Source of the DNA: Siphonodentalium dalli
Taxonomy: Eukaryota > Mollusca > Scaphopoda > Gadilida > Siphonodentaliidae
Assembly (NCBI GenBank): GCA_032622095.1
Contig: CP136067.1
Location: forward strand, 81,804,705 to 81,868,704
Direction of reading: 5' to 3'
DNA length: 64,000 nt
Position 1 is the first letter of the stretch; every line of letters begins with the position of its first letter. The notes beneath the pieces are model-generated. The model had not been told where the DNA came from and ran no database searches. It was given only the letters and a program-made list of their open reading frames with translations. A program made the translations under genes and the position numbers. This document shows positions 1 through 64,000 of this stretch, one piece after another.

Positions 1-479
1 AGCATTTTTGCTGCAGTGCATAAAACTTACCGGGTGGTGAGTATAATATATAGCTGAATTCAGCTACGATAGCTGATTACAGCTATTGTAGCTGATTTTT
101 CACATTTCCCAGACCTGTTCAGAACGAGCTAAATTAAATAGCCTGTTTGGTCTATGATAGATCGTTCAAGCTAGTATTAATATGATTACATCAGTACATA
201 CATATATTCTAAAAATTAATTTAGCCATTTACAACATGGTCAAAACGTCAATTTCACACATGTCATATTTTCAGACAGGATGGCCAAAATCAGTATTTTC
301 AATTGCTGAACGAAATGTTACACCCCAACCCGGTTTCCGACCGGCCTGATGAAATTAAATGATTCTAGGCACCGATCAAAACCCCTTCCGACCATCCAGA
401 GCAATAATTAAATCTATTTCTCCATATTTTGTCAAATAGTTCGACCTACATGTAGCTCGTCATAGAAAAATTAGCAATG
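1..479. other. Intergenic, no gene seen
   Basis: No coding signal or known element was recognised. Positions 50-100 carry several AGCT words spaced about 10 bases apart (AGCTGAATTC, AGCTACGAT, AGCTGATTAC), a small degenerate repeat. Confidence 0.4.
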
Positions 480-1590
480 CAGACTGAATCGTCCTCCGTT
501 GTACTAACTTTAATGATTGGTTCTGCAGTTGTGTCCAACATACCGTATTTAGTTTTTGGGTTATTGTGACCAAAGTGCATGACGTGGATCTTTGCAGAAT
601 TAAAATGTAATTGCCATTCTAGGGACCACTTGCAGACAGAGGTTATATAACTGCCATTCTAGGGACCACTTGCCGACAGAGGCTATATTTTCTTGGATGA
701 TGTCGATTCGCGGATCTCCAATTAGTTTTGTATCATCTGCGAAAATTTGACACATCTCTTTGATATTTTCTGGGAGATCATTGATATAAATGACGAAAAG
801 GATCGTGCCCAGCACACTTCCTTGAGGAAAGCCACTTGTTATGTTGATGCATGATGAAAGGTGGTCAATTGACTCACACACGTTATTCTCTACCAAGGAG
901 AAGGTCCCTAGTCCAGTTATGGATGTTGTTGCTAATACTGTACAATTGCATTTTCATCAATAATCTCTTGTGTGGGACACTATCAAAGGCCTTTTTAAAA
1001 TCCAGATAAACAGCATCAATATGTCCATTGTTATCCAGGTTGAAGGTTACATTATCCAGATATTCAATTAGTTGTGTCTTGCATGAGCAGCCTTTTCTGA
1101 ATCCATGTTGACAGGATACCATGAGACCGTTCTCTTCCATATGTGTAACAGTGGTGTCTTGGATGAAAGATTCTAATATTTTGCACATTGCACACTTAAG
1201 GCTTACTGGGCGCTAGTTGCTAGGGTTTGATATCAAGCCCTTTTAAAGATGCATGTGATGCTTGCTTTCTTCCACATTAATTGTATACGTCCTTCCTCCG
1301 TCGGTGAGGGAGCAATTGATTAGTATACAGGGGGAGGGGCTTAGCTCTGATGCTGTTTCTCTTAGTAATCGGGCTGGTATTCCGTCCAGTTCTGGACTTT
1401 TGCTGACTTTTAGACAGCATAGTTTCTGCTCTATGGCTGTTGTTGTTACCTGCAAGTTGACTATATCGCTAGATTTATCTGGTAACTTCATATTTGGCAT
1501 GTTACTTTTATCTTCATTGGTAAAGACTGATGCGAAGAAAAAAAATCAGGACGTGTTTCTGATTTGTTTGCCGAAAAATTCCCGATAGAT
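480..1590 (-). mobile_element. CR1/jockey-like LINE reverse transcriptase remnant
   Basis: Minus-strand remnant of a non-LTR retrotransposon reverse transcriptase in at least three frames. The block at 1243-1500 carries the N-terminal RT segment (VSKSPELDGIPARLL). The block at 883-1188 holds the fingers region with GFRKGCSCKTQL and AVYLDFKKAFDSVPHKRLL. The block at 600-896 has FPQGSVLGTILFVIYINDLP and the catalytic box FADD in QIFADDTKLIG. Below 600 further RT-like sequence (KIHVMHFGHNNPK) can be read to about 480. Frame changes near 885 and 1190-1240, and a duplicated 45-base piece at 610-690, show it is dead. No endonuclease domain was seen. The motifs place it among CR1/jockey-type LINEs; the exact clade needs a phylogeny. 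Confidence 0.88.
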
Positions 1591-3760
1591 ACATGTACAT
1601 GTACCGGTATACATAGTTTCAAAATAAGTGTCCCTTTTAATGCAGTCCTCAGCCATTTATAATGCGGCGTAACATCAACGAAACACGTTTGTTGCGTTTA
1701 GCCGTTTACAACTCATTGAGGGTGCGTTGTGACCATGTTGTAAACGGCTGAGGATCGCATTCAAATTAAATGCACAGCTTTGGGAATAACCACAGACGCA
1801 TTGAAATTTTCGATCACTGCCAAAAAAGTCTTAACACGGTGGAGAATTATATTAACGAACCGCATTCAAGTTAAACGCGTTGCATTGAAATTTCCTATCA
1901 CAGAGCCAAAAAAGTATACCAACGCTTAATTGCGTTAGTCTTAACGATGTCCCCAAATTAAAGAGATGTCCCAAAATTAAAAAAAAATAAAAATAAAAAA
2001 ACTTCAATTAAACTAGTACAGGATGGAAATATATCTCATTCTATTGTGAGATATATGTCCCGTTAGAAGCCAAGATATTGCATTTCACGGGTTTAGATTA
2101 AAAAAATTTCTCACGACGTGACGAACCATGGTCGGCACGCCGTGTCCGATATCCCCAAATTAGACCAATATAAAGGCCTGCTCTAATGCTATTTCCGAGA
2201 GAGGTTTCAGGGATCGACAAAAGAGGAGACTCTTGATAAACTAATTAGAATACACATGTTTCCACTCCCTTTGGACAACACATTCATCAATGAAATTATA
2301 AATATATTTGACAAGGACTTCAACAAAAACAGACATATTAAGTTACATTAGTTACAGTGAAACATTAAAGGGTAATGAAGTCATTATGAACACTAAATTT
2401 GGGCATTTTAATTTTTATGATTTATCATTATGGGACGATCTCATATTATATCCAACAGAATGTATGCAACATATGGATAAATTTGTGCCATGGATGATTG
2501 CAAAATACACTCATACAGGTGCTCTTTGAAAATATGGAAACGAACAAGATAATTTTAATGAAAATGAGTTATTCTTAAAGCACATGAGTGTATATGGCAC
2601 TCATTCATTGCTCAATTTATTCATTTGTTGGCTGTATAAATCTTGTTGGGTATAATATGAGATTGTCCCATAAAATAAATGGCAATATTTAGTGTCCAGT
2701 AGACCAGTACCCCTTTAAAACATCAGTTTTGCCTAGTTTAGTAGTTACAGTAGTTACTTGTTATTAGTTCAAAATAAAGGAAATACTGATTCTGTTGCTC
2801 AACACACGCAGTGTTTATGATCAACTTGATCTAAGTAATTGTGTAATGACTTTTAGATAAGATATACAGTCAGTTTTGGCAACTGTAACTTAATATAATA
2901 TTTCTGTTTGTTGATGAGCCTATTTGAACTTTCTGGATTTAAATTTTCATTAAATATTTTCACCCTTTTTATGACCTGTTTGTGTGTGTATATACTATTA
3001 CTATATTGCTTCATTTGACCACAACATATCAACTTTCTAACTTTTTTCAGGTTCACATTAAATTAAATTTTAATTGGCAATACCCATGATCAGTATGTTG
3101 GTGGACTGCTTGGAGAAATTTCAAGCACCATACATCTATAAAATGGCTTTGTTGATGTCAAATGATCCAATGTTCCCAATTGGTCAATAAATATCAGATT
3201 GTAACTTACAAAACTTGAAAATATGACTTGCTGAATGCTTCAGAACCAACCAGATAGACCCCATTTTAGGCTTACTTTTAATAAAATTTCTCCACGGGGG
3301 GAACCCCCGGACCCCCTATAGTCATAAGGGGGTACCCCCCCTCCCGAACCCACCCCCACGGTTTCCCTAAATGTCCCCAAATTAGGCTAATCTAAAGGCC
3401 TGAATCCGGTTTCAATTTCTAGATGTTAATTTTGGTATCACTAACAGTGAAGCAAAAGCAGTGAAGGGATTCAAAAAATACCTTGACTAACATTCTATCA
3501 ATTACTCACGCATCTACAACTCAGCAGCTATAATGTCATTCCGGTCACCAAATTGTCGGAGTTTATTGCATTCCTATAGATGTGTGAATTACCTTCATTT
3601 CTCAAGTGATTATAAACCATAATTTCACTTCTGAATTATGTCACTTTAACTAGTGCGTTATGTATTCATACGTGCTATAGAAATGTACATGTCATGGGAA
3701 TAATGGTGGTATTATTAAGATTTCTGGTAAATCTTATGTTTATAGTGGAATATAATAAAC
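1591..3760. other. Repeat-derived or unique noncoding sequence
   Basis: No convincing exon. Two blocks share CCCCAAATTAG followed by AAAGGCCTG (about 2150-2195 and 3370-3405), so they are diverged copies of an unnamed repeat. Positions 1655-1765 carry an imperfect inverted repeat based on CCTCAGCC and GGCTGAGG. A C-rich patch lies at 3293-3365. Confidence 0.4.
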
Positions 3761-3925
3761 AGAATAATCACTTGATTGAACTGGTGACATGAAATATTTC
3801 TTTCGATGATTAGAGGCAGGGACAATTTTGTAAATCACTTGAGCGCAGTGCACTCTTGTGTTTGTACAACGTCCCTGCCTCTCATGAATTATTTCGCCTC
3901 ACCAGTTCAATCAAGTGATTATTCT
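3761..3925. repeat. Short hairpin MITE-like element
   Basis: The left arm beginning AGAATAATCACTTGATTGAA is repeated inverted at the right end (TTCAATCAAGTGATTATTCT). The inner arms match again around GAGGCAGGGAC and GTCCCTGCCTC. The two arms of about 60 bases flank a short loop. No clear target duplication was found, so the superfamily is unknown. Confidence 0.7.
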
Positions 3926-4351
3926 CTATTTAAACCCTTTTTGACACTTTGTGACTCGTCGTCATATATATTTCTTAAATCGGAATATGGAAGACCGGTG
4001 TTCTGAAGAAAAAAACATCCTGCACCATCACCACATTAAGAAATTGACAACTTTATTAAACGAGCATGGCAACAGGCGGGGTTTGTCCATTTTGGTGGGG
4101 TTGAAATTTGGTTAAAATTTTCAATAGTTGGAAATTTCATTCTAGAACATTACAGACCCTAAAATAGACTGAAATTTTTTGATAGTTTGATTTTTCAACC
4201 CGTATTTGGTGTGGAATTTATTGATTTACACCGTCAAATATTTTTTTAATATCATTTCTGGTTAAATTGCTTTGAAACTTCACCCAGTTAATACAGGTAA
4301 CCAGCTACTTTCACTTTCCAGGCAATCTTAATAATGGATTTCGTTTTTCAG

Positions 4352-4446
4352 GAGCCAAAGTGAAAAGAACACAGCCGTGCTGGAAGCCCCCAGTTAACGA
4401 CAAAGCTCCCAAGTTACATTTGTACAACAGCCTCACAAGACAAAAG
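4352..4446 (+). CDS. CARS1: Cysteinyl-tRNA synthetase, N-terminal exon (partial)
   Basis: Internal exon of 95 bases between a TTTTTCAG acceptor and a GTACCG donor. It starts with two bases of a split codon and ends in phase 0. The translation includes KRTQPCWKPP and then KLHLYNSLTRQK. This matches the conserved segment just before the catalytic Rossmann domain of animal cytosolic cysteinyl-tRNA synthetase, which charges tRNA-Cys with cysteine. The exon end after the final K is where the conserved segment leads into the HIGH-motif region. Neither the first exon nor the next ones (the WYCCGPTVYD and HMGHAR segments) could be found in this window. Either the following intron is very long and overlaps the minus-strand gene, or this is an isolated exon copy. 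The open frame and intact splice sites argue against an old pseudogene. Confidence 0.75.
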
Positions 4447-4588
4447 GTACCGTTCTCTTCACCTTCAAGCTCGGGTCTAAAAAAGACAATTAGTGTCTGT
4501 AGACAGTTAAACTGTTTTAATATTTTATTTAGAAATATGGTTTTCACAAGCCAAAGAGTATAAAGAAACAATTAAAACTAATACTTGT

Positions 4589-5135
4589 TATACCCACCAT
4601 AACAAAGTTATGAGGGTATATAGGAATCATTTGTCCATTTTTCTGGCCATCTGTCTGTCCATCCAGTCACAACTTGCCCGAGCTTATATTCCTACATTTT
4701 TCAGTAATTGTTTTGGAAACTTGACGCAGAAATTTAGTACCATGGGAACCTGTGTACCTGCGATTATCAGGTAGGTGTGAATTTCTTTTAGTGGAGTTAT
4801 CCCACTTTTCGACTTAGAAATTTTTCGCAACATGCATGACTTTGTCCGAGCTGCATGTATTATTCCTACATTTTCCGGTCAATTTTTTAAAACCTTGGCA
4901 CAGATAATAACGACTATATGAACCTGTGCACCTGCGATTATGAACAAGAACTGAATTTTGTTTAGTGGAGTTATCCCCTTTTTTTACTTACACATTTTTT
5001 TGTAGAATGCATAAATTTGTCGGAGCTTGTATATCTTGTGTTTTTTTTATCGACATTTTTGTTGTTAATGTGTCTACCTTTAATGTAGCCAAATTACGCT
5101 GTGGGGGTATTGGGAAAGTCACACCTCTACTTGTC
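4589..5135 (+). repeat. Family H dispersed repeat, copy 1
   Basis: Begins near GTTATACCCACCATAACAAA and contains about two and a half internal units of roughly 175 bases. Each unit carries a TATTCCTACATTTT-like word, then CTTGACGCAGA or CTTGGCACAGA, then ACCTGTGTACCTGCGATTAT or a variant. It closes with GTCACACCTCTA. The same unit order and the same closing word occur at about 48.7-49.1 kb. No coding capacity. Confidence 0.7.
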
Positions 5136-6690
5136 ATTGTTGGTTGTACTTATCCATATTTTCTTGTCACATGGACACATTCTTCTCATTGTCATCACTG
5201 ATGGAAACACATATTTATTTACAGTATGGGGATCGAGACCACTTACCGGGTATTTTGGGTATTTACGGTATTTACAATCGATGCACTTTATCAAACAGAA
5301 GTTTATTGTAATTTTAATGTATGTATACAGAGATTGTTTAGGGCAATGAGAGGGGTCAAGTTTTCCCAATTTCTGACCCTAACATTCCCAATTCACAAAA
5401 TATCTCTTCATTTGTGAACAAAATATAGGAATTTTCCTTGATGTTGTAAAGAGATTTTTCATGTCATTTTGCTCCATTTGTATAAAATAAGCCTGAGATT
5501 AGTGTGTGTCATTTGCAGAATGAGGGTATATTGATGATAGTTTATGTTCAGGAGTTGCAGAGGCAAGGGAGGACAGTGATTATAGCTTGTCTTGTTTGCC
5601 CTCTAGTATTCACATGCATGCATTTAACACATTGATAAAGTGTCATTTTGAAGGTTGTAAACAACCCTTTATATTCTCCATTGCTTATGGCACCCTGAAT
5701 CTTGGCAATAGACAGCAGGTAGATCAGCACAGAAGAAGGTGTATGCATGTAGTATGGGCTCATCAATGTACAGGTTTCCTTTCCAGAGTGAAACTTTAAG
5801 ATGGTGTATACCTTCCCCATATTTCTGTATACCAGTAGATTCGGGGTATAAAATAATACTTTTTAGTCTGAGAGTCAGTCAACAGGAGCTTCTGTCACTA
5901 GGAAATAATTTTTTCTCTCCAATTATCTTCTATGAACCAGGACAGAAAATGTGGTTATTTTTCGAACATTACAACAGTTATGTGTCAATATCAATCTTTT
6001 AAACCACTTTTAATGCAACACCAGATGTATATCCAAACTGGTGTGTGTTTTATCTTAAAGGGACGGGCAGCCTTCGTTGTAGGTTATAATTTAGAAATAA
6101 CATTATCAAATTATGATAATTTCCTCAAGAATATACTAACAGTATAGCATAATGATGGTATGAATGCGATATTATTCGACTGTTGTTTAGTTTCTCGCAA
6201 TAAGCTCAGTGGATTGTTTATAAGATGAATCATGATATTGCGCCATTTCCTTATTTAGATTCGCGTGCTTTACTTCGGTTCTAAAACTCCTAATTTGGAG
6301 CGTTTACAACTTACAACTCACAATACGACTCATTGTAATATTTCTTATTTGGTATGTACCATATATAGGTTAGGAGAAACTACTAACTGGATTGAAAAAT
6401 ATTCATCTCTTTGCAAGAAGAATTATATTATGTTCACATTTTCTTGCTGATCATTTACCAATTATGAAGTAACGTGGATTAGCTTCATTTTGGACTGACA
6501 GCGGGTGCTGAGAATGGGTCGATTAAAATAAAATTTCGTGTGATTTGAATGCGATTATTGATTGCGCCAATAAACAGAACATTATCATGAACGATACGGT
6601 AGTTCCGAGTGTATGTCTATAAACAATCGTAACGTAACTTTCTTTTATGTTTGTTTACATAACCAAGCATGACAATAACATGCAATCCAT
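5136..6690. other. Noncoding stretch, no gene recognised
   Basis: Several open frames of 60-90 codons overlap on both strands, but none shows motifs, splice context or protein-like composition. I see no recognisable element. It lies downstream of the cysteinyl-tRNA synthetase exon and may be intron. Confidence 0.35.
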
Positions 6691-7182
6691 GTGATATTTA
6701 TGATTTGTATAAGAACAACATCTGTCTATTATATAATATTCTTTCTGTTTATGGTGGTTTTTGTGGATGTGACTATTTTAAAACCTATACCCACAGGGAA
6801 GTCTGCCTGTAAACCTATACCCACAGGGAAATCTGCCTGTAAACCTATACCCACAGGGAAGTCTGCCTGTAAACCTATACCCACAGGGAAGTCTGCCTGT
6901 AAACCTATACCCACAGGGAAGTCTGCCTGTAAACCTATACCCATAGGGAAGTCTGTCTGTAAACCTATACCCACAGGGAAGTCTGCCTATAAACATATAC
7001 CCACAGGGAAGTCTACCTGTAAACCTATACCCACAGGGAAGTCTGTCTGTAAACCTATACCCACAGGGAAGTCTGCCTGTAAACCTACATGTATACCCAC
7101 AGGGAAGTCTGCCTGTATCTTTAAATGGGAGTTTCAAAGAATGTTTTTTGTCATTATTGAAAGTTCTTCTGGGAAGAGATAG
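6691..7182 (+). CDS. Doubtful ORF made of a 10-residue repeat
   Basis: Open frame of 163 codons. About 30 residues at the start include a hydrophobic run (YYIIFFLFMVVFVDV). It continues as ten or eleven copies of KPIPTGKSAC and ends in unrelated sequence. The 30-base repeat unit is a multiple of three and free of stops in several frames, including two on the minus strand. An open frame is therefore expected by chance. The hydrophobic lead is intriguing for a secreted repeat protein, but nothing else supports expression. Confidence 0.15.
   Translation: MIFMICIRTTSVYYIIFFLFMVVFVDVTILKPIPTGKSACKPIPTGKSACKPIPTGKSACKPIPTGKSACKPIPTGKSACKPIPIGKSVCKPIPTGKSAYKHIPTGKSTCKPIPTGKSVCKPIPTGKSACKPTCIPTGKSACIFKWEFQRMFFVIIESSSGKR
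6781..7116. repeat. 30-bp minisatellite, 11 units
   Basis: Ten exact-length 30-base units start at 6781 and every 30 bases to 7051. An eleventh unit (7081-7116) carries a 6-base insertion that creates ACATGTATAC. The unit core is CCTATACCCACAGGGAAGTC. Units differ by one to three substitutions. There are no spacers, so this is not a CRISPR array. Confidence 0.97.
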
Positions 7183-7238
7183 AACATCTTTGATACTCTT
7201 CCTTTAGAGGTGTGAGCTAAAATTTGCGCCTTGTGGCA

Positions 7239-7662
7239 AGCCTGAATTTAGTGTGTCTGACATTTGCTGAATGAGGTCCTCAGAGGGTAAATATAGAGAT
7301 GCTATCCCACACGGTGGGCTAGCATCACCGAATTCACCCTCTGGGGACCTCATTCTGCTTGGGCCTCATCTTCTGCAAAGTATCTATTGTCTCATATTAA
7401 CATTGTTTTTAGTTACTTTTTCGCTTTTGTTGAGTTTGTATATCCCCTAATTTTCAGAACATAAAATACATAATCGAGGTGACTAATGGGTGAACAACAC
7501 CAACCAACCGAGGAACTTCAATCTGATCCTAGGTCTCCCATAGCATTGAGGCCTAAGCAGAATGAGGTTCCCAGATGATGGTGATGCTAGCCTGCTACGC
7601 AGGAGGGCGTCACTAAATTCACCCTCTGGGGACCTCATTCTGCAAATGACACACATTAAACT
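7239..7662. mobile_element. Family F palindromic element, two blocks
   Basis: Starts with CAAGCCTGAATTTAGTGTGT and contains two palindromic blocks (about 7270-7352 and 7558-7645). Each is built from AGAGGGTGAATTTAGTG-type sequence and its reverse complement CACCCTCTGGGGACCTCATT. The stretch between carries sequence also found next to other family F copies (TCTGCTTGGGCCTCATCTTC). The right end runs into CTGAACTGAACTGAACTG rather than a matching terminus, so this copy is broken. Confidence 0.75.
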
Positions 7663-7733
7663 GAACTGAACTGAACTGTTATTAGATATCTAGTAGTGCA
7701 AGAGCTGGCTCGAAGCATGGATTCAGTTGTACG

Positions 7734-8606
7734 CCATAACATAACATAACATCAAGATACACAGAACGAGTCGAATGACTCTTAGTTCCAGATTATATCA
7801 AAAGTTATTTTACTGCATTGCAATCCATCCCTTCTGTATCATATTCGTACCGTATTGGGCGGAAGTGATTGTCCAATAGAGTTTTGAATTCTGCTAGCGT
7901 TTGCGATTGTACAATATAATCAGGCAGGGCATTCCAGCTGGAAACAATTCGGTTGCAGAAGAAGAACATCCCGATATCCTTCGATGATCTCGAATATGCC
8001 AATTTCATAGTGTTACCTCTTGTTCGGGTGTACTCTGCTCGCTTGAACAGTTTGCTCTCATCCACGTTGTATAACTCATTCTGCCTGATTCTGGTATTTG
8101 TATGTCTCTATCATATCACCTCTGAATCGGTGATATTTCAAGGACATCAAACCGAGGTTTATCATTCTGTCTCTATAACTTAATTTTTGAAATTTCGGCA
8201 CCATTTTTGTTGCTCGCCTCTGCATCCGTTCAATGGTTATACTTCTGTTCTTGTGATGAGAGTTCCAAGTCGTATTACAATATTCCAGTATTGGTCTCAC
8301 CATAGACCTGTACAAGTAGCTAAATGTATCTGGTTCTAAACTGACGAAAGTTCTCCTGATTATGCCCAGAGTTCTATATGCGCGACTACACACACTGTTA
8401 ATATGGCAATCAAACTTTAGTTGCGTATCAATAGTCACTCCCAGATCTTTTTCATACTCGCTCACTGGAATTGGTGGCCTTTCTGTCGAATCTGTCATGT
8501 TGTATTGATGCCGAGGGTTGTTGAATCCAAAGTGCAGCACGTGAATTTTTGAGGAGGGTGGCTGTTGTTGTTTCCTTCTGACCACTGACTGCACCCCAAG
8601 TTTCAA
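7734..8606 (-). mobile_element. CR1-like LINE, C-terminal RT part and 3' tail
   Basis: Minus strand. An open frame of 176 codons (8076-8606) runs from the end of the RT palm into the thumb and connection region: KIHVLHFGFNN, EKDLGVTIDTQLKFDCHI, YRSMVRPILEYCNTTWN, and RMQRRATKMVPKFQKLSYRDR. After one frame change near 8070 the remaining C-terminus continues at 7805-8065 (RTRGNTMKLAYSRSSKDIGM, FFFCNRIVSSWNALPD). Beyond the end there is a TTATG microsatellite on the minus strand (7734-7751), as expected for the 3' end of this LINE type. The 5' end is cut at about 8606, which is the usual 5' truncation. Confidence 0.9.
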
Positions 8607-9397
8607 GTGTCAAGTTTCCTTGACATAAATCAGCTAGTGAAATCGGTAGGGATAATACTGGTTTACGTCGAAGTACAGTTGCTTTACTCTTCTATAGCAG
8701 ACTTTAAGCGTAAATCACCTGCTCATCTAAAATCACCAATGACAGTAATAAAATGTCACAATTGTGAAAGGAACCCAGTTAATTCCATATAAAACATTAT
8801 ATTTGATTGAACTCCACTTATAAGAGTTATCAACTGAAAGTGGTAATTTAATGTGAACAATTTATTTTATCACAATGTTTACATAATTTCAAAAGAATAT
8901 AAACTCATTTGACCTCCCGAACTTCGTAACAGTTCAGTTTTTCTCTAGAAGTAAACAAACGGATAAAATGTGAGGTTACTCCTAATTACATGGCATATTC
9001 TTTGCATAATTTAACACTACAGTTAGATTATATTACATCATAATGATCATAAGATATCACTATTTCCGATAAATGTAATCTTTTGTAATGATTTGTATGA
9101 TAATGTTGATTAAAATTGATGAAAAATCCCACCATTGGATCTGGGTGCAAAGTTCGTTATAGAAGAGTAAGGCAACTGTACTTTGACGTAAACCAGAATT
9201 TCCCTAGGTTTATTACCTTTTTCCTCATTTCTGGTTGCGTTTGTGATTGCCTCGGCCATTTTGAATGCGTGATACTCATCAACTCGAAACCACGTGATTC
9301 CCCTCCGTGAGTTGGGGGGGGGGGGGGGGGGGGGGGGTGCTCCCGCTAGGATGGTCAGTCAGTCATTTGGGTAACTCGGGTTTATTATACATGTTAA
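8607..9397. repeat. Noncoding, with a long poly-G run
   Basis: No gene recognised. A run of 24 G residues occupies 9314-9337, ending in TGCTCCC. Two short segments (8655-8715 and 9150-9200) are inverted copies of each other (TTTACGTCGAAGTACAGTTG and CAACTGTACTTTGACGTAAA). They suggest a broken inverted-repeat element of about 550 bases. Confidence 0.6.
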
Positions 9398-9595
9398 CCC
9401 TTTCTATACTATTCATCCACTCAGTTATATAAGTATACATGGGAATGGAGGGATTTTCAGGAAAAATAAGCAGACGATAGATTATAAAAGTACAGATGGA
9501 GGGTAATGTTCAGATATGGTCGTTTGTTCAACTTATTATTATGTGAACATTTCCTAAAGGAACTGCTCGTCCATGAGTATTTAGTATGGAAAGGG
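9398..9595 (+). mobile_element. Family E TTAA element, copy 1
   Basis: A 198-base element flanked by TTAA on both sides (9394-9397 and 9596-9599). It begins CCCTTTCTATACTA and ends TTTAGTATGGAAAGGG. The centre has an inner inverted repeat around TTGTTCAACTTATTAT. TTAA target sites and CCC termini are typical of piggyBac-type elements. It has no coding capacity, so it is nonautonomous. Confidence 0.85.
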
Positions 9596-9979
9596 TTAAG
9601 GAAACACACATACATGTATCTGCTTATAGGGCTTCTCTTGATTGGTGGTTGAAGAAAAAAAAACGGTTTTATTTGTAGATATTTTTTATTGAAAGATATC
9701 CTCTGTTCTTACAACAAAATTATAGGCACATCAAGTCTCATTGTATGCGACAAAGAGTGAGGTTAAAGTTAGGGACTAATCCTCTGTTACAAGAGTGACA
9801 TATAAAGATAGGAACATTATCCTCTGTGTTACATTATTCTTGGAGGTTTTTTAGTTACGAGCTTGCTACTGTGCATGGTTACCTGTGACTTGTAACTTGT
9901 ATTGGTATGTCTGAAATCAATGTACCATACATACACGTATATAGTTTGCTGATGATGAAAAATCTATACTGTTTATGGT

Positions 9980-10243
9980 CAGGCCTCAAAATATGGTGCT
10001 GTTTATTTGCAGCCTGAGGTCCCCAGAGGGTGAATTTAGTGATGCTACCCACACAGTTGGTTAGCATCACTAAATTCACCCTCTGGGGACCTCATTCTGT
10101 TTAGGTCTCATCTTCTCTGGAAAGTATCTTTATTATCAAATTAACATATTTTTTTATGCTAGCCACTTTGCGCGGTAGCGTCAATAAATTCACCTTCTGG
10201 GGACCTCATTCTGCAAATGACCAGCACTATATTTTGAGGCCTG
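9980..10243. mobile_element. Family F palindromic element, 264 bp
   Basis: Outer arms CAGGCCTCAAAATATGGTGC and GCACTATATTTTGAGGCCTG are inverted repeats. Two inner blocks repeat the family core (CCCAGAGGGTGAATTTAGTG and its inverse). The middle carries TCTCATCTTCTCTGGAAAG, as in the copies at 7.4 and 60.6 kb. No clean flanking duplication was seen. Confidence 0.8.
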
Positions 10244-12050
10244 GTTGGCGGTGTATTCAAATCCATGTCCTTGGGTTTTCTTGAGGCGATCGATTGACTA
10301 CCGAGATATGCACTCAATGATTTGAACACCAAGAACAAGTGAAGAACAGACCAAGAACACCATTAAGTCATATTCAGGTTGGTATTCTCACTCTCCAGTT
10401 TCCGTGGGGTGATAATCCAACCTGAAAGCATGGCGTCAATGTGTTCATGTCCGGTTCTCGGTGTTATAATACTCGAGGCACATCATTTCACAGTTAAATA
10501 CAGGCTCACGCATTTTGACATGGCTGGTATTAATGTTTTTGTACAAACCTAGGGTAGATTACAAGTCACATGCAATCTTGCCACAAACTCTCGTTGTATT
10601 CACAATTGGATTGTACTTTAATTTCTCCTGACAGGTGTGTTAAAAAGCCTGGTGATGATAGAAATGTGGAGGTACTCTTGATTTCAATATCGAACAACAA
10701 CCAGAATACTGATATCTAGTAAAGAAATTGGTGAATACTGTTTGAAATAATGACTTGAATACTTGATAGAAACTTCCAAATGAATACTAAAAGCTGGTAC
10801 TTTGATGTCTGCCGTGAAATATCAAATTTAGTAGAAAAGGAAAGATGTGAGAAAGCCCCATTAAAGATTCTTGTTTATTGATTTCTCAACAGTTCTATTG
10901 ATGATTGCTTTTCTGTGAATAATAGAGTTATTCCTCTTGGCATGTGTTTTGAAATCTTCATGAATTCAATATAAAAAGGTCAATCATTTGAAGCATAAGA
11001 AAATGCAAGTTTATTTTAGTTAAATAGCATTTTATGTGTGTCTGTTGTTAATTGTTATGACTGTTTTGTTATAATAAGTGTTAGATAAAATCTATGAGGG
11101 GTAAAGATAAGGGAAAAAGTTACGGGTAATGGGTATGGATCCCTATTTACTGTTTGGAGTAACTATTATCAACATTGCATTCTTTGAGGAATGTCTGTAT
11201 TAACTTTCAAATATTTTTAAGTGCTGGTATGTGCATTCAGAACTATAAACAGTGCTTCAACTTTATTAGTCAAGTTTATCCAGTTAAATGGATTGAATGG
11301 AAGAATGCACACTTTGAAGAAAGTCCATATTTCATGTAACCTTTTATGTACTGGTAATTGCTTCAAGAACTATAAACAGCCTAAAACAGGGCTTCAAATG
11401 TTTTCAGTCAAGTTTTAAGCTAGCAATGAATGGCAGATTACTTTATTTGTTTTGTCTGTTATACTGTGAAGTGTTAGATTAATAAGTTTAGTTATCACAT
11501 TTACCATGTTAACACAGAGGTTGTTGAGATTTCTTGTTAGTTGTACACAATTCACAATTTGGACAGACATCAAACTTAGACAATATTGGTAACTGTAGAG
11601 GAATTTTGTTTTTAGATATTTAAGTACACAATTTTTGTCACAAATCTCTGAGGTGCATGGCAAATGATGTGGTGCTTTTTCTGGAATTGTTTCGAGTCCC
11701 ATGTTCTGATATCATTCTGACATAGATAATCATTCAGTTATTTTCTCAATTCATTCTGTTAGTCATGTGACCAAATATAATTATATGGTCAAAGTACAAG
11801 TAAATGTTCGATTGTATCTGATAGAAAAACAGCAACTTTCATAAAAATCTGTTGCTAAATTATAAAAATATATGTGTAAGTAAAAGGGGGAGATTAATTG
11901 TCCATTTGTTTGAGATAAGCCAATAGAATCATTGGTTTAGATGTTAATCATTAATGTATTAGTTGTGGATACACAGCTACTAGTATTTTGAGAAGGGCTA
12001 ATATCTTTCACAAAGAGTTCATTTGATAGTAACTCCAAGTGGGTGGTATA
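10244..12050. other. Noncoding stretch, nothing recognised
   Basis: A+T-rich sequence with only short overlapping open frames. No transposon termini or exon-like segment could be supported. Confidence 0.35.
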
Positions 12051-12226
12051 CAGTTATGCCCTAAATAATAGACTCCTTAACCATAGCAGAATTATGGGTA
12101 ACTTTTAAGGATTTAGTCGGAAATATGGCTAGTTGCCATTCATCAGAAAGCTCTCAGTGAGAGCTTTCCGATGAATGGAAACAAGTCATATTTCCGACTA
12201 AATCCTGAAAGTTACCCATAATTCTG
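12051..12226. mobile_element. Family A TA-MITE, truncated, copy 1
   Basis: Starts after TA with CAGTTATGCCCTAAATAAT. It forms the usual long hairpin around the apex CTCTCAGTGAGAG. The right arm stops after CATAATTCTG and passes directly into a family E fragment, so the right terminus is lost. Confidence 0.85.
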
Positions 12227-12442
12227 AATGGATTTTCCCACTCAGTTATAAAGTCATACATTGGAATGGTCTACTATTCATTTGGAGGGTTGTTCAGGAT
12301 AAATTATCAGATGAAAGTGTGCCAACAGATAATACAAGTGCTGAATGATTCCAATTCATTGGTGGAAAATGTTCAAATAATACAAACTTATTACCTGAAC
12401 ATTTCCTAAGGGAACAATTCGTCAATGAGTATTTATTATATG
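12224..12442 (+). mobile_element. Family E fragment fused to family A copy
   Basis: Begins abruptly at GAATGGATTTTCCCACTCAG, which is internal family E sequence. It continues through AATGTTCAAATAATACAAAC to GTCAATGAGTATTTATTATA. Both termini are missing. The junction with the family A element falls within GAATGGA, a word that occurs in both families, which points to recombination at a shared word. Confidence 0.7.
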
Positions 12443-13411
12443 CCATGCATATTGAAATATGGGTACCCACTTGAAAGTGTAAAATATTGATATATTGGTA
12501 TCATCACATTCAGTTTTTAAATCAGTGAAGTTTGTTGCGGCCACATTGGCGCTTGCTTCCATATTTCTGCGCAGGCAGGAACCGAATGCTTTTTATTGTT
12601 GCTTTTAAATAAATGAATCAGTTCGCATTAAACCATTATCATACACCGATTTAACTAGAATGTCAGAAGACAGCAGATTTTGAGATCCCAAAACAATCCC
12701 CAACAAGGCTTATACAATTTATGAAAAATAAAATAAGAAAAGACAATGACGTTCGTTAGAAATTGATCCTTCATATCACAGTTGGAAAATATACATTATG
12801 AATGATTTTATACAACTATATACATAGCAAATAGAAACAGTAATACAATCAGATGTGTCTCAAGAGCACTACATATCTTCATTTTTGTTGAAGTATGTGA
12901 ATAGTTTTTAAAGTGGAAAAACATCATACATGTATATCAGCATATTGTTATAAATTATGTTTATTTTGGGGATATTTTATGATTATAATCCAGTTGTAAC
13001 ATGAGAATGGACAGTCTAAATTCGTTTGGGGGTATTTTATAATACTTTTCAAACCAGGTGAGTCATCTTTCTGCCTATTTTAGGGTATCGCACTCTCTTA
13101 GAAATCCATATATGAAAATTCACTATTCATACTGTCCATAGCCTCAATAATTGTAATATGCAAATATACATACCTACTCTTTTCACATATTCAATTTCAT
13201 TATTGCCAATACTTCTCAAGTTATATAAGGGCGAAGTGACTACAACTGATATATCATGGATTGACCTTGTTCAAGAAATATTACCTTCCTATCTAAAAAA
13301 AAAAGGCGCTGTTTGCGGTACAAATAACACTGTGTGTTTATCTGTTACTGAGTCTTCAGTAGAGTATGACAAACTTCTATTATTATAATACGCAACTCAG
13401 AAGATCAGCAA

Positions 13412-13562
13412 CAAGCCTTGAAATAGTGTGTCTGTCATTTGCAGAATGAGGTCCCCAGAGGGTGAATTTGGTGATTCTAGCCCGCTATGCGGGGTAGCAT
13501 CACTAAATTCACCCTCTGGGGACCTCATTCTGCAAATGACAGACACACTATTTCAAGGCTTG
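13412..13562. mobile_element. Family F palindrome with 8-bp target duplication
   Basis: Near-perfect 151-base palindrome centred at 13487 in CCCGCTATGCGGG. The arms start CAAGCCTTGAAATAGTGTGT. The same 8 bases, ATCAGCAA, flank it on both sides (13404-13411 and 13563-13570). A flanking duplication of 8 bases is the hallmark of hAT-superfamily transposition, so this is best read as a hAT-type MITE. The near identity of the arms suggests a young copy. Confidence 0.9.
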
Positions 13563-13570
13563 ATCAGCAA

Positions 13571-15350
13571 ACAGAAATATTCGCCTTTCCCACACATAAA
13601 GCAACATCTGCATAAATCATTAAGTTTCTTTTCACAATTCTGAGTAATTTTGTTAGGTAGAATTGCATTTTTTCTAATTTCATATGTCCGCCCAGCATCT
13701 GATGAATTTCGCATGTATAGACCTGCTTGGAGAATATGTCTGAACAAAAAAATCCATTTCCTTTCATAAGAAGTCTCATGGAAAGTCATTTGCATTTTTA
13801 CTAGTCTTGCAGGGGTACACTATTTAATCATGTAATTTGCCGAGTTTGAATTGTCTCGACTATATTTGTTTGCACTGTGGCTGGGACTCCTAGGCCGCAT
13901 CACATAACCGTTCTTTCGTGGTTAAAGTGTCACAACTATAGTCACAATTACAAACTGTAATTTGTAAATTAATAAATGTCTTTGTATTGTGTATATTCCT
14001 AACCACAAAAACATTCTTATGACTGGCATAAGCTGCTTTCACATACAACCGTGTAACGCATATGCATCTGTGTAATGTTTTCACATAGGCCCATTTTTAG
14101 CTCTGCATTTAAGCATCTGTTATAGTATCGGATGCGCGAAGAAATATTTTTTATTTACATAATATCCTTTCGCCATAGATTCCTCTAACAAAGAGGACGT
14201 TCTCATGATTGCTTTCTATGTCTGCAACGAAAGAAGACAAGGACACCATGACACTTTTGTATATTTTGACTGATATCTGCCATCACAATTATATAATGTC
14301 CTGTTTCAATTGACGGAAACAGATAACATGTTGTCAGTTGCCATACCCCACCACATAATAACCATCTCATTCGTAAATACCCTCAAATATAGGCAGTATA
14401 TCCCAGATTATGACATCACACAAATTTCCCCTTTCCGCTTAGCAGACAGGTTTTGGGTCTGGGAGTGAAAAGTTGTGCGTGCATGCACTGCAAGAGTTAC
14501 GTGGACGGGTATGCGAAAGCATTGACGACCGAAACCATCCACTATACTCTCCGCGTATGCATGCGTTAAGCAGATGTATGTGGAACCAGCTTTATATCGT
14601 AAAAAATCCATAGAAGTGGTTTCTTGAAGAATTAGAATTTTGATGATCATATTAAAGAGAAGTATACTGACAGTTTTAACACTGGAGTTCAAAATTATGG
14701 TTTCATGATAGATTCAAATATTGGCTAAATTTGTTAACCCTGAATCAGTTTATATGTGTAAGCAAACAAAGAAGATAATGATGATTAATCAACTATTTAA
14801 TCACAAACCACAGCACGCGCGACATCACTGGGTTAATGATGCACTACTCAAGCATGGCAAGAACATTTAGCAGCAGACTTATACACAAAATAAAACAGAC
14901 ATTGGAAAATATTTCCATATGGAACACTGGTCACTCACATCAAATCAGGATCAAATTTGAAACACACTAATGAACCTGGTGCTTATTTGGATTGTTCAGT
15001 TGCAGAAACTGAGTACATGTATATATCTGAATAAACAACAGCATACTCTTTTAATCTGCCTGTTTAAAAATTTTAACTATTTTTTTCTTTAGTTCAATCA
15101 TCCATCGATCTATTTTGGGTTCTGTTGTCTACCTTTCTTTACCAGAGTTATGGGTGTACATGTATTATGATATGCTTCACGGTACTCTTGTTGGGAGGGG
15201 TCAGCTTAGAGGTTCTAAAATGGGAGAAGTCACTTCTTCCTATTTTTTGTTTATTAGGGAGAAGTGGACTGCTATTAGGGAGAAGTCAGTCATGGAGGCT
15301 GAAGTTCAATTTACATCCCAATATCAGCCTTCAATGAACCACTATTAAAG
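13571..15350. other. Noncoding stretch, nothing recognised
   Basis: Open frames up to 94 codons occur but look random, with no motifs and no splice context. No repeat family was recognised. Confidence 0.35.
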
Positions 15351-15352
15351 TA

Positions 15353-15548
15353 CAGTAATGTCCTAAATAATGGACCCCTTAACCACAGCAGAATTATGGG
15401 AAATTTTTCAGGATTTAGTCGGAAAAATGGCTTGTTACCATTCATCGGAAAGCTCTCAACAAGAGCTTTCTGATGAATGGCAGCAAGCCATATCCTGACA
15501 AAATCCTGAAAAATTTCCCATAATTCTGCTGTGGTTAAAGGGTCATAT
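15353..15548. mobile_element. Family A TA-MITE, copy 2
   Basis: Preceded by TA and starts CAGTAATGTCCTAAATAATG. It is a hairpin around CTCTCAACAAGAG. The right arm reads to CTGTGGTTAAAGGGTCATAT, after which the terminal bases are missing. Confidence 0.88.
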
Positions 15549-15830
15549 ACAACTCATTTATAAGCCCACAAAAGAAAGTGATTGCACCATTAGAATCAGC
15601 ATATACACTGTTTGGAGTTATAAATGCTGGAAACTGAGGGAGAAATCACTTCCCCTTAGAAATATAGATAGGGAGAAGTGACACATTTTAAGGAGAAGCT
15701 ACATGTATCTCCTACATGTATGCCTCGCTTTAGGCTGGTCCACGCATGTTGGTGAGCAGGTAACTCCAAGTCCATTGGTGGTATCAAATCATATCATGAT
15801 TCCCAATCTCCCAATCTGTGGCAGCATACA

Positions 15831-16041
15831 TGTAATGTCCTAAATAATCGACCCCTAACCACAGCAGAATTATGGGAAATTTTTCAGGATTTAGTCGGAA
15901 ATATGGCTTGCTGCCATTAATCGGAAAGCTCTTGGTGAGAGCTTTCCAATGAATGGCAACAAGCCATATTTCCGACTATATCCTGAAAACTTTCTCATAA
16001 TTCTGCTGTGGTTAAAGGGTCATATACTTCGGGCATTACTG
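15831..16041. mobile_element. Family A TA-MITE, copy 3
   Basis: The left end is slightly eroded (TGTAATGTCCTAAATAATCG) and the right end GGGCATTACTG is followed by TA. It is a hairpin of about 211 bases with the arms running to the family core GGATTTAGTCGGAAATATGG. Confidence 0.88.
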
Positions 16042-16051
16042 TACATGTACA

Positions 16052-16495
16052 TTGTATCCTGTGTCTCATATTAACATTGTTAGCACATTTATGCATATGC
16101 TCAAAACATTCAATACATACACATATTTTCACATTTTACCATACATGACACACACACACTCATTGAAAGACCATTCATTTATCTCTCATTCATCATATAC
16201 ACAAGAAAACATGAATACCTCTGTGAGTTCTTTGTACAAGGATGATCCATATGATGAAAAAATCATCTCCCATTCCATTCTCATTCATATTAGCCCAATG
16301 ACAATGGCACTCTGCCAAGCGAGATTAATTTTCCAAGAATGGTTAATGTCAGGCTTCTCCAGCGATTTCCAGGACCACTGTCATAATAATATCATATTCA
16401 AATTTATGTGGTTTCAGGATTATGAGAAAGTTGTCTCAGCAGATGGCTTTTGCAATGCTTTAGAAAACCTCTGTAGAGAAGAAGAAGTAAACTAA
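16052..16495 (+). CDS. Unrecognised ORF of 147 codons, doubtful
   Basis: The longest plus-strand frame outside minisatellites in this part. It is rich in His, Ser and Thr at the start. The second half looks more protein-like (LCQARLIFQEWLMSGFSSD, YEKVVSADGFCNALENLCRE). It lies between two family A elements and inside no recognised repeat. I found no family resemblance and no splice signals that decide the matter. It could be a decayed coding piece or a chance frame. Confidence 0.18.
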   Translation: MYPVSHINIVSTFMHMLKTFNTYTYFHILPYMTHTHSLKDHSFISHSSYTQENMNTSVSSLYKDDPYDEKIISHSILIHISPMTMALCQARLIFQEWLMSGFSSDFQDHCHNNIIFKFMWFQDYEKVVSADGFCNALENLCREEEVN

Positions 16496-16583
16496 GTGTA
16501 CTTGTACACTGTATCTTGTGGCTTGTGGCTGGTAATATAGCCTGGTATGCTATCTAATATATATATGTTCTGATCCTGATATA

Positions 16584-16800
16584 CAGTAATGCCCTAATTA
16601 ATTGACCCCTTAACCACAGCATAATTATGGATAACTTTTCAGGATTTAGTCGGAAATATGGCTTGTTGCCATTCATCGGAAAGCTCTCCACGAGAGCTTT
16701 CCGTTGAATGGCAACAAGCCATATTTCCGACTAAATCCTGAAAAGTTACCCATAATTCTGCTGTGGTTATTAAAGGGGTCGATTATTTAGGGCATTACTG
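16584..16800. mobile_element. Family A TA-MITE, copy 4
   Basis: Complete 217-base element with TA on both sides. It runs from CAGTAATGCCCTAATTAATT to ATTATTTAGGGCATTACTG. It carries the marker differences CCGTTGAATGG and GGTTATTAAAGGGG. The copy at 25698-25914 has the same markers in inverted orientation, showing that these two copies share a recent common origin. Confidence 0.92.
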
Positions 16801-16964
16801 TACATTGTAGTGTTATATGAATGGTAGAATTCATAGGAGAAAACTTTTTAAGACCTTTATATGACATGCAGACTCTTTGAAAAGACTATGATAATCTCCT
16901 CAGATTTACGTCTCGATCTCTCATATAGATTTCTTTTCTGTATTGTTGCGATTTCCTCTATTTC
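16801..16964 (-). repeat. 164-bp inverted duplicate of 25534-25697
   Basis: Read on the minus strand this segment matches 25534-25697 with a single mismatch (CGCAACAATACAG versus CGCATCAATACAG). Together with the adjoining family A copy the duplicated block is 381 bases. Confidence 0.92.
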
Positions 16965-17062
16965 ATTTGTTATGTCTCGGACTATGCAATATTTTATTGG
17001 TCTGTGATATTGCCAGCAGAATCCCGAAGGCAGGGCTGATGATCATGAGTTACTAGAAATAG

Positions 17063-17271
17063 AGTAATGCCCTAAATAATCGACTCTTTAACCACAGCAG
17101 AATTATGGGTATTTCAGGATTTAGTCGGAAATATGGCTTGTTGCCATTCATCGGAAAGCTCTCACTGAGAGCTTTCCAATGAATGGCAACAAGCCATATC
17201 TGCAACTAAATCCTGAAAAGTTACGCATAATGTTGCTGTGGTTAAGGAGTCGATTATTCAGGGCATTACTG
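17063..17271. mobile_element. Family A TA-MITE, copy 5
   Basis: About 209 bases. The left end is GAGTAATGCCCTAAATAATC and the right end is GGGCATTACTG before TA. A short deletion in the left arm removes part of the AACTTTTCAGG segment. Confidence 0.87.
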
Positions 17272-17471
17272 TAGGAACTATACAGTACATCTCACCCAAA
17301 TTCAAACAAAGAAAACAAAACAAAATGGCTTCTCACGCACTTCACTCATCTTTGATCCGCGTTGACATTAACCACTTGAAATCAGAACACGTAACTATTA
17401 TAAGGTGCATCTTAGTTGACAATCAACCTGGTATGTGTGACATTACCTCAGAAAAGCCCTTCCACTTCCGG

Positions 17472-17560
17472 AAACGAAATATATATCAGAGATCTATAGA
17501 CGTAAATCTGATATGATTATCGAGGGTTGTCAAAGAGACTGAATGACATGCTGATTCCAC
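17472..17560 (+). repeat. Diverged relative of the 164-bp duplicated segment
   Basis: Shares TAGACGTAAATCTGA and spaced matches around GATTATC, TCAAAGAGACTG and TGACATGCTG with 25550-25640, in the same orientation. It is therefore inverted relative to 16860-16964. Similarity is partial, so this is an older copy. Confidence 0.55.
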
Positions 17561-17661
17561 ATTATTTGTTCTCTTCTTATTTTCAGATTACTTTGATCCA
17601 CCAATATTCTTGTATTCTGGATGCTGTTACTAGAAACCATAACCTCACTCATGCAAGAGTA

Positions 17662-17912
17662 CAGTAATGCTCTAATTAATCGACCTCTAACCACAGCAGA
17701 ATTATGGGTAACTTTTCAGGATTTAGTCGGAAATATGAATAGTTGCCATTCATCGGAAAGCTCTCGGCGAAATATGAATTGTTGCCATTCATCGGAAAGC
17801 TCTCAGCGAGAGCTTTCCGATTAATGGCAACAAGGCATATTTCCGACTAAATCCTGAAAAGTTACCCATAATTCTGCTGTGGTTAAGAGGTTGATTAATT
17901 AGAGCATTACTG
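17662..17912. mobile_element. Family A TA-MITE, copy 6, with internal duplication
   Basis: TA on both sides. It runs from CAGTAATGCTCTAATTAATC to ATTAGAGCATTACTG. The 36-base segment TTGCCATTCATCGGAAAGCT plus flanks is duplicated in tandem near the apex (about 17740-17810), which makes this copy longer than its relatives. Confidence 0.9.
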
Positions 17913-18163
17913 TACATCTTTTCTCTACTTCACTGACTGAACCATCTGTAACCAATTGAAATCTGACTTTTGCAGTCCTTGCTTGTTCCAGATGAATGGA
18001 AATGATGTATGAAACTGTAATTTTGTTTAGCAAATTTGTAAATATTTTTTAGAAAACCTAAAAAAAATAAAAATTATTTGTTCTATTAAACCAGTTAAGT
18101 ATCACATGTGGAATCAGCATGTTCAAATAAAATGAGGAATAAATATTATGTATTATATAATTA

Positions 18164-18529
18164 TCATAAAAATTTCAACAACAATACTGACAATAATATT
18201 AGTAACAAATTTGAGATTACACAATTCGAACTATTGTCTCGGTCGTGTCTCCTCGAGCTGTCGGCAACGATCACTTGATTGTTTTTATCAAACTTCGCTT
18301 TGTTATGCGGCCGTCTGTTCTGGGAGTCTATACCAGGCCGACGATACTCGTCTGTGGCCTCTTTTTTGTGTTGTTTGTTGTTTGGTTTGTTGTTGCTTTC
18401 GTCATCGACATTGAGCGAAACTCTGTCACAAACCATTGTTTTATGAGAACGAAGCCACACATGGTAACCGAACACTCTGAATTCATGATTCTTCATGCAG
18501 GTAGGCAGGTTACTCACATTGAAGGTGAA
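18164..18529 (-). CDS. Orphan GPI-anchored protein gene, last coding exon
   Basis: Terminal exon of the minus-strand gene: 121 codons and a TGA stop. The acceptor ACACTTTTTCAG is strong and opens in phase 0, matching the phase-0 end of the exon at 21124-21302. It starts FTFNVSNLPTCMKNHEFRVF and continues YHVWLRSHKTMVC, which looks like the last structured piece of the extracellular domain. A linker of about 70 polar residues rich in Asn, Lys, Asp and Arg follows. The protein ends with NCVISNLLLILLSVLLLKFL directly after DNSS. A small-residue site, a short spacer and a hydrophobic tail with no cytosolic residues is the pattern of a GPI-anchor signal. Possible N-glycosylation sites are NVS and NSS. 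No AATAAA was seen close downstream. The function is unknown. Confidence 0.82.
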   Translation of the reverse strand, partial: FTFNVSNLPTCMKNHEFRVFGYHVWLRSHKTMVCDRVSLNVDDESNNKPNNKQHKKEATDEYRRPGIDSQNRRPHNKAKFDKNNQVIVADSSRRHDRDNSSNCVISNLLLILLSVLLLKFL

Positions 18530-18669
18530 CTGAAAAAGTGTAACATTGAATCGTCAGTGCATAAAATTATAATACACAATTACTTGTACCAGGCTCTCCA
18601 GATTCGATCATTTGAAGGGTATAAATGCAAAACACCTAACGAGACATGAATGATTATTGTAACGATTCA

Positions 18670-19290
18670 TTTCCGGCAATCGATCATTGAACTGGATGGT
18701 TCAATTTGAACATCAGATATTGAGGTAAAAATAAGTACCATTGAGAGTTATGGGAAATAATTTCCACACAAACATTTTTCCATATTATTTCTATGCAAAA
18801 TTTGTCAATGGACCAAGGGGTTTCTGTGACCTGTACATGTATGTGTTGGCTTGAAATTTGTGATTTACTCTCACAAATAGAATCATGGTTTTTACAACGA
18901 AATTGAAAATATTGCTGTCAATTTTGACAAATAAAATTATTATATATATGCTTTCAATATTCAAAAGATTATTCCAAAATGAACCTTTTAGCAGTGTGAA
19001 AGAAACGCTTACTTACCAACTTAATGGATTATACTCATTTGGAATTTAATCTTTAAAAAATTACATACACTTCATTCTCTATAGTATTTTGTAATGTATT
19101 TAAATAGGATAATTACATCAGGGGGCAGAAGTGAACGTTGAATGTAGGAATTTCATCACGGCAATACACGATGTCACGGTAGCGTTACTATAAACTTTAC
19201 ATTAGGAAACTGATATTATTTCTTAGTATCCCTTCCACTGATGCATAATAGAACATTTGACTCATTTCAAGTTTTTAAACTGGGCCTGCC
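18670..19290. other. Intron sequence, nothing recognised
   Basis: A+T-rich intron of the minus-strand gene without recognised elements. Confidence 0.4.
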
Positions 19291-19296
19291 CTTTAA

Positions 19297-19688
19297 CCCT
19301 TTACCCAACAAACCGGCCAAAACCGGCCAAATAAAGCTTCAACAGCCTAAAATATCTTCGGTCTGTCTCAATAGAACCATACAAATATGGATATCATTGG
19401 AACCGGCTCCTTGACCACATTGTGATAGTTACAGTTATACCCTGTGCCAATGCATTCTCTTATATATGCGAGTCGACCATAGGTCGCCTCGCATATATAA
19501 GAGAATGCATTGGCCTAAAAAAAATCTTTTTTTAACACTTTTTACCATTTTTTCTTACATTCTTTAACAATTTTATAATTTTTAATGTGTTAAGCCAATG
19601 CATTCTCTTATATATGCGAGGCGACCTATGGTCGACTCGCATATATAAGAGAATGCATTGGCACAGGGCCCTTCTGTTGGGTAAAGGG
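19297..19688 (+). mobile_element. Family C TTAA element with two hairpin modules, copy 1
   Basis: TTAA precedes (19293-19296) and follows (19689-19692). It begins CCCTTTACCCAACAAACCGG and ends TGTTGGGTAAAGGG. It contains two hairpin modules in opposite order (about 19449-19514 and 19594-19660), each built on CCAATGCATTCTCTTATATA and its inverse. Between them is a T-rich spacer. It is a nearly identical inverted copy of 49691-50072, differing by a 10-base tandem repeat of AACCGGCCAA and a few substitutions. Confidence 0.92.
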
Positions 19689-20171
19689 TTAAATATGATC
19701 GTGAAATAATAATGACTGGAGAAGAACTGCATTTTTCTTGTTTCCTGTGAACATTAGCTCAAGGGACTCTAAAATCACACATTGATTAACTCGATATCGA
19801 GCCAATACCAGAGACGCCAGTAGTGCCGGCAGGCGTCAAATTCATATTGTTGTGTTGATAGTGATGATAACTCAAACACTCACCATAAGACAACTGACTC
19901 CCAAAGTATTAGAACTACCAACCTCAACAAGAGGCCACATATAATTTAAATTTCATTAAATATTTAAGAAATAATTCTTGTTTCTGTTCTGTTTATGTAG
20001 TTATAACCAAAAAGGTTGACAACAAATTCATTAACGTGTGTAGCACATTGTAAATGTAGTAAAGTTGTCTTTAAACTTTTCAGTTGTAGTTTCACTCATA
20101 TACTTTAATCTGAACAATTTCTTAAAATTTAATCCCACTATTGGTTATAAACGTCTTCTTTCCCCAATATA

Positions 20172-20353
20172 CAGTAATGCCCTAAGTAATCGACTCTTTA
20201 AACACAGCAGAAATATGGCTTGTTGCCATTCATCGGAAAGATCTCGGGGAGAGCTTTCCGATGAATGGCAACAAGCCATATTTCCGACTAAATCCTGAAA
20301 AGTTACCCATAATTCTGCTGCGGTTAAGGAGTCGATTATTTAGGGCATTACTG
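20172..20353. mobile_element. Family A TA-MITE, copy 7
   Basis: TA on both sides. The left arm lacks about 35 bases of the core (it jumps from CACAGCAG to AAATATGG). The right arm is complete and ends GGGCATTACTG. Confidence 0.9.
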
Positions 20354-21123
20354 TATTTCCATTAAATTAGAAAAGTTCTTTGCGACCAACAATTATGCCT
20401 TGGGAAAAAACACTTGTCAATCAACCATCCAATTGTAGAAATACTTCATTTTCATTATTTCCATTGGTCAGACAATTGAAATAAACAAAGCTGGCATCTT
20501 TCCAAGAATGTACAGGCCATAAATTAGATCGTGCACCTGTACTTTCTGGGAGAGTGACGGTCACCGATTAAGATTATCAACATATAAAACTTAATGGCTA
20601 ATTAAAGACATATTATGGACTTTTTGGGGTGTGTTAAACTGATAATAATTCAGGCGCTATGCCAACTGGAGGAATGTAGCATTCTACTAACATCACTGAA
20701 AATCTCAAGCAAATCGAACGTACCAGTCCATAGAAAACACCGTCTGAACTATGCTCAATTATAAATATTAACTTATTGATTTTGGAAGTAACTATTGGCG
20801 ATGCACCAACGAAAATGATTTCGCCATTGAGAGTCACTGATTTTAATGTATATGTAAGAATGACGGTGTCTGTTGTCAATTTGTATATCATATTTGTGAA
20901 CATAACTACTTTGAGCAAGATTATACTCAATTTCTATTTGATTACCCTATCAGAGTGTTTCACATCACTTTAAGCGACAATTAATTGTTTTATAGTATTC
21001 CGTGAATTGACAGCTTATGATTAAGATATTTTGTAAAACTCAGACCTTTGACCTCATAGCATTCTAGACCTCTGAAAATCATGTCAAAGTGGACAATAGA
21101 GGATAATCTGTAGCTTCACTTAC

Positions 21124-21302
21124 TGGGTATATATTGGGCATGAGTCTGAACCAATCAAACTGGCTCCTGTGGTTCATGGGCGGATTTCCTTGAAACGACC
21201 AGCCAAATCCTCCGAGTTGGCCTTCTGAATTATACATCAGGAATATAGGATATATCTTCTCGCAAGCAAGATCTGGTGACATATCCTTGAAGTAATGTTG
21301 TC
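21124..21302 (-). CDS. Orphan GPI-anchored protein gene, exon with GFGW motif
   Basis: Internal exon of 179 bases. The acceptor is TATATTTTACAG and the donor GTAAGT. The split first codon joins with the previous exon to give Gly, and the end is in phase 0. It contains QHYFKDMSPDLACEKIYPIF, LMYNSEGQLGGFGWSF and FDWFRLMPNIYP. With the previous exon it forms CVPNMGQHYF. The high density of aromatic residues and Gly around the Cys fits an extracellular beta-rich domain. The spacing of the MGxHY, FLMYN and GFGW motifs looks like a conserved family signature. I cannot name the family with certainty. Confidence 0.85.
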
Positions 21303-21365
21303 CTGTAAAATATAAAGTTTGTATTATACCAGCTGAACAGGCCAATCTAGTTCAATGACAATCAA

Positions 21366-21565
21366 CCCTTTCATGACGGGAGCTGTGCTGGTGCAGCATT
21401 AAGGATCCTGTGCCAGTGCATTCTCTTATATAAGAGAATGCACTGGCTTACAAGGTTATGGTTAGGCCAATGAATTCTCTTATATATGGGAGACTCGCAT
21501 ATATAAGAGAATGCATTGCCACAGGGTTTTTGCTAAATTTCGGGAAGCTCCTGTCAATGGAAGGG
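21366..21565. mobile_element. Family B TTAA hairpin element, copy 1
   Basis: Starts CCCTTTCATGACGGGAGCTG and ends CAATGGAAGGG before TTAA. It carries two hairpin modules (GTGCATTCTCTTATATAAG and its relatives), here with the first loop deleted. The left TTAA has changed to TCAA. Confidence 0.85.
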
Positions 21566-21689
21566 TTAAAAATATCTTTGTTTGCAGTCACCCTACCATC
21601 ATTATTCTATGTGGGTAGATAGGTAGGGGAAAACTAAATTGTTTTTGGAAGGCTGTATGTATATAAATACACCAGCCTATATGTTTGAA

Positions 21690-22065
21690 GCAGGGACGTC
21701 GGAAGTGGGGGGGGGGGGGGCAGAGGGGGCAGCTGACCCCCCTGCCCTTGACCAAGGGGGGCGAGCGGGGGCAGGACTTGCCCTTTTTCTGGAGACAGAA
21801 AATGCTTTTTGTGTGTTTAATCTCGTGTTTTTATAGCCAAATGTGACTTTTTTGGTCCAATTTCACAAGGAATATTAATTTTTTGTCAATTTTATCACAA
21901 AACGGCCATAAAACCGACCATTAAAATAGGGATTTTTGCCACAATGAATTTATGGTTATTTTCCCGAGTTTGAGGAGAAAATGCCCTTTTTTGTGGAAAA
22001 GTGCCCTTTTTATAGGCTCTGCCCCCCCCCCCCCCCCCCCCCCCCCTGCCCTTGGATGCTTCTGG
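21690..22065. repeat. G-run/C-run flanked repeat
   Basis: A poly-G tract (21707-21720) and a 25-base poly-C tract (22022-22046) bracket about 300 bases. TGCCCTTGACCAAGGGGG lies near one end and CTGCCCTTGGATGCTTC near the other. TGCCCTTTTT words recur inside. It looks like a degenerate repeat rather than a gene. Confidence 0.5.
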
Positions 22066-22698
22066 CGCCCCTGGTTTGAAGTGGACTTTATCAGGGTTTG
22101 GAGTTTTAGTATGTCATTTTAAGTTTTAGCTCATACCGACACCTTGTATTTGTAAACAAGAATATGTAGAAAAGTGTAGTTATTTGTACATATACATGCA
22201 GCATTGCAAACTGCAATACATATACCTGTAAGTTTACATCAGGCAGTGGATAAAAAAAATCTTGAGAGTTTGTTATTTACTAAATAATCAACTAGACATT
22301 TAATGTAAAATTTCTCTTCAAACATTCTGATTTATAACCTATTAAAATAAACTTAAAAAATGAAAACATAACCATCACAGCAATCGTGGAATCATCTGAA
22401 CTCTATTAAATCAAAGGTGTTCCATGAATATTAGAGGGAAAAAGGCACACTCTACATTTTTTTAAATTGGAATAAACAGACATCAATGAATGAATGTTAA
22501 TACAAACAGAGATACATAACATTATACATCTACTTGAATCTAGATATATTCATCACTTTAGTACAAATTTAGGGTACATACATTTTGTGTCTGGCATACT
22601 GAGTTTGAAGAATCAAATTAATTCATGATGATGATAGTAAATGGTCACATATCCTTTATTATGGCCACTAGATTACCACTGTCACGGCATATGTGGGA

Positions 22699-22960
22699 CT
22701 ACCACATATCCTTTACTTCGGACACTGCATCATATGGTTGGAACGAGAGGGTTTCAGATGATATTGGCATGGAGCGTGGTGATGATACAAATGACAAATT
22801 GTCCCGCAGTCTCCTCATTCCATTCTGTTGCCAAATACGAGTCATATTGGCTGCATTGTGTTGCCCAATATTTCCAATTTTCTGTTCCAATGACTCTATT
22901 ATCAGTATTTCAGTGGAAGATTTATGGCTAAATTTGCTTGACAAAACAAAATATGTCTCA
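22699..22960 (-). CDS. Possible terminal exon of an unknown gene
   Basis: Minus-strand frame of about 80 codons ending at TAG, with protein-like composition: LIIESLEQKIGNIGQHNAAN could be an amphipathic helix, followed by MTRIWQQNGMRRLRDN and SFVSSPRSMPISSETLSFQP. A T-rich stretch ending GTTTTGTCAAG could serve as an acceptor. It sits inside the intron between two exons of the orphan gene, whose phases already match without it. If real it belongs to a nested gene or an alternative end. No family was recognised. Confidence 0.22.
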
Positions 22961-23682
22961 CATAATTCATCTCACAAGCAAGATTAGTTCAGAGTGTAAT
23001 TGTGATGCTGCTGATGAACCAATGGTGCTGTATTCATGGCCGTTTTATGCTAATCAGTACAGTGTTTAGTAGCTAATTGGTCTCGATAAATGCTGAGAAT
23101 GAGACACCAGTATGTCAATTTGCCGTGAGGAGGGGACAGGGGGGATAAATCATTGGTAATTAGTGAGTTCAAACAATAAGTGCTCATAAAATAAAACCAT
23201 TCCTAATTAGGGCTTACGAGGCTTATTTCAGACCAAAAGCTTGTTATTTTTGAGTTAGATGGGTATTCAAAGAAGCTGATCTCGGGAGTTGTTCCCACAG
23301 CAGTTTACTTGGTGCGGATCGACACATAATGATTCTTTAGTTTTGAAAGCTATGTGCAAATTGGATTTCACTAATTTATGCTCTATGCTATCTTAATCTT
23401 TTTCAACCAATTATTATGTTTCAATTCTTACAGACACTAGCTTATGGTGGCAGGGTCTCATTGCCTCATAAATAACCTGGGCAAAATGGTTATTTTTAAA
23501 TGAAATTTGTAAAATGAAATGTCTATCAATTGGCCCCAATTGACATCTAAATTTGGGGCTCGGTTGATATCTGTTCTCTGATTTTGATGATTTTGCCATG
23601 TTTCCCTTCACTGGTCTACATTTAGTGCCCATATTAGGATGACAGAACCCGATATGGTCACAATTTGATAACAAAATGTAAA

Positions 23683-23874
23683 CCCTTTCTATTCTTGAAT
23701 TGATTCTCCCACTCAATTCAAAGTACAAATGTATATATTTGAATGATTTATTATTCATTTGGATGGGTGTTCAGGAAAAATAAGCAGACAACAGATAATA
23801 AAGTGCAGAAGGAGTCCTATTTATTGAAGGGAAATGCTCAGACAATAATCAATGAATATTTAGTATAGAAAGGG
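23683..23874 (+). mobile_element. Family E TTAA element, copy 3
   Basis: Starts CCCTTTCTATTCTTGAATTG and ends TTTAGTATAGAAAGGG before TTAA. The inner part matches the family (GGAAAAATAAGCAGACAACA). The central palindrome is shortened. Confidence 0.85.
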
Positions 23875-23878
23875 TTAA

Positions 23879-24306
23879 AGGTGCATAATCCGAATTAAAG
23901 CTCCCAAATTACTACTTCTTTGGCTTCATGGTAAAAAATATTTGATTTGAGTCGAGGAGCCCACCCATCAAATCGCAAAGTGATCAGATATCAATTTTTG
24001 AAATTTGTTATTTTTGGAGATATGTAATTTTTAGTGGCCTGGCAAAAATTTGACAAGGCAACGGTCTCAGACCAAATTATGAATGAAGATGGATAACTCT
24101 AAATTCAAGTGGCTTTGGATGTAGTTATTTTGACAATCCAGCCATATTTGAATAAAATGTTGATAAATAACATGTTTTGGGCAAATTTATACTATAGTTA
24201 ACTTTTTGGTCAATTAATCGATTCTGATAACTGAAGCGGCATTTCAAAACATTTTGTTGTTGGAATCTAAAGATATGGGGACCATCGAATCGGATTGAGT
24301 ACCTTC
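23879..24306 (+). repeat. Family G dispersed repeat, copy 1
   Basis: About 425 bases shared with 49165-49560 and 61595-62030 in the same orientation. Common words are GTGCATAATCCGAATT or similar at the start, GAATGAAGATGGATAACTCT in the middle, TCAATTAATCGATTCTGATA later, and GGGGACCATCGAATCGGATT at the end. It is not palindromic and has no terminal repeats or coding capacity. It may be an old SINE-like or nonautonomous element. Confidence 0.8.
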
Positions 24307-24920
24307 AAAGAGCCAAATGATTCATCTTCGGAAATTGCATGCGTCGTGATAATCTCCCTGCATCAGCGTGTAATTTATGACTTGAAAGGATTCAATATGG
24401 CGATTAATTTTCCACATCAAAACAAGACAAACCAGTCTGGCTCAAATGACTATGAGAAAATAAGAAGCAAAGCATGATTTGAAATCAAAGAAACTACAAA
24501 AAATCACTGATTAAATGAGTTATCTCCCATGTTTTGCGAAACAAGTTCACTGCAGTACATGGCCTCAGTAATTAATGGCCAAAGCAGCTTAATATGGAAA
24601 CTGTTTTATCTTAAATGACGATCAGATTTTTCGATCATCGTTGATCATTGAATTGAGATTATCTGCACCGACTGATCTCATGGTTAGAGTGTAATTAGAG
24701 GCCTTCTGATGGGCAGTCAATTATTACGGCCGAATCTTCTGTTTAACTGACCATTGGAGAAGTTTAATGATTATCATACGGACAAGATAATCTCGATCAT
24801 AATGGATGTATCAAACTCCAGACTGTTCCAATGTCGATCAGCCAAATTGACTCTTTATGTGCCGATCCATATAAATGTCAAATTGCACCGTTTTAATCAT
24901 TATAGGAGGCCATTTGTTAA

Positions 24921-25115
24921 CCCTGTCTATACTAAATACTATGGTCATTTGTTGAACTTGTTATCTGAACATTTCCCTCCAATAAATTAGGACTCCTTCT
25001 GTACTTGTATCTGTTGTCTACTTATTTTTTCATGAAAATCCCTCCAGATGAATAATAGACCATTCCAATGTATACTTTTGTAACTGAGTGGAGAATCTAT
25101 TTAGTAAAGAAAGGG
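24921..25115 (-). mobile_element. Family E TTAA element, copy 4
   Basis: Reverse orientation. TTAA at 24917-24920 precedes it, and the right side reads AGAAAGGGTAAAC (TTAA eroded). It contains TTGTTGAACTTGTTATCTGA and CAGATGAATAATAGACCATT, both family E segments. Confidence 0.85.
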
Positions 25116-25124
25116 TAAACTTAA

Positions 25125-25353
25125 CCCTTTGATTACTTGGTGGATTCTTTCATTTATAGTTCTAAAAGTATGCTATTGAACTGTCTATTCTTTATTTGAA
25201 TTGAGATCATATAGACAGACAACAGACAGAGAAAGAAAGCCTCTTCCGATTAATATGAAATAAGCCTCCTTAGCTGAACATCCCAAACAAATGAATCAAT
25301 GGGAATCAAGTAACAACTCATCTGCAAGTATTTAGTTAGAGAAGAGTGAATCT
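25125..25353 (+). mobile_element. Family E-related TTAA element, diverged
   Basis: Follows TTAA at 25121-25124 with CCCTTTGATTACTTGG. It contains ACAGACAACAGACAGAGAAA and CATCCCAAACAAATGAATCA, and ends GCAAGTATTTAGTTAGAGAA. It is a diverged subfamily. Similar pieces occur at 43.9-44.15 kb. Confidence 0.65.
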
Positions 25354-25438
25354 TAAATCATGAATCTATATTTATTTTAAAACTACCAGTAAATTATAAA
25401 AAAAAATTCTTCTTTCTTAGGAAAATTTACTACATGTA

Positions 25439-25531
25439 CAGTAATGCTCTAATTAATCGACCTCTTAACCAAAGCAGAATTATGGGTAACTTTTCAGGAT
25501 TTAGTCGGAAATATGGCTTGTTGCCATTCAT
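25439..25531 (+). mobile_element. Family A TA-MITE, left half only (copy 8)
   Basis: Starts after TA with CAGTAATGCTCTAATTAATC and stops at TTGCCATTCAT, just before the apex. It is directly followed by the 164-base duplicated segment and then a complete family A copy. The ends at 25439 and 25914 could together have acted as one composite element. Confidence 0.85.
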
Positions 25532-25533
25532 GC

Positions 25534-25697
25534 GAAATAGAGGAAATCGCATCAATACAGAAAAGAAATCTATATGAGAGATCGAGACGTAAATCTGAGG
25601 AGATTATCATAGTCTTTTCAAAGAGTCTGCATGTCATATAAAGGTCTTAAAAAGTTTTCTCCTATGAATTCTACCATTCATATAACACTACAATGTA
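25534..25697 (+). repeat. 164-bp segment duplicated inverted at 16801-16964
   Basis: Single mismatch against the reverse complement of 16801-16964. It sits between a half and a complete family A element. No gene or RNA was recognised in it. Confidence 0.92.
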
Positions 25698-25914
25698 CAG
25701 TAATGCCCTAAATAATCGACCCCTTTAATAACCACAGCAGAATTATGGGTAACTTTTCAGGATTTAGTCGGAAATATGGCTTGTTGCCATTCAACGGAAA
25801 GCTCTCGTGGAGAGCTTTCCGATGAATGGCAACAAGCCATATTTCCGACTAAATCCTGAAAAGTTACCCATAATTCTGCTTTGGTTAAGAGGTCGATTAA
25901 TTAGAGCATTACTG
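25698..25914. mobile_element. Family A TA-MITE, copy 9
   Basis: Complete 217-base element flanked by TA. It carries the markers CCATTCAACGG and CCTTTAATAACC shared, inverted, with 16584-16800. Confidence 0.92.
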
Positions 25915-26504
25915 TACATGTATCATGTCACAATATCTAGAGATATGACTGTAGCTTCTACAGTAAAGTGAATCAGTTATTACTGCAGTATAATATCTGC
26001 ATGTTCAATGTTACCATTTGTGGACAGAGATGATTCATTATGATAATGATTCCAAGCTTGGACTTGAAAGTTTTCTTGCGGAAAGATGAATAAAAGATGA
26101 AGGTTTTACCGGCGGGTGATTACGGAGGTGGGGATTCCTCTATCCGTGCAACTCGATTCATTCTGAGGTGACTCACACTCCATTTTAAGGTTTCTTTCTG
26201 GATTGAGAGCTGAGTGCGACATGCCTGTGCTACATGCCTGATGTCAATTTTGCTGTTAAGTCTGGTTAAGTGGGAGAATATTTAAAATTAATTATAATTA
26301 AGAGACATGGTCAGTAGAGCCCTGCAAATATTTAATATTTAAGATTTGATGTCGATATTGCTGGTATGATTCAGTGTTGACACTCAATTGGACCACTTAT
26401 TTGGATATATTTTAATATCCAATTTATTCCGCTCATTGTCACATTGTTGCGATTTTTGCACATGCTCATCAGGGGTGATGATGAAATGATTCGTCCCAGA
26501 TACC

Positions 26505-26757
26505 TATTCACAAGTATTTTGCAAAAACCCTGTGCTAATATATTCTCTTATATATGCGAGTCCCCTATAGGGAGCTTCACATACATGTATATAAGAGAAT
26601 ACGTTGGCCTAACAATATTTACCTTCACCTTGCAAGCCAATGCATTTTCTTATATATGCAAGGCTCCATATGAGAGACTTGCATATATAAGAGATTGCAC
26701 TGGCATAATGTGTTTAATGCTACACCAGCTCAGCTCCCCTCATGAATGGGCTAAATG
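26505..26757. mobile_element. Family B TTAA hairpin element, copy 2, eroded
   Basis: Two hairpin modules (CTAATATATTCTCTTATATA and GCCAATGCATTTTCTTATAT, with their inverses). They are followed by AATGCTACACCAGCTCAGCT and CTCATGAATGGGCTAAA, a decayed right end. The left terminus is degraded. Confidence 0.75.
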
Positions 26758-26853
26758 CGTTATTGGGACAGATATAGGCCTGTATACATATGTGCCTTAT
26801 TTTTGCAAACTGTACAATTTTGAGTATACATGTAAATATCTTGCTAGTATTAA

Positions 26854-27089
26854 CCCTTTGAGTGCCAGGTCGATTTTTGTATCAACTCATATACCCTGTG
26901 CCAATGCATTCTCTTATATATGCGAGTCGACCATAGGTCGCCTCGCATATATAAGAGAATGCATTGGCCTAACAATTATTATTTTTTTTTTTTTTTTTTT
27001 TACAATTTTAATAATTTATTCTTATATTCTTTAACAGACTTATTTTGTAGGTTTAGGGCCGATGAGATCGGCCCCTGGCACTCAAAGGG
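26854..27089 (+). mobile_element. Family D TTAA element carrying a hairpin module
   Basis: TTAA on both sides (26850-26853, 27090-27093). It begins CCCTTTGAGTGCCAGGTCGA and ends CCTGGCACTCAAAGGG. It is the inverted homologue of 32413-32549 but about 99 bases longer. The extra sequence is one complete hairpin module (CCAATGCATTCTCTTATATA, CGAGTCGACCATAGGTCGCC and the inverse arm) plus an 18-base poly-T. Outside the insert the two copies are nearly identical. Confidence 0.93.
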
Positions 27090-27447
27090 TTAAAGTGTCA
27101 TATGCATGAATTGATTACCCCAGGCAAAATTGTATGATCTTAAGCGATGCAAATTGAAATCAGCTCACCAAAGAGATTATATCATTTAATCTTGAGCTGG
27201 ACCTTCACATTATGTGATATACATTATTAAGAAACATGTATTAACTAAGAACTGTATTTAGTACGCATATTACGTTTTCAATGTTATAAAATTTCCCGTC
27301 GGATCAGCTGGTCGGATCTGCAAAAAGTTCCCATGTTTTGAACTGGTGGAACAGGATCTCTATGGGGGTAGCCGTAGTAGAGATTCATGGCATGATTTTC
27401 ACCCCCCCCCCCCCTTTTGCTACTTTATGTGAGATATTTCTATCCTA

Positions 27448-27554
27448 CAGTAATGCTCTAAATAATCGACTCCTTAACGACAGGAGAATTATGGGTAACT
27501 TTTCAGGATTTAGTCGGAAATATGGCTTGTTGCCATTCATTGGAAAGCTCTCAG
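27448..27554 (+). mobile_element. Family A TA-MITE, left half only (copy 10)
   Basis: Starts after TA with CAGTAATGCTCTAAATAATC, runs to GGAAAGCTCTCAGTA at the apex, and then stops. The right arm is absent. Confidence 0.85.
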
Positions 27555-30070
27555 TAGTTAGACAGGTTTGGGAATCTCATCTTATGTATGCATTGCTAGT
27601 TCAATTCCAATGCACATCAAACACAGTAGTTTTATAGGGTTTGGTTAAGTTTCGATCACTATCTGTGGCATTAGTAAATATAGATTTGTTATGAGGTCGA
27701 CCATCTTGACGTTGTTTGAGGTCACTATATATTACTTGATAGAGGGGTCGCTCATTCGGGCGGAATTAGTAATTAGAGCAGAGTTTTTAATCTGACTAAT
27801 GATATAGCAGAGAACGAAAATCAATGAACAGTATCGGATAACAGTGGCTGACCGATGTCCAGCACAGAGACAACGACCGCCAATGGGCCTAATATGATCT
27901 CAGTGTGCCGATGACTCGAGGTCACACTTGGATTGTATGGATAATTGTGCATTACGATCTAATTATTTTCTCGTGTATTATGTCCCTGATCAAGTTACAT
28001 GGATTGGTGTATATCCTCGGAGAAAAAAAGAGAAACACAATTGACACAGCAGCTGGTCCTATGGAAATGATTACAGTGATGCTTCTGCCAGATTCTTAGT
28101 ACTCATCCAGGGAACAGTAGCTGGTCTCTTTATCCTATTACTAAGAAATTATATCCAATAAGCAGACTCCTTGGTAAAAGCATTAATAAGTGACATCAAT
28201 ATATCAAATTTGAGTCCTACCAGATTTAAATCTTAGGACATATCCAGTTAACAATAGACCATCTTTTATCAAATTATTAAGAAATTAGGACCAACTAGGC
28301 AGTCTTCTTTGTAAAAATGTTGATACATGTAAATTTTTATTGAATACATATATATCAAATTTAAAGCCATTTAACAATACTAGTAGTATTAGCTAGTGTT
28401 TAATCCTAATACTTAGAATTTAGGCCATGTTGCAGACTCCTTGGGGAAAAATGTTGATAGCTGTCATCAATATATCAAATTTGAGGTCTGTACATTTGAA
28501 GTGGGTCTAGTGTTAATCCAAGGTACCAAAAGCAGTGATGGGCATTTCTGCCATTGCATATACATGCAATTGTGTAGGAAGGGGTATCTCTCCAGACATA
28601 GGGAATAACTCAATCACATTACTGACCCCACCTCAGTTCGCACCTCCCCACTGGTTGAATATATTAAAGTAAAAAAAAGCCAAGTATAATGATAAAAAAT
28701 AACCAAGCACTTAATATGGACTCTTCGACCCCTTACCACTTCCTTGGTGTATATTAATTTTTTACACTTGATTTTTAACCATGTTTTTCTTTTTCAAGTT
28801 TCTAAAGATTTCCGATGTCCACTGAATATAAAATCAAAATATTTAACCGATAAAAAGAAATAATCCTGAATTCCCTCATAGTTCTTCCTGCTAGCACAGC
28901 ATATTATCTGGGCCAATACATGTACATCAAATAAAGGTTAATTATATGCTTCTTAGTAATTTAATTTGAGTCTTCATGATTCTTATTCCGAACACTGATT
29001 CAAATTCAAAATCTGACCCAGTCTGTTGGTGGTTTTAAAGTACCTGCATACTACTAATGAGGGAAACGCATCTTATCTGTGTGTTGTTGGAATGTTGTAA
29101 ATCAGAATGAAACTGCAATCCCTTGGATGTTTTTTTAGCGGGAGCTTGCAGAAGGCTAACCATATCCTGTTCATTATAGATATTGATTCAGCAGAGTTAG
29201 GACCCTTAATTATGGTGCAAAAACTCTGCATGGGAGAGAGCATCGTGATTTACAGCACAGGGTAGATGAAGTCTTCTCTCTGTATGATGATATTAAAATC
29301 TGGAAAGTCGTATCAATGGGCTTGGAATGTTTTTGTTCACTTAGCATGGACAATTGAGGATGTGTATAAAGTTTAACACTTTCTACAAATAGAGGGTGTA
29401 TACTCCACTGGGAGATTTCCCATCGGTTGTCAGAGTCTAATGTGTCATTATGTGTGGTATACAGGATTGTTTAACAATACCATCCTTTGTTAGAAAACTG
29501 ATAAAAGCAGTCGGGGAGGGGGGGGGGGGGTGGAGGGGTGTTATACATGTACATATGAGCCTGTGACAGGGGTGCCAGATGTACAGTGCTCAGGACAAAG
29601 GGGGGGAACTAACCACCATCAGACGGGCTCTGCTCCCAGTGCCAACACATGGCTTTGCATGTTGCCCAATATGTATGCGAACCTTTGTCATGCACTCAAT
29701 AATATATCCAACTTTTACACAAAGATTCGAAGATTGAGTGCAATTCAGGGATATGCTGGATGGCTTTTGCTTCTCTGGGAAGAGTAATCCTCTAGTTAAT
29801 ATTCAATTCTGCTCGGTCAGTTACCTTCTCTTTAGAGTTTAATCGGGCCATGTGATAATCACTTACAATTTACAATGTTACATTTTTATCAAAATCCTGA
29901 GAAATTGTAAGTTCAAAGCATGCTTGTGAGATGTTTTGTCTTACTGCGGCATGAACTTATACACATTATGTTGACAGAAGTGGGTCATCACACATGAAAA
30001 TACTGACCACCCGGTAATGGAATCTGTGTTCGTTTGGCTGCGAACTCCGGCAGCAAATTGTGATAATCAG
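27555..30070. other. Intron with a degenerate tandem repeat
   Basis: No exon recognised. Three diverged units of about 135 bases at 28162-28230, 28298-28370 and 28433-28495 share CAATATATCAAATTTGAG or variants, preceded by AGACTCCTTGG-like words. A G-run lies at 29519-29530. Confidence 0.5.
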
Positions 30071-30131
30071 TGCACTGGCACAGGGGTTCTTTAATGCTGC
30101 ACCAGCACAGCTCCATCATGAAAGTGTTAAA
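30071..30131 (+). mobile_element. Family B right-end fragment
   Basis: The 60 bases read CACTGGCACAGG, TTTAATGCTGCACCAGCACA and then CATCATGAAAGTGTTAAAA. This is the right end of family B without its hairpins. Confidence 0.75.
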
Positions 30132-30447
30132 ATTGACTTGGACTTATTTGCATGATTGTATTCCAAGACCAATTACCAAAGTAACAAAAGGTATACACAG
30201 TGACACATGCATCATAATTATGTTTTTATTATCTTACGTCCCTGCAGCTTTTTACGCTGTAAATCCCCCTCAGGGGTCATGACGTGTGACCTCAGCTGAA
30301 CATTTCAAAGAGTAATAATCTAATTAAATTAAAAGAAGCATTTTACAAGCTGTGATGCAGACAGCACCCAGGGGAACAAAGATGGGACAATGAATGCAGT
30401 CACGACTGCAAACATCTCATCATTTCTGGTTCTGCAAAGTATTTCAC

Positions 30448-30551
30448 GGCCAAATGGATGGCATCAGTGAATGTCCCCAGTCAAGTCATTTGTTCATTTG
30501 CGGCCAAATGGATGGCATCAGTGACGTCCACAGTATAGTCATTTGTTCGTT
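30448..30551 (+). repeat. Tandem duplication, unit about 52 bp
   Basis: GGCCAAATGGATGGCATCAG occurs twice, each time followed by a GTCATTTGTTC word, giving two adjacent units with a few differences. Confidence 0.85.
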
Positions 30552-30560
30552 CGCGCTCTG

Positions 30561-31090
30561 CAATGTTTCTTATGGACTGTTATCATTGCATTGAGGTTGC
30601 ATTCTAATGATTGTTATTTCTGATTTATGGGGGCCCTGGAGCTTCAGTGAGGTCAGATGTCACAAGAATTAAGTGAAACTTGCACTGAGAGGGACAGAGG
30701 TCTTATTAAAGGTGCATTCAGCATTCCAGACCTAGATGTTTTTTCTCTCCAATAAAATCTTATTCATCATCACTATCGGGTTTGTCCCATTGGAAAACAA
30801 ATCTTGGAAACTACAAGATATATATTAAAACTATCATATGCTTATAAATACCTAAGCTTTGCAAAGCTTTCGACCATTTAAATTGATCATCATTGGTGAA
30901 CAAGGGATGTAGAGTAATTTATCTTCTGCAAGCTTTCCTATGAGCTGTTATTATTGCGTTCTGTTGTGGCTGCATTGTGATGATTGTTATTTTCTGATTT
31001 ATGGGGGCCCTGGTGCATCAGATCAGATGTGACGAGACGTCAAAATAACTGCAGATGGTTTTGAGGGACAGAGTTCTTATTAAATGTCAC
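30561..31090 (+). repeat. Diverged duplication, two blocks of about 160 bp
   Basis: The blocks at 30561-30722 and 30940-31090 share TGATTTATGGGGGCCCTGG, the flanking GATGATTGTTATT words, TCAGATGTGACGAG-like sequence and GGGACAGAG followed by TCTTATTAAA, in the same order and orientation. This is an old segmental duplication inside the intron. Confidence 0.7.
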
Positions 31091-31332
31091 CCTTTGTCTT
31101 GATTTAGCCATAAAGTTTACCAGGTCTGATTTCTTTTCTTTATTACTGGTAATTCCAATATTTTGAACACAATGTTTTGGCAATCTTGATATTTATTATT
31201 AAAAGATCAGGGGCATTGTAAAAGTATGTGTAGAGCTTCGGTGATTGGAAATTCATTTTGCGAGTGAATGCCCCCATGCCTATTAATGCAACCCCCACCC
31301 CTTGTTATGTTCTTTCCTTAGATCTTGTTTAA

Positions 31333-31788
31333 TCCTTTCTTTACTAAATGGATTCTCCCACCCGGCTGTAAAAGTATGCATTGTAATGGTCTATTATCCA
31401 TATGGAGGGATGCTCTGGAAATATACACTTTAAGCTGACAACAGATAATACCAGTGAAGAAGTATTCCAACTGATTGGTGAGAGATGATCAGATAATAAG
31501 TTCAACAAACTGCCATTCGTTGAACTTATTATCTGAACATTTCTTAAGGGAACTACCGTAATTTCCTAAATAATTGACTCCTTAACCACAGCATAATTAT
31601 GGGTAACTTTTCAGGATTTAGTCGGAAAAATGGCTTGTTACCATTCACCGGAAAGCTCCCACTAAGAGCTTTCTGATGAATGGCAACAAGCCATATTTCC
31701 GACTAAATCCTGAAAAGTTACCCATAATTCTGCTGTGGTTAAGCAGTCGATTATTTAGGACATTACTGTACTCGTCAATGTGAAAGGG
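31333..31788 (+). mobile_element. Family E TTAA element interrupted by family A
   Basis: TTAA on both sides (31329-31332 and 31789-31792). It is a family E element whose body is split by a family A copy at 31556-31768. The host sequence GGGAACTA resumes as TACTCGTCAATG with the TA dinucleotide duplicated. The central palindrome around TTCAACAAACTGCCATTCGT is well preserved. Confidence 0.92.
31556..31768. mobile_element. Family A TA-MITE nested in family E (copy 11)
   Basis: 213 bases between duplicated TA dinucleotides (31554-31555 and 31769-31770). Comparison with intact family E copies fixes the insertion borders exactly. This shows that TA is the target duplication, as in Tc1/mariner elements. 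Confidence 0.95.
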
Positions 31789-31805
31789 TTAATATATAAA
31801 CTCAC

Positions 31806-31985
31806 CCATATTAGGAACACAACTGCCTTTTTTCCAATCAGATGTGAGGAACTGTGAGTCCATTGGTATCCGTATATAGTCTCGCTCTGAATTATACATG
31901 TACCCAGTCTGCAGATACAGGCCTCGCTCTGGATATATGTTGTATAACGGAGGACTGCATACTAGTTTTGGATGTTTGAAATAAA
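31806..31985 (-). CDS. Orphan GPI-anchored protein gene, exon with SCVPNM
   Basis: Internal exon of 180 bases. The acceptor is TATATTTCTTTCAG and the donor GTGAGT, with one-base overhangs that fit both neighbours. It encodes VYFKHPKLVCSPPLYNIYPE, then LYLQTGYMYNSERDYIRIPM and FLTSDWKKGSCVPNM. Two Cys (in KLVCSPP and KGSCVPN) probably pair with others in the extracellular domain. The exon lies 17 bases from the TTAA of a family E element in the intron. Confidence 0.85.
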
Positions 31986-32240
31986 CTGAAAGAAATATAT
32001 GAAGTGAGTGGTTATGTATATACAATGAAATCACTTGTGAAATAAAAGTAATCATTGTATTGATGTGTTCCGACCTCCCATTTCAAAAATATAAATATAC
32101 TAGTAAATAATGGTATTATTGATATACAATTTTTCATAAGCAGTGAATTTGTACCCATGAAAAGTTTGTTACATATGACATGTAAAGTAATCTTACAAAT
32201 AATAAACTTATTTTTATTGCCAAATTAATTTCTTTCATAC

Positions 32241-32613
32241 TAATTACTCATTGATGAGTGAGTAGTTATCCCTTAGGAAATGTTCTGATAATAAGTTCTT
32301 ATTTGACAATAACTTATTATCTGAACATTTCCCACCAATGCTGGGATTCCTTCTGCACTTTCTATTGTCTGTCATCTGCTAATAATTCCTGCACATCTCT
32401 CAAGATGATTAACTCTTTGAGTGCCAGGGGCCGATCTCATCGGCCCTAAACCTACAAAATAAGTCTGTTAAAGAATATAAGAATAAATTATTAAAATTGT
32501 AAAAAAGGGTATATGGGTTGATACAAAAATCGACCTGGCACTCAAAGGGTTAAACGGCCATTCCAATGTATAATTTTACAACTGAATTGGAGAATCCATT
32601 TGGTAAAGAAAAG
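32241..32613 (-). mobile_element. Family E TTAA element interrupted by family D
   Basis: Reverse orientation. It contains the palindromic core (AATAAGTTCTTATTTGACAA, AACTTATTATCTGAACATTT) and then CAGGATTCC-type sequence. It is broken at 32409 by a family D element, resuming with CGGCCATTCCAATGTATAAT and ending GGTAAAGAAAAGG before TTAA. Confidence 0.88.
32413..32549 (-). mobile_element. Family D TTAA element without hairpin module, nested
   Basis: 137 bases flanked by TTAA (32409-32412, 32550-32553) inside a family E copy. It begins CTCTTTGAGTGCCAGGGGCC and ends CTGGCACTCAAAGGG. In the position where the copy at 26854-27089 carries the hairpin module, this copy simply reads ATATACCCTTTTTT on the minus strand. 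Confidence 0.93.
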
Positions 32614-32655
32614 GTTAATGTACATCTAATTCACCAAAAATATCTAAGATATAGA

Positions 32656-32801
32656 GGATCTCACATGAGTTTCTATTTTGTACGGAATCTATCAACCGAG
32701 TTCACTAAATTCGATTTGAGCCGATGTTTACCGAGGCTCAAATAGAATTTAGTGGACGAGGTTGATAAATTACGTATAAAATAGAACGAGTTTGAGATAC
32801 C
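32656..32801. repeat. Long imperfect palindrome of about 145 bp
   Basis: The left arm TCTCACATGAGTTTCTATTT and the right arm AAATAGAACGAGTTTGAGAT are inverted, as are TATCAACCGAGTTCACTAAA and TTTAGTGGACGAGGTTGATA. The apex lies near ATGTTTACC. It is a MITE of unknown type; no target duplication was identified. Confidence 0.75.
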
Positions 32802-33534
32802 TTTTATCACATGATCAAATAAACTCAAAGCAATGCGAAGTATTCATCGAAAAACAACAAGCAGAAACTTCAGCAATCGCAAGTCATTTAAATAATTGTG
32901 TAACGTCATCACACGCGCTAATATTATACGTGTGTCCCACCAATAATTATGAAGCCGGTTTTGTGGGTTAAATATGTGATAAAAATGGATAGTAAGCTCA
33001 TATCTCACAAAATATTCTCCCTGGTTAAAGTTAAGTTTTACTAGGCACTACCAAACTATTGTAGCAATTTTGAAACGGGGCTAGATCATGCTGTGACAAT
33101 AGCAGGTTCTTAGACATACCAACAGCAAAAATAAGTTGCATGAACCATTTGTGAAGTGGACCAGTGATGTACTCCCCTTTTGATGCTTCAGTAGGTCACA
33201 GTGTCTCAGACAATATTTTATCAGAATATTTATGATATAAAGTGAAAAGCTATCTTGAGAGCACATTAAATGGAATATGCTATCTGGGATAATGTCCCAG
33301 GAACAAATGTGTTTTCTCAATAGCCAGACGTTATTTGAGTGTACGCACATTGTTTAATTATTTCATAACATTAAACCATCATAATGTTCAATTGAGAGTA
33401 GATAGGCCTATGTGGTTAGGGTGTAAATTTTGATTAGTTAATTGAAGGTTGGCAGTATTTGCTGTAAGTTTGATAGAGGTGATGTAAACAGAAAGTGAGA
33501 ATGAAACTGTGCTGTGTGATATGGCTGCTTAAAA

Positions 33535-33747
33535 ATGAATGTCTTGGTGCCTGTTTATATGCGACTGGGGCAGCCAGGCCGGTTAACTGGAGCTGAATAT
33601 TCAAGGTGTTTATATGACAAAAAGCTAGCCCAAGCTATACTTCCAAGAGAAAGGCAGAATTATGGATTTATTGCCACAAAAGAACAAATTAACCTTGGTG
33701 CAAACATGAGGAAGATAGGTGGAAAGATGGTCTGGGATCATATATAA
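33535..33747 (+). CDS. Unrecognised ORF of 70 codons, doubtful
   Basis: Methionine-started frame with protein-like composition (MRLGQPGRLTGAEYSRCLYD, LAQAILPRERQNYGFIATKE). No motif recognised. The last 10 codons run into an eroded family E fragment (33738-33870). It could be a relic of a mobile element gene or chance. Confidence 0.15.
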   Translation: MNVLVPVYMRLGQPGRLTGAEYSRCLYDKKLAQAILPRERQNYGFIATKEQINLGANMRKIGGKMVWDHI

Positions 33748-34231
33748 AGTTCAACAAATTTATTTCCGAATATTTCCCACAAATGAAAAAATGGGAATTA
33801 ACAAAAGCATCACTCAAAATAAAGAATAGCCAATTCCAGTATATACTTTTATAATTGTTTGGTAGAAGCCATTCTGACATTAAAGTGATGTTGAACACTC
33901 TGCTAGCATGACTCATAGACTGGGGATTCAAAATAAAGCAGTTAAATTCAAAAATTTGTATATTCATATTGGCAGCAAGCAACTTATATATAAATTAGAT
34001 GCAGTGACTCTTCATTGGAGAAATCATTATCGTTTGTTCATTTGTCCCGAATTACATATTACAATTGTATGTAGTTCTGAAACTGTTTTCTGAAATGGTG
34101 CTATCGGTGTGGAAGAATTTTAGGTTATATTAGCTATGCTTCATTATTTTAGTGGGCAAAGTACCTGGGTTCTCACTCATCAGTTTGATTCACTGAAATA
34201 AGTACGTAAGATGTCTTTATACCCTAATTAA

Positions 34232-34453
34232 CCCTTTCATGATGGGAGCTATGCTGGTGGAACATTAAATATCCTGTGCCAGTGCATTCTACATATATAC
34301 GAGAATGCACTGGCTTGCAAGGTCCAAGTAACTATTGTTTGGCCAATGTATTCTCATTTATATGCAAGGCTCCCTCTGGGAGTCTTGCATATATAGGAGA
34401 ATGCACTGACACAGGTTTTTTGCAAAATTTCAGGAAGCTCCAGTCATGGAAAA
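34232..34453. mobile_element. Family B TTAA hairpin element, copy 4
   Basis: TTAA at both sides. It starts CCCTTTCATGATGGGAGCTA. There are two hairpin modules, the first with a shortened loop (GCATTCTACATATATACGAG) and the second with CAAGGCTCCCTCTGGGAGTC. The right terminus is eroded (GTCATGGAAAATTAATG). Confidence 0.87.
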
Positions 34454-35066
34454 TTAATGAAACTGAATATTAGGGTGTATACCACATTATAGTTTCAAAG
34501 AGAAACTCAGCTCTTGGCCCAGGGAGCCATGACTGTCAGGCTTTCAATCTGAGTGAGCCCTAACTGTCGTAGCGTAAGATATTCAATCTTCCGGTCGAAA
34601 ATCCATTGACTGATCTAATTCAAGACCATATGGCAGGTCTCTGATGCCAGTATATACTTTAGGTCTCTAGGCATATAAATATATGCAAATTAAGGCAGGC
34701 GGCTGACTACACGGTAGTCTAATGATGGATTGAAGCACTGACCGGCCTCACAATAGTTAATAAAATGGATGAAAATTACATGTTGCCTTTGGCACCTATT
34801 ATTATTTACGTACAAAAGGCAGGAAGATTAAGTTAGTGGAAGATTATATGGCTTCGGGCAGAGTTTTTGTAGACGAATCAACTGTCTGTAGGGGTGAAAA
34901 TATCTATATGTGCTGTCACTGAGTCTTTTTCTCGTTAGTTTCCGGTCTTTTTATCATCGCGCCATGTGTGGTTCTGTTTGACTCGACTGTAGACAGCTGT
35001 AGTGTGTGAAATCGGAGGATGACATTGTGTCCATGCATACATAACAAATGTTATATATACAGGGAA

Positions 35067-35200
35067 CAAGCCTGTAAATAGTGTGTCTGTCATTTGCAGA
35101 ATGAGGTCCCCAGAGGGTGAATTTAGCGACGCTATCCCTCACGGTGGGCTAGCATCATTAATTTCACCCTCTGGGAACATTATTCTGCTTGGGCCTCAAC
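35067..35200. mobile_element. Family F palindromic element, copy
   Basis: Starts CAAGCCTGTAAATAGTGTGT, with the core CCCAGAGGGTGAATTTAGCG and inverse CACCCTCTGGGAACATTATT. The right end switches to TCTGCTTGGGCCTCAACTG, the longer family form. Confidence 0.78.
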
Positions 35201-36021
35201 TGATATGGGAGACGGTAAGGGGGCCATAACTTCCAGAACATGACACATTTATGAATCAGATATAAATTGTAAACGACAACATTTTGACTTTCTTTTTTAT
35301 ATACAAGTATAAGATATTTATTTCCATACTGTGGAACACAAATGGCCACTTTATATGCTTTCTCCATCTGCTGTCCCCTGCTTCAGTGGCCCTGCTTATT
35401 ATAAATTATTATAGCAGTGGTCATGCAGGGACATGTGAAGCTGCTATATATGCCGCACTGATTACGGAGTAAAATGTCATTTTGTTTGCTATACTTCCAT
35501 GCTGAATATGGAGGTAACATGTCACACTTTGTGCTATACGTCGTACTAAGTACAGAGGTAAATTGTCACTTGTGAGTATGGACCTTCTTCAGCACATTAG
35601 CAGTCAGCCATTTTCATATCGTAACTCAGAGTTTGGTGCATCAGAACCATTGAATCTCGAAGTTTTAAACAGTGCATGATATTCCACGATTGTGTATAAT
35701 CGTATATATAGCCTTTGCATGGAGTCAGATTTAGGGCTTTTATGATAACCCCATTATAATTTTCCACTGGAAAATGGCATTACTGCTCAGCACACATCAT
35801 TTAGCAGTGAAGAGGTTAATATGCATGATCAAAACAATGACTAGAACTTGGTGATTTCTTTAATGTCTACCTTATGTTATGTTTAATTGTATGTAATATG
35901 TTTACCATGTGAAAAGATAATATTGCACATGCAGAATATGTCGCATCGGCATATCTTGGTCTGAGAGGAAAATTCCATAAAAATATTTGCAGTTGACAGA
36001 AACCATATTTTCCACACATAC

Positions 36022-36148
36022 CTGTTATTGTATACATTTTTACTCCATTTTCTTTGATTATCCCTGGTATTAAGGGTGGAGTTATATCTGTGGGCGGCAA
36101 GTTTATGCTCTCATTATATTGGTTAAAACCTTTCATATTTCCAGGTAT
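36022..36148 (-). CDS. Orphan GPI-anchored protein gene, Pro/Ile-rich exon
   Basis: Internal exon of 127 bases. The acceptor is TTTCTTTTTCAG and the donor GTATGT. It starts in phase 0 and leaves one base, which joins the next exon as Val. It encodes IPGNMKGFNQYNESINLPPT, then DITPPLIPGIIKENGVKMYT. NES is a possible N-glycosylation site. Confidence 0.85.
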
Positions 36149-36709
36149 CTGAAAAAGAAATTAAAGAATTGTAGATAACTTCATTGGTGATCAAAACACT
36201 TTAAGGTTATCTAACAGCACCCACCACTCATCCTCGATTGCCCTGCCATCCCTTCAGACTAAGTACATGTACACCACAGATTCTAAGCCAACCAACAACC
36301 AATTCTAAACATGTTGGTTCTGATAATTAAGGTGGTAAATCATTTGAGAATACTAATTTAGTGTACCGGTATCGTAATATATATTGTATCGTTGATCATG
36401 TATCAAATAGTGACCAAGTGTCTAGTTAATGCAGCCCTACCACTAACCAAGGGAGTTAGTTTGACATAAGTGCATGGAGAAATTTTAACGAAACACCCCC
36501 CATCAACTATTTGGTGTGAAATCTTTTATAATTGATTCTAAATCTTTTTCCTTTTTTTTAAATTCAAACTTGAAAATATTGTCCATAATTGTGGTGTTGA
36601 AGGCTTGGGGTGAGACACTTCTGCCAGCCCCTTCTCCCACATCCCTGTTTCTACATGTCGTCCATTTATGTTTGGTAGATTGAAGATTTGTCATATTACT
36701 CTCTGACCA

Positions 36710-36850
36710 AGCCTGCAAATAATGTCATTTGCACAATGAGGTCCCCAGTGGGTGAATTTAGTGACGCTAACCCACATGTTGGGTAAATTCACCCTCTGGG
36801 AACCTCATTCTGCTTAGATCTCAACTGCTATGGGAGACCTAGGATCAGAT
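36710..36850. mobile_element. Family F palindromic element, eroded copy
   Basis: Begins CAAGCCTGCAAATAATG with the core CCCAGTGGGTGAATTTAGTG and a shortened inverse arm (TTCACCCTCTGGGAACCTCA). It continues with AGATCTCAACTGCTATGGGA, which is also found inverted near 7.53 kb. Confidence 0.72.
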
Positions 36851-38360
36851 TGAAGTTCCCCAGTTGGTGATGTTCTACACTGTAATTTCAGACTTATGTA
36901 CTTATGGGCGCATACTCCTGTACCGGGCGACAGGGACTGATGTTCCAGTCTAAAAGACACCAGATTTGATTTGGAGAATCTCGCGTCCCAATGATTTATG
37001 TTCCCAGGCATGAGTTGCACCCGCACTCAGTAGACCCAGCTTGATTGATTCGATAGATTTCATAGCTCTGTAGACAGGAGTATTGTTGAAGATTACTAAA
37101 TAAGGAGGAAGTAGGGGAACTATGAAAACGTGTGTAGATATGTGTGAATATGTTATAAGGAATTGTTCAAGTGACTTCTGAAATCTCAATTGAGTAAAGA
37201 AGATATTTTGTCTCGACTCTGTTCATGGTATTGTTCAGAAAAGGAAGAAGTTTGGTTTTGTGTCCGGCATACAGTATCTAAACAGGAATATTTGTAAATC
37301 AAGACAATCAGTTAGTTCTTTTTTTCTTATCAGTGGTAGGACATTAGTGATTTTGGAAAAGAGCAGTCACATTGAATTAGAATTATGGATTTAATTAACT
37401 ATATAACACTAATATGATCAGTTCTAGGTCACTAATTTTTTAATCATGTTTACCATTAGTCAGCCCATGAAACATACTACGGGTAATAATACCCTATCTT
37501 GCAGATATATAGCTTTTAAAATTTACCAATTAAACTGAAGTTCCCACCAGAACTCTTTATTACTGCATACATAATAAAATTTCATCTCCCATGACTGAAT
37601 AAATATTTTTATGGAAAAATCAATTGTGTCAAGAGATGTTAGTGGCGAGACACTGCTCGGATAACATGTACCATCATACTATATCTCTATCTTCAACATC
37701 TTCCAATCAGTCCCTCTCATGGGATCATTGCAATAAAAGAATTATTGTAAAACATTCACGGCAAGGGATATTACAGCTGATGCTGACGAAACACCAATCG
37801 ATTCTCATCAACAAACTCAAGCATTAATAACTGAATTATCTCCCGTCAAATGGACAACAATATTCTGCTGCCATGAACAACTATAAAAATTTACGCAAAT
37901 TCTGATGAATTTTTTTTGTTTTGGATGAGAGTAATATTTATTCTGATGAAAAATAACCACAAAAAGAATGAGTATCAAGTTTTTGTTTCAATTAGGAGCA
38001 GAAAAGCTATCCGGCATGTGGTTGACCCCTCAGTAAGAGGTGAACACCGAATCTTATTACACAGAATATCCATTTGCATTAAGCAAGGGCTCTGGTGGAT
38101 GAGGCTCTTGGTCAATAACGCAATGTGACCACTTTTGTTGTGTCGTCGTGTTGAATTACGAAAAATCAGGAAAACGTTTTGTCGAAATTGCACTGGGGTT
38201 TACAGTGTCAAATGGCCATGGACATTATTGGATGCGGGGAGTAAATTGTGTTAGTGGCGTCCCATTTGGAATAATGAGTAGAGTAGGATAAATGCACTGC
38301 TATCATTGGGAAATAGTCTTATTCCAATTAGCTGCATGCTCCTGCATTCAAACTGCCTCT
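36851..38360. other. Intron sequence, nothing recognised
   Basis: No exon or repeat family recognised; only short random open frames. Confidence 0.35.
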
Positions 38361-38900
38361 TTAGTATTCGCGAGATTGTGATCCTTTATTTGTGTTGCTG
38401 TTCCATGTACGCTGGGTTACTGTCACATTACATTAACCCTGACACGCCATGACATTAACTCTGACCTGCCATGTCTTATCACCCATAGTTTACCAAATTG
38501 ACTCTTTATAATAATAGCATTGGCAGGATTGTGATCCTTTATTTGTGTTGTTGTTCCATTTACACTGGGTTACTGTCACATGACATTAACCTTGACCTGC
38601 AATGTCTTATCATGTCTTATACCAAATTGACTCTTTAATAATAGCAATCGTGGGATTGTGATCCCGTATTTGTGTTGCTGTTGCATGTACGTTTGGTTAC
38701 TGTCACATGACATTAACCCTGACCCGCCATGTGTCGTGTCACCTATAGATAATATACCAAATTGAATTTTTATGATAGCAATCGCTGAACTGTGATCCCC
38801 TATTTGTGTTCCTGTTCCATGTATGCTGACCCGCCATGACATTAACTCTGACTTGCCATGACTCATCACCTATAGTGGCTCTCCTATAACCATCTCCGCT
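38361..38900 (+). repeat. Degenerate tandem repeat, about 4 units of 125-160 bp
   Basis: Units start at about 38370, 38528, 38653 and 38790. Shared words are TTGTGATCCTTTATTTGTGT, TGGGTTACTGTCACATGACA, TTAACCCTGACCTGCCATG-like sequence and CCAAATTGACTCTTTA. The last unit is partial. A leftover CCAAATTGACTCTTA lies at 39087. Confidence 0.85.
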
Positions 38901-39100
38901 TATCCTATAGTCATCTAATATTTATTACACTCATTAAACAGGGGATGGCAGGAAGACAGTCTATATTGGACTATTAAAGCCCTCCACTCTCAATATACCA
39001 CATACATTTGTGATTGTTTATCTTGTTCTTTCTATGTTATGTATGTATGTTATGTGTATATTGGAAATAAATTATCCTATCCTATTCCAAATTGACTCTT

Positions 39101-39135
39101 ATATTATATTATATTATATTATATTATATTATATT
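39101..39135. repeat. (ATATT)7 microsatellite
   Basis: Seven perfect five-base units adjoining a fragment of the preceding tandem repeat. Confidence 0.97.
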
Positions 39136-39300
39136 GAAAACTTTGTTGGAAGTTTTAATATCATGAAGAGAAAGAGCATAATTAATTGAGTACATTAATA
39201 CCATCATCTCTTCAATGATAACATAGGTGTCATGCAGTGTCTGTGGCACATTCATGTGTTAGCAACACTTTTATATGTATAGTAAAGATTGTTAACTTAC

Positions 39301-39398
39301 CATCGACTGAATCCCTGCTATATTCCCATTCAAGTCGAAAATGAGATTTGCCTTTGACTCATGTCGCTTCGTATACATAAAACCATAGAATTCTTTTG
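39301..39398 (-). CDS. Orphan GPI-anchored protein gene, exon with KEFYGF
   Basis: Internal exon of 98 bases. The acceptor is TTTTGTCTCTTGCAG and the donor GTAAGT. The split first codon joins with the previous exon to give Thr, and the exon ends in phase 0. It encodes KEFYGFMYTKRHESKANLIF and then DLNGNIAGIQSM. The alternation of charged and hydrophobic residues around ANLIFDLNGNIAGIQ suggests two beta strands joined by a turn. Confidence 0.85.
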
Positions 39399-39701
39399 CT
39401 GCAAGAGACAAAATAGGTGTTTTAGAATATTAATGTTCATGCAAACACTGTGCCACCACAACTATTAATGTTATCTCTAGTTTGAGATGATCCAAGAATA
39501 ATTTTTTAAAGAGTAATTAAACAAGAGATAACAAATAATATTACCAACCACATGATGACTTTTAAAAAAAATATTTTTATTCAGATCCTTTTTAATTTCA
39601 TCATGTGATAATAATCTTGTTGAATAGTACATAGCATTTTCAAAATATTTTCAGATACATATAAACATACATCTATATATGATTATTAACTGTCATTTGT
39701 A

Positions 39702-39899
39702 CAGTAATGCCCTAAACAATCGACTCATTAACCAGAGCAGAATTATGGGTAACTTTTCAGGATTTAGTCGTAAATATGGCTAGTTGCCATTAATCGGAAA
39801 GCTCCTGTGAATGGCAACAAGCCATATTTCCAACTATATCCTGAAAAGTTACCCATAATTCTGCTGTGGTTAAGGAGCCGATTATTTAGGGCATTATGG
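39702..39899. mobile_element. Family A TA-MITE, copy 12
   Basis: TA on both sides. It starts CAGTAATGCCCTAAACAATC and ends GGGCATTATGG. The apex is shortened by about 15 bases (GGAAAGCTCCTGTGAATGG). Confidence 0.9.
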
Positions 39900-40187
39900 T
39901 ATATTTAACAGAACAGTGTATATAGCCAGTAATTTTGAGATAATCAGTGTACATTATTAGTACGACACCATCAGAAGGGAATTTATGGGGTTTTTTTCTG
40001 CCTTCTGATTATGATTATCATCAGAACATCCTTACACCATTCCAATGTATACCTTTACAACTGAATGTGAGAAACCATTCGTGATTAAAGGGTTAACAGG
40101 CAGTTTCAGATAGTCAAAAGTTACTCCGCTTCCTTTCAGATTGATCTATATGTAAATTTTCCTAATGCCAAATTCGCCATTTAATAA

Positions 40188-40410
40188 CCCTTCTGTGACT
40201 GGAGCTTCCTGAAATTTTGCGAAAACCCTGTGCCAATGCATTCTCTTATATATGAGAGAATACATTGGCCTAACAATATTTCCTTGACCTTGTAAGCCAG
40301 TTTATTTTCTTATATATGTTAGGCTCCCTATGGGAGACTCACATATATAAGAGAAAGCACTGGCACAGGATCTTTAATGCTGCACCAGTACAGCTTCCGT
40401 CATGAAAGGG
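40188..40410. mobile_element. Family B TTAA hairpin element, copy 5
   Basis: Left CCCTTCTGTGACTGGAGCTT, right CGTCATGAAAGGG then TTAA. The first hairpin has lost its loop (CTCTTATATATGAGAG); the second is complete. Confidence 0.87.
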
Positions 40411-41991
40411 TTAAAGATTTTTAATTATCTCAGTATGCACTGTCATATACATGTACATATAGCAGTGAATTGTTTGCTTCAATTCATGGACCTTACTGCA
40501 CTTAAGTCATTTCGAGACATTAATAAAACAAGACTTTCCACTCTGGAGGAAATGGAGTTGTTTGTGTCACTTTTATAAGGGGATAACCAATCTCGTGTAG
40601 GAGATATCTCTGACTGCGCCTGATCTGTAGACAAACATAGTGCCCCCCTCATTTTATTCCGATGTTTACAGAGTCTGGCCCGTTATAAGTTTCCTTCTCC
40701 GTAAATATTTGTCGAGGTCCTCATATGACAGAGCAATAATCGGTGTACGACTGTGTTATTATTGTAGTAATTAAATATTCATTTGATAAAATTATTATTG
40801 TAGTACTTTGTCGTGTCCACCTGCTCATTGAAATGGGCCATTGTTATCATCACCCGTTATCCGTGGCCTCGGTCAACATACAATTCTGTTCATGATGCCT
40901 GAACTTGCTTCCATTTTGAAGGGAAGGAATTTTGAAGATAGGTCAAGTCTCTTTTTTTTGCAAAGAAAATATAATATAAGGATATTTGATAGCAGTACTG
41001 ACCAGTATGTAGATTGTATTGCATGTATCATTGCATGTTAATTATAGTTGACTATACGCTGAGCCGAAAAAGAAACTCTGTGGGCTATCTTTTAGCCGAG
41101 GCAAATTTTAGAGGCTGCTAAAATAATGGGAACCCTGTTGAAAACACAATAATAGAAGAGTTATTGCTAAATTTTACCCATATGAGACATTAATCCACAC
41201 CCAGTGGCACGGGCCAGTGAGGAAGTTGTGAGGCTCATGTATTCAATGGAATCACAGCCATTTAATACATGTTGTTGTATACTACATATTAAATACAAGC
41301 CTGCACTACATTTTGTTGATATTGATGCTAAGAAATGTACATCACCGATCTTCTTTGGGTGATACACTGATCATATCTGGTTATTCATGAGAATTAATTC
41401 ACAATAAAGGTAGTTATAGTATCAATGACGGTCACATCATGGAATGAACTTATCTTGCAGAACAGTGTAGAATAAATACAGAACACAACTTGCATCATAT
41501 TCTCAATCTTTTATCGAACCCATTGTGGACTGCACATATAGTTACATTTCTCCTTGCACCATCCGCAAATCATTCGATAAAAGATTCTCGAGTAAGACAC
41601 GCTTTCTGTTCTGTCTATTTCCAATGGGGCTGGCCCTTTAATAAATAAACGGATATAATCAGCAAATATTTCATCTCGGAACCCTGAAAGATACTTCATA
41701 AGAAGTACTAAATATCTCAATGGAGACCCATTAGCTTTCTTGAAATGGAAAGACGGATATCCCTAGACTATTATAATCATATTAGCCGAACTTCATTAGT
41801 GTGAATTCTGATGTCGGAGGAAATTTCCTGTCATTATCTCAATCTCTATTATGGATGAATCATGCAAGAAGGAGGACAGAACAGACGACAAATCACAAAC
41901 TGATGACAAGCCAGGTGGAATGGAAAGTCAGGACGTAAATTATACTATTGTTGGGTGATGCCTCATTGCACAAGACAACTCCTGCGGTTAA

Positions 41992-42235
41992 CCCTTCGAT
42001 GACGGGAGCTTCCTACAATTTTGTGAAAACTCTGTGCCAATGCATTATCTTATATAAGTGAGTCTTCCATTGGGAGCACATATAAAGAGAATGCATTGGC
42101 CTAACAAAATTTACATTGACCTTGTAAGCCAGTGCATTCTCTCAAATATGAGAGGTTCCCTATGTGAGACTCACATATATAAGAGAGGCACAGGATCTTT
42201 AGTGCTACAGCAGCGCAGCTCCCGTCATGATAGGA
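41992..42235. mobile_element. Family B TTAA hairpin element, copy 6
   Basis: TTAA on both sides. The left end is CCCTTCGATGACGGGAGCTT and the right end GTCATGATAGGA. Both hairpins carry small deletions. Confidence 0.87.
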
Positions 42236-43081
42236 TTAAAGTCATACATGGTTGTCGATCTATTATAATATAAATAAATTAGTTTTTTTTTAAAACAGGA
42301 AAAACTACTATATGGTTTTTAGGATAATATAATACAAAAAAAAATAGTTAAATATTGCTAAGAAAAAAGGTGCCTCCTTTGTGCCGATGATTTTGTATCA
42401 TATTTGTTATAAGATGATTGGACAAGTGTTGTGATTGGTGTGGGCATGCTCGCTGCACATTTATACATAATTGCCAGTATGTGGCCAAAATCAAGTTCTG
42501 TAAAATATAGGAGCTGGAGTACAGTGGAGCTACAAGGCTTAGTGGATGTTCAGTCTCCATAGTGACAGGCTAAAATGCCATTATCAGGAACCGCACCAAT
42601 ATGACCTGCCCTGTGATTTCTACTTACGGCAAACAGAAATAATTTATTTTGTCCTTTTTTTACCCAATCAAATACATAAATATGTCGCAGGTCAATGTTT
42701 ATTGCACAGCTTGATGTGACTTGCAAAAGATACATGTATTCAGAGATAGTTTATGATCAATCAGCCAAAGGAACCCTCGAACATGAAATTGTCATGAAAC
42801 CATACCTCCCTTGCAATTATCTCATATAATACTCAAGACAAAGTATGTGTATCATCTGACCCTGACCAATAAAAGAGACTTAATTTCACCATGTTACATT
42901 TTCTGCTTTGATTCATAATTAGACAAAGTGAATGAGTCCAAGTAATCATGCCCATGAAAAATACATGTCAAATTTATTCTCGTTTGAGTCTAATGAATCT
43001 GATTATCGTACTGATTGGAAGTTAAATAAAATCACAACCTTTTCCATGTTAACATTATTTTATAAGAATGTATAATGAGGA

Positions 43082-43697
43082 GAAAGGTGTGATTCTCATT
43101 TAAAAGCATCATCAAATCTGTGATCTACTAATAGAGTTATCTCCCTGAGCTGTGAAATAGTTTTGTTATGAAAATTTCATCATGGAGACTGCTGCCCATC
43201 TGCTCCTGAAGGTGTGAATCCTAGTTGTAATTATATTAAATGATTCCTCCCCACCTCTATGCAATGGGCTTTGATTTTTTGCAGTTTACTATTGGAGAAT
43301 GAAAGTGACTGTTAGAATTATGCAATTTTCCATGTCAAAGTGATTTGGCAATTTCTCTGGTGGGAACTGAATTTACTGTTGGCAAATGAAAGGTGTGATT
43401 CTCATTTAAAAGCATCATCAAATCTGTGATCTAATAATAGAGTTATCTCCCTGAGCTGTGAAATAGTTTTGTCATGAAAATTTCAAGTTGATCATGGAGA
43501 CAGCTGCCCATCTGCTCCTGAAGGTGTGAATCCTAGTTGTAATTATATTAAATGATTCCTCACCACCTCTATGCAATGGGCTTTGATTTTTCGCAGTTTA
43601 CTATTGGAGAATGAAAGTGACTGTTAGAATTATGCAATTTTCCATGTCAAAATGACTTGGCAATTTCTCTGGTGGGAACTGAATTTACTGTTGGCAA
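43082..43697 (+). repeat. Tandem duplication, 306-bp unit, two copies
   Basis: The first unit is 43082-43387 and the second 43388 to about 43697. Both begin GAAAGGTGTGATTCTCATTT and end ACTGTTGGCAAAT. They differ by few substitutions and one small insertion (CAAGTTGAT), so the event is recent. No exon lies inside. Confidence 0.95.
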
Positions 43698-43889
43698 ATG
43701 AAATTATTATTGACATCCCCACCCCTGGGATCAGAAGTCCTACAAGTGATTGGATTGGTCTATTGTTTCTATTTTCTAGGGATGTTTAGATGATATAAGA
43801 AGAATACAGGCAGTTTAATAAACATCCTACATATTTTAGGTTGTTTAAATCTATTATTTGTGAACATCCCTACAAATGACTGAATGTGA

Positions 43890-44146
43890 ATCAAGTAGAG
43901 GGAAGTTCAGATAAAATAAGCAGACAACAGGCAGAGAAACTGTTTGAAGTTACTTTTCGAACATCCCTACAAATGAATGAATTGGAATCAAGTAACCAGT
44001 CTACTGTACACTGCCATGTAATTGCCTCAGATCTCAGAGAAACACAGTGCAAAGCCATTAAAATTATTCCTTCCACAACACAGTTCCTGGGCGTATACGC
44101 TATACTGTAACTACTTGTTAGTGAGTGCCCAGTTATGAAAGGGTTA
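43890..44146 (+). mobile_element. Family E-related fragment
   Basis: Pieces ATAAGCAGACAACAGGCAGA and CATCCCTACAAATGAATGAA resemble the diverged family E copy at 25125. The end CAGTTATGAAAGGG before TTAA looks like a TTAA-element terminus. The boundaries are unclear. Confidence 0.5.
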
Positions 44147-44886
44147 ATAGAACTCATTACTATACCCCGTTTTCCCAATTTAGTATATTCACGATGTTAT
44201 ATATGCACCTGGAATAATTTTTATAGCTCAGCAATATATTATAGTGTAATCAAAGATGAAAACTCTCAAACTTCTATGCTGGTTTCATGTATTTTTGGGT
44301 TGGAACTTCATTTTTATCAGCTTCAACTGCATTTGATTTCTCTGGCTGGACACTGTGAAGAATTCTTACTTAATAGTATAATGGTATGACTGACATTCTT
44401 AATGTAATTTCAAGTGTTTCCTGGTCCCATGCAAGAGTTCATGGCCTTGTTTTGGCCTTTACAGAAAATCAGTATTTGAAACTTGATAAGGGGAGATAAC
44501 AGGTTATTCCACACAGAATTAACCTCCCCTGAATAATTTATAACCGTGATGAGAGAATGTAGTTGTGGAATCACTTCCCTCTTATCCAGAATTGAATTAT
44601 GGGTGATAATTCATCTTACACGGCGTGATCAGAGATATGCCGAAGATTGAATGGATTGAATAATTCAGTAGATTCTCGGGTAATTGTGTGATTGAGCTAC
44701 TTGTATTATGTAATTAGCTATCTATCTTTTAATATAAGTGTGAATGGAAAGTGAACATGCCAGTGGTGATTTCACTATCTGATTTCTCGGAAAGGTCACA
44801 GAATTCGGATTCCATCCCATTATCCATCTTTCTATACCCGGATCTACCCGGATCAAGATATTTTTCCAAATACAATGCTGCTTACC

Positions 44887-45977
44887 TATGGGAGGCCAAA
44901 TTCACATTTAATAAATAATTGCGCTTAAAGCTCAATTCATGGTTATATGTAACTAAACACCCCTGGTGAATAAATAGGTTTATCCATAAATAACCGTATT
45001 AAACTCCTATTGAATTATCGCCTCTTGGTTTCATTGATTTGGATGGGTAGGGAGCTAGCCCAACTTCTTTATCAAAATGGCTGACTCGCAATAGTATCAC
45101 CTTCTGTTTTAGTTGGAGCGACTTGTGATCGCATTATATTATCTTCGGTATATATTAGTTGGGGCTACTTGCAATAGCATTTCTTTCTGTATTAGTCGGG
45201 GCGACTTTGATTTTCTTCAATTTTTGAGTATACAGGCACACCATATGAGGGAAGCAAGCCCTTGGTGACACCAAATTGACACTATATGACCATGGAAATA
45301 CTATAGATATGTGCAAGCGATGCTGATTTAATAAAAAAAACTAGAGCTCGAGGACTGAGACACCAAAGCTCCAGGAATGAGACACCAATTTTTTTGGACA
45401 GGGATGCTGATAATATGAAAATAGGGTTTTTCCCCCTGATTTAAGTCAATAAGTAAACAATATGAGGTAAGCAAGCCCTCATGCAGTGACACCACATGCA
45501 TGCTATAGTATATGACCATAGTAAGGGCCCAAATCTGTGCAAAAATACATTAAAAGACATCATACAAAAAATTACTAGAGTTCCGGGAAGGAGACATAAA
45601 TTCTTGGGATATTGGGATGCTGATAATATGTAATTAGGGATTATCATTGTTGAACACATACTCACAGTTGACTGTTGAGTACTCAGGCTAATTAAAATAG
45701 GTTAAAATTAGCCCAATGCTCCTCTTGTGTTGCTAGGTGATATACCAGGTCTTGCCAATAGTTTATGGGTAGGTTAGATGTAGTCACAATTACGCTTTAT
45801 AAGCGCAATTGATTGTGCTTAAGCAAAATTCATTACGCTTAAGCGTAAATGCCCTATTTGTGCTTAGGCACAATATGTGGTATTTGCACTTAAGTGCAAT
45901 TGATTGCGCTTAAGCACAATTATTTGCGCTTAAGCGCAATCAGTTGCCATTATTAAATGTGAATTTGGCCTCCCATA
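44887..45977. mobile_element. 1.09-kb TIR element with palindrome array
   Basis: Perfect 28-base terminal inverted repeats begin TATGGGAGGCCAAATTCACA. They are flanked by a 6-base direct repeat CTTACC (44881-44886 and 45978-45983) that may be the target duplication. Inside are three units of about 45 bases around 45109-45215 (AGTTGGAGCGACTTGTGAT-like). Two longer units follow at about 45245-45445 and 45458-45640, which share GCAAGCCCT and GGGATGCTGATAATATG. A palindrome array lies near the right end. No transposase was seen, so it is nonautonomous. The superfamily is not obvious from the termini. Confidence 0.88.
45790..45950. repeat. Array of GCGCTTAAGCGC-type short palindromes
   Basis: At least seven words of the form (A/T/G)CGCTTAAGCG(C/T), CACTTAAGTGC or GTGCTTAAGCAC. 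Each is itself palindromic, and AATT-containing spacers of 8-14 bases separate them. One matching half site (ATTGCGCTTAAAGC) occurs at the left end (44918), directly inside that terminal repeat. They may be subterminal protein-binding repeats of the enclosing element. Confidence 0.8.
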
Positions 45978-46076
45978 CTTACCTACTTATCTGTCCATTC
46001 ATTTGCCTACAGTTAAGTACATGTATGTGCACCTTCATGGTGTATTTACAAGTCAACTACTCCTAAAAAAAATACA

Positions 46077-46270
46077 TTTTGACAAATATGAATGCTATTT
46101 GTTGAACTTATTGTCTGAACATTTACTACCAATGAACAGGAATCTTTCTTCAATTCTATTATCTGTCATCTGCTTATATTACCTGAACATCCCTCCAGAT
46201 GAATAATAGACTTTGCCAATGTATACTTTTATAGCTTGGTTGGGAAATACATTTAGCAAAGAAAGGTTTA
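46077..46270 (-). mobile_element. Family E TTAA element, reverse, eroded
   Basis: Contains TTTGTTGAACTTATTGTCTG, TCCAGATGAATAATAGACTT and the end TTTAGCAAAGAAAGG. The left part is missing. Confidence 0.8.
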
Positions 46271-48640
46271 TTAATGGGTAGCCATTTCAAAATATGCATA
46301 GGACTCAGATGGCAATATAAAGAGGGGAGAAATTGTTCTATTTTATTGAAGATGAATACATTTTGTTGGCCTGTTCTCAATATGCTAAACACAATTTTTT
46401 TTTTTTAATTTTGTGTCAACTTTCACAAGTTTATAAAGGAATTATTAAAACACCTTATTTGTTAGCCTCATCTTACAAGTTACAACCCTGCTCTCTAATT
46501 TTAATACCTAAAATTAACGTTAATTTATGTGAACCACAGTTGTAGAATCGGAGATTAATTCCTCTATAAATCTATCACTGGCTGCTGTCCATGCATTTTG
46601 CATATGTCCTATCCTTGTGGGAGGAAGAGAAATGTCACATTCATGAACCCTAGGTCACATCTAATGTATTCATAGGGCCATATCACCTTTCTTTTAATAT
46701 GAATGTACTTCTTAAAAATCAGCATAATCTATCGACTGATGTCCTATTGATATTTCCATCAGATTACAGGGACGAGGTGATGTTTTGGGAGGGGGTGGCA
46801 GAATTGTTAGGGAGAGGAGTGGAAATTTTTGAGGGGGCTTGGGGTTGGGGTTGAATGATGATGGGTTATGGGGGGAATGAGTGGTTGTCTCTCACACCAA
46901 CCCCCCAAACTTTGGCAGATATTTTTAACAATTGGAAATTTCACACCAACATGTAACCAGTAAATAGTGAGGCATTTGTTGTTTTTAATCCAACACTCGT
47001 GCATATTTTCATAATTTGGGTCAGAATTTTGGATTGAGATAGCCATCAGTTAGAAAATTCAAACTTTATAGAATTTCGTGAATTTCGTTATTTAGTCTGG
47101 TTGGGGGGGGGGGGGGTGGGTTGCAGTTGGAAATATTAAGTTGAACATCACCCCCCCCCCCCCCCCCAATGGAGGCCCTCTAGCTACGTTCCTGTGACTG
47201 CTGATGACACATCTTGATATTTCCATCATTATATCCGTTCATTGGACAACTCTCAACAGATGTCGAGAATTGGCAAATTCTATTGATAACCTTTTACAAG
47301 TCTTAAGTGTAAAAATGTCTGGGAGTAACGGTCCTTAGAGAAATCAACTTCTCTCATTTCCATACACAAATCATGTTTATTCGTGCAGAAATGTTTCTGT
47401 TGTGATCTTTAATGCCCTATAGAGGGGGATATACCTGACGGAAAAAAACGAAAGACTTCTACACAAATGTAATGTATTGCTGGGAATATTGTCCATTTGA
47501 TCTGGTCGATGGGCGATAGATCACAACTTTTATTGTCCGTTCTTGAGATCCTTATGTGGCATGAATACGACTCTCACAAAGTCGAGGTATAACGGTTTGA
47601 CGCAATTTGATAAAGTGTGATATCATCAACACTTAATGCTACACCAGGGATTTCACTCTGTTGTATATCTCTCGATAATTTACCCATGATGCAGTGTATG
47701 GTGGTAGTAGTATATTAAAGTCAGTGAAAAATATCCAATTGTATGTTAGGCCTGTAAAAAACATGTTGTTTTATTGCCTGGTATACAATAGGAGCCTGAA
47801 AAAAGTCTCAGGAATTTAAATATTAAGCATCATGAACAACCATTCAATCCATTTGATCTTGTACTCTGGTCTACTGCACACAAAGACAATGTTTTCAGGA
47901 ATATCAACTTGAGCCTCAATCTGTACTTATCTTCCTTTAATTAAAAAGGGCCCATTTTTTTCTCTGAAGTGGTAATTTCTATTCCTTCAGTAAGTTAATT
48001 TGAGGCATACACTGTTCTTATAAAAGTATTTAACTTTATAGATGTGTACATATTTGAACAATTTGAACATGTATTCATGTAGTTTGAACCTCCAATTTTA
48101 CGGCCAAAGACCTTTAAGTGATAATTATTAAATGAATTTAAATCACAATTTTATCACACATTTCTGCTTTGTTGTATAAATGGTGTAGCGGGCAGTTGCC
48201 TTTTATTGAGTCGCCAAATGACACCAATGCTCTGCTAGTACTAGTAAATTGTCTTTGGACTGATTGCAAGAATTCCATCAATTACTATACTCCATGCATC
48301 TATAGTGAATTTAAATTAGTTTTTTTGGGGTGACAAGTCGAAGATTTCTCAATTCAACTTAATCAGACGCCGGTCTTATGTCCTTAACTGAGACGATAAC
48401 TGCCTGAAAAATGTTTCCATTGATTTGGCCAATAATTTCTCACGTAGAGTAGACCATCACCAGAGTTAGCAAAGAGCTACCATGAATTCTCGTTGAAGCA
48501 AATGATGTCCCGACAGTTTCAAAGTCGGATCGGGGCTGATTAAATGAATCCATAGCTCATCATGTGACCTTCTGTGACCTCATTCTGAAGCAACAGTTGC
48601 AAGATGGGAAATTGCTTTAATGCCAGCCTTGATTTCAGTC
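46271..48640. other. Intron with G-run and C-run tracts
   Basis: No gene recognised. A G-rich patch lies at 46780-46880. A G14 tract (47103-47116) and a C17 tract (47151-47167) lie 34 bases apart and can pair as a hairpin stem. Otherwise it is unremarkable A+T-rich sequence. Confidence 0.5.
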
Positions 48641-48689
48641 CAGATATGCCGCTCTCAACATAAATTTTTCTGTTCTAAACCATTGTACT

Positions 48690-49140
48690 CTTCACTGCCG
48701 AATATTAGTGATTATACCTTTTTTTATACCCCCCCCCCCCCCTTTTTCGACTTAGAATATTTTTTCAACATGTATAATTTTGTCCGAGCTTTTATTCCTA
48801 CATTTCTAGGTCAATTTTTTTTTAACTTGGCACAGATATTTAGTACCATGGGAACCTGTGCACCTGCGATTATGATGTCTGTCCGGCATTTTTTGGTGGA
48901 GTTATTTCCCTTTTTCGACTTGGAACATTTTTGCAAAATGCATAAATAATAATAGCTTTTATTCCTACATTTTTCGGTCAATATGTTTAAGATTACGGTT
49001 AGGTTTGTGCACCTGCAATGGGAACTGTTATTTTATTATTTTAACTAAATGTTTACTGACATGTGAAACATCTTAGGGGGGTATCCTTAGTCCCATTGGG
49101 ACAGTCAATGGGACAGTCACACCTCTATTTAATTTAAACT
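48690..49140 (+). repeat. Family H dispersed repeat, copy 2
   Basis: Shares TTTTGTCCGAGCTTTTATTC, AGTACCATGGGAACCTGTGC, ACCTGCGATTATGA and the closing GTCACACCTCTA with 4589-5135, same orientation. A C-run lies at 48729-48742. Confidence 0.72.
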
Positions 49141-49164
49141 TTATAATACGAAAATCGCGATATT

Positions 49165-49605
49165 ATTTTATAGATGCATAATCAGATTAAATTCCCCTCA
49201 ATTACTATTGATTTGGATTCGGGGGTAAAAACTAATTGATTCGAGATGAGGAACACATCTATAAAAGCTCAGAGTTATTAGATATTAATTTTTGTTATCT
49301 ATTATTTTTTACCCAGTAAAAAGTCGACGAGCTGAATGTCGGACCAAATTGCGGATGAAGATGGATAACTCTAAAATCAAGAGGCTTTATGTTGATAATA
49401 AGGCCAAATTTTGTCGGAACAGCATGTTGATAAATAACTCATTTCAGGCAATTTTATACTATATTTGATTGTGGTTACATTGGGCAATTAATCGATTCTG
49501 ATAGCTGAAACGGCATTTAAAAATATGTTGTTGTTGTTGTTGTTGGAATCTGATTATATGGTGGTACTCAGCTAATAACAAAGAATCTTATTATATTCTG
49601 GTACT
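49165..49605 (+). repeat. Family G dispersed repeat, copy 2
   Basis: Same word order as the copy at 61595 (GATGCATAATCAGATTAAAT, GGATTCGGGGGTAAAAACTA, AAGTCGACGAGCTGA, GCGGATGAAGATGGATAACT). A (TTG)n expansion near 49529 interrupts the end. Confidence 0.82.
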
Positions 49606-49690
49606 CAGCTAATAATAAAGAAACAGCGCATGGCATTTATGGCACTTGTAGATTAAAACAAAATTATAAAACCATTTTCTGGTTGTTTAA

Positions 49691-50072
49691 CCCTTTACCC
49701 AACAGAAGGGCCCTGTGCCAATGCATTCTCTTATATATGCGAGTCGACCATAGGTCGCCTCGCATATATAAGAGAATGCATTGGCTTAACACATTAAAAA
49801 TTATAAAATTGTTAAAGAATGTAAGAAAAAATGGTAAAAAGTGTTAAAAAAAGATTTTTTTTAGACCAATGCATTCTCTTATATATGCGAGGCGACCTAT
49901 GGTTGACTCGCATATATAAGAGAATGCATTGGCACAGGGTATAACTATAACCATCACAATGTGGTCAATGAGCCGGTTCCAATGATATCCATATTTGTAT
50001 GGTTTTATTGAGACAGACCGAAGATATTTTAGGCTGTTGAAGCTTTATTTGGCCGGTTTGTTGGGTAAAGGG
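49691..50072 (-). mobile_element. Family C TTAA element with two hairpin modules, copy 2
   Basis: TTAA on both sides. It is a nearly identical reverse complement of 19297-19688, with the same two hairpin modules, the same A/T-rich spacer and the same unique right half (GCCGGTTCCAATGATATCC on this strand). Confidence 0.92.
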
Positions 50073-50884
50073 TTAAGTGTTCAACTTCTCAAAGTTCTCA
50101 ACTACACAAGATGTGCTTTGTTACCAAAATTGGCAATTCTATTGAATACACATGATTTTATGTGAATGAAAATGGAATAAAACTATTTATAAATCTATTC
50201 TCACATTCATTTTACTCTGAATTATAATATTTTAGAAGTCAGTGATTTTGCAGAAATTGATGACTTGAAGAACATTTTTGAAATTTCTTAGTTTATCTGG
50301 GCTCAGGCTATATCATAATAAACTGATCATCTTCAACTGATATTTATGACTAGATATATTGACTGAGATACCATAATCTTGCTGTTACGCATGCACCCTA
50401 TTGGTACCAGCCTATAAACTAGTTCCTAACAGTAGGGTGTGTTCACATTTTATCGAGGCAGTAATATATTAGTACTAAGTATCACTAAACTGTCATGTTA
50501 AATCAACTTAAATGAAGATTTACTTGTTATAACACTGGTTGGTGGTAGGATACTAAGAGATCGTAAATGAGAAGTTCTAACAGTATCTAATAGTGTGTAT
50601 CATTCAACACATCAATATAGTAGTATTATAAATCTTAACGCTGGAATTTTATTTTTGTTTTTTTTACTGATCTTTCTTAGCTTAGTGCTAATCAGGTGTT
50701 GCATGCATATGGCACTTGAAGTTTTCTTGGCTAATGGCTGAATTGGCGATAAAAAGGCAGAGGATTTCGCTGGTACATAATTATGGATATTTACAAGTGA
50801 TAAGCCCAGCTATATTCTCGTACTAAAATGAGAAACATTGCATGTTGGTCCCTCCCAACCAGGTAACATGAAGCATAAATTTAA

Positions 50885-51139
50885 CCGTTTCATGGCAAGA
50901 GGTGTGCTGGTGCATCATTTAAGATCCTGTGCCAGTGCATTCTCTTATATATATGAGTCTCCCAAAGGGAGCCTCGCATATAAAATAGAATACACTGGCT
51001 TACAGGATCAAGGTAAATATTGTTAGGCCAATGTATTCTCTTATATATGTGAGGTGCCCTATGTGGGACTCGCATATATAAGAGAATGCATTGGCACAGG
51101 ATTTTCGCAAAATTTCAGAAAGCTCCAGTCATGAAAGGG
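50885..51139. mobile_element. Family B TTAA hairpin element, copy 7
   Basis: TTAA at the left (50881-50884). It has two full hairpins with arms GTGCATTCTCTTATATATAT and CCAATGTATTCTCTTATATA. The right end is GTCATGAAAGGG, and the right TTAA has become TTATAA. Confidence 0.88.
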
Positions 51140-51149
51140 TTATAAAGTA

Positions 51150-53146
51150 ATATTGTATTTACAGCCTTCAGGTGACAAGTTCAACTTTTCTCACCCTACA
51201 AATTGGATGCATGGTTGTTTAGTGTAATTTAAAAAAAAAATATCAGTGCCACATAGATTGGATACAACTGTACAATGACTTGAACTAGAGGTAATTAAAG
51301 TTAGGTATTTCAGGTATTACAGTTCTCCTGGTAGGTCCTGAAGCTTATAATGGCCATAGGCAACTCAGACTTCCAAATACATGCTTTTGTACAGTGCCTT
51401 GTTCCAGCACCATAGCGGGTGTGATGTAAAACTTATAGAGTTGCACTTTTTTCTGTTTACAATTTACTCTGAAATTCAGTTATGTATTTTTCCACAAGAA
51501 AACCTTCTGATTTTCAGCAGTCGCAAAGGATCAGCAAATAATCAGTCATTGGTTCTTCATCATCTATATTTTATAGATATATAAGCTTTTCGAATAAAGT
51601 CTAAAGCTTTTGGGGGTGGTTTTATTGACTCCGCTCTATTTCTCTTGTGGTGTTGTTAGTGTATTGGAGTATTAGATTGGCATTTAACTGATGAACCTGT
51701 ACGTGACTCTAGAATAATTATCAGCATGGGCGAACTAGTTGCCTTAAAAAGTGACTCGTGAGTATTTCACATATATCACCAACAATAGACATGTAGACAT
51801 GTAAATCACAAGATTAAACCAGCTTCCCTGTATATATGTCATAAACTAGAATGAACGCCAGCACTTGCATGACAATTGCTGCTACTTGTGAAAATATCGG
51901 CAACAATAATCTACAACTCAAGATAATATTTGGTAGATCATCATACTTCTTGATGAGTATGATCATAAATTTTCAGATAGGAACGCTCCAATACAGCATG
52001 TTTGTGGGATTTATTCCCATGAGGCCTAGTAAATCATGGCGGATGTTCAGATTTCATCGGCAATAATTCCTACATGCCAGCGGGGATTTATCCACAGATC
52101 AAGATTTAATCATTCTTGGAGTACTTCTGAGGCACAAATTTATCAAAGGGAATCATCAAATTCTCTGGGATTCCGCCACAAAATTCTGGGTAAAAAAAGC
52201 ATAAAAGCAGACAGAGAAAGTGTTATATTTTCTGTTTGATCGCAAATCTCACTAAATCTTGGTAGATATGGGGGAAAGCAACCATATAGTCGGAGATATT
52301 GTCATTATTGAAAACCAATATTAACAAAGTGGACGTAGACTGCCAATAAAAGCTATCTCATTCTGGGCTGCATTTCAGAGCGGGCTGGCTATAAAATGGT
52401 GATGGGAAACACTAGCTTCATAGACTAGTGAGTCCAGGGCATCAAATATCATTTAAGTTAACCCTGTCATTACTGAATTGATTGTGCAACATAATAGTGT
52501 GTCTTCATTGGTAGAGATGTTAAGAACAAGCATACCAGTCAGGGATGTGGCAAAATGGGGGGTAGGTAATTGCCCTCCCCCCAGCTGGCCAAAATGTTCA
52601 ACAGTTGTAAATTCCATACCTGACACAACATTAGTTGTAAATTTCAGACCTAAAGTAGGTTGAATTGGTTTGATAGTTTGATATTCTAACCAGTATTTAG
52701 TGTGAAAATTGTTTAAAATTTGAAATGATGACACTATTTTATTAAAATATAGGACAAAAATTAGCTTACGATTGTCTCAGACTGAAGTGAGAAGATACCA
52801 GTGCTATTATATTAAAGAGTCCAAAGGCACTCACAGCACTCACAGCGTGCAAAAAAAATTAAAAAGTATAAATATAAAGTATCACCAGTAAGAAGATCAT
52901 GGAGACATTGATAAACTTTGTTCTTATATTCATTATTGATAGTTCTCAAATAAAAAACAAATTATTTTTATTTATATTTTGCACGTTGAAACCATTGTTA
53001 TTTAAACAAAACTGTTACAGTGACTTGTCAACAAACATTAATAATTGTGTTGTAAGTTAAATATATTTTAAAAATATTTCCACTGTAACAGTAGTGTTTA
53101 CATAACAATGGTTTTGACATTGTGAAATCACATTATTGGAGAGTTA
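51150..53146. other. Intron sequence, little recognised
   Basis: No exon supported. Around 52950-53120 an imperfect inverted repeat pairs TTGAAACCATTGTTATTTAA and AACTGTTACAGTG with CACTGTAACAGTAGTG and ATAACAATGGTTTTGACATT. This is a possible MITE-like hairpin of about 150 bases. Confidence 0.5.
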
Positions 53147-53150
53147 TTAA

Positions 53151-53375
53151 CCCTTCCATGACTGGAGCTTCATGAACTTTTGCGGGAACCCTGTGCCATA
53201 GGGAGCCTCGCATGTAGAAGAGAATACATTGACCTAACCATATTTATCTTTACCTTGTAAGCCAGTGCATTCTCTTATATATACGAGGCTCCCTATGGGA
53301 GACTCGCATATATAAGAGAATGCACTGGCACAGGATCTTTAAGGCTACACCAGTGCAGCTCCCGTCATGAAAGGG
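53151..53375. mobile_element. Family B TTAA hairpin element, copy 8
   Basis: TTAA on both sides. The first hairpin is reduced to its right arm (ATAGGGAGCCTCGCATGTAG) and the second is complete. It ends CCGTCATGAAAGGG. Confidence 0.88.
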
Positions 53376-53434
53376 TTAATAAAGAAAATATGAAAAAAGT
53401 CAATTTATTTTTTCATGTACAGACGTTTATGTTA

Positions 53435-53564
53435 CAGTAATGCCCTATAACTAATCGACTCCTTAACCATAGCAGAATTATGGGTAATTTTCACGATTTA
53501 GTTGGAAATATGGCTTGTTGCCATTCATCGGAAAGCTCTCAGTCGATTATTTAGGGCATTACTG
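53435..53564. mobile_element. Family A TA-MITE, internally deleted (copy 13)
   Basis: TA on both sides. The left arm is complete to GGAAAGCTCTC, then it jumps to AGTCGATTATTTAGGGCATT, losing most of the right arm. The junction uses the repeated word AGTCG, a sign of a short-homology deletion. Confidence 0.9.
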
Positions 53565-54241
53565 TACATGTATGTTGTATGAACTTAATTCGAAGGCCTT
53601 GACTCCCTTTAAGTATAGTGCTAAAGGGTCCTGACAATGACATGAAGCCCTAGATATCTGCATTATCTTCATTACAGCTTTCTTCAAGGAAGCCCCTTCA
53701 AATGCTAAAATCATGAGTCACCGACAGAATATCTAAAGTTAATCTCTCGTGAGACATCTGTTCATTTGTTAGCCAGGTGCCTTCCCATTAGCCACCTCAC
53801 GAGAATCATTGGTGACGATATTAGATGATACCATATAAGTAAGCTAAATCCTAATTGCAATCAGATCAGCTTGACATTCGTTATTCATATCTTATTCACT
53901 ATCTAATTATCTACTGAGTATTTAATAGGCTAATCCTATTTTGGGACATTTACAAGACTACTGTCTTCATGAGCAGTTATGAGTATTCCTATGATTATAA
54001 AACCTGTATCAACTTTTGCTTCATCCTGCATGTAGGATGCCACAAACCATGAGTTATCCCTTAGGAAATGTTCAGATAATAAGTTTAACAAACGACCATG
54101 GAACTTGAAGGGTTTCCATGACTGAGCTACGTAAGGACTCAGGAGGTGGAATGTTTAGATGGGCCTACACAGATAACTACTTATTTGTTGAGCTAGTACA
54201 CCATATAAAGGAATCTATACTATCTGAAGACCATATCAAGC

Positions 54242-54245
<4 letters not shown>

Positions 54246-54280
<35 letters not shown>
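54246..54280. repeat. (AT)n microsatellite
   Basis: About 17 perfect AT units. Confidence 0.97.
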
Positions 54281-54283
<3 letters not shown>

Positions 54284-54501
54284 AATTCTTTGTTTCTTTG
54301 GAGATTTTCTTCAAACTCATTTTTTGCTTATTTAATCATATTATTTACTTTATTTCTACTTTTCTTGTATCGTGCAAGTTCGGAACTATTCTTTGTTTTG
54401 TAAATGTTTTGTTGGGTTCAAAATCATTAAGTATTTTTTGTGTAGCTCCATCTAAACTTTCTAGTTATTCCTACATGTAAGGAACTTCTCGGTTCCTTTA
54501 A

Positions 54502-56506
54502 CTCTTTCACTGCCATGCAGCACCACAGAAATACCTGCTACTGCCAAGCATACTGTACATGTACATGTAGTATATTGCTGCTAAAAACATATGGATTGGG
54601 TATTTCTCATTAACTTTTGTATCTTCAGAGCTATTTTCATGAAACTTGGTATGCATATAGGTATTGGCCTGGGGAATCGAATACATTCCCCAGTCCACCA
54701 TTGTCACGAGAGAGATGCCAACATGCGCAAAAATGTAATAAACAATAATTTAATGTTAGCAAAAAATGACTATTACCATTTCTCATTTCATCACAGATAA
54801 AAGGCAAATTACTATATTAATCATTTAAGTAATTAAAACCAATTCCATGTTGCCGAAAGGATGAGACTTTAATATCGATTACATTTTTTTCAGCGGCATA
54901 TTTTGATTTTGATTTTCTGATAGTCAAAGTTGACCAAAGGAGCAATTATAAGCAATAATTAATACCATTTGTGTAAATATTGATAGCAGCCAATATGCAA
55001 CAATAAATATCAATAATTAATCAATAATTAATCAATAACGATCATTTTATGTAATAATAAACTCTTCAAACGGTGTTTGTGTCAACAAATGCGTTTTGTT
55101 TTGTGTTACGTCATTCGTCGTATTTGACTCGGCTGAAGGTTTGGCTATTCAGCCTATTGTGTCGAATTACGAAATCGCGTTTTGAATGTCTCTCTTTTTT
55201 AACGCACGATAAAAAGAGGTCTTCGCACGAACCAAAAATTATAAAACTTCCCAATTATAAGTAAAAATACCCAAATGAAGGAGTCTATGTAGGTCCCGAA
55301 GGAGTCTATAGACTCTTTGATGTAGAGTTCTGATCGGGAAAATGTAGGTCGATCTATTTTTGTCATAACTCTGACGTATTTTGACCTGGGAGAAAAAATT
55401 GAAATCGAGGCTCACAACGAGCATGCCAGTTTTAAATATAGAAACAGGGAATCCCGACAAATGGCGATATCGGCGACAAACAAATAATCGAAAACAACAC
55501 ATAAAATAAACATAGCAAAAACGTGGCACAGTAAAAATGTCAGAACGCCACGAGGTTTTACGTCGTTTTTGGTGACGTCATGGAGTGAAACGGAGTAGGG
55601 TGACACCAACGTACGAATCTGTTTGATCGCCATACTGTTGCGCGAGCGCACGTAAATATAAGAAAATTTCAGTATTTCTCAATAACGTTTGTATTTGTAG
55701 AGATATTTTCATAATAGTTGGTATGTAAGTAGGTATCAGTATTGGGAATAGAAAATATGTTCTAGTCCGCCAGTGTCACATTTCACGTGACCACGATCAT
55801 GTGACCCCAAAACAAGATGGCCGCCATCCCGAAATATAAGATAATGTTAGTTTATTGCTGCTAAATACATATTGATTGGGTATTTCTCAATAACTTTTGT
55901 ATCTGTAAAGGTTCGTGAAACTTGGTGCACAGTTATATATTGGACTTGCTAATTGAAAACACTTCCTAGTCTGCCAGGGTCATGAGACCATGATCACAAA
56001 ACAAGATGGCCACCACACCGAAATATAAGGAAAATTCATTATTTCTCAATAACTTTTGTATCTGCAGAGATATTTTGACGAAATTTGGCATGTAAGTTGG
56101 TGTTAGTATTGAGAACTGAAAACAAGTTAGTATATTTCTGCTAAATACATATATTATTGGGTATTTCGTAATAACTTTTGTATATACAGAGGTATATTCC
56201 TGAAACTTGGTATGCAGGTAGGTATTGGTCTCTGTGAAATGGAAAACACTTCCCATACCAGGAGGGTCACGTGACCGCGACCACTTAATCACAAAACAAG
56301 ATGGCCGACATCCCGAAATATAAAAAAAATAAACCAAGAGTTTCTCGTTACAAAATTGATTTCATCACGTACACTGTTTTCACATAATATTATAGAGTTA
56401 CTTTCCATGGATTGATGTTACGGGACGAAGGTGTCAGGATTCGACTCAAGTCGCGATCGGCAATGTATGGGTAATTCGACTCAAGTCGCGATCGGCAGTG
56501 AAAGAG
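54502..56506. mobile_element. 2.0-kb TTAA element carrying a 170-bp repeat array
   Basis: Flanked by TTAA (54498-54501 and 56507-56510), with inverted 13-base ends CTCTTTCACTGCC and GGCAGTGAAAGAG. The termini resemble family D (CYCTTTNNNTGCC). Inside are about five units near 54594-54715, 55660-55800, 55860-55995, 56035-56130 and 56155-56310. They share TATTTCTCAATAACTTTTGT, GAAACTTGGTATGCA and, in most units, AACAAGATGGCCGCCATCCC or a variant. Before the right end CGACTCAAGTCGCGATCGGC occurs twice. No transposase frame was seen, so it is a large nonautonomous piggyBac-type element. Confidence 0.85.
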
Positions 56507-56563
56507 TTAAGAAACAAAGTTGGCTTCAAGACAATGTCACTTTATTATATATTTGGTACTCAC

Positions 56564-56650
56564 TTTTACAAACATTGTTAACCCTCCTATAGCCAGCAGC
56601 CTGTGCAGCAACGTTTGTTCTTGGTGGTTCTAACCATGTGCCATATCGAA
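56564..56650 (-). CDS. Orphan GPI-anchored protein gene, most upstream exon seen
   Basis: Internal exon of 87 bases. The acceptor is TCATCTATTCCAG and the donor GTGAGT, with one-base overhangs at both ends. It encodes RYGTWLEPPRTNVAAQAAGY, then RRVNNVCK. Only this frame is open across the exon, and the overhang fits the next exon at 39301-39398, giving Thr. Because it starts inside a codon there must be at least one earlier exon with the start codon and a signal peptide. None could be recognised between here and the right edge of the window. Confidence 0.8.
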
Positions 56651-56659
56651 CTGGAATAG

Positions 56660-58435
56660 ATGAAAAAATTATTAAAATTATTTGTCTGGGGATGTGGATT
56701 GTCATAGAATTATGTTCATGTTCACCATTTTGGCAAGTTTTTTCATAAAAAGTGTGTTATTTGTTGGAAATTGTTCAAAATTATAAGAATCTCCCCTTTC
56801 CCTTTGAATCATTAGTCACTCTGTTTATAGCTTTGAATCTTCATTAGACTGGCAGATTCCACACATGGGTGTATCATGCCACTTTGATGGTACTCTTGTT
56901 CTCATACATATAAAATTATCAATGCATGAGGCTTTGCCCTGACAATTTTTTTAGTGCAGGAAGGATATTCAGGCATGTTGGATATTACAGACATTGAAAT
57001 TAATGCCTGAAATTTGGAGCATATTGCATAGGTCTTCATTCCTACTGTATGGGAATACATCACCGCTCTTTGCTTGCTGCCAAATCAAATTGACTTATTC
57101 CAACATAATGTTTGACTTGGTATCACATTGCTGACAACCTGACACAAGAGAGATTGATTTCTGAATGCTGTCAGAGTGTGCCAGAGGCTAAGATCACAGC
57201 TCAGGTCACAAACATTCTCAGATACATGAGAAATGGTGCACTGATGAACGAATTTATTATTAACAGTGGCCATGAATGTTTTGGCTGAATCCAAGTGCTA
57301 ATTCATCAGTATTCGAATAAAAAGTAATAAAAATTTCCTCTTCGATATGCTTCTATCTGAGAATAAAAATTTGCTTTGACTTTGTGAATATCTTCACAAT
57401 GTATAAGAATGTAAACTTTTTTCTTTTTGTCTTTCTCTCTCTTTTCATCTCTGCACTTGCTCCAAACTTGAATATCTCCACCTTTATTTCCTTTATTTCC
57501 TATGCTCTCATCTCTCCCTACATTCACACACAAGTCAATCATTTATATCCTTCCAAGTGGGGACGAACAACCAGATAGGATTAACAATGGACAGTATATT
57601 TTGTTTTTCCATGTCAGAATATTCTAAACTTTAATATCACTTATTAATATATACAATAACATGTTTTTTTATGATTCCAGGAGTTGAAGGAACAACACAT
57701 TTTTTTTTTCTCTCTGAATTTCATACTTTTTTTTGCTTTGAAGGTTTTTTTGTTTAGCTTCTCTCGACTGATATCATTACGATTGGGTTCAGTTTGCTAA
57801 ACGAACTGGCTTCAATGCTTTGTTCAGATATGAGTGAGGCTTAAAGACAAAAGAAATTATTGGGTTGTGATAGTGAGATCATATATCACACGATGGACAG
57901 CGGGAGCTGATCATAAGTCTTCATTATCACTCACCCACCGTCGATCGCGCTCTCTAATTACCAAGTCCTGTTTCCAAAATTGTCAGCAATGGTTTACGCA
58001 CCATGTTGGAGTTGGCTATGATTAGACCATTGGGACTCTGTGAAGATAGTTTCTACCGCAGTATGTCTGATTCGCATTAAAAATCACACACTTCAGGCGA
58101 AGTGTGACACAGAATTGTTCACTTGAGACTTGGGCATTTTATATATAGGAGTTGGATGCTTGTATATCATTTGACATTGATGTCAATGGTGGGGGGATAT
58201 TCTCATAAATTTCAAATTTGGTATATCATGTGACACTGACATCTAATATATTCTTCAGTAAATTAGAACTTCAGGAAATAATCCATTCTAATCGATTTCC
58301 TAAATTGGTGTGTACTTATCTATGTCAACTTTATATCTGTTGGAAATAGCTGTAACCTAAAAGTAATTATGAGTTGTTTTTTTCACAGGCAATCCTACAT
58401 CCTCAGTACCATGGATATGCACATATATGAAGTAT
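56660..58435. other. Noncoding stretch, nothing recognised
   Basis: Possible 5' intron of the minus-strand gene. Open frames up to 78 codons are low complexity (Lys-rich or Phe/Ser-rich) and were not accepted. Confidence 0.35.
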
Positions 58436-58439
58436 TTAA

Positions 58440-58679
58440 CCCTTCCATGACTGGAGCTTCCTGAAATATTGCGAAAACCCTGTGCCAATGCATTCTCTTT
58501 TATGTTTATTTACCTTGACCTTGTAAGAGAATACATTGGCCTAACAATTACCTTGACCTTGTAAGCCAGTGCATTCTCTCATATATGCAAGGCTCCCTGT
58601 GGGAGACTCACATATATAATAGAATGCACAGGCACAGGATCTTTAATGCTGAACCAGCACAGCTCCCATCATAAAATGG
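58440..58679. mobile_element. Family B TTAA hairpin element, copy 9
   Basis: TTAA on both sides. A small inner duplication repeats TACCTTGACCTTGTAAG. The first hairpin is mostly lost and the second complete. It ends CCATCATAAAATGG. Confidence 0.86.
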
Positions 58680-59484
58680 TTAAGGGTGTGTTATTTCAGC
58701 CGACAGCCCCCCACAAAAAAGAGCTGGGTATGTCTGGTATTCCCCTCAGTTAGGTGTAAACTGATAGTGTCAAGGGGGCATGTAGGGGCTGCAGCTCCCC
58801 TTGGCCTCAATTTAACAGATGCCTGTTCTGATGTATATGTTTGCATTGGGGTTAATTGCTCTTATGAAAGGTAACAAAAATGTGTTCCCTTGTCCTTAAG
58901 TGCATCTTCCACCACTGGTCTCCAGTGTGAACATGAGAAAGTACACCGCTCTTATCTAAATATCAGAAGGAAATGTTTAGTATTCTGACAGGTAGTCATG
59001 ATATGGAAATGAGGGACCCAGTCGTGCTATTGGAATTCTATCAGGCTAATCCCCCTTATTGATTAAGTGATAGTGCCACTGGATTTGTACTGGTCATAAC
59101 ATATCGGTCAGAATATATAACCATGTAATATAATATATTCAATAGTATATACAGCGATGTAGCTGGGGGTCTATAATGGATGAGGAGTAAATGTCCATTT
59201 CAGATGCTCCAACAACTCCCCTCTCAGCCATACATCCAACTTCGGCAAACTCTATTTGCATTGCATCCCAAACTTTTAACTTGATATTTCCCACTATCTC
59301 CATAATTTTTAAATGTGTGTTTCCAAAAGTTGGAAATGCAGACGAAAATAAGATTTCTTTATATATTTTTGACTTCAATATATCTCTAAATTTTATTAAA
59401 TTGTTTAGGTAAATATTCCAACAAGTTTCTAATATACACATGCTTGATATTTTTAATGTTTGTTGGATACATCCCCTTTACCTA

Positions 59485-60025
59485 CTGCTTTGGGTGGAAT
59501 ACGTCCCATTCACCTGCTTTGGATGGAATACGCCCCCTTCACATACTGCTTTGGATGGAATACGTCCCCTTCACATACTGCTTTGGATGGAATACGTCCC
59601 CTTCACATACTGGTTTGGATGGAATACGTCCCCTTCACATACTGGTTTGGATGGAATACGTCCCCTTCACATACTGGTTTGGATGGAATACGTCCCCTTC
59701 ACATACTGCTTTGGATGGAATACGTCCCCTTCACATACTGCTTTGGATGGAATACGTCCCCTTCACATACTGCTTTGGATGGAATACGTCCCCTTCACAT
59801 ACTGCTTTGGATGGAATACGTCCCCTTCACATACTGCTTTGGATGGAATACGTCCCCTTCACATACTGCTTTGGGTGGGATACATCCCCTTCACATACTG
59901 CTTTGGGTGGAATACGTCCCCTTCACATACTGCTTTGGATGGAATACGTCCCCTTCACATACTGCTTTGGATGGAATACGTCCCCTTCACATACTGCTTT
60001 GGGTGGGATACATCCCCTTCACCTA
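59485..60025. repeat. 32-bp minisatellite, 17 units
   Basis: Unit starts lie at 59485 and 59514, then every 32 bases from 59546 to 59994. The core is CTGCTTTGGATGGAATACGT followed by CCCCTTCACATA. Three neighbouring units (59610, 59642, 59674) share CTGGTTTGG, and two (59866, 59994) share GGGTGGGATACATC. Variants are therefore clustered, as expected from local unit duplication. All three plus-strand frames stay open, so the long frames of 200-320 codons over this array are not evidence of genes. Confidence 0.97.
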
Positions 60026-60049
60026 CTTCATTGGGTCGGGAGACATTCC

Positions 60050-60312
60050 TGCTTTGGGGTAGGAGCCATCCCTCCCCACTGCTTTGGTTTGGGGGTGGGA
60101 AACATCCTCTCCACCACTGCTTTGGGGTGGGAAACATCCTCTCCCCCACTGCTTTGGGGTGGGAAACATCCTCTCCCCACTGCTTTGGGGGTGGGAAACA
60201 TCCTCTCCCCCACTGCTTTGGGGGTGGGAAACATCCTCTCCCCACTGCTTTGGGGGTGGGAAACATCCTCTCCCCCACTGCTTTTGGGTGGGAGACCCCT
60301 CCCCCCACTGCA
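60050..60312. repeat. G-rich minisatellite of about 31 bp, 8 units
   Basis: Units carry CTGCTTTGGGGGTGGGAAAC followed by ATCCTCTCCCC(C)A. The first nine bases are the same as in the 32-base array just upstream. This array has probably grown from a diverged unit of that one. Unit lengths vary by a few bases in the G and C runs. Confidence 0.93.
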
Positions 60313-60526
60313 CCCAGTCTCTTTCCTGACACTTTAGTTCTTCATGGTCGCCTTTTCTTTCTATTTTCCCTGGCAGCTATCCTGGTTTTTACATTATTTT
60401 AATTCGACTTCAAGACAAAAAAAAAGTTTTATTTCAAATAAGTTGAAGTATAAACCATTCAATTTATAAGCCACACCAGTCATCAAAACCAGTTAAATTC
60501 AATCTCCCATCACAAAGCTACAAGCC

Positions 60527-60960
60527 TGAGTTTAGTGTGCCTGTTATTTGCAGGGTGAGGTCCCGGAGGGTGAATTTAGTGATGCTATCCCGCATAGTGG
60601 GTCAGCATCACTAAATTCCACCTCTGGGGACCTCATTTTGCTTTATAGACCTCATCGTCTCTAGAAAGCTTCTTTATTATAAAATTTCTAAAGAAACTTA
60701 GATTCTATTCTTTTTTAGTTTAGTTTCTCTAGCCCCAAATTGGCAGATGACACATTGCACAATAGAGGTTCCCAATGGATGTACATCACAACATTCACCA
60801 TTTGGGAACTTCAATCTGAGTCTATGTCATCCAGAGCAGATGAGGCCATGCAGAATGAGGTCCCCAGAGGGTGAATTTGGTGATGCTAGCCCGCTATGCG
60901 GGATAGCGTCACTAAATTCACCCTCTGGGGACCTCATTCTGCAAATGACAGGGACTCGAA
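60527..60960. mobile_element. Family F palindromes, two blocks
   Basis: The first block starts CAAGCCTGAGTTTAGTGTGC and has the core GGAGGGTGAATTTAGTGATG with its inverse. The second block (about 60853-60950) is a cleaner palindrome around CCCGCTATGCGGG. The part between carries TTCCCAATGGATGTACATCA and its inverse-like TTCACCATTTGGGAACTTCA, so the whole is probably one long composite element. Confidence 0.8.
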
Positions 60961-61594
60961 ACTCAGACTTTCAAGGCCAGACAACATTTCGTTCCCAGGC
61001 AAATAATGAAATGAAAAAACCTCTGGAGGGTTATTTAGTAACTCTAGCTGACTCCCTGTTATCCCAAATTAACAGTTAATTAATATCCACCAATTGAATC
61101 ACCACTTTGATGAAGTAATTTGCCAATTAAAATTCTGAAATCAGATTGCCGGAGTCATCTTGGGACCGATTTTGAAGCGATCCCAATTAAAAAGGTGTTT
61201 TAATTTAATTTCTCCTCAGTGTTCATTATCAGTCCTCTTGCTCATTACATTTCGTTATTTAAATTTTAAAACTATGAACAGAATTTCAGACTACACACTA
61301 GTTCAATCTGCTTGTGACAATGTTGCAACAGCAGTGATTTGAAAATTGATGAGTCACTGTAGGATGACTTTCTCTTATCTTTTCCGTTGCTTTTAAAAAT
61401 AAGAAATAAGATTTATTAAACATAGTCATGCACATTTAAATTCTCATCTACGGGTGTGAAAGCACGATATAAAATTAAACTAATTTGTGTTTTATTATGA
61501 ATACCCCAAATTATGCTCTAATGCAAATATAAATAGAGGTAGACATGGTTCAAAATGAGGTACAAATGATTTTAAATTGGATACAACTGAATTA

Positions 61595-62030
61595 CACTTA
61601 TAGATGCATAATCCAATTGAACACCCCTCAATTACTATTTATTTGGATTCGGGGGTAAAAAATGTTTTGTTCGAGTCGAGGAACCCACCTATCAAAGCTC
61701 AAGTTATTAGATATCGATTTTTTTTAAATCTATCACTAGTATTTTTCACCATCGAGACTTATTAGTGGCCCAGTAAAAAGTCGACGAGCTGAGGGTCTCG
61801 GACCAAATTGCGGATGAAGATGGACAACTCTAAAATCAAGAGGCTTTGTGTTGATAATAAAGCCAAATTTCATCGAACAACATTTTAATAAATAACAAGT
61901 TTAGGGCAATTTTATACTATATTTGACTGGTTAGCATTATTTTTATGCAATTAATCGATTAGACTAATAGCTGTTGTTGGAATCTGATTATATGGGGACC
62001 ATCGAATCAGATTGAGTACCTTAAGTTTAC
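61595..62030 (+). repeat. Family G dispersed repeat, copy 3
   Basis: Starts TAGATGCATAATCCAATTGA and ends GGGGACCATCGAATCAGATT then GAGTACCTT, the same end as the copy at 23879. It is closest to the copy at 49165 in its first half. Confidence 0.82.
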
Positions 62031-62039
62031 ATTATTGGG

Positions 62040-63340
62040 GCTAAAACTATATTAAAATGTCCCCGATTTACAGTAAACTTTTTGGCAGGAAAAAGCCTGC
62101 AGGGATTCAAATATGCTTCGTTCAAGACTTACTTCTCAACAGTATGTTTGTTATATCTAGATATCTGTTGATACCCTCATAAAATATAGAGTTTTCTTGA
62201 GAACCTTGCTCCACAGAATTCTCGACTTTAATTTTCTATTGTATTCTTATGACCTATGAGGAGCTAATTTCCATCCATGCTCACTGAAGCAAGAGTTCAA
62301 TCGGGAGAGGAAACATGTGTCATTGTAATTAGAGAGAATCGAAGAACAAAACCAAATTGTCCTGCCTCGGAGCGCCTTACATGTAAAGAAGACATAATGA
62401 GGATATGAAATTTTAATATCATTCTTTAGACTTCGTGACAATAGTTAATAGAAAATTTAATAATTAAGAAGGAAAGGAAATCGTGGAGACTATTTTATTC
62501 CAGCCTAATAATGATAAATGCCTCTAGTTATCATAAAAAGTTACGACTAGCCTGATTGGTTTTGAATAATTGATAGACCATGTCTTGTTTTTAGCTTCCA
62601 CATTTCGACACCCCACCTCCGTTTTTCGTCCCGTCAATTAAGAAGAGTAATGAGTTAGTTATGGCCTAATCAGGTTGATGGTGTTTAATGTTGAGATATC
62701 TCCTTGTGATTGGAATTGCCAGATGACATCAGCAGTCGACTTTACATGAGATCTTGGCTGGGGGCTATCAGTGATGCTATGAGGATGTCTCCGTGTTGTA
62801 GAGACGGGACCATTTATCAATGCTGTTGACAGTGCATCCAACAGTGTAGGACCCTGCAGGGTTCCAGATTCCTATTGAATGATAGATCAGTCCTACCAGG
62901 GGCTTCTGACTTTGAGTTTTTGTGCTATTTGTCATCACAGGAAACTGCACCTGCTTAATGACCCCTCCCTGCTTGTTTAATGACTTCTCCCAGCTTCTTC
63001 CAGCATCATTCAGACTTTCTTAATGATTCTGCAGTTTCAAGCATCCATTTCTGGCTTCTCAATCAATCCTTCCTTGTTTCAGATCCCATCAATTTAGAAT
63101 TTCTTATAGCCAAACGTCATCTTTAATTGGGGAGGCACCATAGGTGGGAACCTTCTGCTCACCCTGCTTTAATAACCCCTATTTGCTTCATCTAGTATCA
63201 AACCAGGAGCTGGGGAGTGGTATGCAGAGTATCCACCCCCCCTGCCCTCAATACATCTCGTTCTCACTGTGCATTTTTCTATGCTGCCGACTTTCAAAAC
63301 AAAATGGAGCGTATATCAAAGTAATTCTATTATTTCTCCA
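62040..63340. other. Noncoding stretch, nothing recognised
   Basis: No exon supported. C/T-rich words such as CTTCTCCCAGCTTCTTCC recur at 62940-63080 without a clear unit. Confidence 0.35.
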
Positions 63341-63346
63341 AATAAA

Positions 63347-63569
63347 CCCTTCCATGACTGGAGCTTCCTGAAATTTTGCAAAACCCTGTGCCAATGCATT
63401 CTCTTATCCATGCGAGTCTCACATATATAAGAGAATACATTGGTGTAACAGTATTTACCTTGACCTTGTAAGCCAGTGCATTCTCTATGGGAGACTCGTA
63501 TATATAAGAAAATTCACTGGCACAGGATCTTTAATGCTTCACCAGCACTGAGCTTCCATCATGAAAATA
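63347..63569. mobile_element. Family B TTAA hairpin element, copy 10
   Basis: Left CCCTTCCATGACTGGAGCTT. The right end is CCATCATGAAAATA before TTAA (63570-63573). Both hairpins have partial loop deletions. Confidence 0.86.
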
Positions 63570-63573
63570 TTAA

Positions 63574-64000
63574 TAAGTTCTGTGATTTTACGAGAAAAGT
63601 GTCGCACGAAACTGCTCCTCTACAATTTTTTTTCTTTTCTGCTCCATTTCTATCCATAACACTATGACTGAATATCTGGTCTGCATGATGACGTGGAGAA
63701 ATAATAGAATTACTTTGAGATACACTCCATTTTGATTTGAAATTCAGCAATATAGAAAAAAGCACACCAAGAACTGCATGTGCCGTATTCCAGTGATTAC
63801 ACAGTGTGAGACCACAACTTTGAAATTACTAGTACATGCTTGAAGGTTTCTCTGGTTCTAAAGAGCTGTTTATGGGTAATAACCGGTGGCGAGAAATTTC
63901 AGAAGAATATGATAACCCCCTCCCTCCCCTGTTGTCCTGTCCCTGTTAGCCATAGATAATTCTGGAATTGATTCATCTCATGATGTGCATGGCATCATGG
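63574..64000. other. Noncoding right edge, nothing recognised
   Basis: No gene or repeat family recognised in the last 430 bases. Confidence 0.35.

Follow-up and report, generated by a model that had tools for sequence, protein, structure and literature searches.

The window, i.e. the whole 64 kb stretch of DNA that was analysed, holds nine copies of family B, two of family C and two of family D. Each B and C element has two hairpins (hp1 and hp2) in inverted orientation, and the D1 copy has one. The features and their coordinates are given below.

19293..19692, + strand: C1, family C element; hp1 at 19441-19518 and hp2, inverted, at 19590-19667
19529..19569, + strand: C spacer segment homologous to the D2 interior beside the gap (34/41)
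21362..21569, - strand: B1, family B element; hp1 and hp2 both shortened
26516..26754, + strand: B2, family B element without left end
26850..27093, + strand: D1, TTAA-flanked family D MITE carrying a single hairpin; TTAACCCTTTGAGTGCCAGG in inverted orientation at either end; aligned with D2
26895..26972, + strand: D1 hairpin module, CCTGTG-palindrome-CCTAA, of hp1 type; identical to C1 hp1
26897..26995, + strand: 99-base block of D1 that is absent from D2, from the D1-D2 alignment; breakpoint ambiguity 1 nt
32409..32553, - strand: D2, family D copy without the module, from the alignment with D1
34228..34458, - strand: B3, family B element; degraded left end, shortened hp2
40184..40414, + strand: B4, family B element; shortened hp1
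41988..42239, + strand: B5, family B element; small deletions in both hairpins
49687..50076, - strand: C2, family C element; hp1 at 49861-49938 and hp2 at 49712-49789
50881..51143, - strand: B6, family B element; hp1 and hp2 full-length
53147..53379, + strand: B7, family B element; 30-base stretch gone from hp1
58436..58683, + strand: B8, family B element in which a stretch matching the element's own spacer (exact over 18 nt) replaces the centre of hp1
63343..63573, + strand: B9, family B element; both hairpins shortened, degraded right end

The hosts with intact ends in all three families are small piggyBac/TTAA-type MITEs with CCCTT-type ends and TTAA flanks. TTAA is exact at both ends of 7 of the 13 elements (C1, C2, D1, D2, B5, B7 and B8), and each end of B1, B4, B6 and B9 bears TTAA or a variant of it. 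On the right side B3 carries TTAA and B2 carries CTAA, the left end being degraded in the former and missing in the latter. The left end reads CCCTT in 11 of 13 elements (exceptions B2 and B3), and the right ends are the complement of CCCTT or depart from it by one to three changes, as seen in D2, B2, B5, B6, B8 and B9. Including the TTAA, the two-ended elements measure 145 to 400 bp, which agrees with the small size of piggyBac/TTAA MITEs. The TTAA and CCCTT ends match the piggyBac hallmarks stated in PMC2872659, namely a TTAA target duplication and inverted ends starting with CC[C/T]T, which supports the assignment to this type. In the list of open frames, one chance-like frame spans B2 and part of D1.

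The hairpin and its three host families

The two D copies are located where the initial annotation had placed them, the coordinates above extending over their TTAA flanks as well, and are, as it had claimed, nearly identical except for a block of about 99 bases: global alignment of D1 and D2 gave 143 identities in 145 aligned columns with a single 99-base gap. The block was correctly described as a hairpin plus poly-T, since it contains TGTG, the hairpin, CCTAACAATTATTA and part of a T run. The hairpin is near-perfect with 32 base pairs, and a 111-base stretch containing it folded at −55.4 kcal/mol, with shuffled versions averaging −14.9 (z −13.4; none of 200 folded as well). The recurrence of the module in B and C, two families with differing ends, was likewise confirmed. 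Of the 12 hp1 units, among them that of D1, 11 have C as the next base after the palindrome, and all 11 hp2 units have T there; this marker, a single base, is alike in B and C and fits inherited positions of the two hairpins.

The hairpins of the B consensus and of C1 are identical at 72/78 and 70/77 positions (91-92%), while the arms and the spacer of these elements do not align. Between C1 and D1, 83 bases are identical, which is the longest identical run. Outside the terminal 14 bases no arm similarity was found for B-C, B-D or C-D (scores equalled by 196 to 500 of 500 shuffles), the comparison being weak for the right arm of C with its 11 bases. Near-identical hairpins combined with arms that do not align show that the sharing of the hairpin across families is real and modular. 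No similarity of B and C was detected outside hairpins and ends, so that common descent of B with C and D rests on architecture and is suggested by the two-hairpin plan. Moreover, the 83 identical hairpin bases of C1 and D1 compare with 34/41 in the spacers (Fisher p 0.0003, an optimistic value as the run was picked as the longest identical one), and this excess of identity calls for exchange or selection beyond plain descent. The two C copies share 384 identities in 390 aligned columns, plus one 10-base gap, and hp1 and hp2 of C1 show a single difference over 77 aligned bases.

The initial annotation had regarded the hairpin as a passenger moving or being copied separately from its hosts. Its modular presence in several hosts holds, but independent movement found no support: two queries with E up to 1e-3 yielded no hairpin outside the 12 host elements in the 64 kb window.

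Probable deletion in D2, and deletions in family B

D2 had been taken for an empty site. The sequence of D2 beside the gap is, however, homologous to C beside its hairpin, with 34/41 identical positions in the ungapped part of the alignment of the D2 interior to the C spacer (reached by none of 1000 dinucleotide shuffles; BLAST E 1e-6). This homology starts at the T run in which the D2 gap terminates, just inside the first hairpin of C, and to the left of the gap point TATACCC is present in C, D1 and D2, a match that has no significance by itself (303 of 1000 shuffles). The position of the hairpin is therefore the same in C as in D1, and the preferred reading of D2 is that of a copy which lost its hairpin by deletion. 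A target duplication, which the passenger reading had led one to look for at the D1/D2 junction, is absent from this clean single gap with 1 nt of ambiguity. The deletion derivative and the single module-bearing ancestor that the initial annotation had named as speaking against a passenger are the picture obtained for C and D within the window; for B, such an ancestor is suggested by the two-hairpin plan. Counting against the deletion reading, the comparison draws on only two D and two C copies, the D-C homologous stretch is T-rich, and the D2 gap takes non-palindromic flanks too, whereas the B deletions stay within hairpin columns. The microhomology at the D2 gap amounts to just 1 nt. The D2 interior also matches 56654-56679 more weakly (26 bases, E 6e-4), outside any element studied.

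In the nine B copies the longer deletions fall mainly in hairpins. Deletions of at least 7 bp number 9 in hairpins and 1 elsewhere (binomial p 0.015), those of at least 3 bp 10 and 2 (p 0.027), and those of any size 11 and 4 (p 0.08); the bases lost amount to 196 and 14, respectively. Substitutions are equally frequent in both compartments (74/992 in hairpins, 86/1097 elsewhere). Microhomology at the nine hairpin deletions sums to 19 compared with 8.8 at random (p 0.013), with zero at 3 of 9. The hairpins thus seem to be deletion hot spots, and apparent filled/empty pairs of such a kind can mislead.

Two further origins of the block were considered and rejected. Retroposition of a poly-A-tailed hairpin conflicts with the T run, which a simple tail would put on the other side, and with the T-rich spacer found at the corresponding place in C. 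Helitron-type elements are characterised by a 3' hairpin and an A-T junction; here both orientations of the hairpin are found inside TTAA elements and the gap lacks an A-T junction.

Origin and maintenance of the shared hairpin

The likely explanation is that the hairpin is an established component of a group of related non-autonomous piggyBac/TTAA-type elements and not a separate mobile unit. Whole elements would move by cut-and-paste at TTAA with a piggyBac-type transposase encoded elsewhere. Family D may have lost its second hairpin or never possessed one, and D2 would have lost the hairpin together with the right flank, probably via polymerase slippage or end-joining at the hairpin-forming site. 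Selection on active source copies, e.g. for subterminal sites needed in transposition, may keep the hairpins near-identical across families; alternatively or additionally, template-switch copying between arms and between elements could do so.

It is possible, though considerably less probable, that D1 gained its hairpin from a C-like element via gene conversion or template switching between the short shared flanks, TATACCC on the left and the T run on the right, and that D2 represents the older hairpin-free state. The excess of C1-D1 identity in the hairpin over the neighbouring spacer favours such a transfer, as does the single difference between the two C1 hairpins, which look as if homogenised, and the 18-nt copy of its own spacer inside B8 hp1 indicates that template switching occurs in such hairpins. 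The stretch from hairpin to T run nevertheless reads CCTAACAATTATTA in D1 and CTAAAAAAAATC in C1 and C2, so that neither C copy in the window was the donor of a tract extending to the T run, and transfer takes one event more than a single loss. A more doubtful proposal is that of satellites of satellites, in which a palindromic cassette spreads between TTAA MITE families by template switching at stalled hairpins while ends and interiors evolve as separate lineages.

Preservation of the hairpin by a role as RNA, namely as miRNA or siRNA precursor, is compatible with the other readings and is itself improbable. It would agree with the very stable fold and with part of a covariation test on 12 of the 23 units (10 distinct rows; the shuffles ignore relatedness), in which 12 both-sides-changed cells compared with 4.5 in shuffles and a score of 0.143 with 0.084, in each case with 0 of 500 shuffles as high. 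In the same comparison, however, the pairs changed on both sides (5 vs 3.1; 49 of 500 shuffles) and the further pair types (12 vs 10.5; 71 of 500 shuffles) were not unusual, and copying of one arm onto the other also yields compensating changes. Furthermore, Rfam at gathering scores gave no match in the window, and in the inserted B copies substitutions are no rarer in hairpins than outside. Least probable of all is an independently mobile hairpin that inserts into TTAA MITEs, with D2 as its empty site. The sharp edges of the B-consensus and C1 hairpins against unalignable surroundings and the presence in three hosts are what such a unit would leave, but the sole filled/empty pair lacks a target duplication, solitary hairpins are missing from the 64 kb, and the inverted pairs in B and C would take four matched insertions.

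Relation to known elements

MITEs are usually assigned to families by their ends. The present elements are a further case of TTAA MITEs with a shared interior, unshared ends and a strong hairpin near one or both ends, which points to a possible role of interior parts in piggyBac-type mobility or to their being swapped between families.

Exact patterns of the hairpin arm, the D end and the B arm had 0 matches in viral contigs, and one arm pattern had 0 matches in prokaryote genome contigs. An 18-mer occurred in 17 contigs, with one arm only in 17 of 17, and these were dismissed as chance matches; phage BLAST with D1 returned four records that matched over 47 bases of the T-rich stretch, which was also taken as chance. 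A literature search with the letters of the D, B and C ends and of the hairpin returned only unrelated leukaemia and heart-cell papers.

In the literature searched on MITEs, hairpins and exchange, a close precedent is provided by the CMITE families of Acropora corals, as described in PMC2872659, whose authors link them to piggyBac-like transposons. Like the present elements, CMITEs are small and TTAA-flanked with CCCTT ends in most families, and they form several families with differing terminal repeats and an interior that is more conserved across families than the ends are, which corresponds here to hairpins that are 91-92% identical (B consensus and C1) or identical (C1 and D1) between unalignable arms. 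CMITE-IN is an insertion-derived composite. According to the same paper, CMITEs have about 100 bp and one shared 75-base interior, whereas in the present elements of 145-400 bp the shared part consists of one or two inverted hairpins, each about 67 bases long. The 60-base CMITE core published there showed no similarity to the hairpin (score equalled by 209 and 181 of 500 shuffles on the two strands), and it folds at −11.0 kcal/mol (60 nt) compared with −55.1 kcal/mol for the hairpin (78 nt). A conserved interior block in hosts of differing make-up is also known from the V domain, which according to PMC6887750 is common to SINEs and the MITE MER6, i.e. to unrelated transposons. The V domain joins SINEs and a Mariner-derived MITE, whereas the hosts in the window all look like one TTAA superfamily.

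Hairpin-bearing TTAA elements and their layout

The near-perfect palindromic hairpin was found in 12 elements of the window, namely nine copies of family B, two of family C and D1, the hairpin-bearing copy of family D; beyond these, neither of two hairpin queries gave a BLAST hit (E up to 1e-3) in the 64 kb. A whole-B query also picked up a B right end without hairpins (30071-30130), a truncated copy. Intact elements are bounded by TTAA-CCCTT and its complement, and in PMC2872659 TTAA and CC[C/T]T are given as hallmarks of piggyBac/TTAA MITEs. With D2, the module-free D copy, counted, exact TTAA was present on both sides in 7 of 13 elements, the other six having TTAA variants or an end that is degraded or missing.

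Two mutually inverted hairpins are present per element in both B and C. The distances from the element ends to the module starts are 43 and 45 bases in the B consensus, compared with about 148 and 25 bases in C1. The module order is CCTGTG, palindrome and then CCTAA in the first or CTTA in the second hairpin. Immediately after the palindrome, 11 of 12 first hairpins have a C and all 11 second hairpins a T. The D1 hairpin is of the first type and at the first position.

Gain or loss of the hairpin in family D

Copies of the same family D element
26850-27093, + strand: D1, with the hairpin
32409-32553, - strand: D2, without the hairpin

The near-identity of the two copies apart from a hairpin block of about 99 bases, described in the initial annotation, was borne out by alignment: the copies agree at 143 of 145 aligned bases, and D2 lacks one 99-base block. 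This block contains the palindrome, and the surrounding stretch folds at -55.4 kcal/mol (z -13.4). The same annotation took D1 and D2 as filled and empty sites of a separately moving or copied passenger, a reading that the following results do not favour. The D2 interior is identical to the C spacer at 34 of 41 positions, which none of 1000 dinucleotide shuffles equalled, and the alignment starts in the T run, just where the D2 gap closes; the homologous stretch is T-rich, and elsewhere in the window D2 has one weaker match (E 6e-4 over 26 bases, versus 1e-6 for C). TATACCC on the other side of the gap and AGGGCC at the right arm are also common to C and D, each not significant alone (303 and 196 of 1000 shuffles, respectively). 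On this evidence, C and D1 carry the hairpin at a homologous place, and the account with the fewest events is one loss in D2. Furthermore, no target duplication was found at the gap in the D1/D2 pair, where placement is ambiguous by 1 nt. Against a deletion, however, the gap exceeds the hairpin in size and has little microhomology.

Independent support for a loss in D2 comes from the excess of hairpin deletions in family B. In a single MAFFT alignment of the nine copies, deletions of at least 7 bp numbered 9 within hairpins versus 1 elsewhere (binomial p 0.015), those of at least 3 bp 10 versus 2 (p 0.027) and those of any size 11 versus 4 (p 0.08), the replacement in copy B8 being entered as a 12-base loss. 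Altogether 196 bases were lost in hairpins versus 14 elsewhere, with hairpins accounting for 52% of the alignment. Of the ten hairpin deletions of at least 3 bp, nine were scored for microhomology, which summed to 19 versus 8.8 for random placement (p 0.013), with none at three of the nine; B8 was left out because its hairpin centre is replaced. The rewritten first hairpin of B8 (58436-58683) contains an 18-nt copy of the element's own spacer and looks like a template-switch scar. Substitutions relative to the B consensus amounted to 74/992 in hairpins and 86/1097 outside (replaced B8 centre excluded), and the hairpin is not visibly protected after insertion.

Hairpin similarity across families and proposed mechanism

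That B, C and D1 share a hairpin in differing hosts, as noted initially, was confirmed. No pair of B, C and D arms aligned (14 terminal bases excluded), nor did the B and C spacers. The hairpins of the B consensus and C1 match at 72 of 78 and 70 of 77 bases, and 83 consecutive bases match between the C1 and D1 hairpins. C and D differ at 0 of 83 hairpin versus 7 of 41 spacer positions, the Fisher p of 0.0003 being optimistic because the 83-base run was picked for its identity. Plain neutral descent does not easily produce this contrast and has to be supplemented, either by selection acting on source copies or by one hairpin being copied onto another. In a tree of 23 hairpin units, C and D hairpins were grouped (support 0.97), branches inside B were poorly supported and nothing pointed to extensive exchange between B and C/D, old exchange lying beyond the reach of this tree.

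Compensating changes, analysed in 12 of the 23 units (as 10 rows), help to maintain stem pairing. The stem is paired in 89.7% of cells, and changes on both sides occurred in 12 cells versus 4.5 in shuffles (0/500 as high), but the number of pairs with such changes was 5 versus 3.1 (49/500). This fits selection for pairing and equally arm-to-arm copying, which is known as quasi-palindrome correction.

Most likely, each element moves as one unit by cut-and-paste at TTAA, using a piggyBac-type transposase encoded elsewhere. piggyBac has subterminal repeats, and the hairpins near the ends may serve as accessory transposition sites. Hairpins would also stall replication and then be trimmed or rewritten, leading to the shortened hairpins in B and most likely also to the hairpin-free D2.

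Precedent and other repeats in the window

The coral (Acropora) CMITE families of PMC2872659, TTAA MITEs whose interior is better conserved than their differing ends, are the clear precedent for the B/C/D set, although the sequences do not match. What distinguishes the present set is its strong hairpins, of which B and C have two per element. No published description of the families by end and hairpin letters was found, subscription papers and repeat databases being mostly outside the search.

With 36.5% GC, dense short repeats and reverse-transcriptase fragments (2 of the 6 scanned ORFs contain RVT_1), the window would appear to come from an animal genome. Inverted TTAA-CTCTTTCACTGCC ends about 2 kb apart (54498-56510) mark a candidate longer piggyBac-type element, the longest stop-to-stop frame listed there being 131 aa. 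A second pair of inverted ends, TTAA-CCCTTTC, spans about 206 bp (9394-9599); similar ends occur near 23869 and 24917, and these may represent one more TTAA family that lacks this hairpin. Another palindromic repeat family has long inverted copies at 16579-16964 and 25534-25919 (98% over 386 bases) and other members at 12049, 15350, 17112, 20210 and 31554. A dispersed family (7237-7371, 13412-13546, 35067-35201 and 60821-60955) combines AATGAGGTCCCCAGAGGGTGAATTT-like sequence with a variable inverted centre. Tandem arrays comprise a 30-base unit at 6721-7170, open on both strands, and a 32-base unit at 59386-60153 (shifted copies up to 99% identical); after the latter, another array with a unit of 32-33 bases reaches about 60328, and this region has several open frames.
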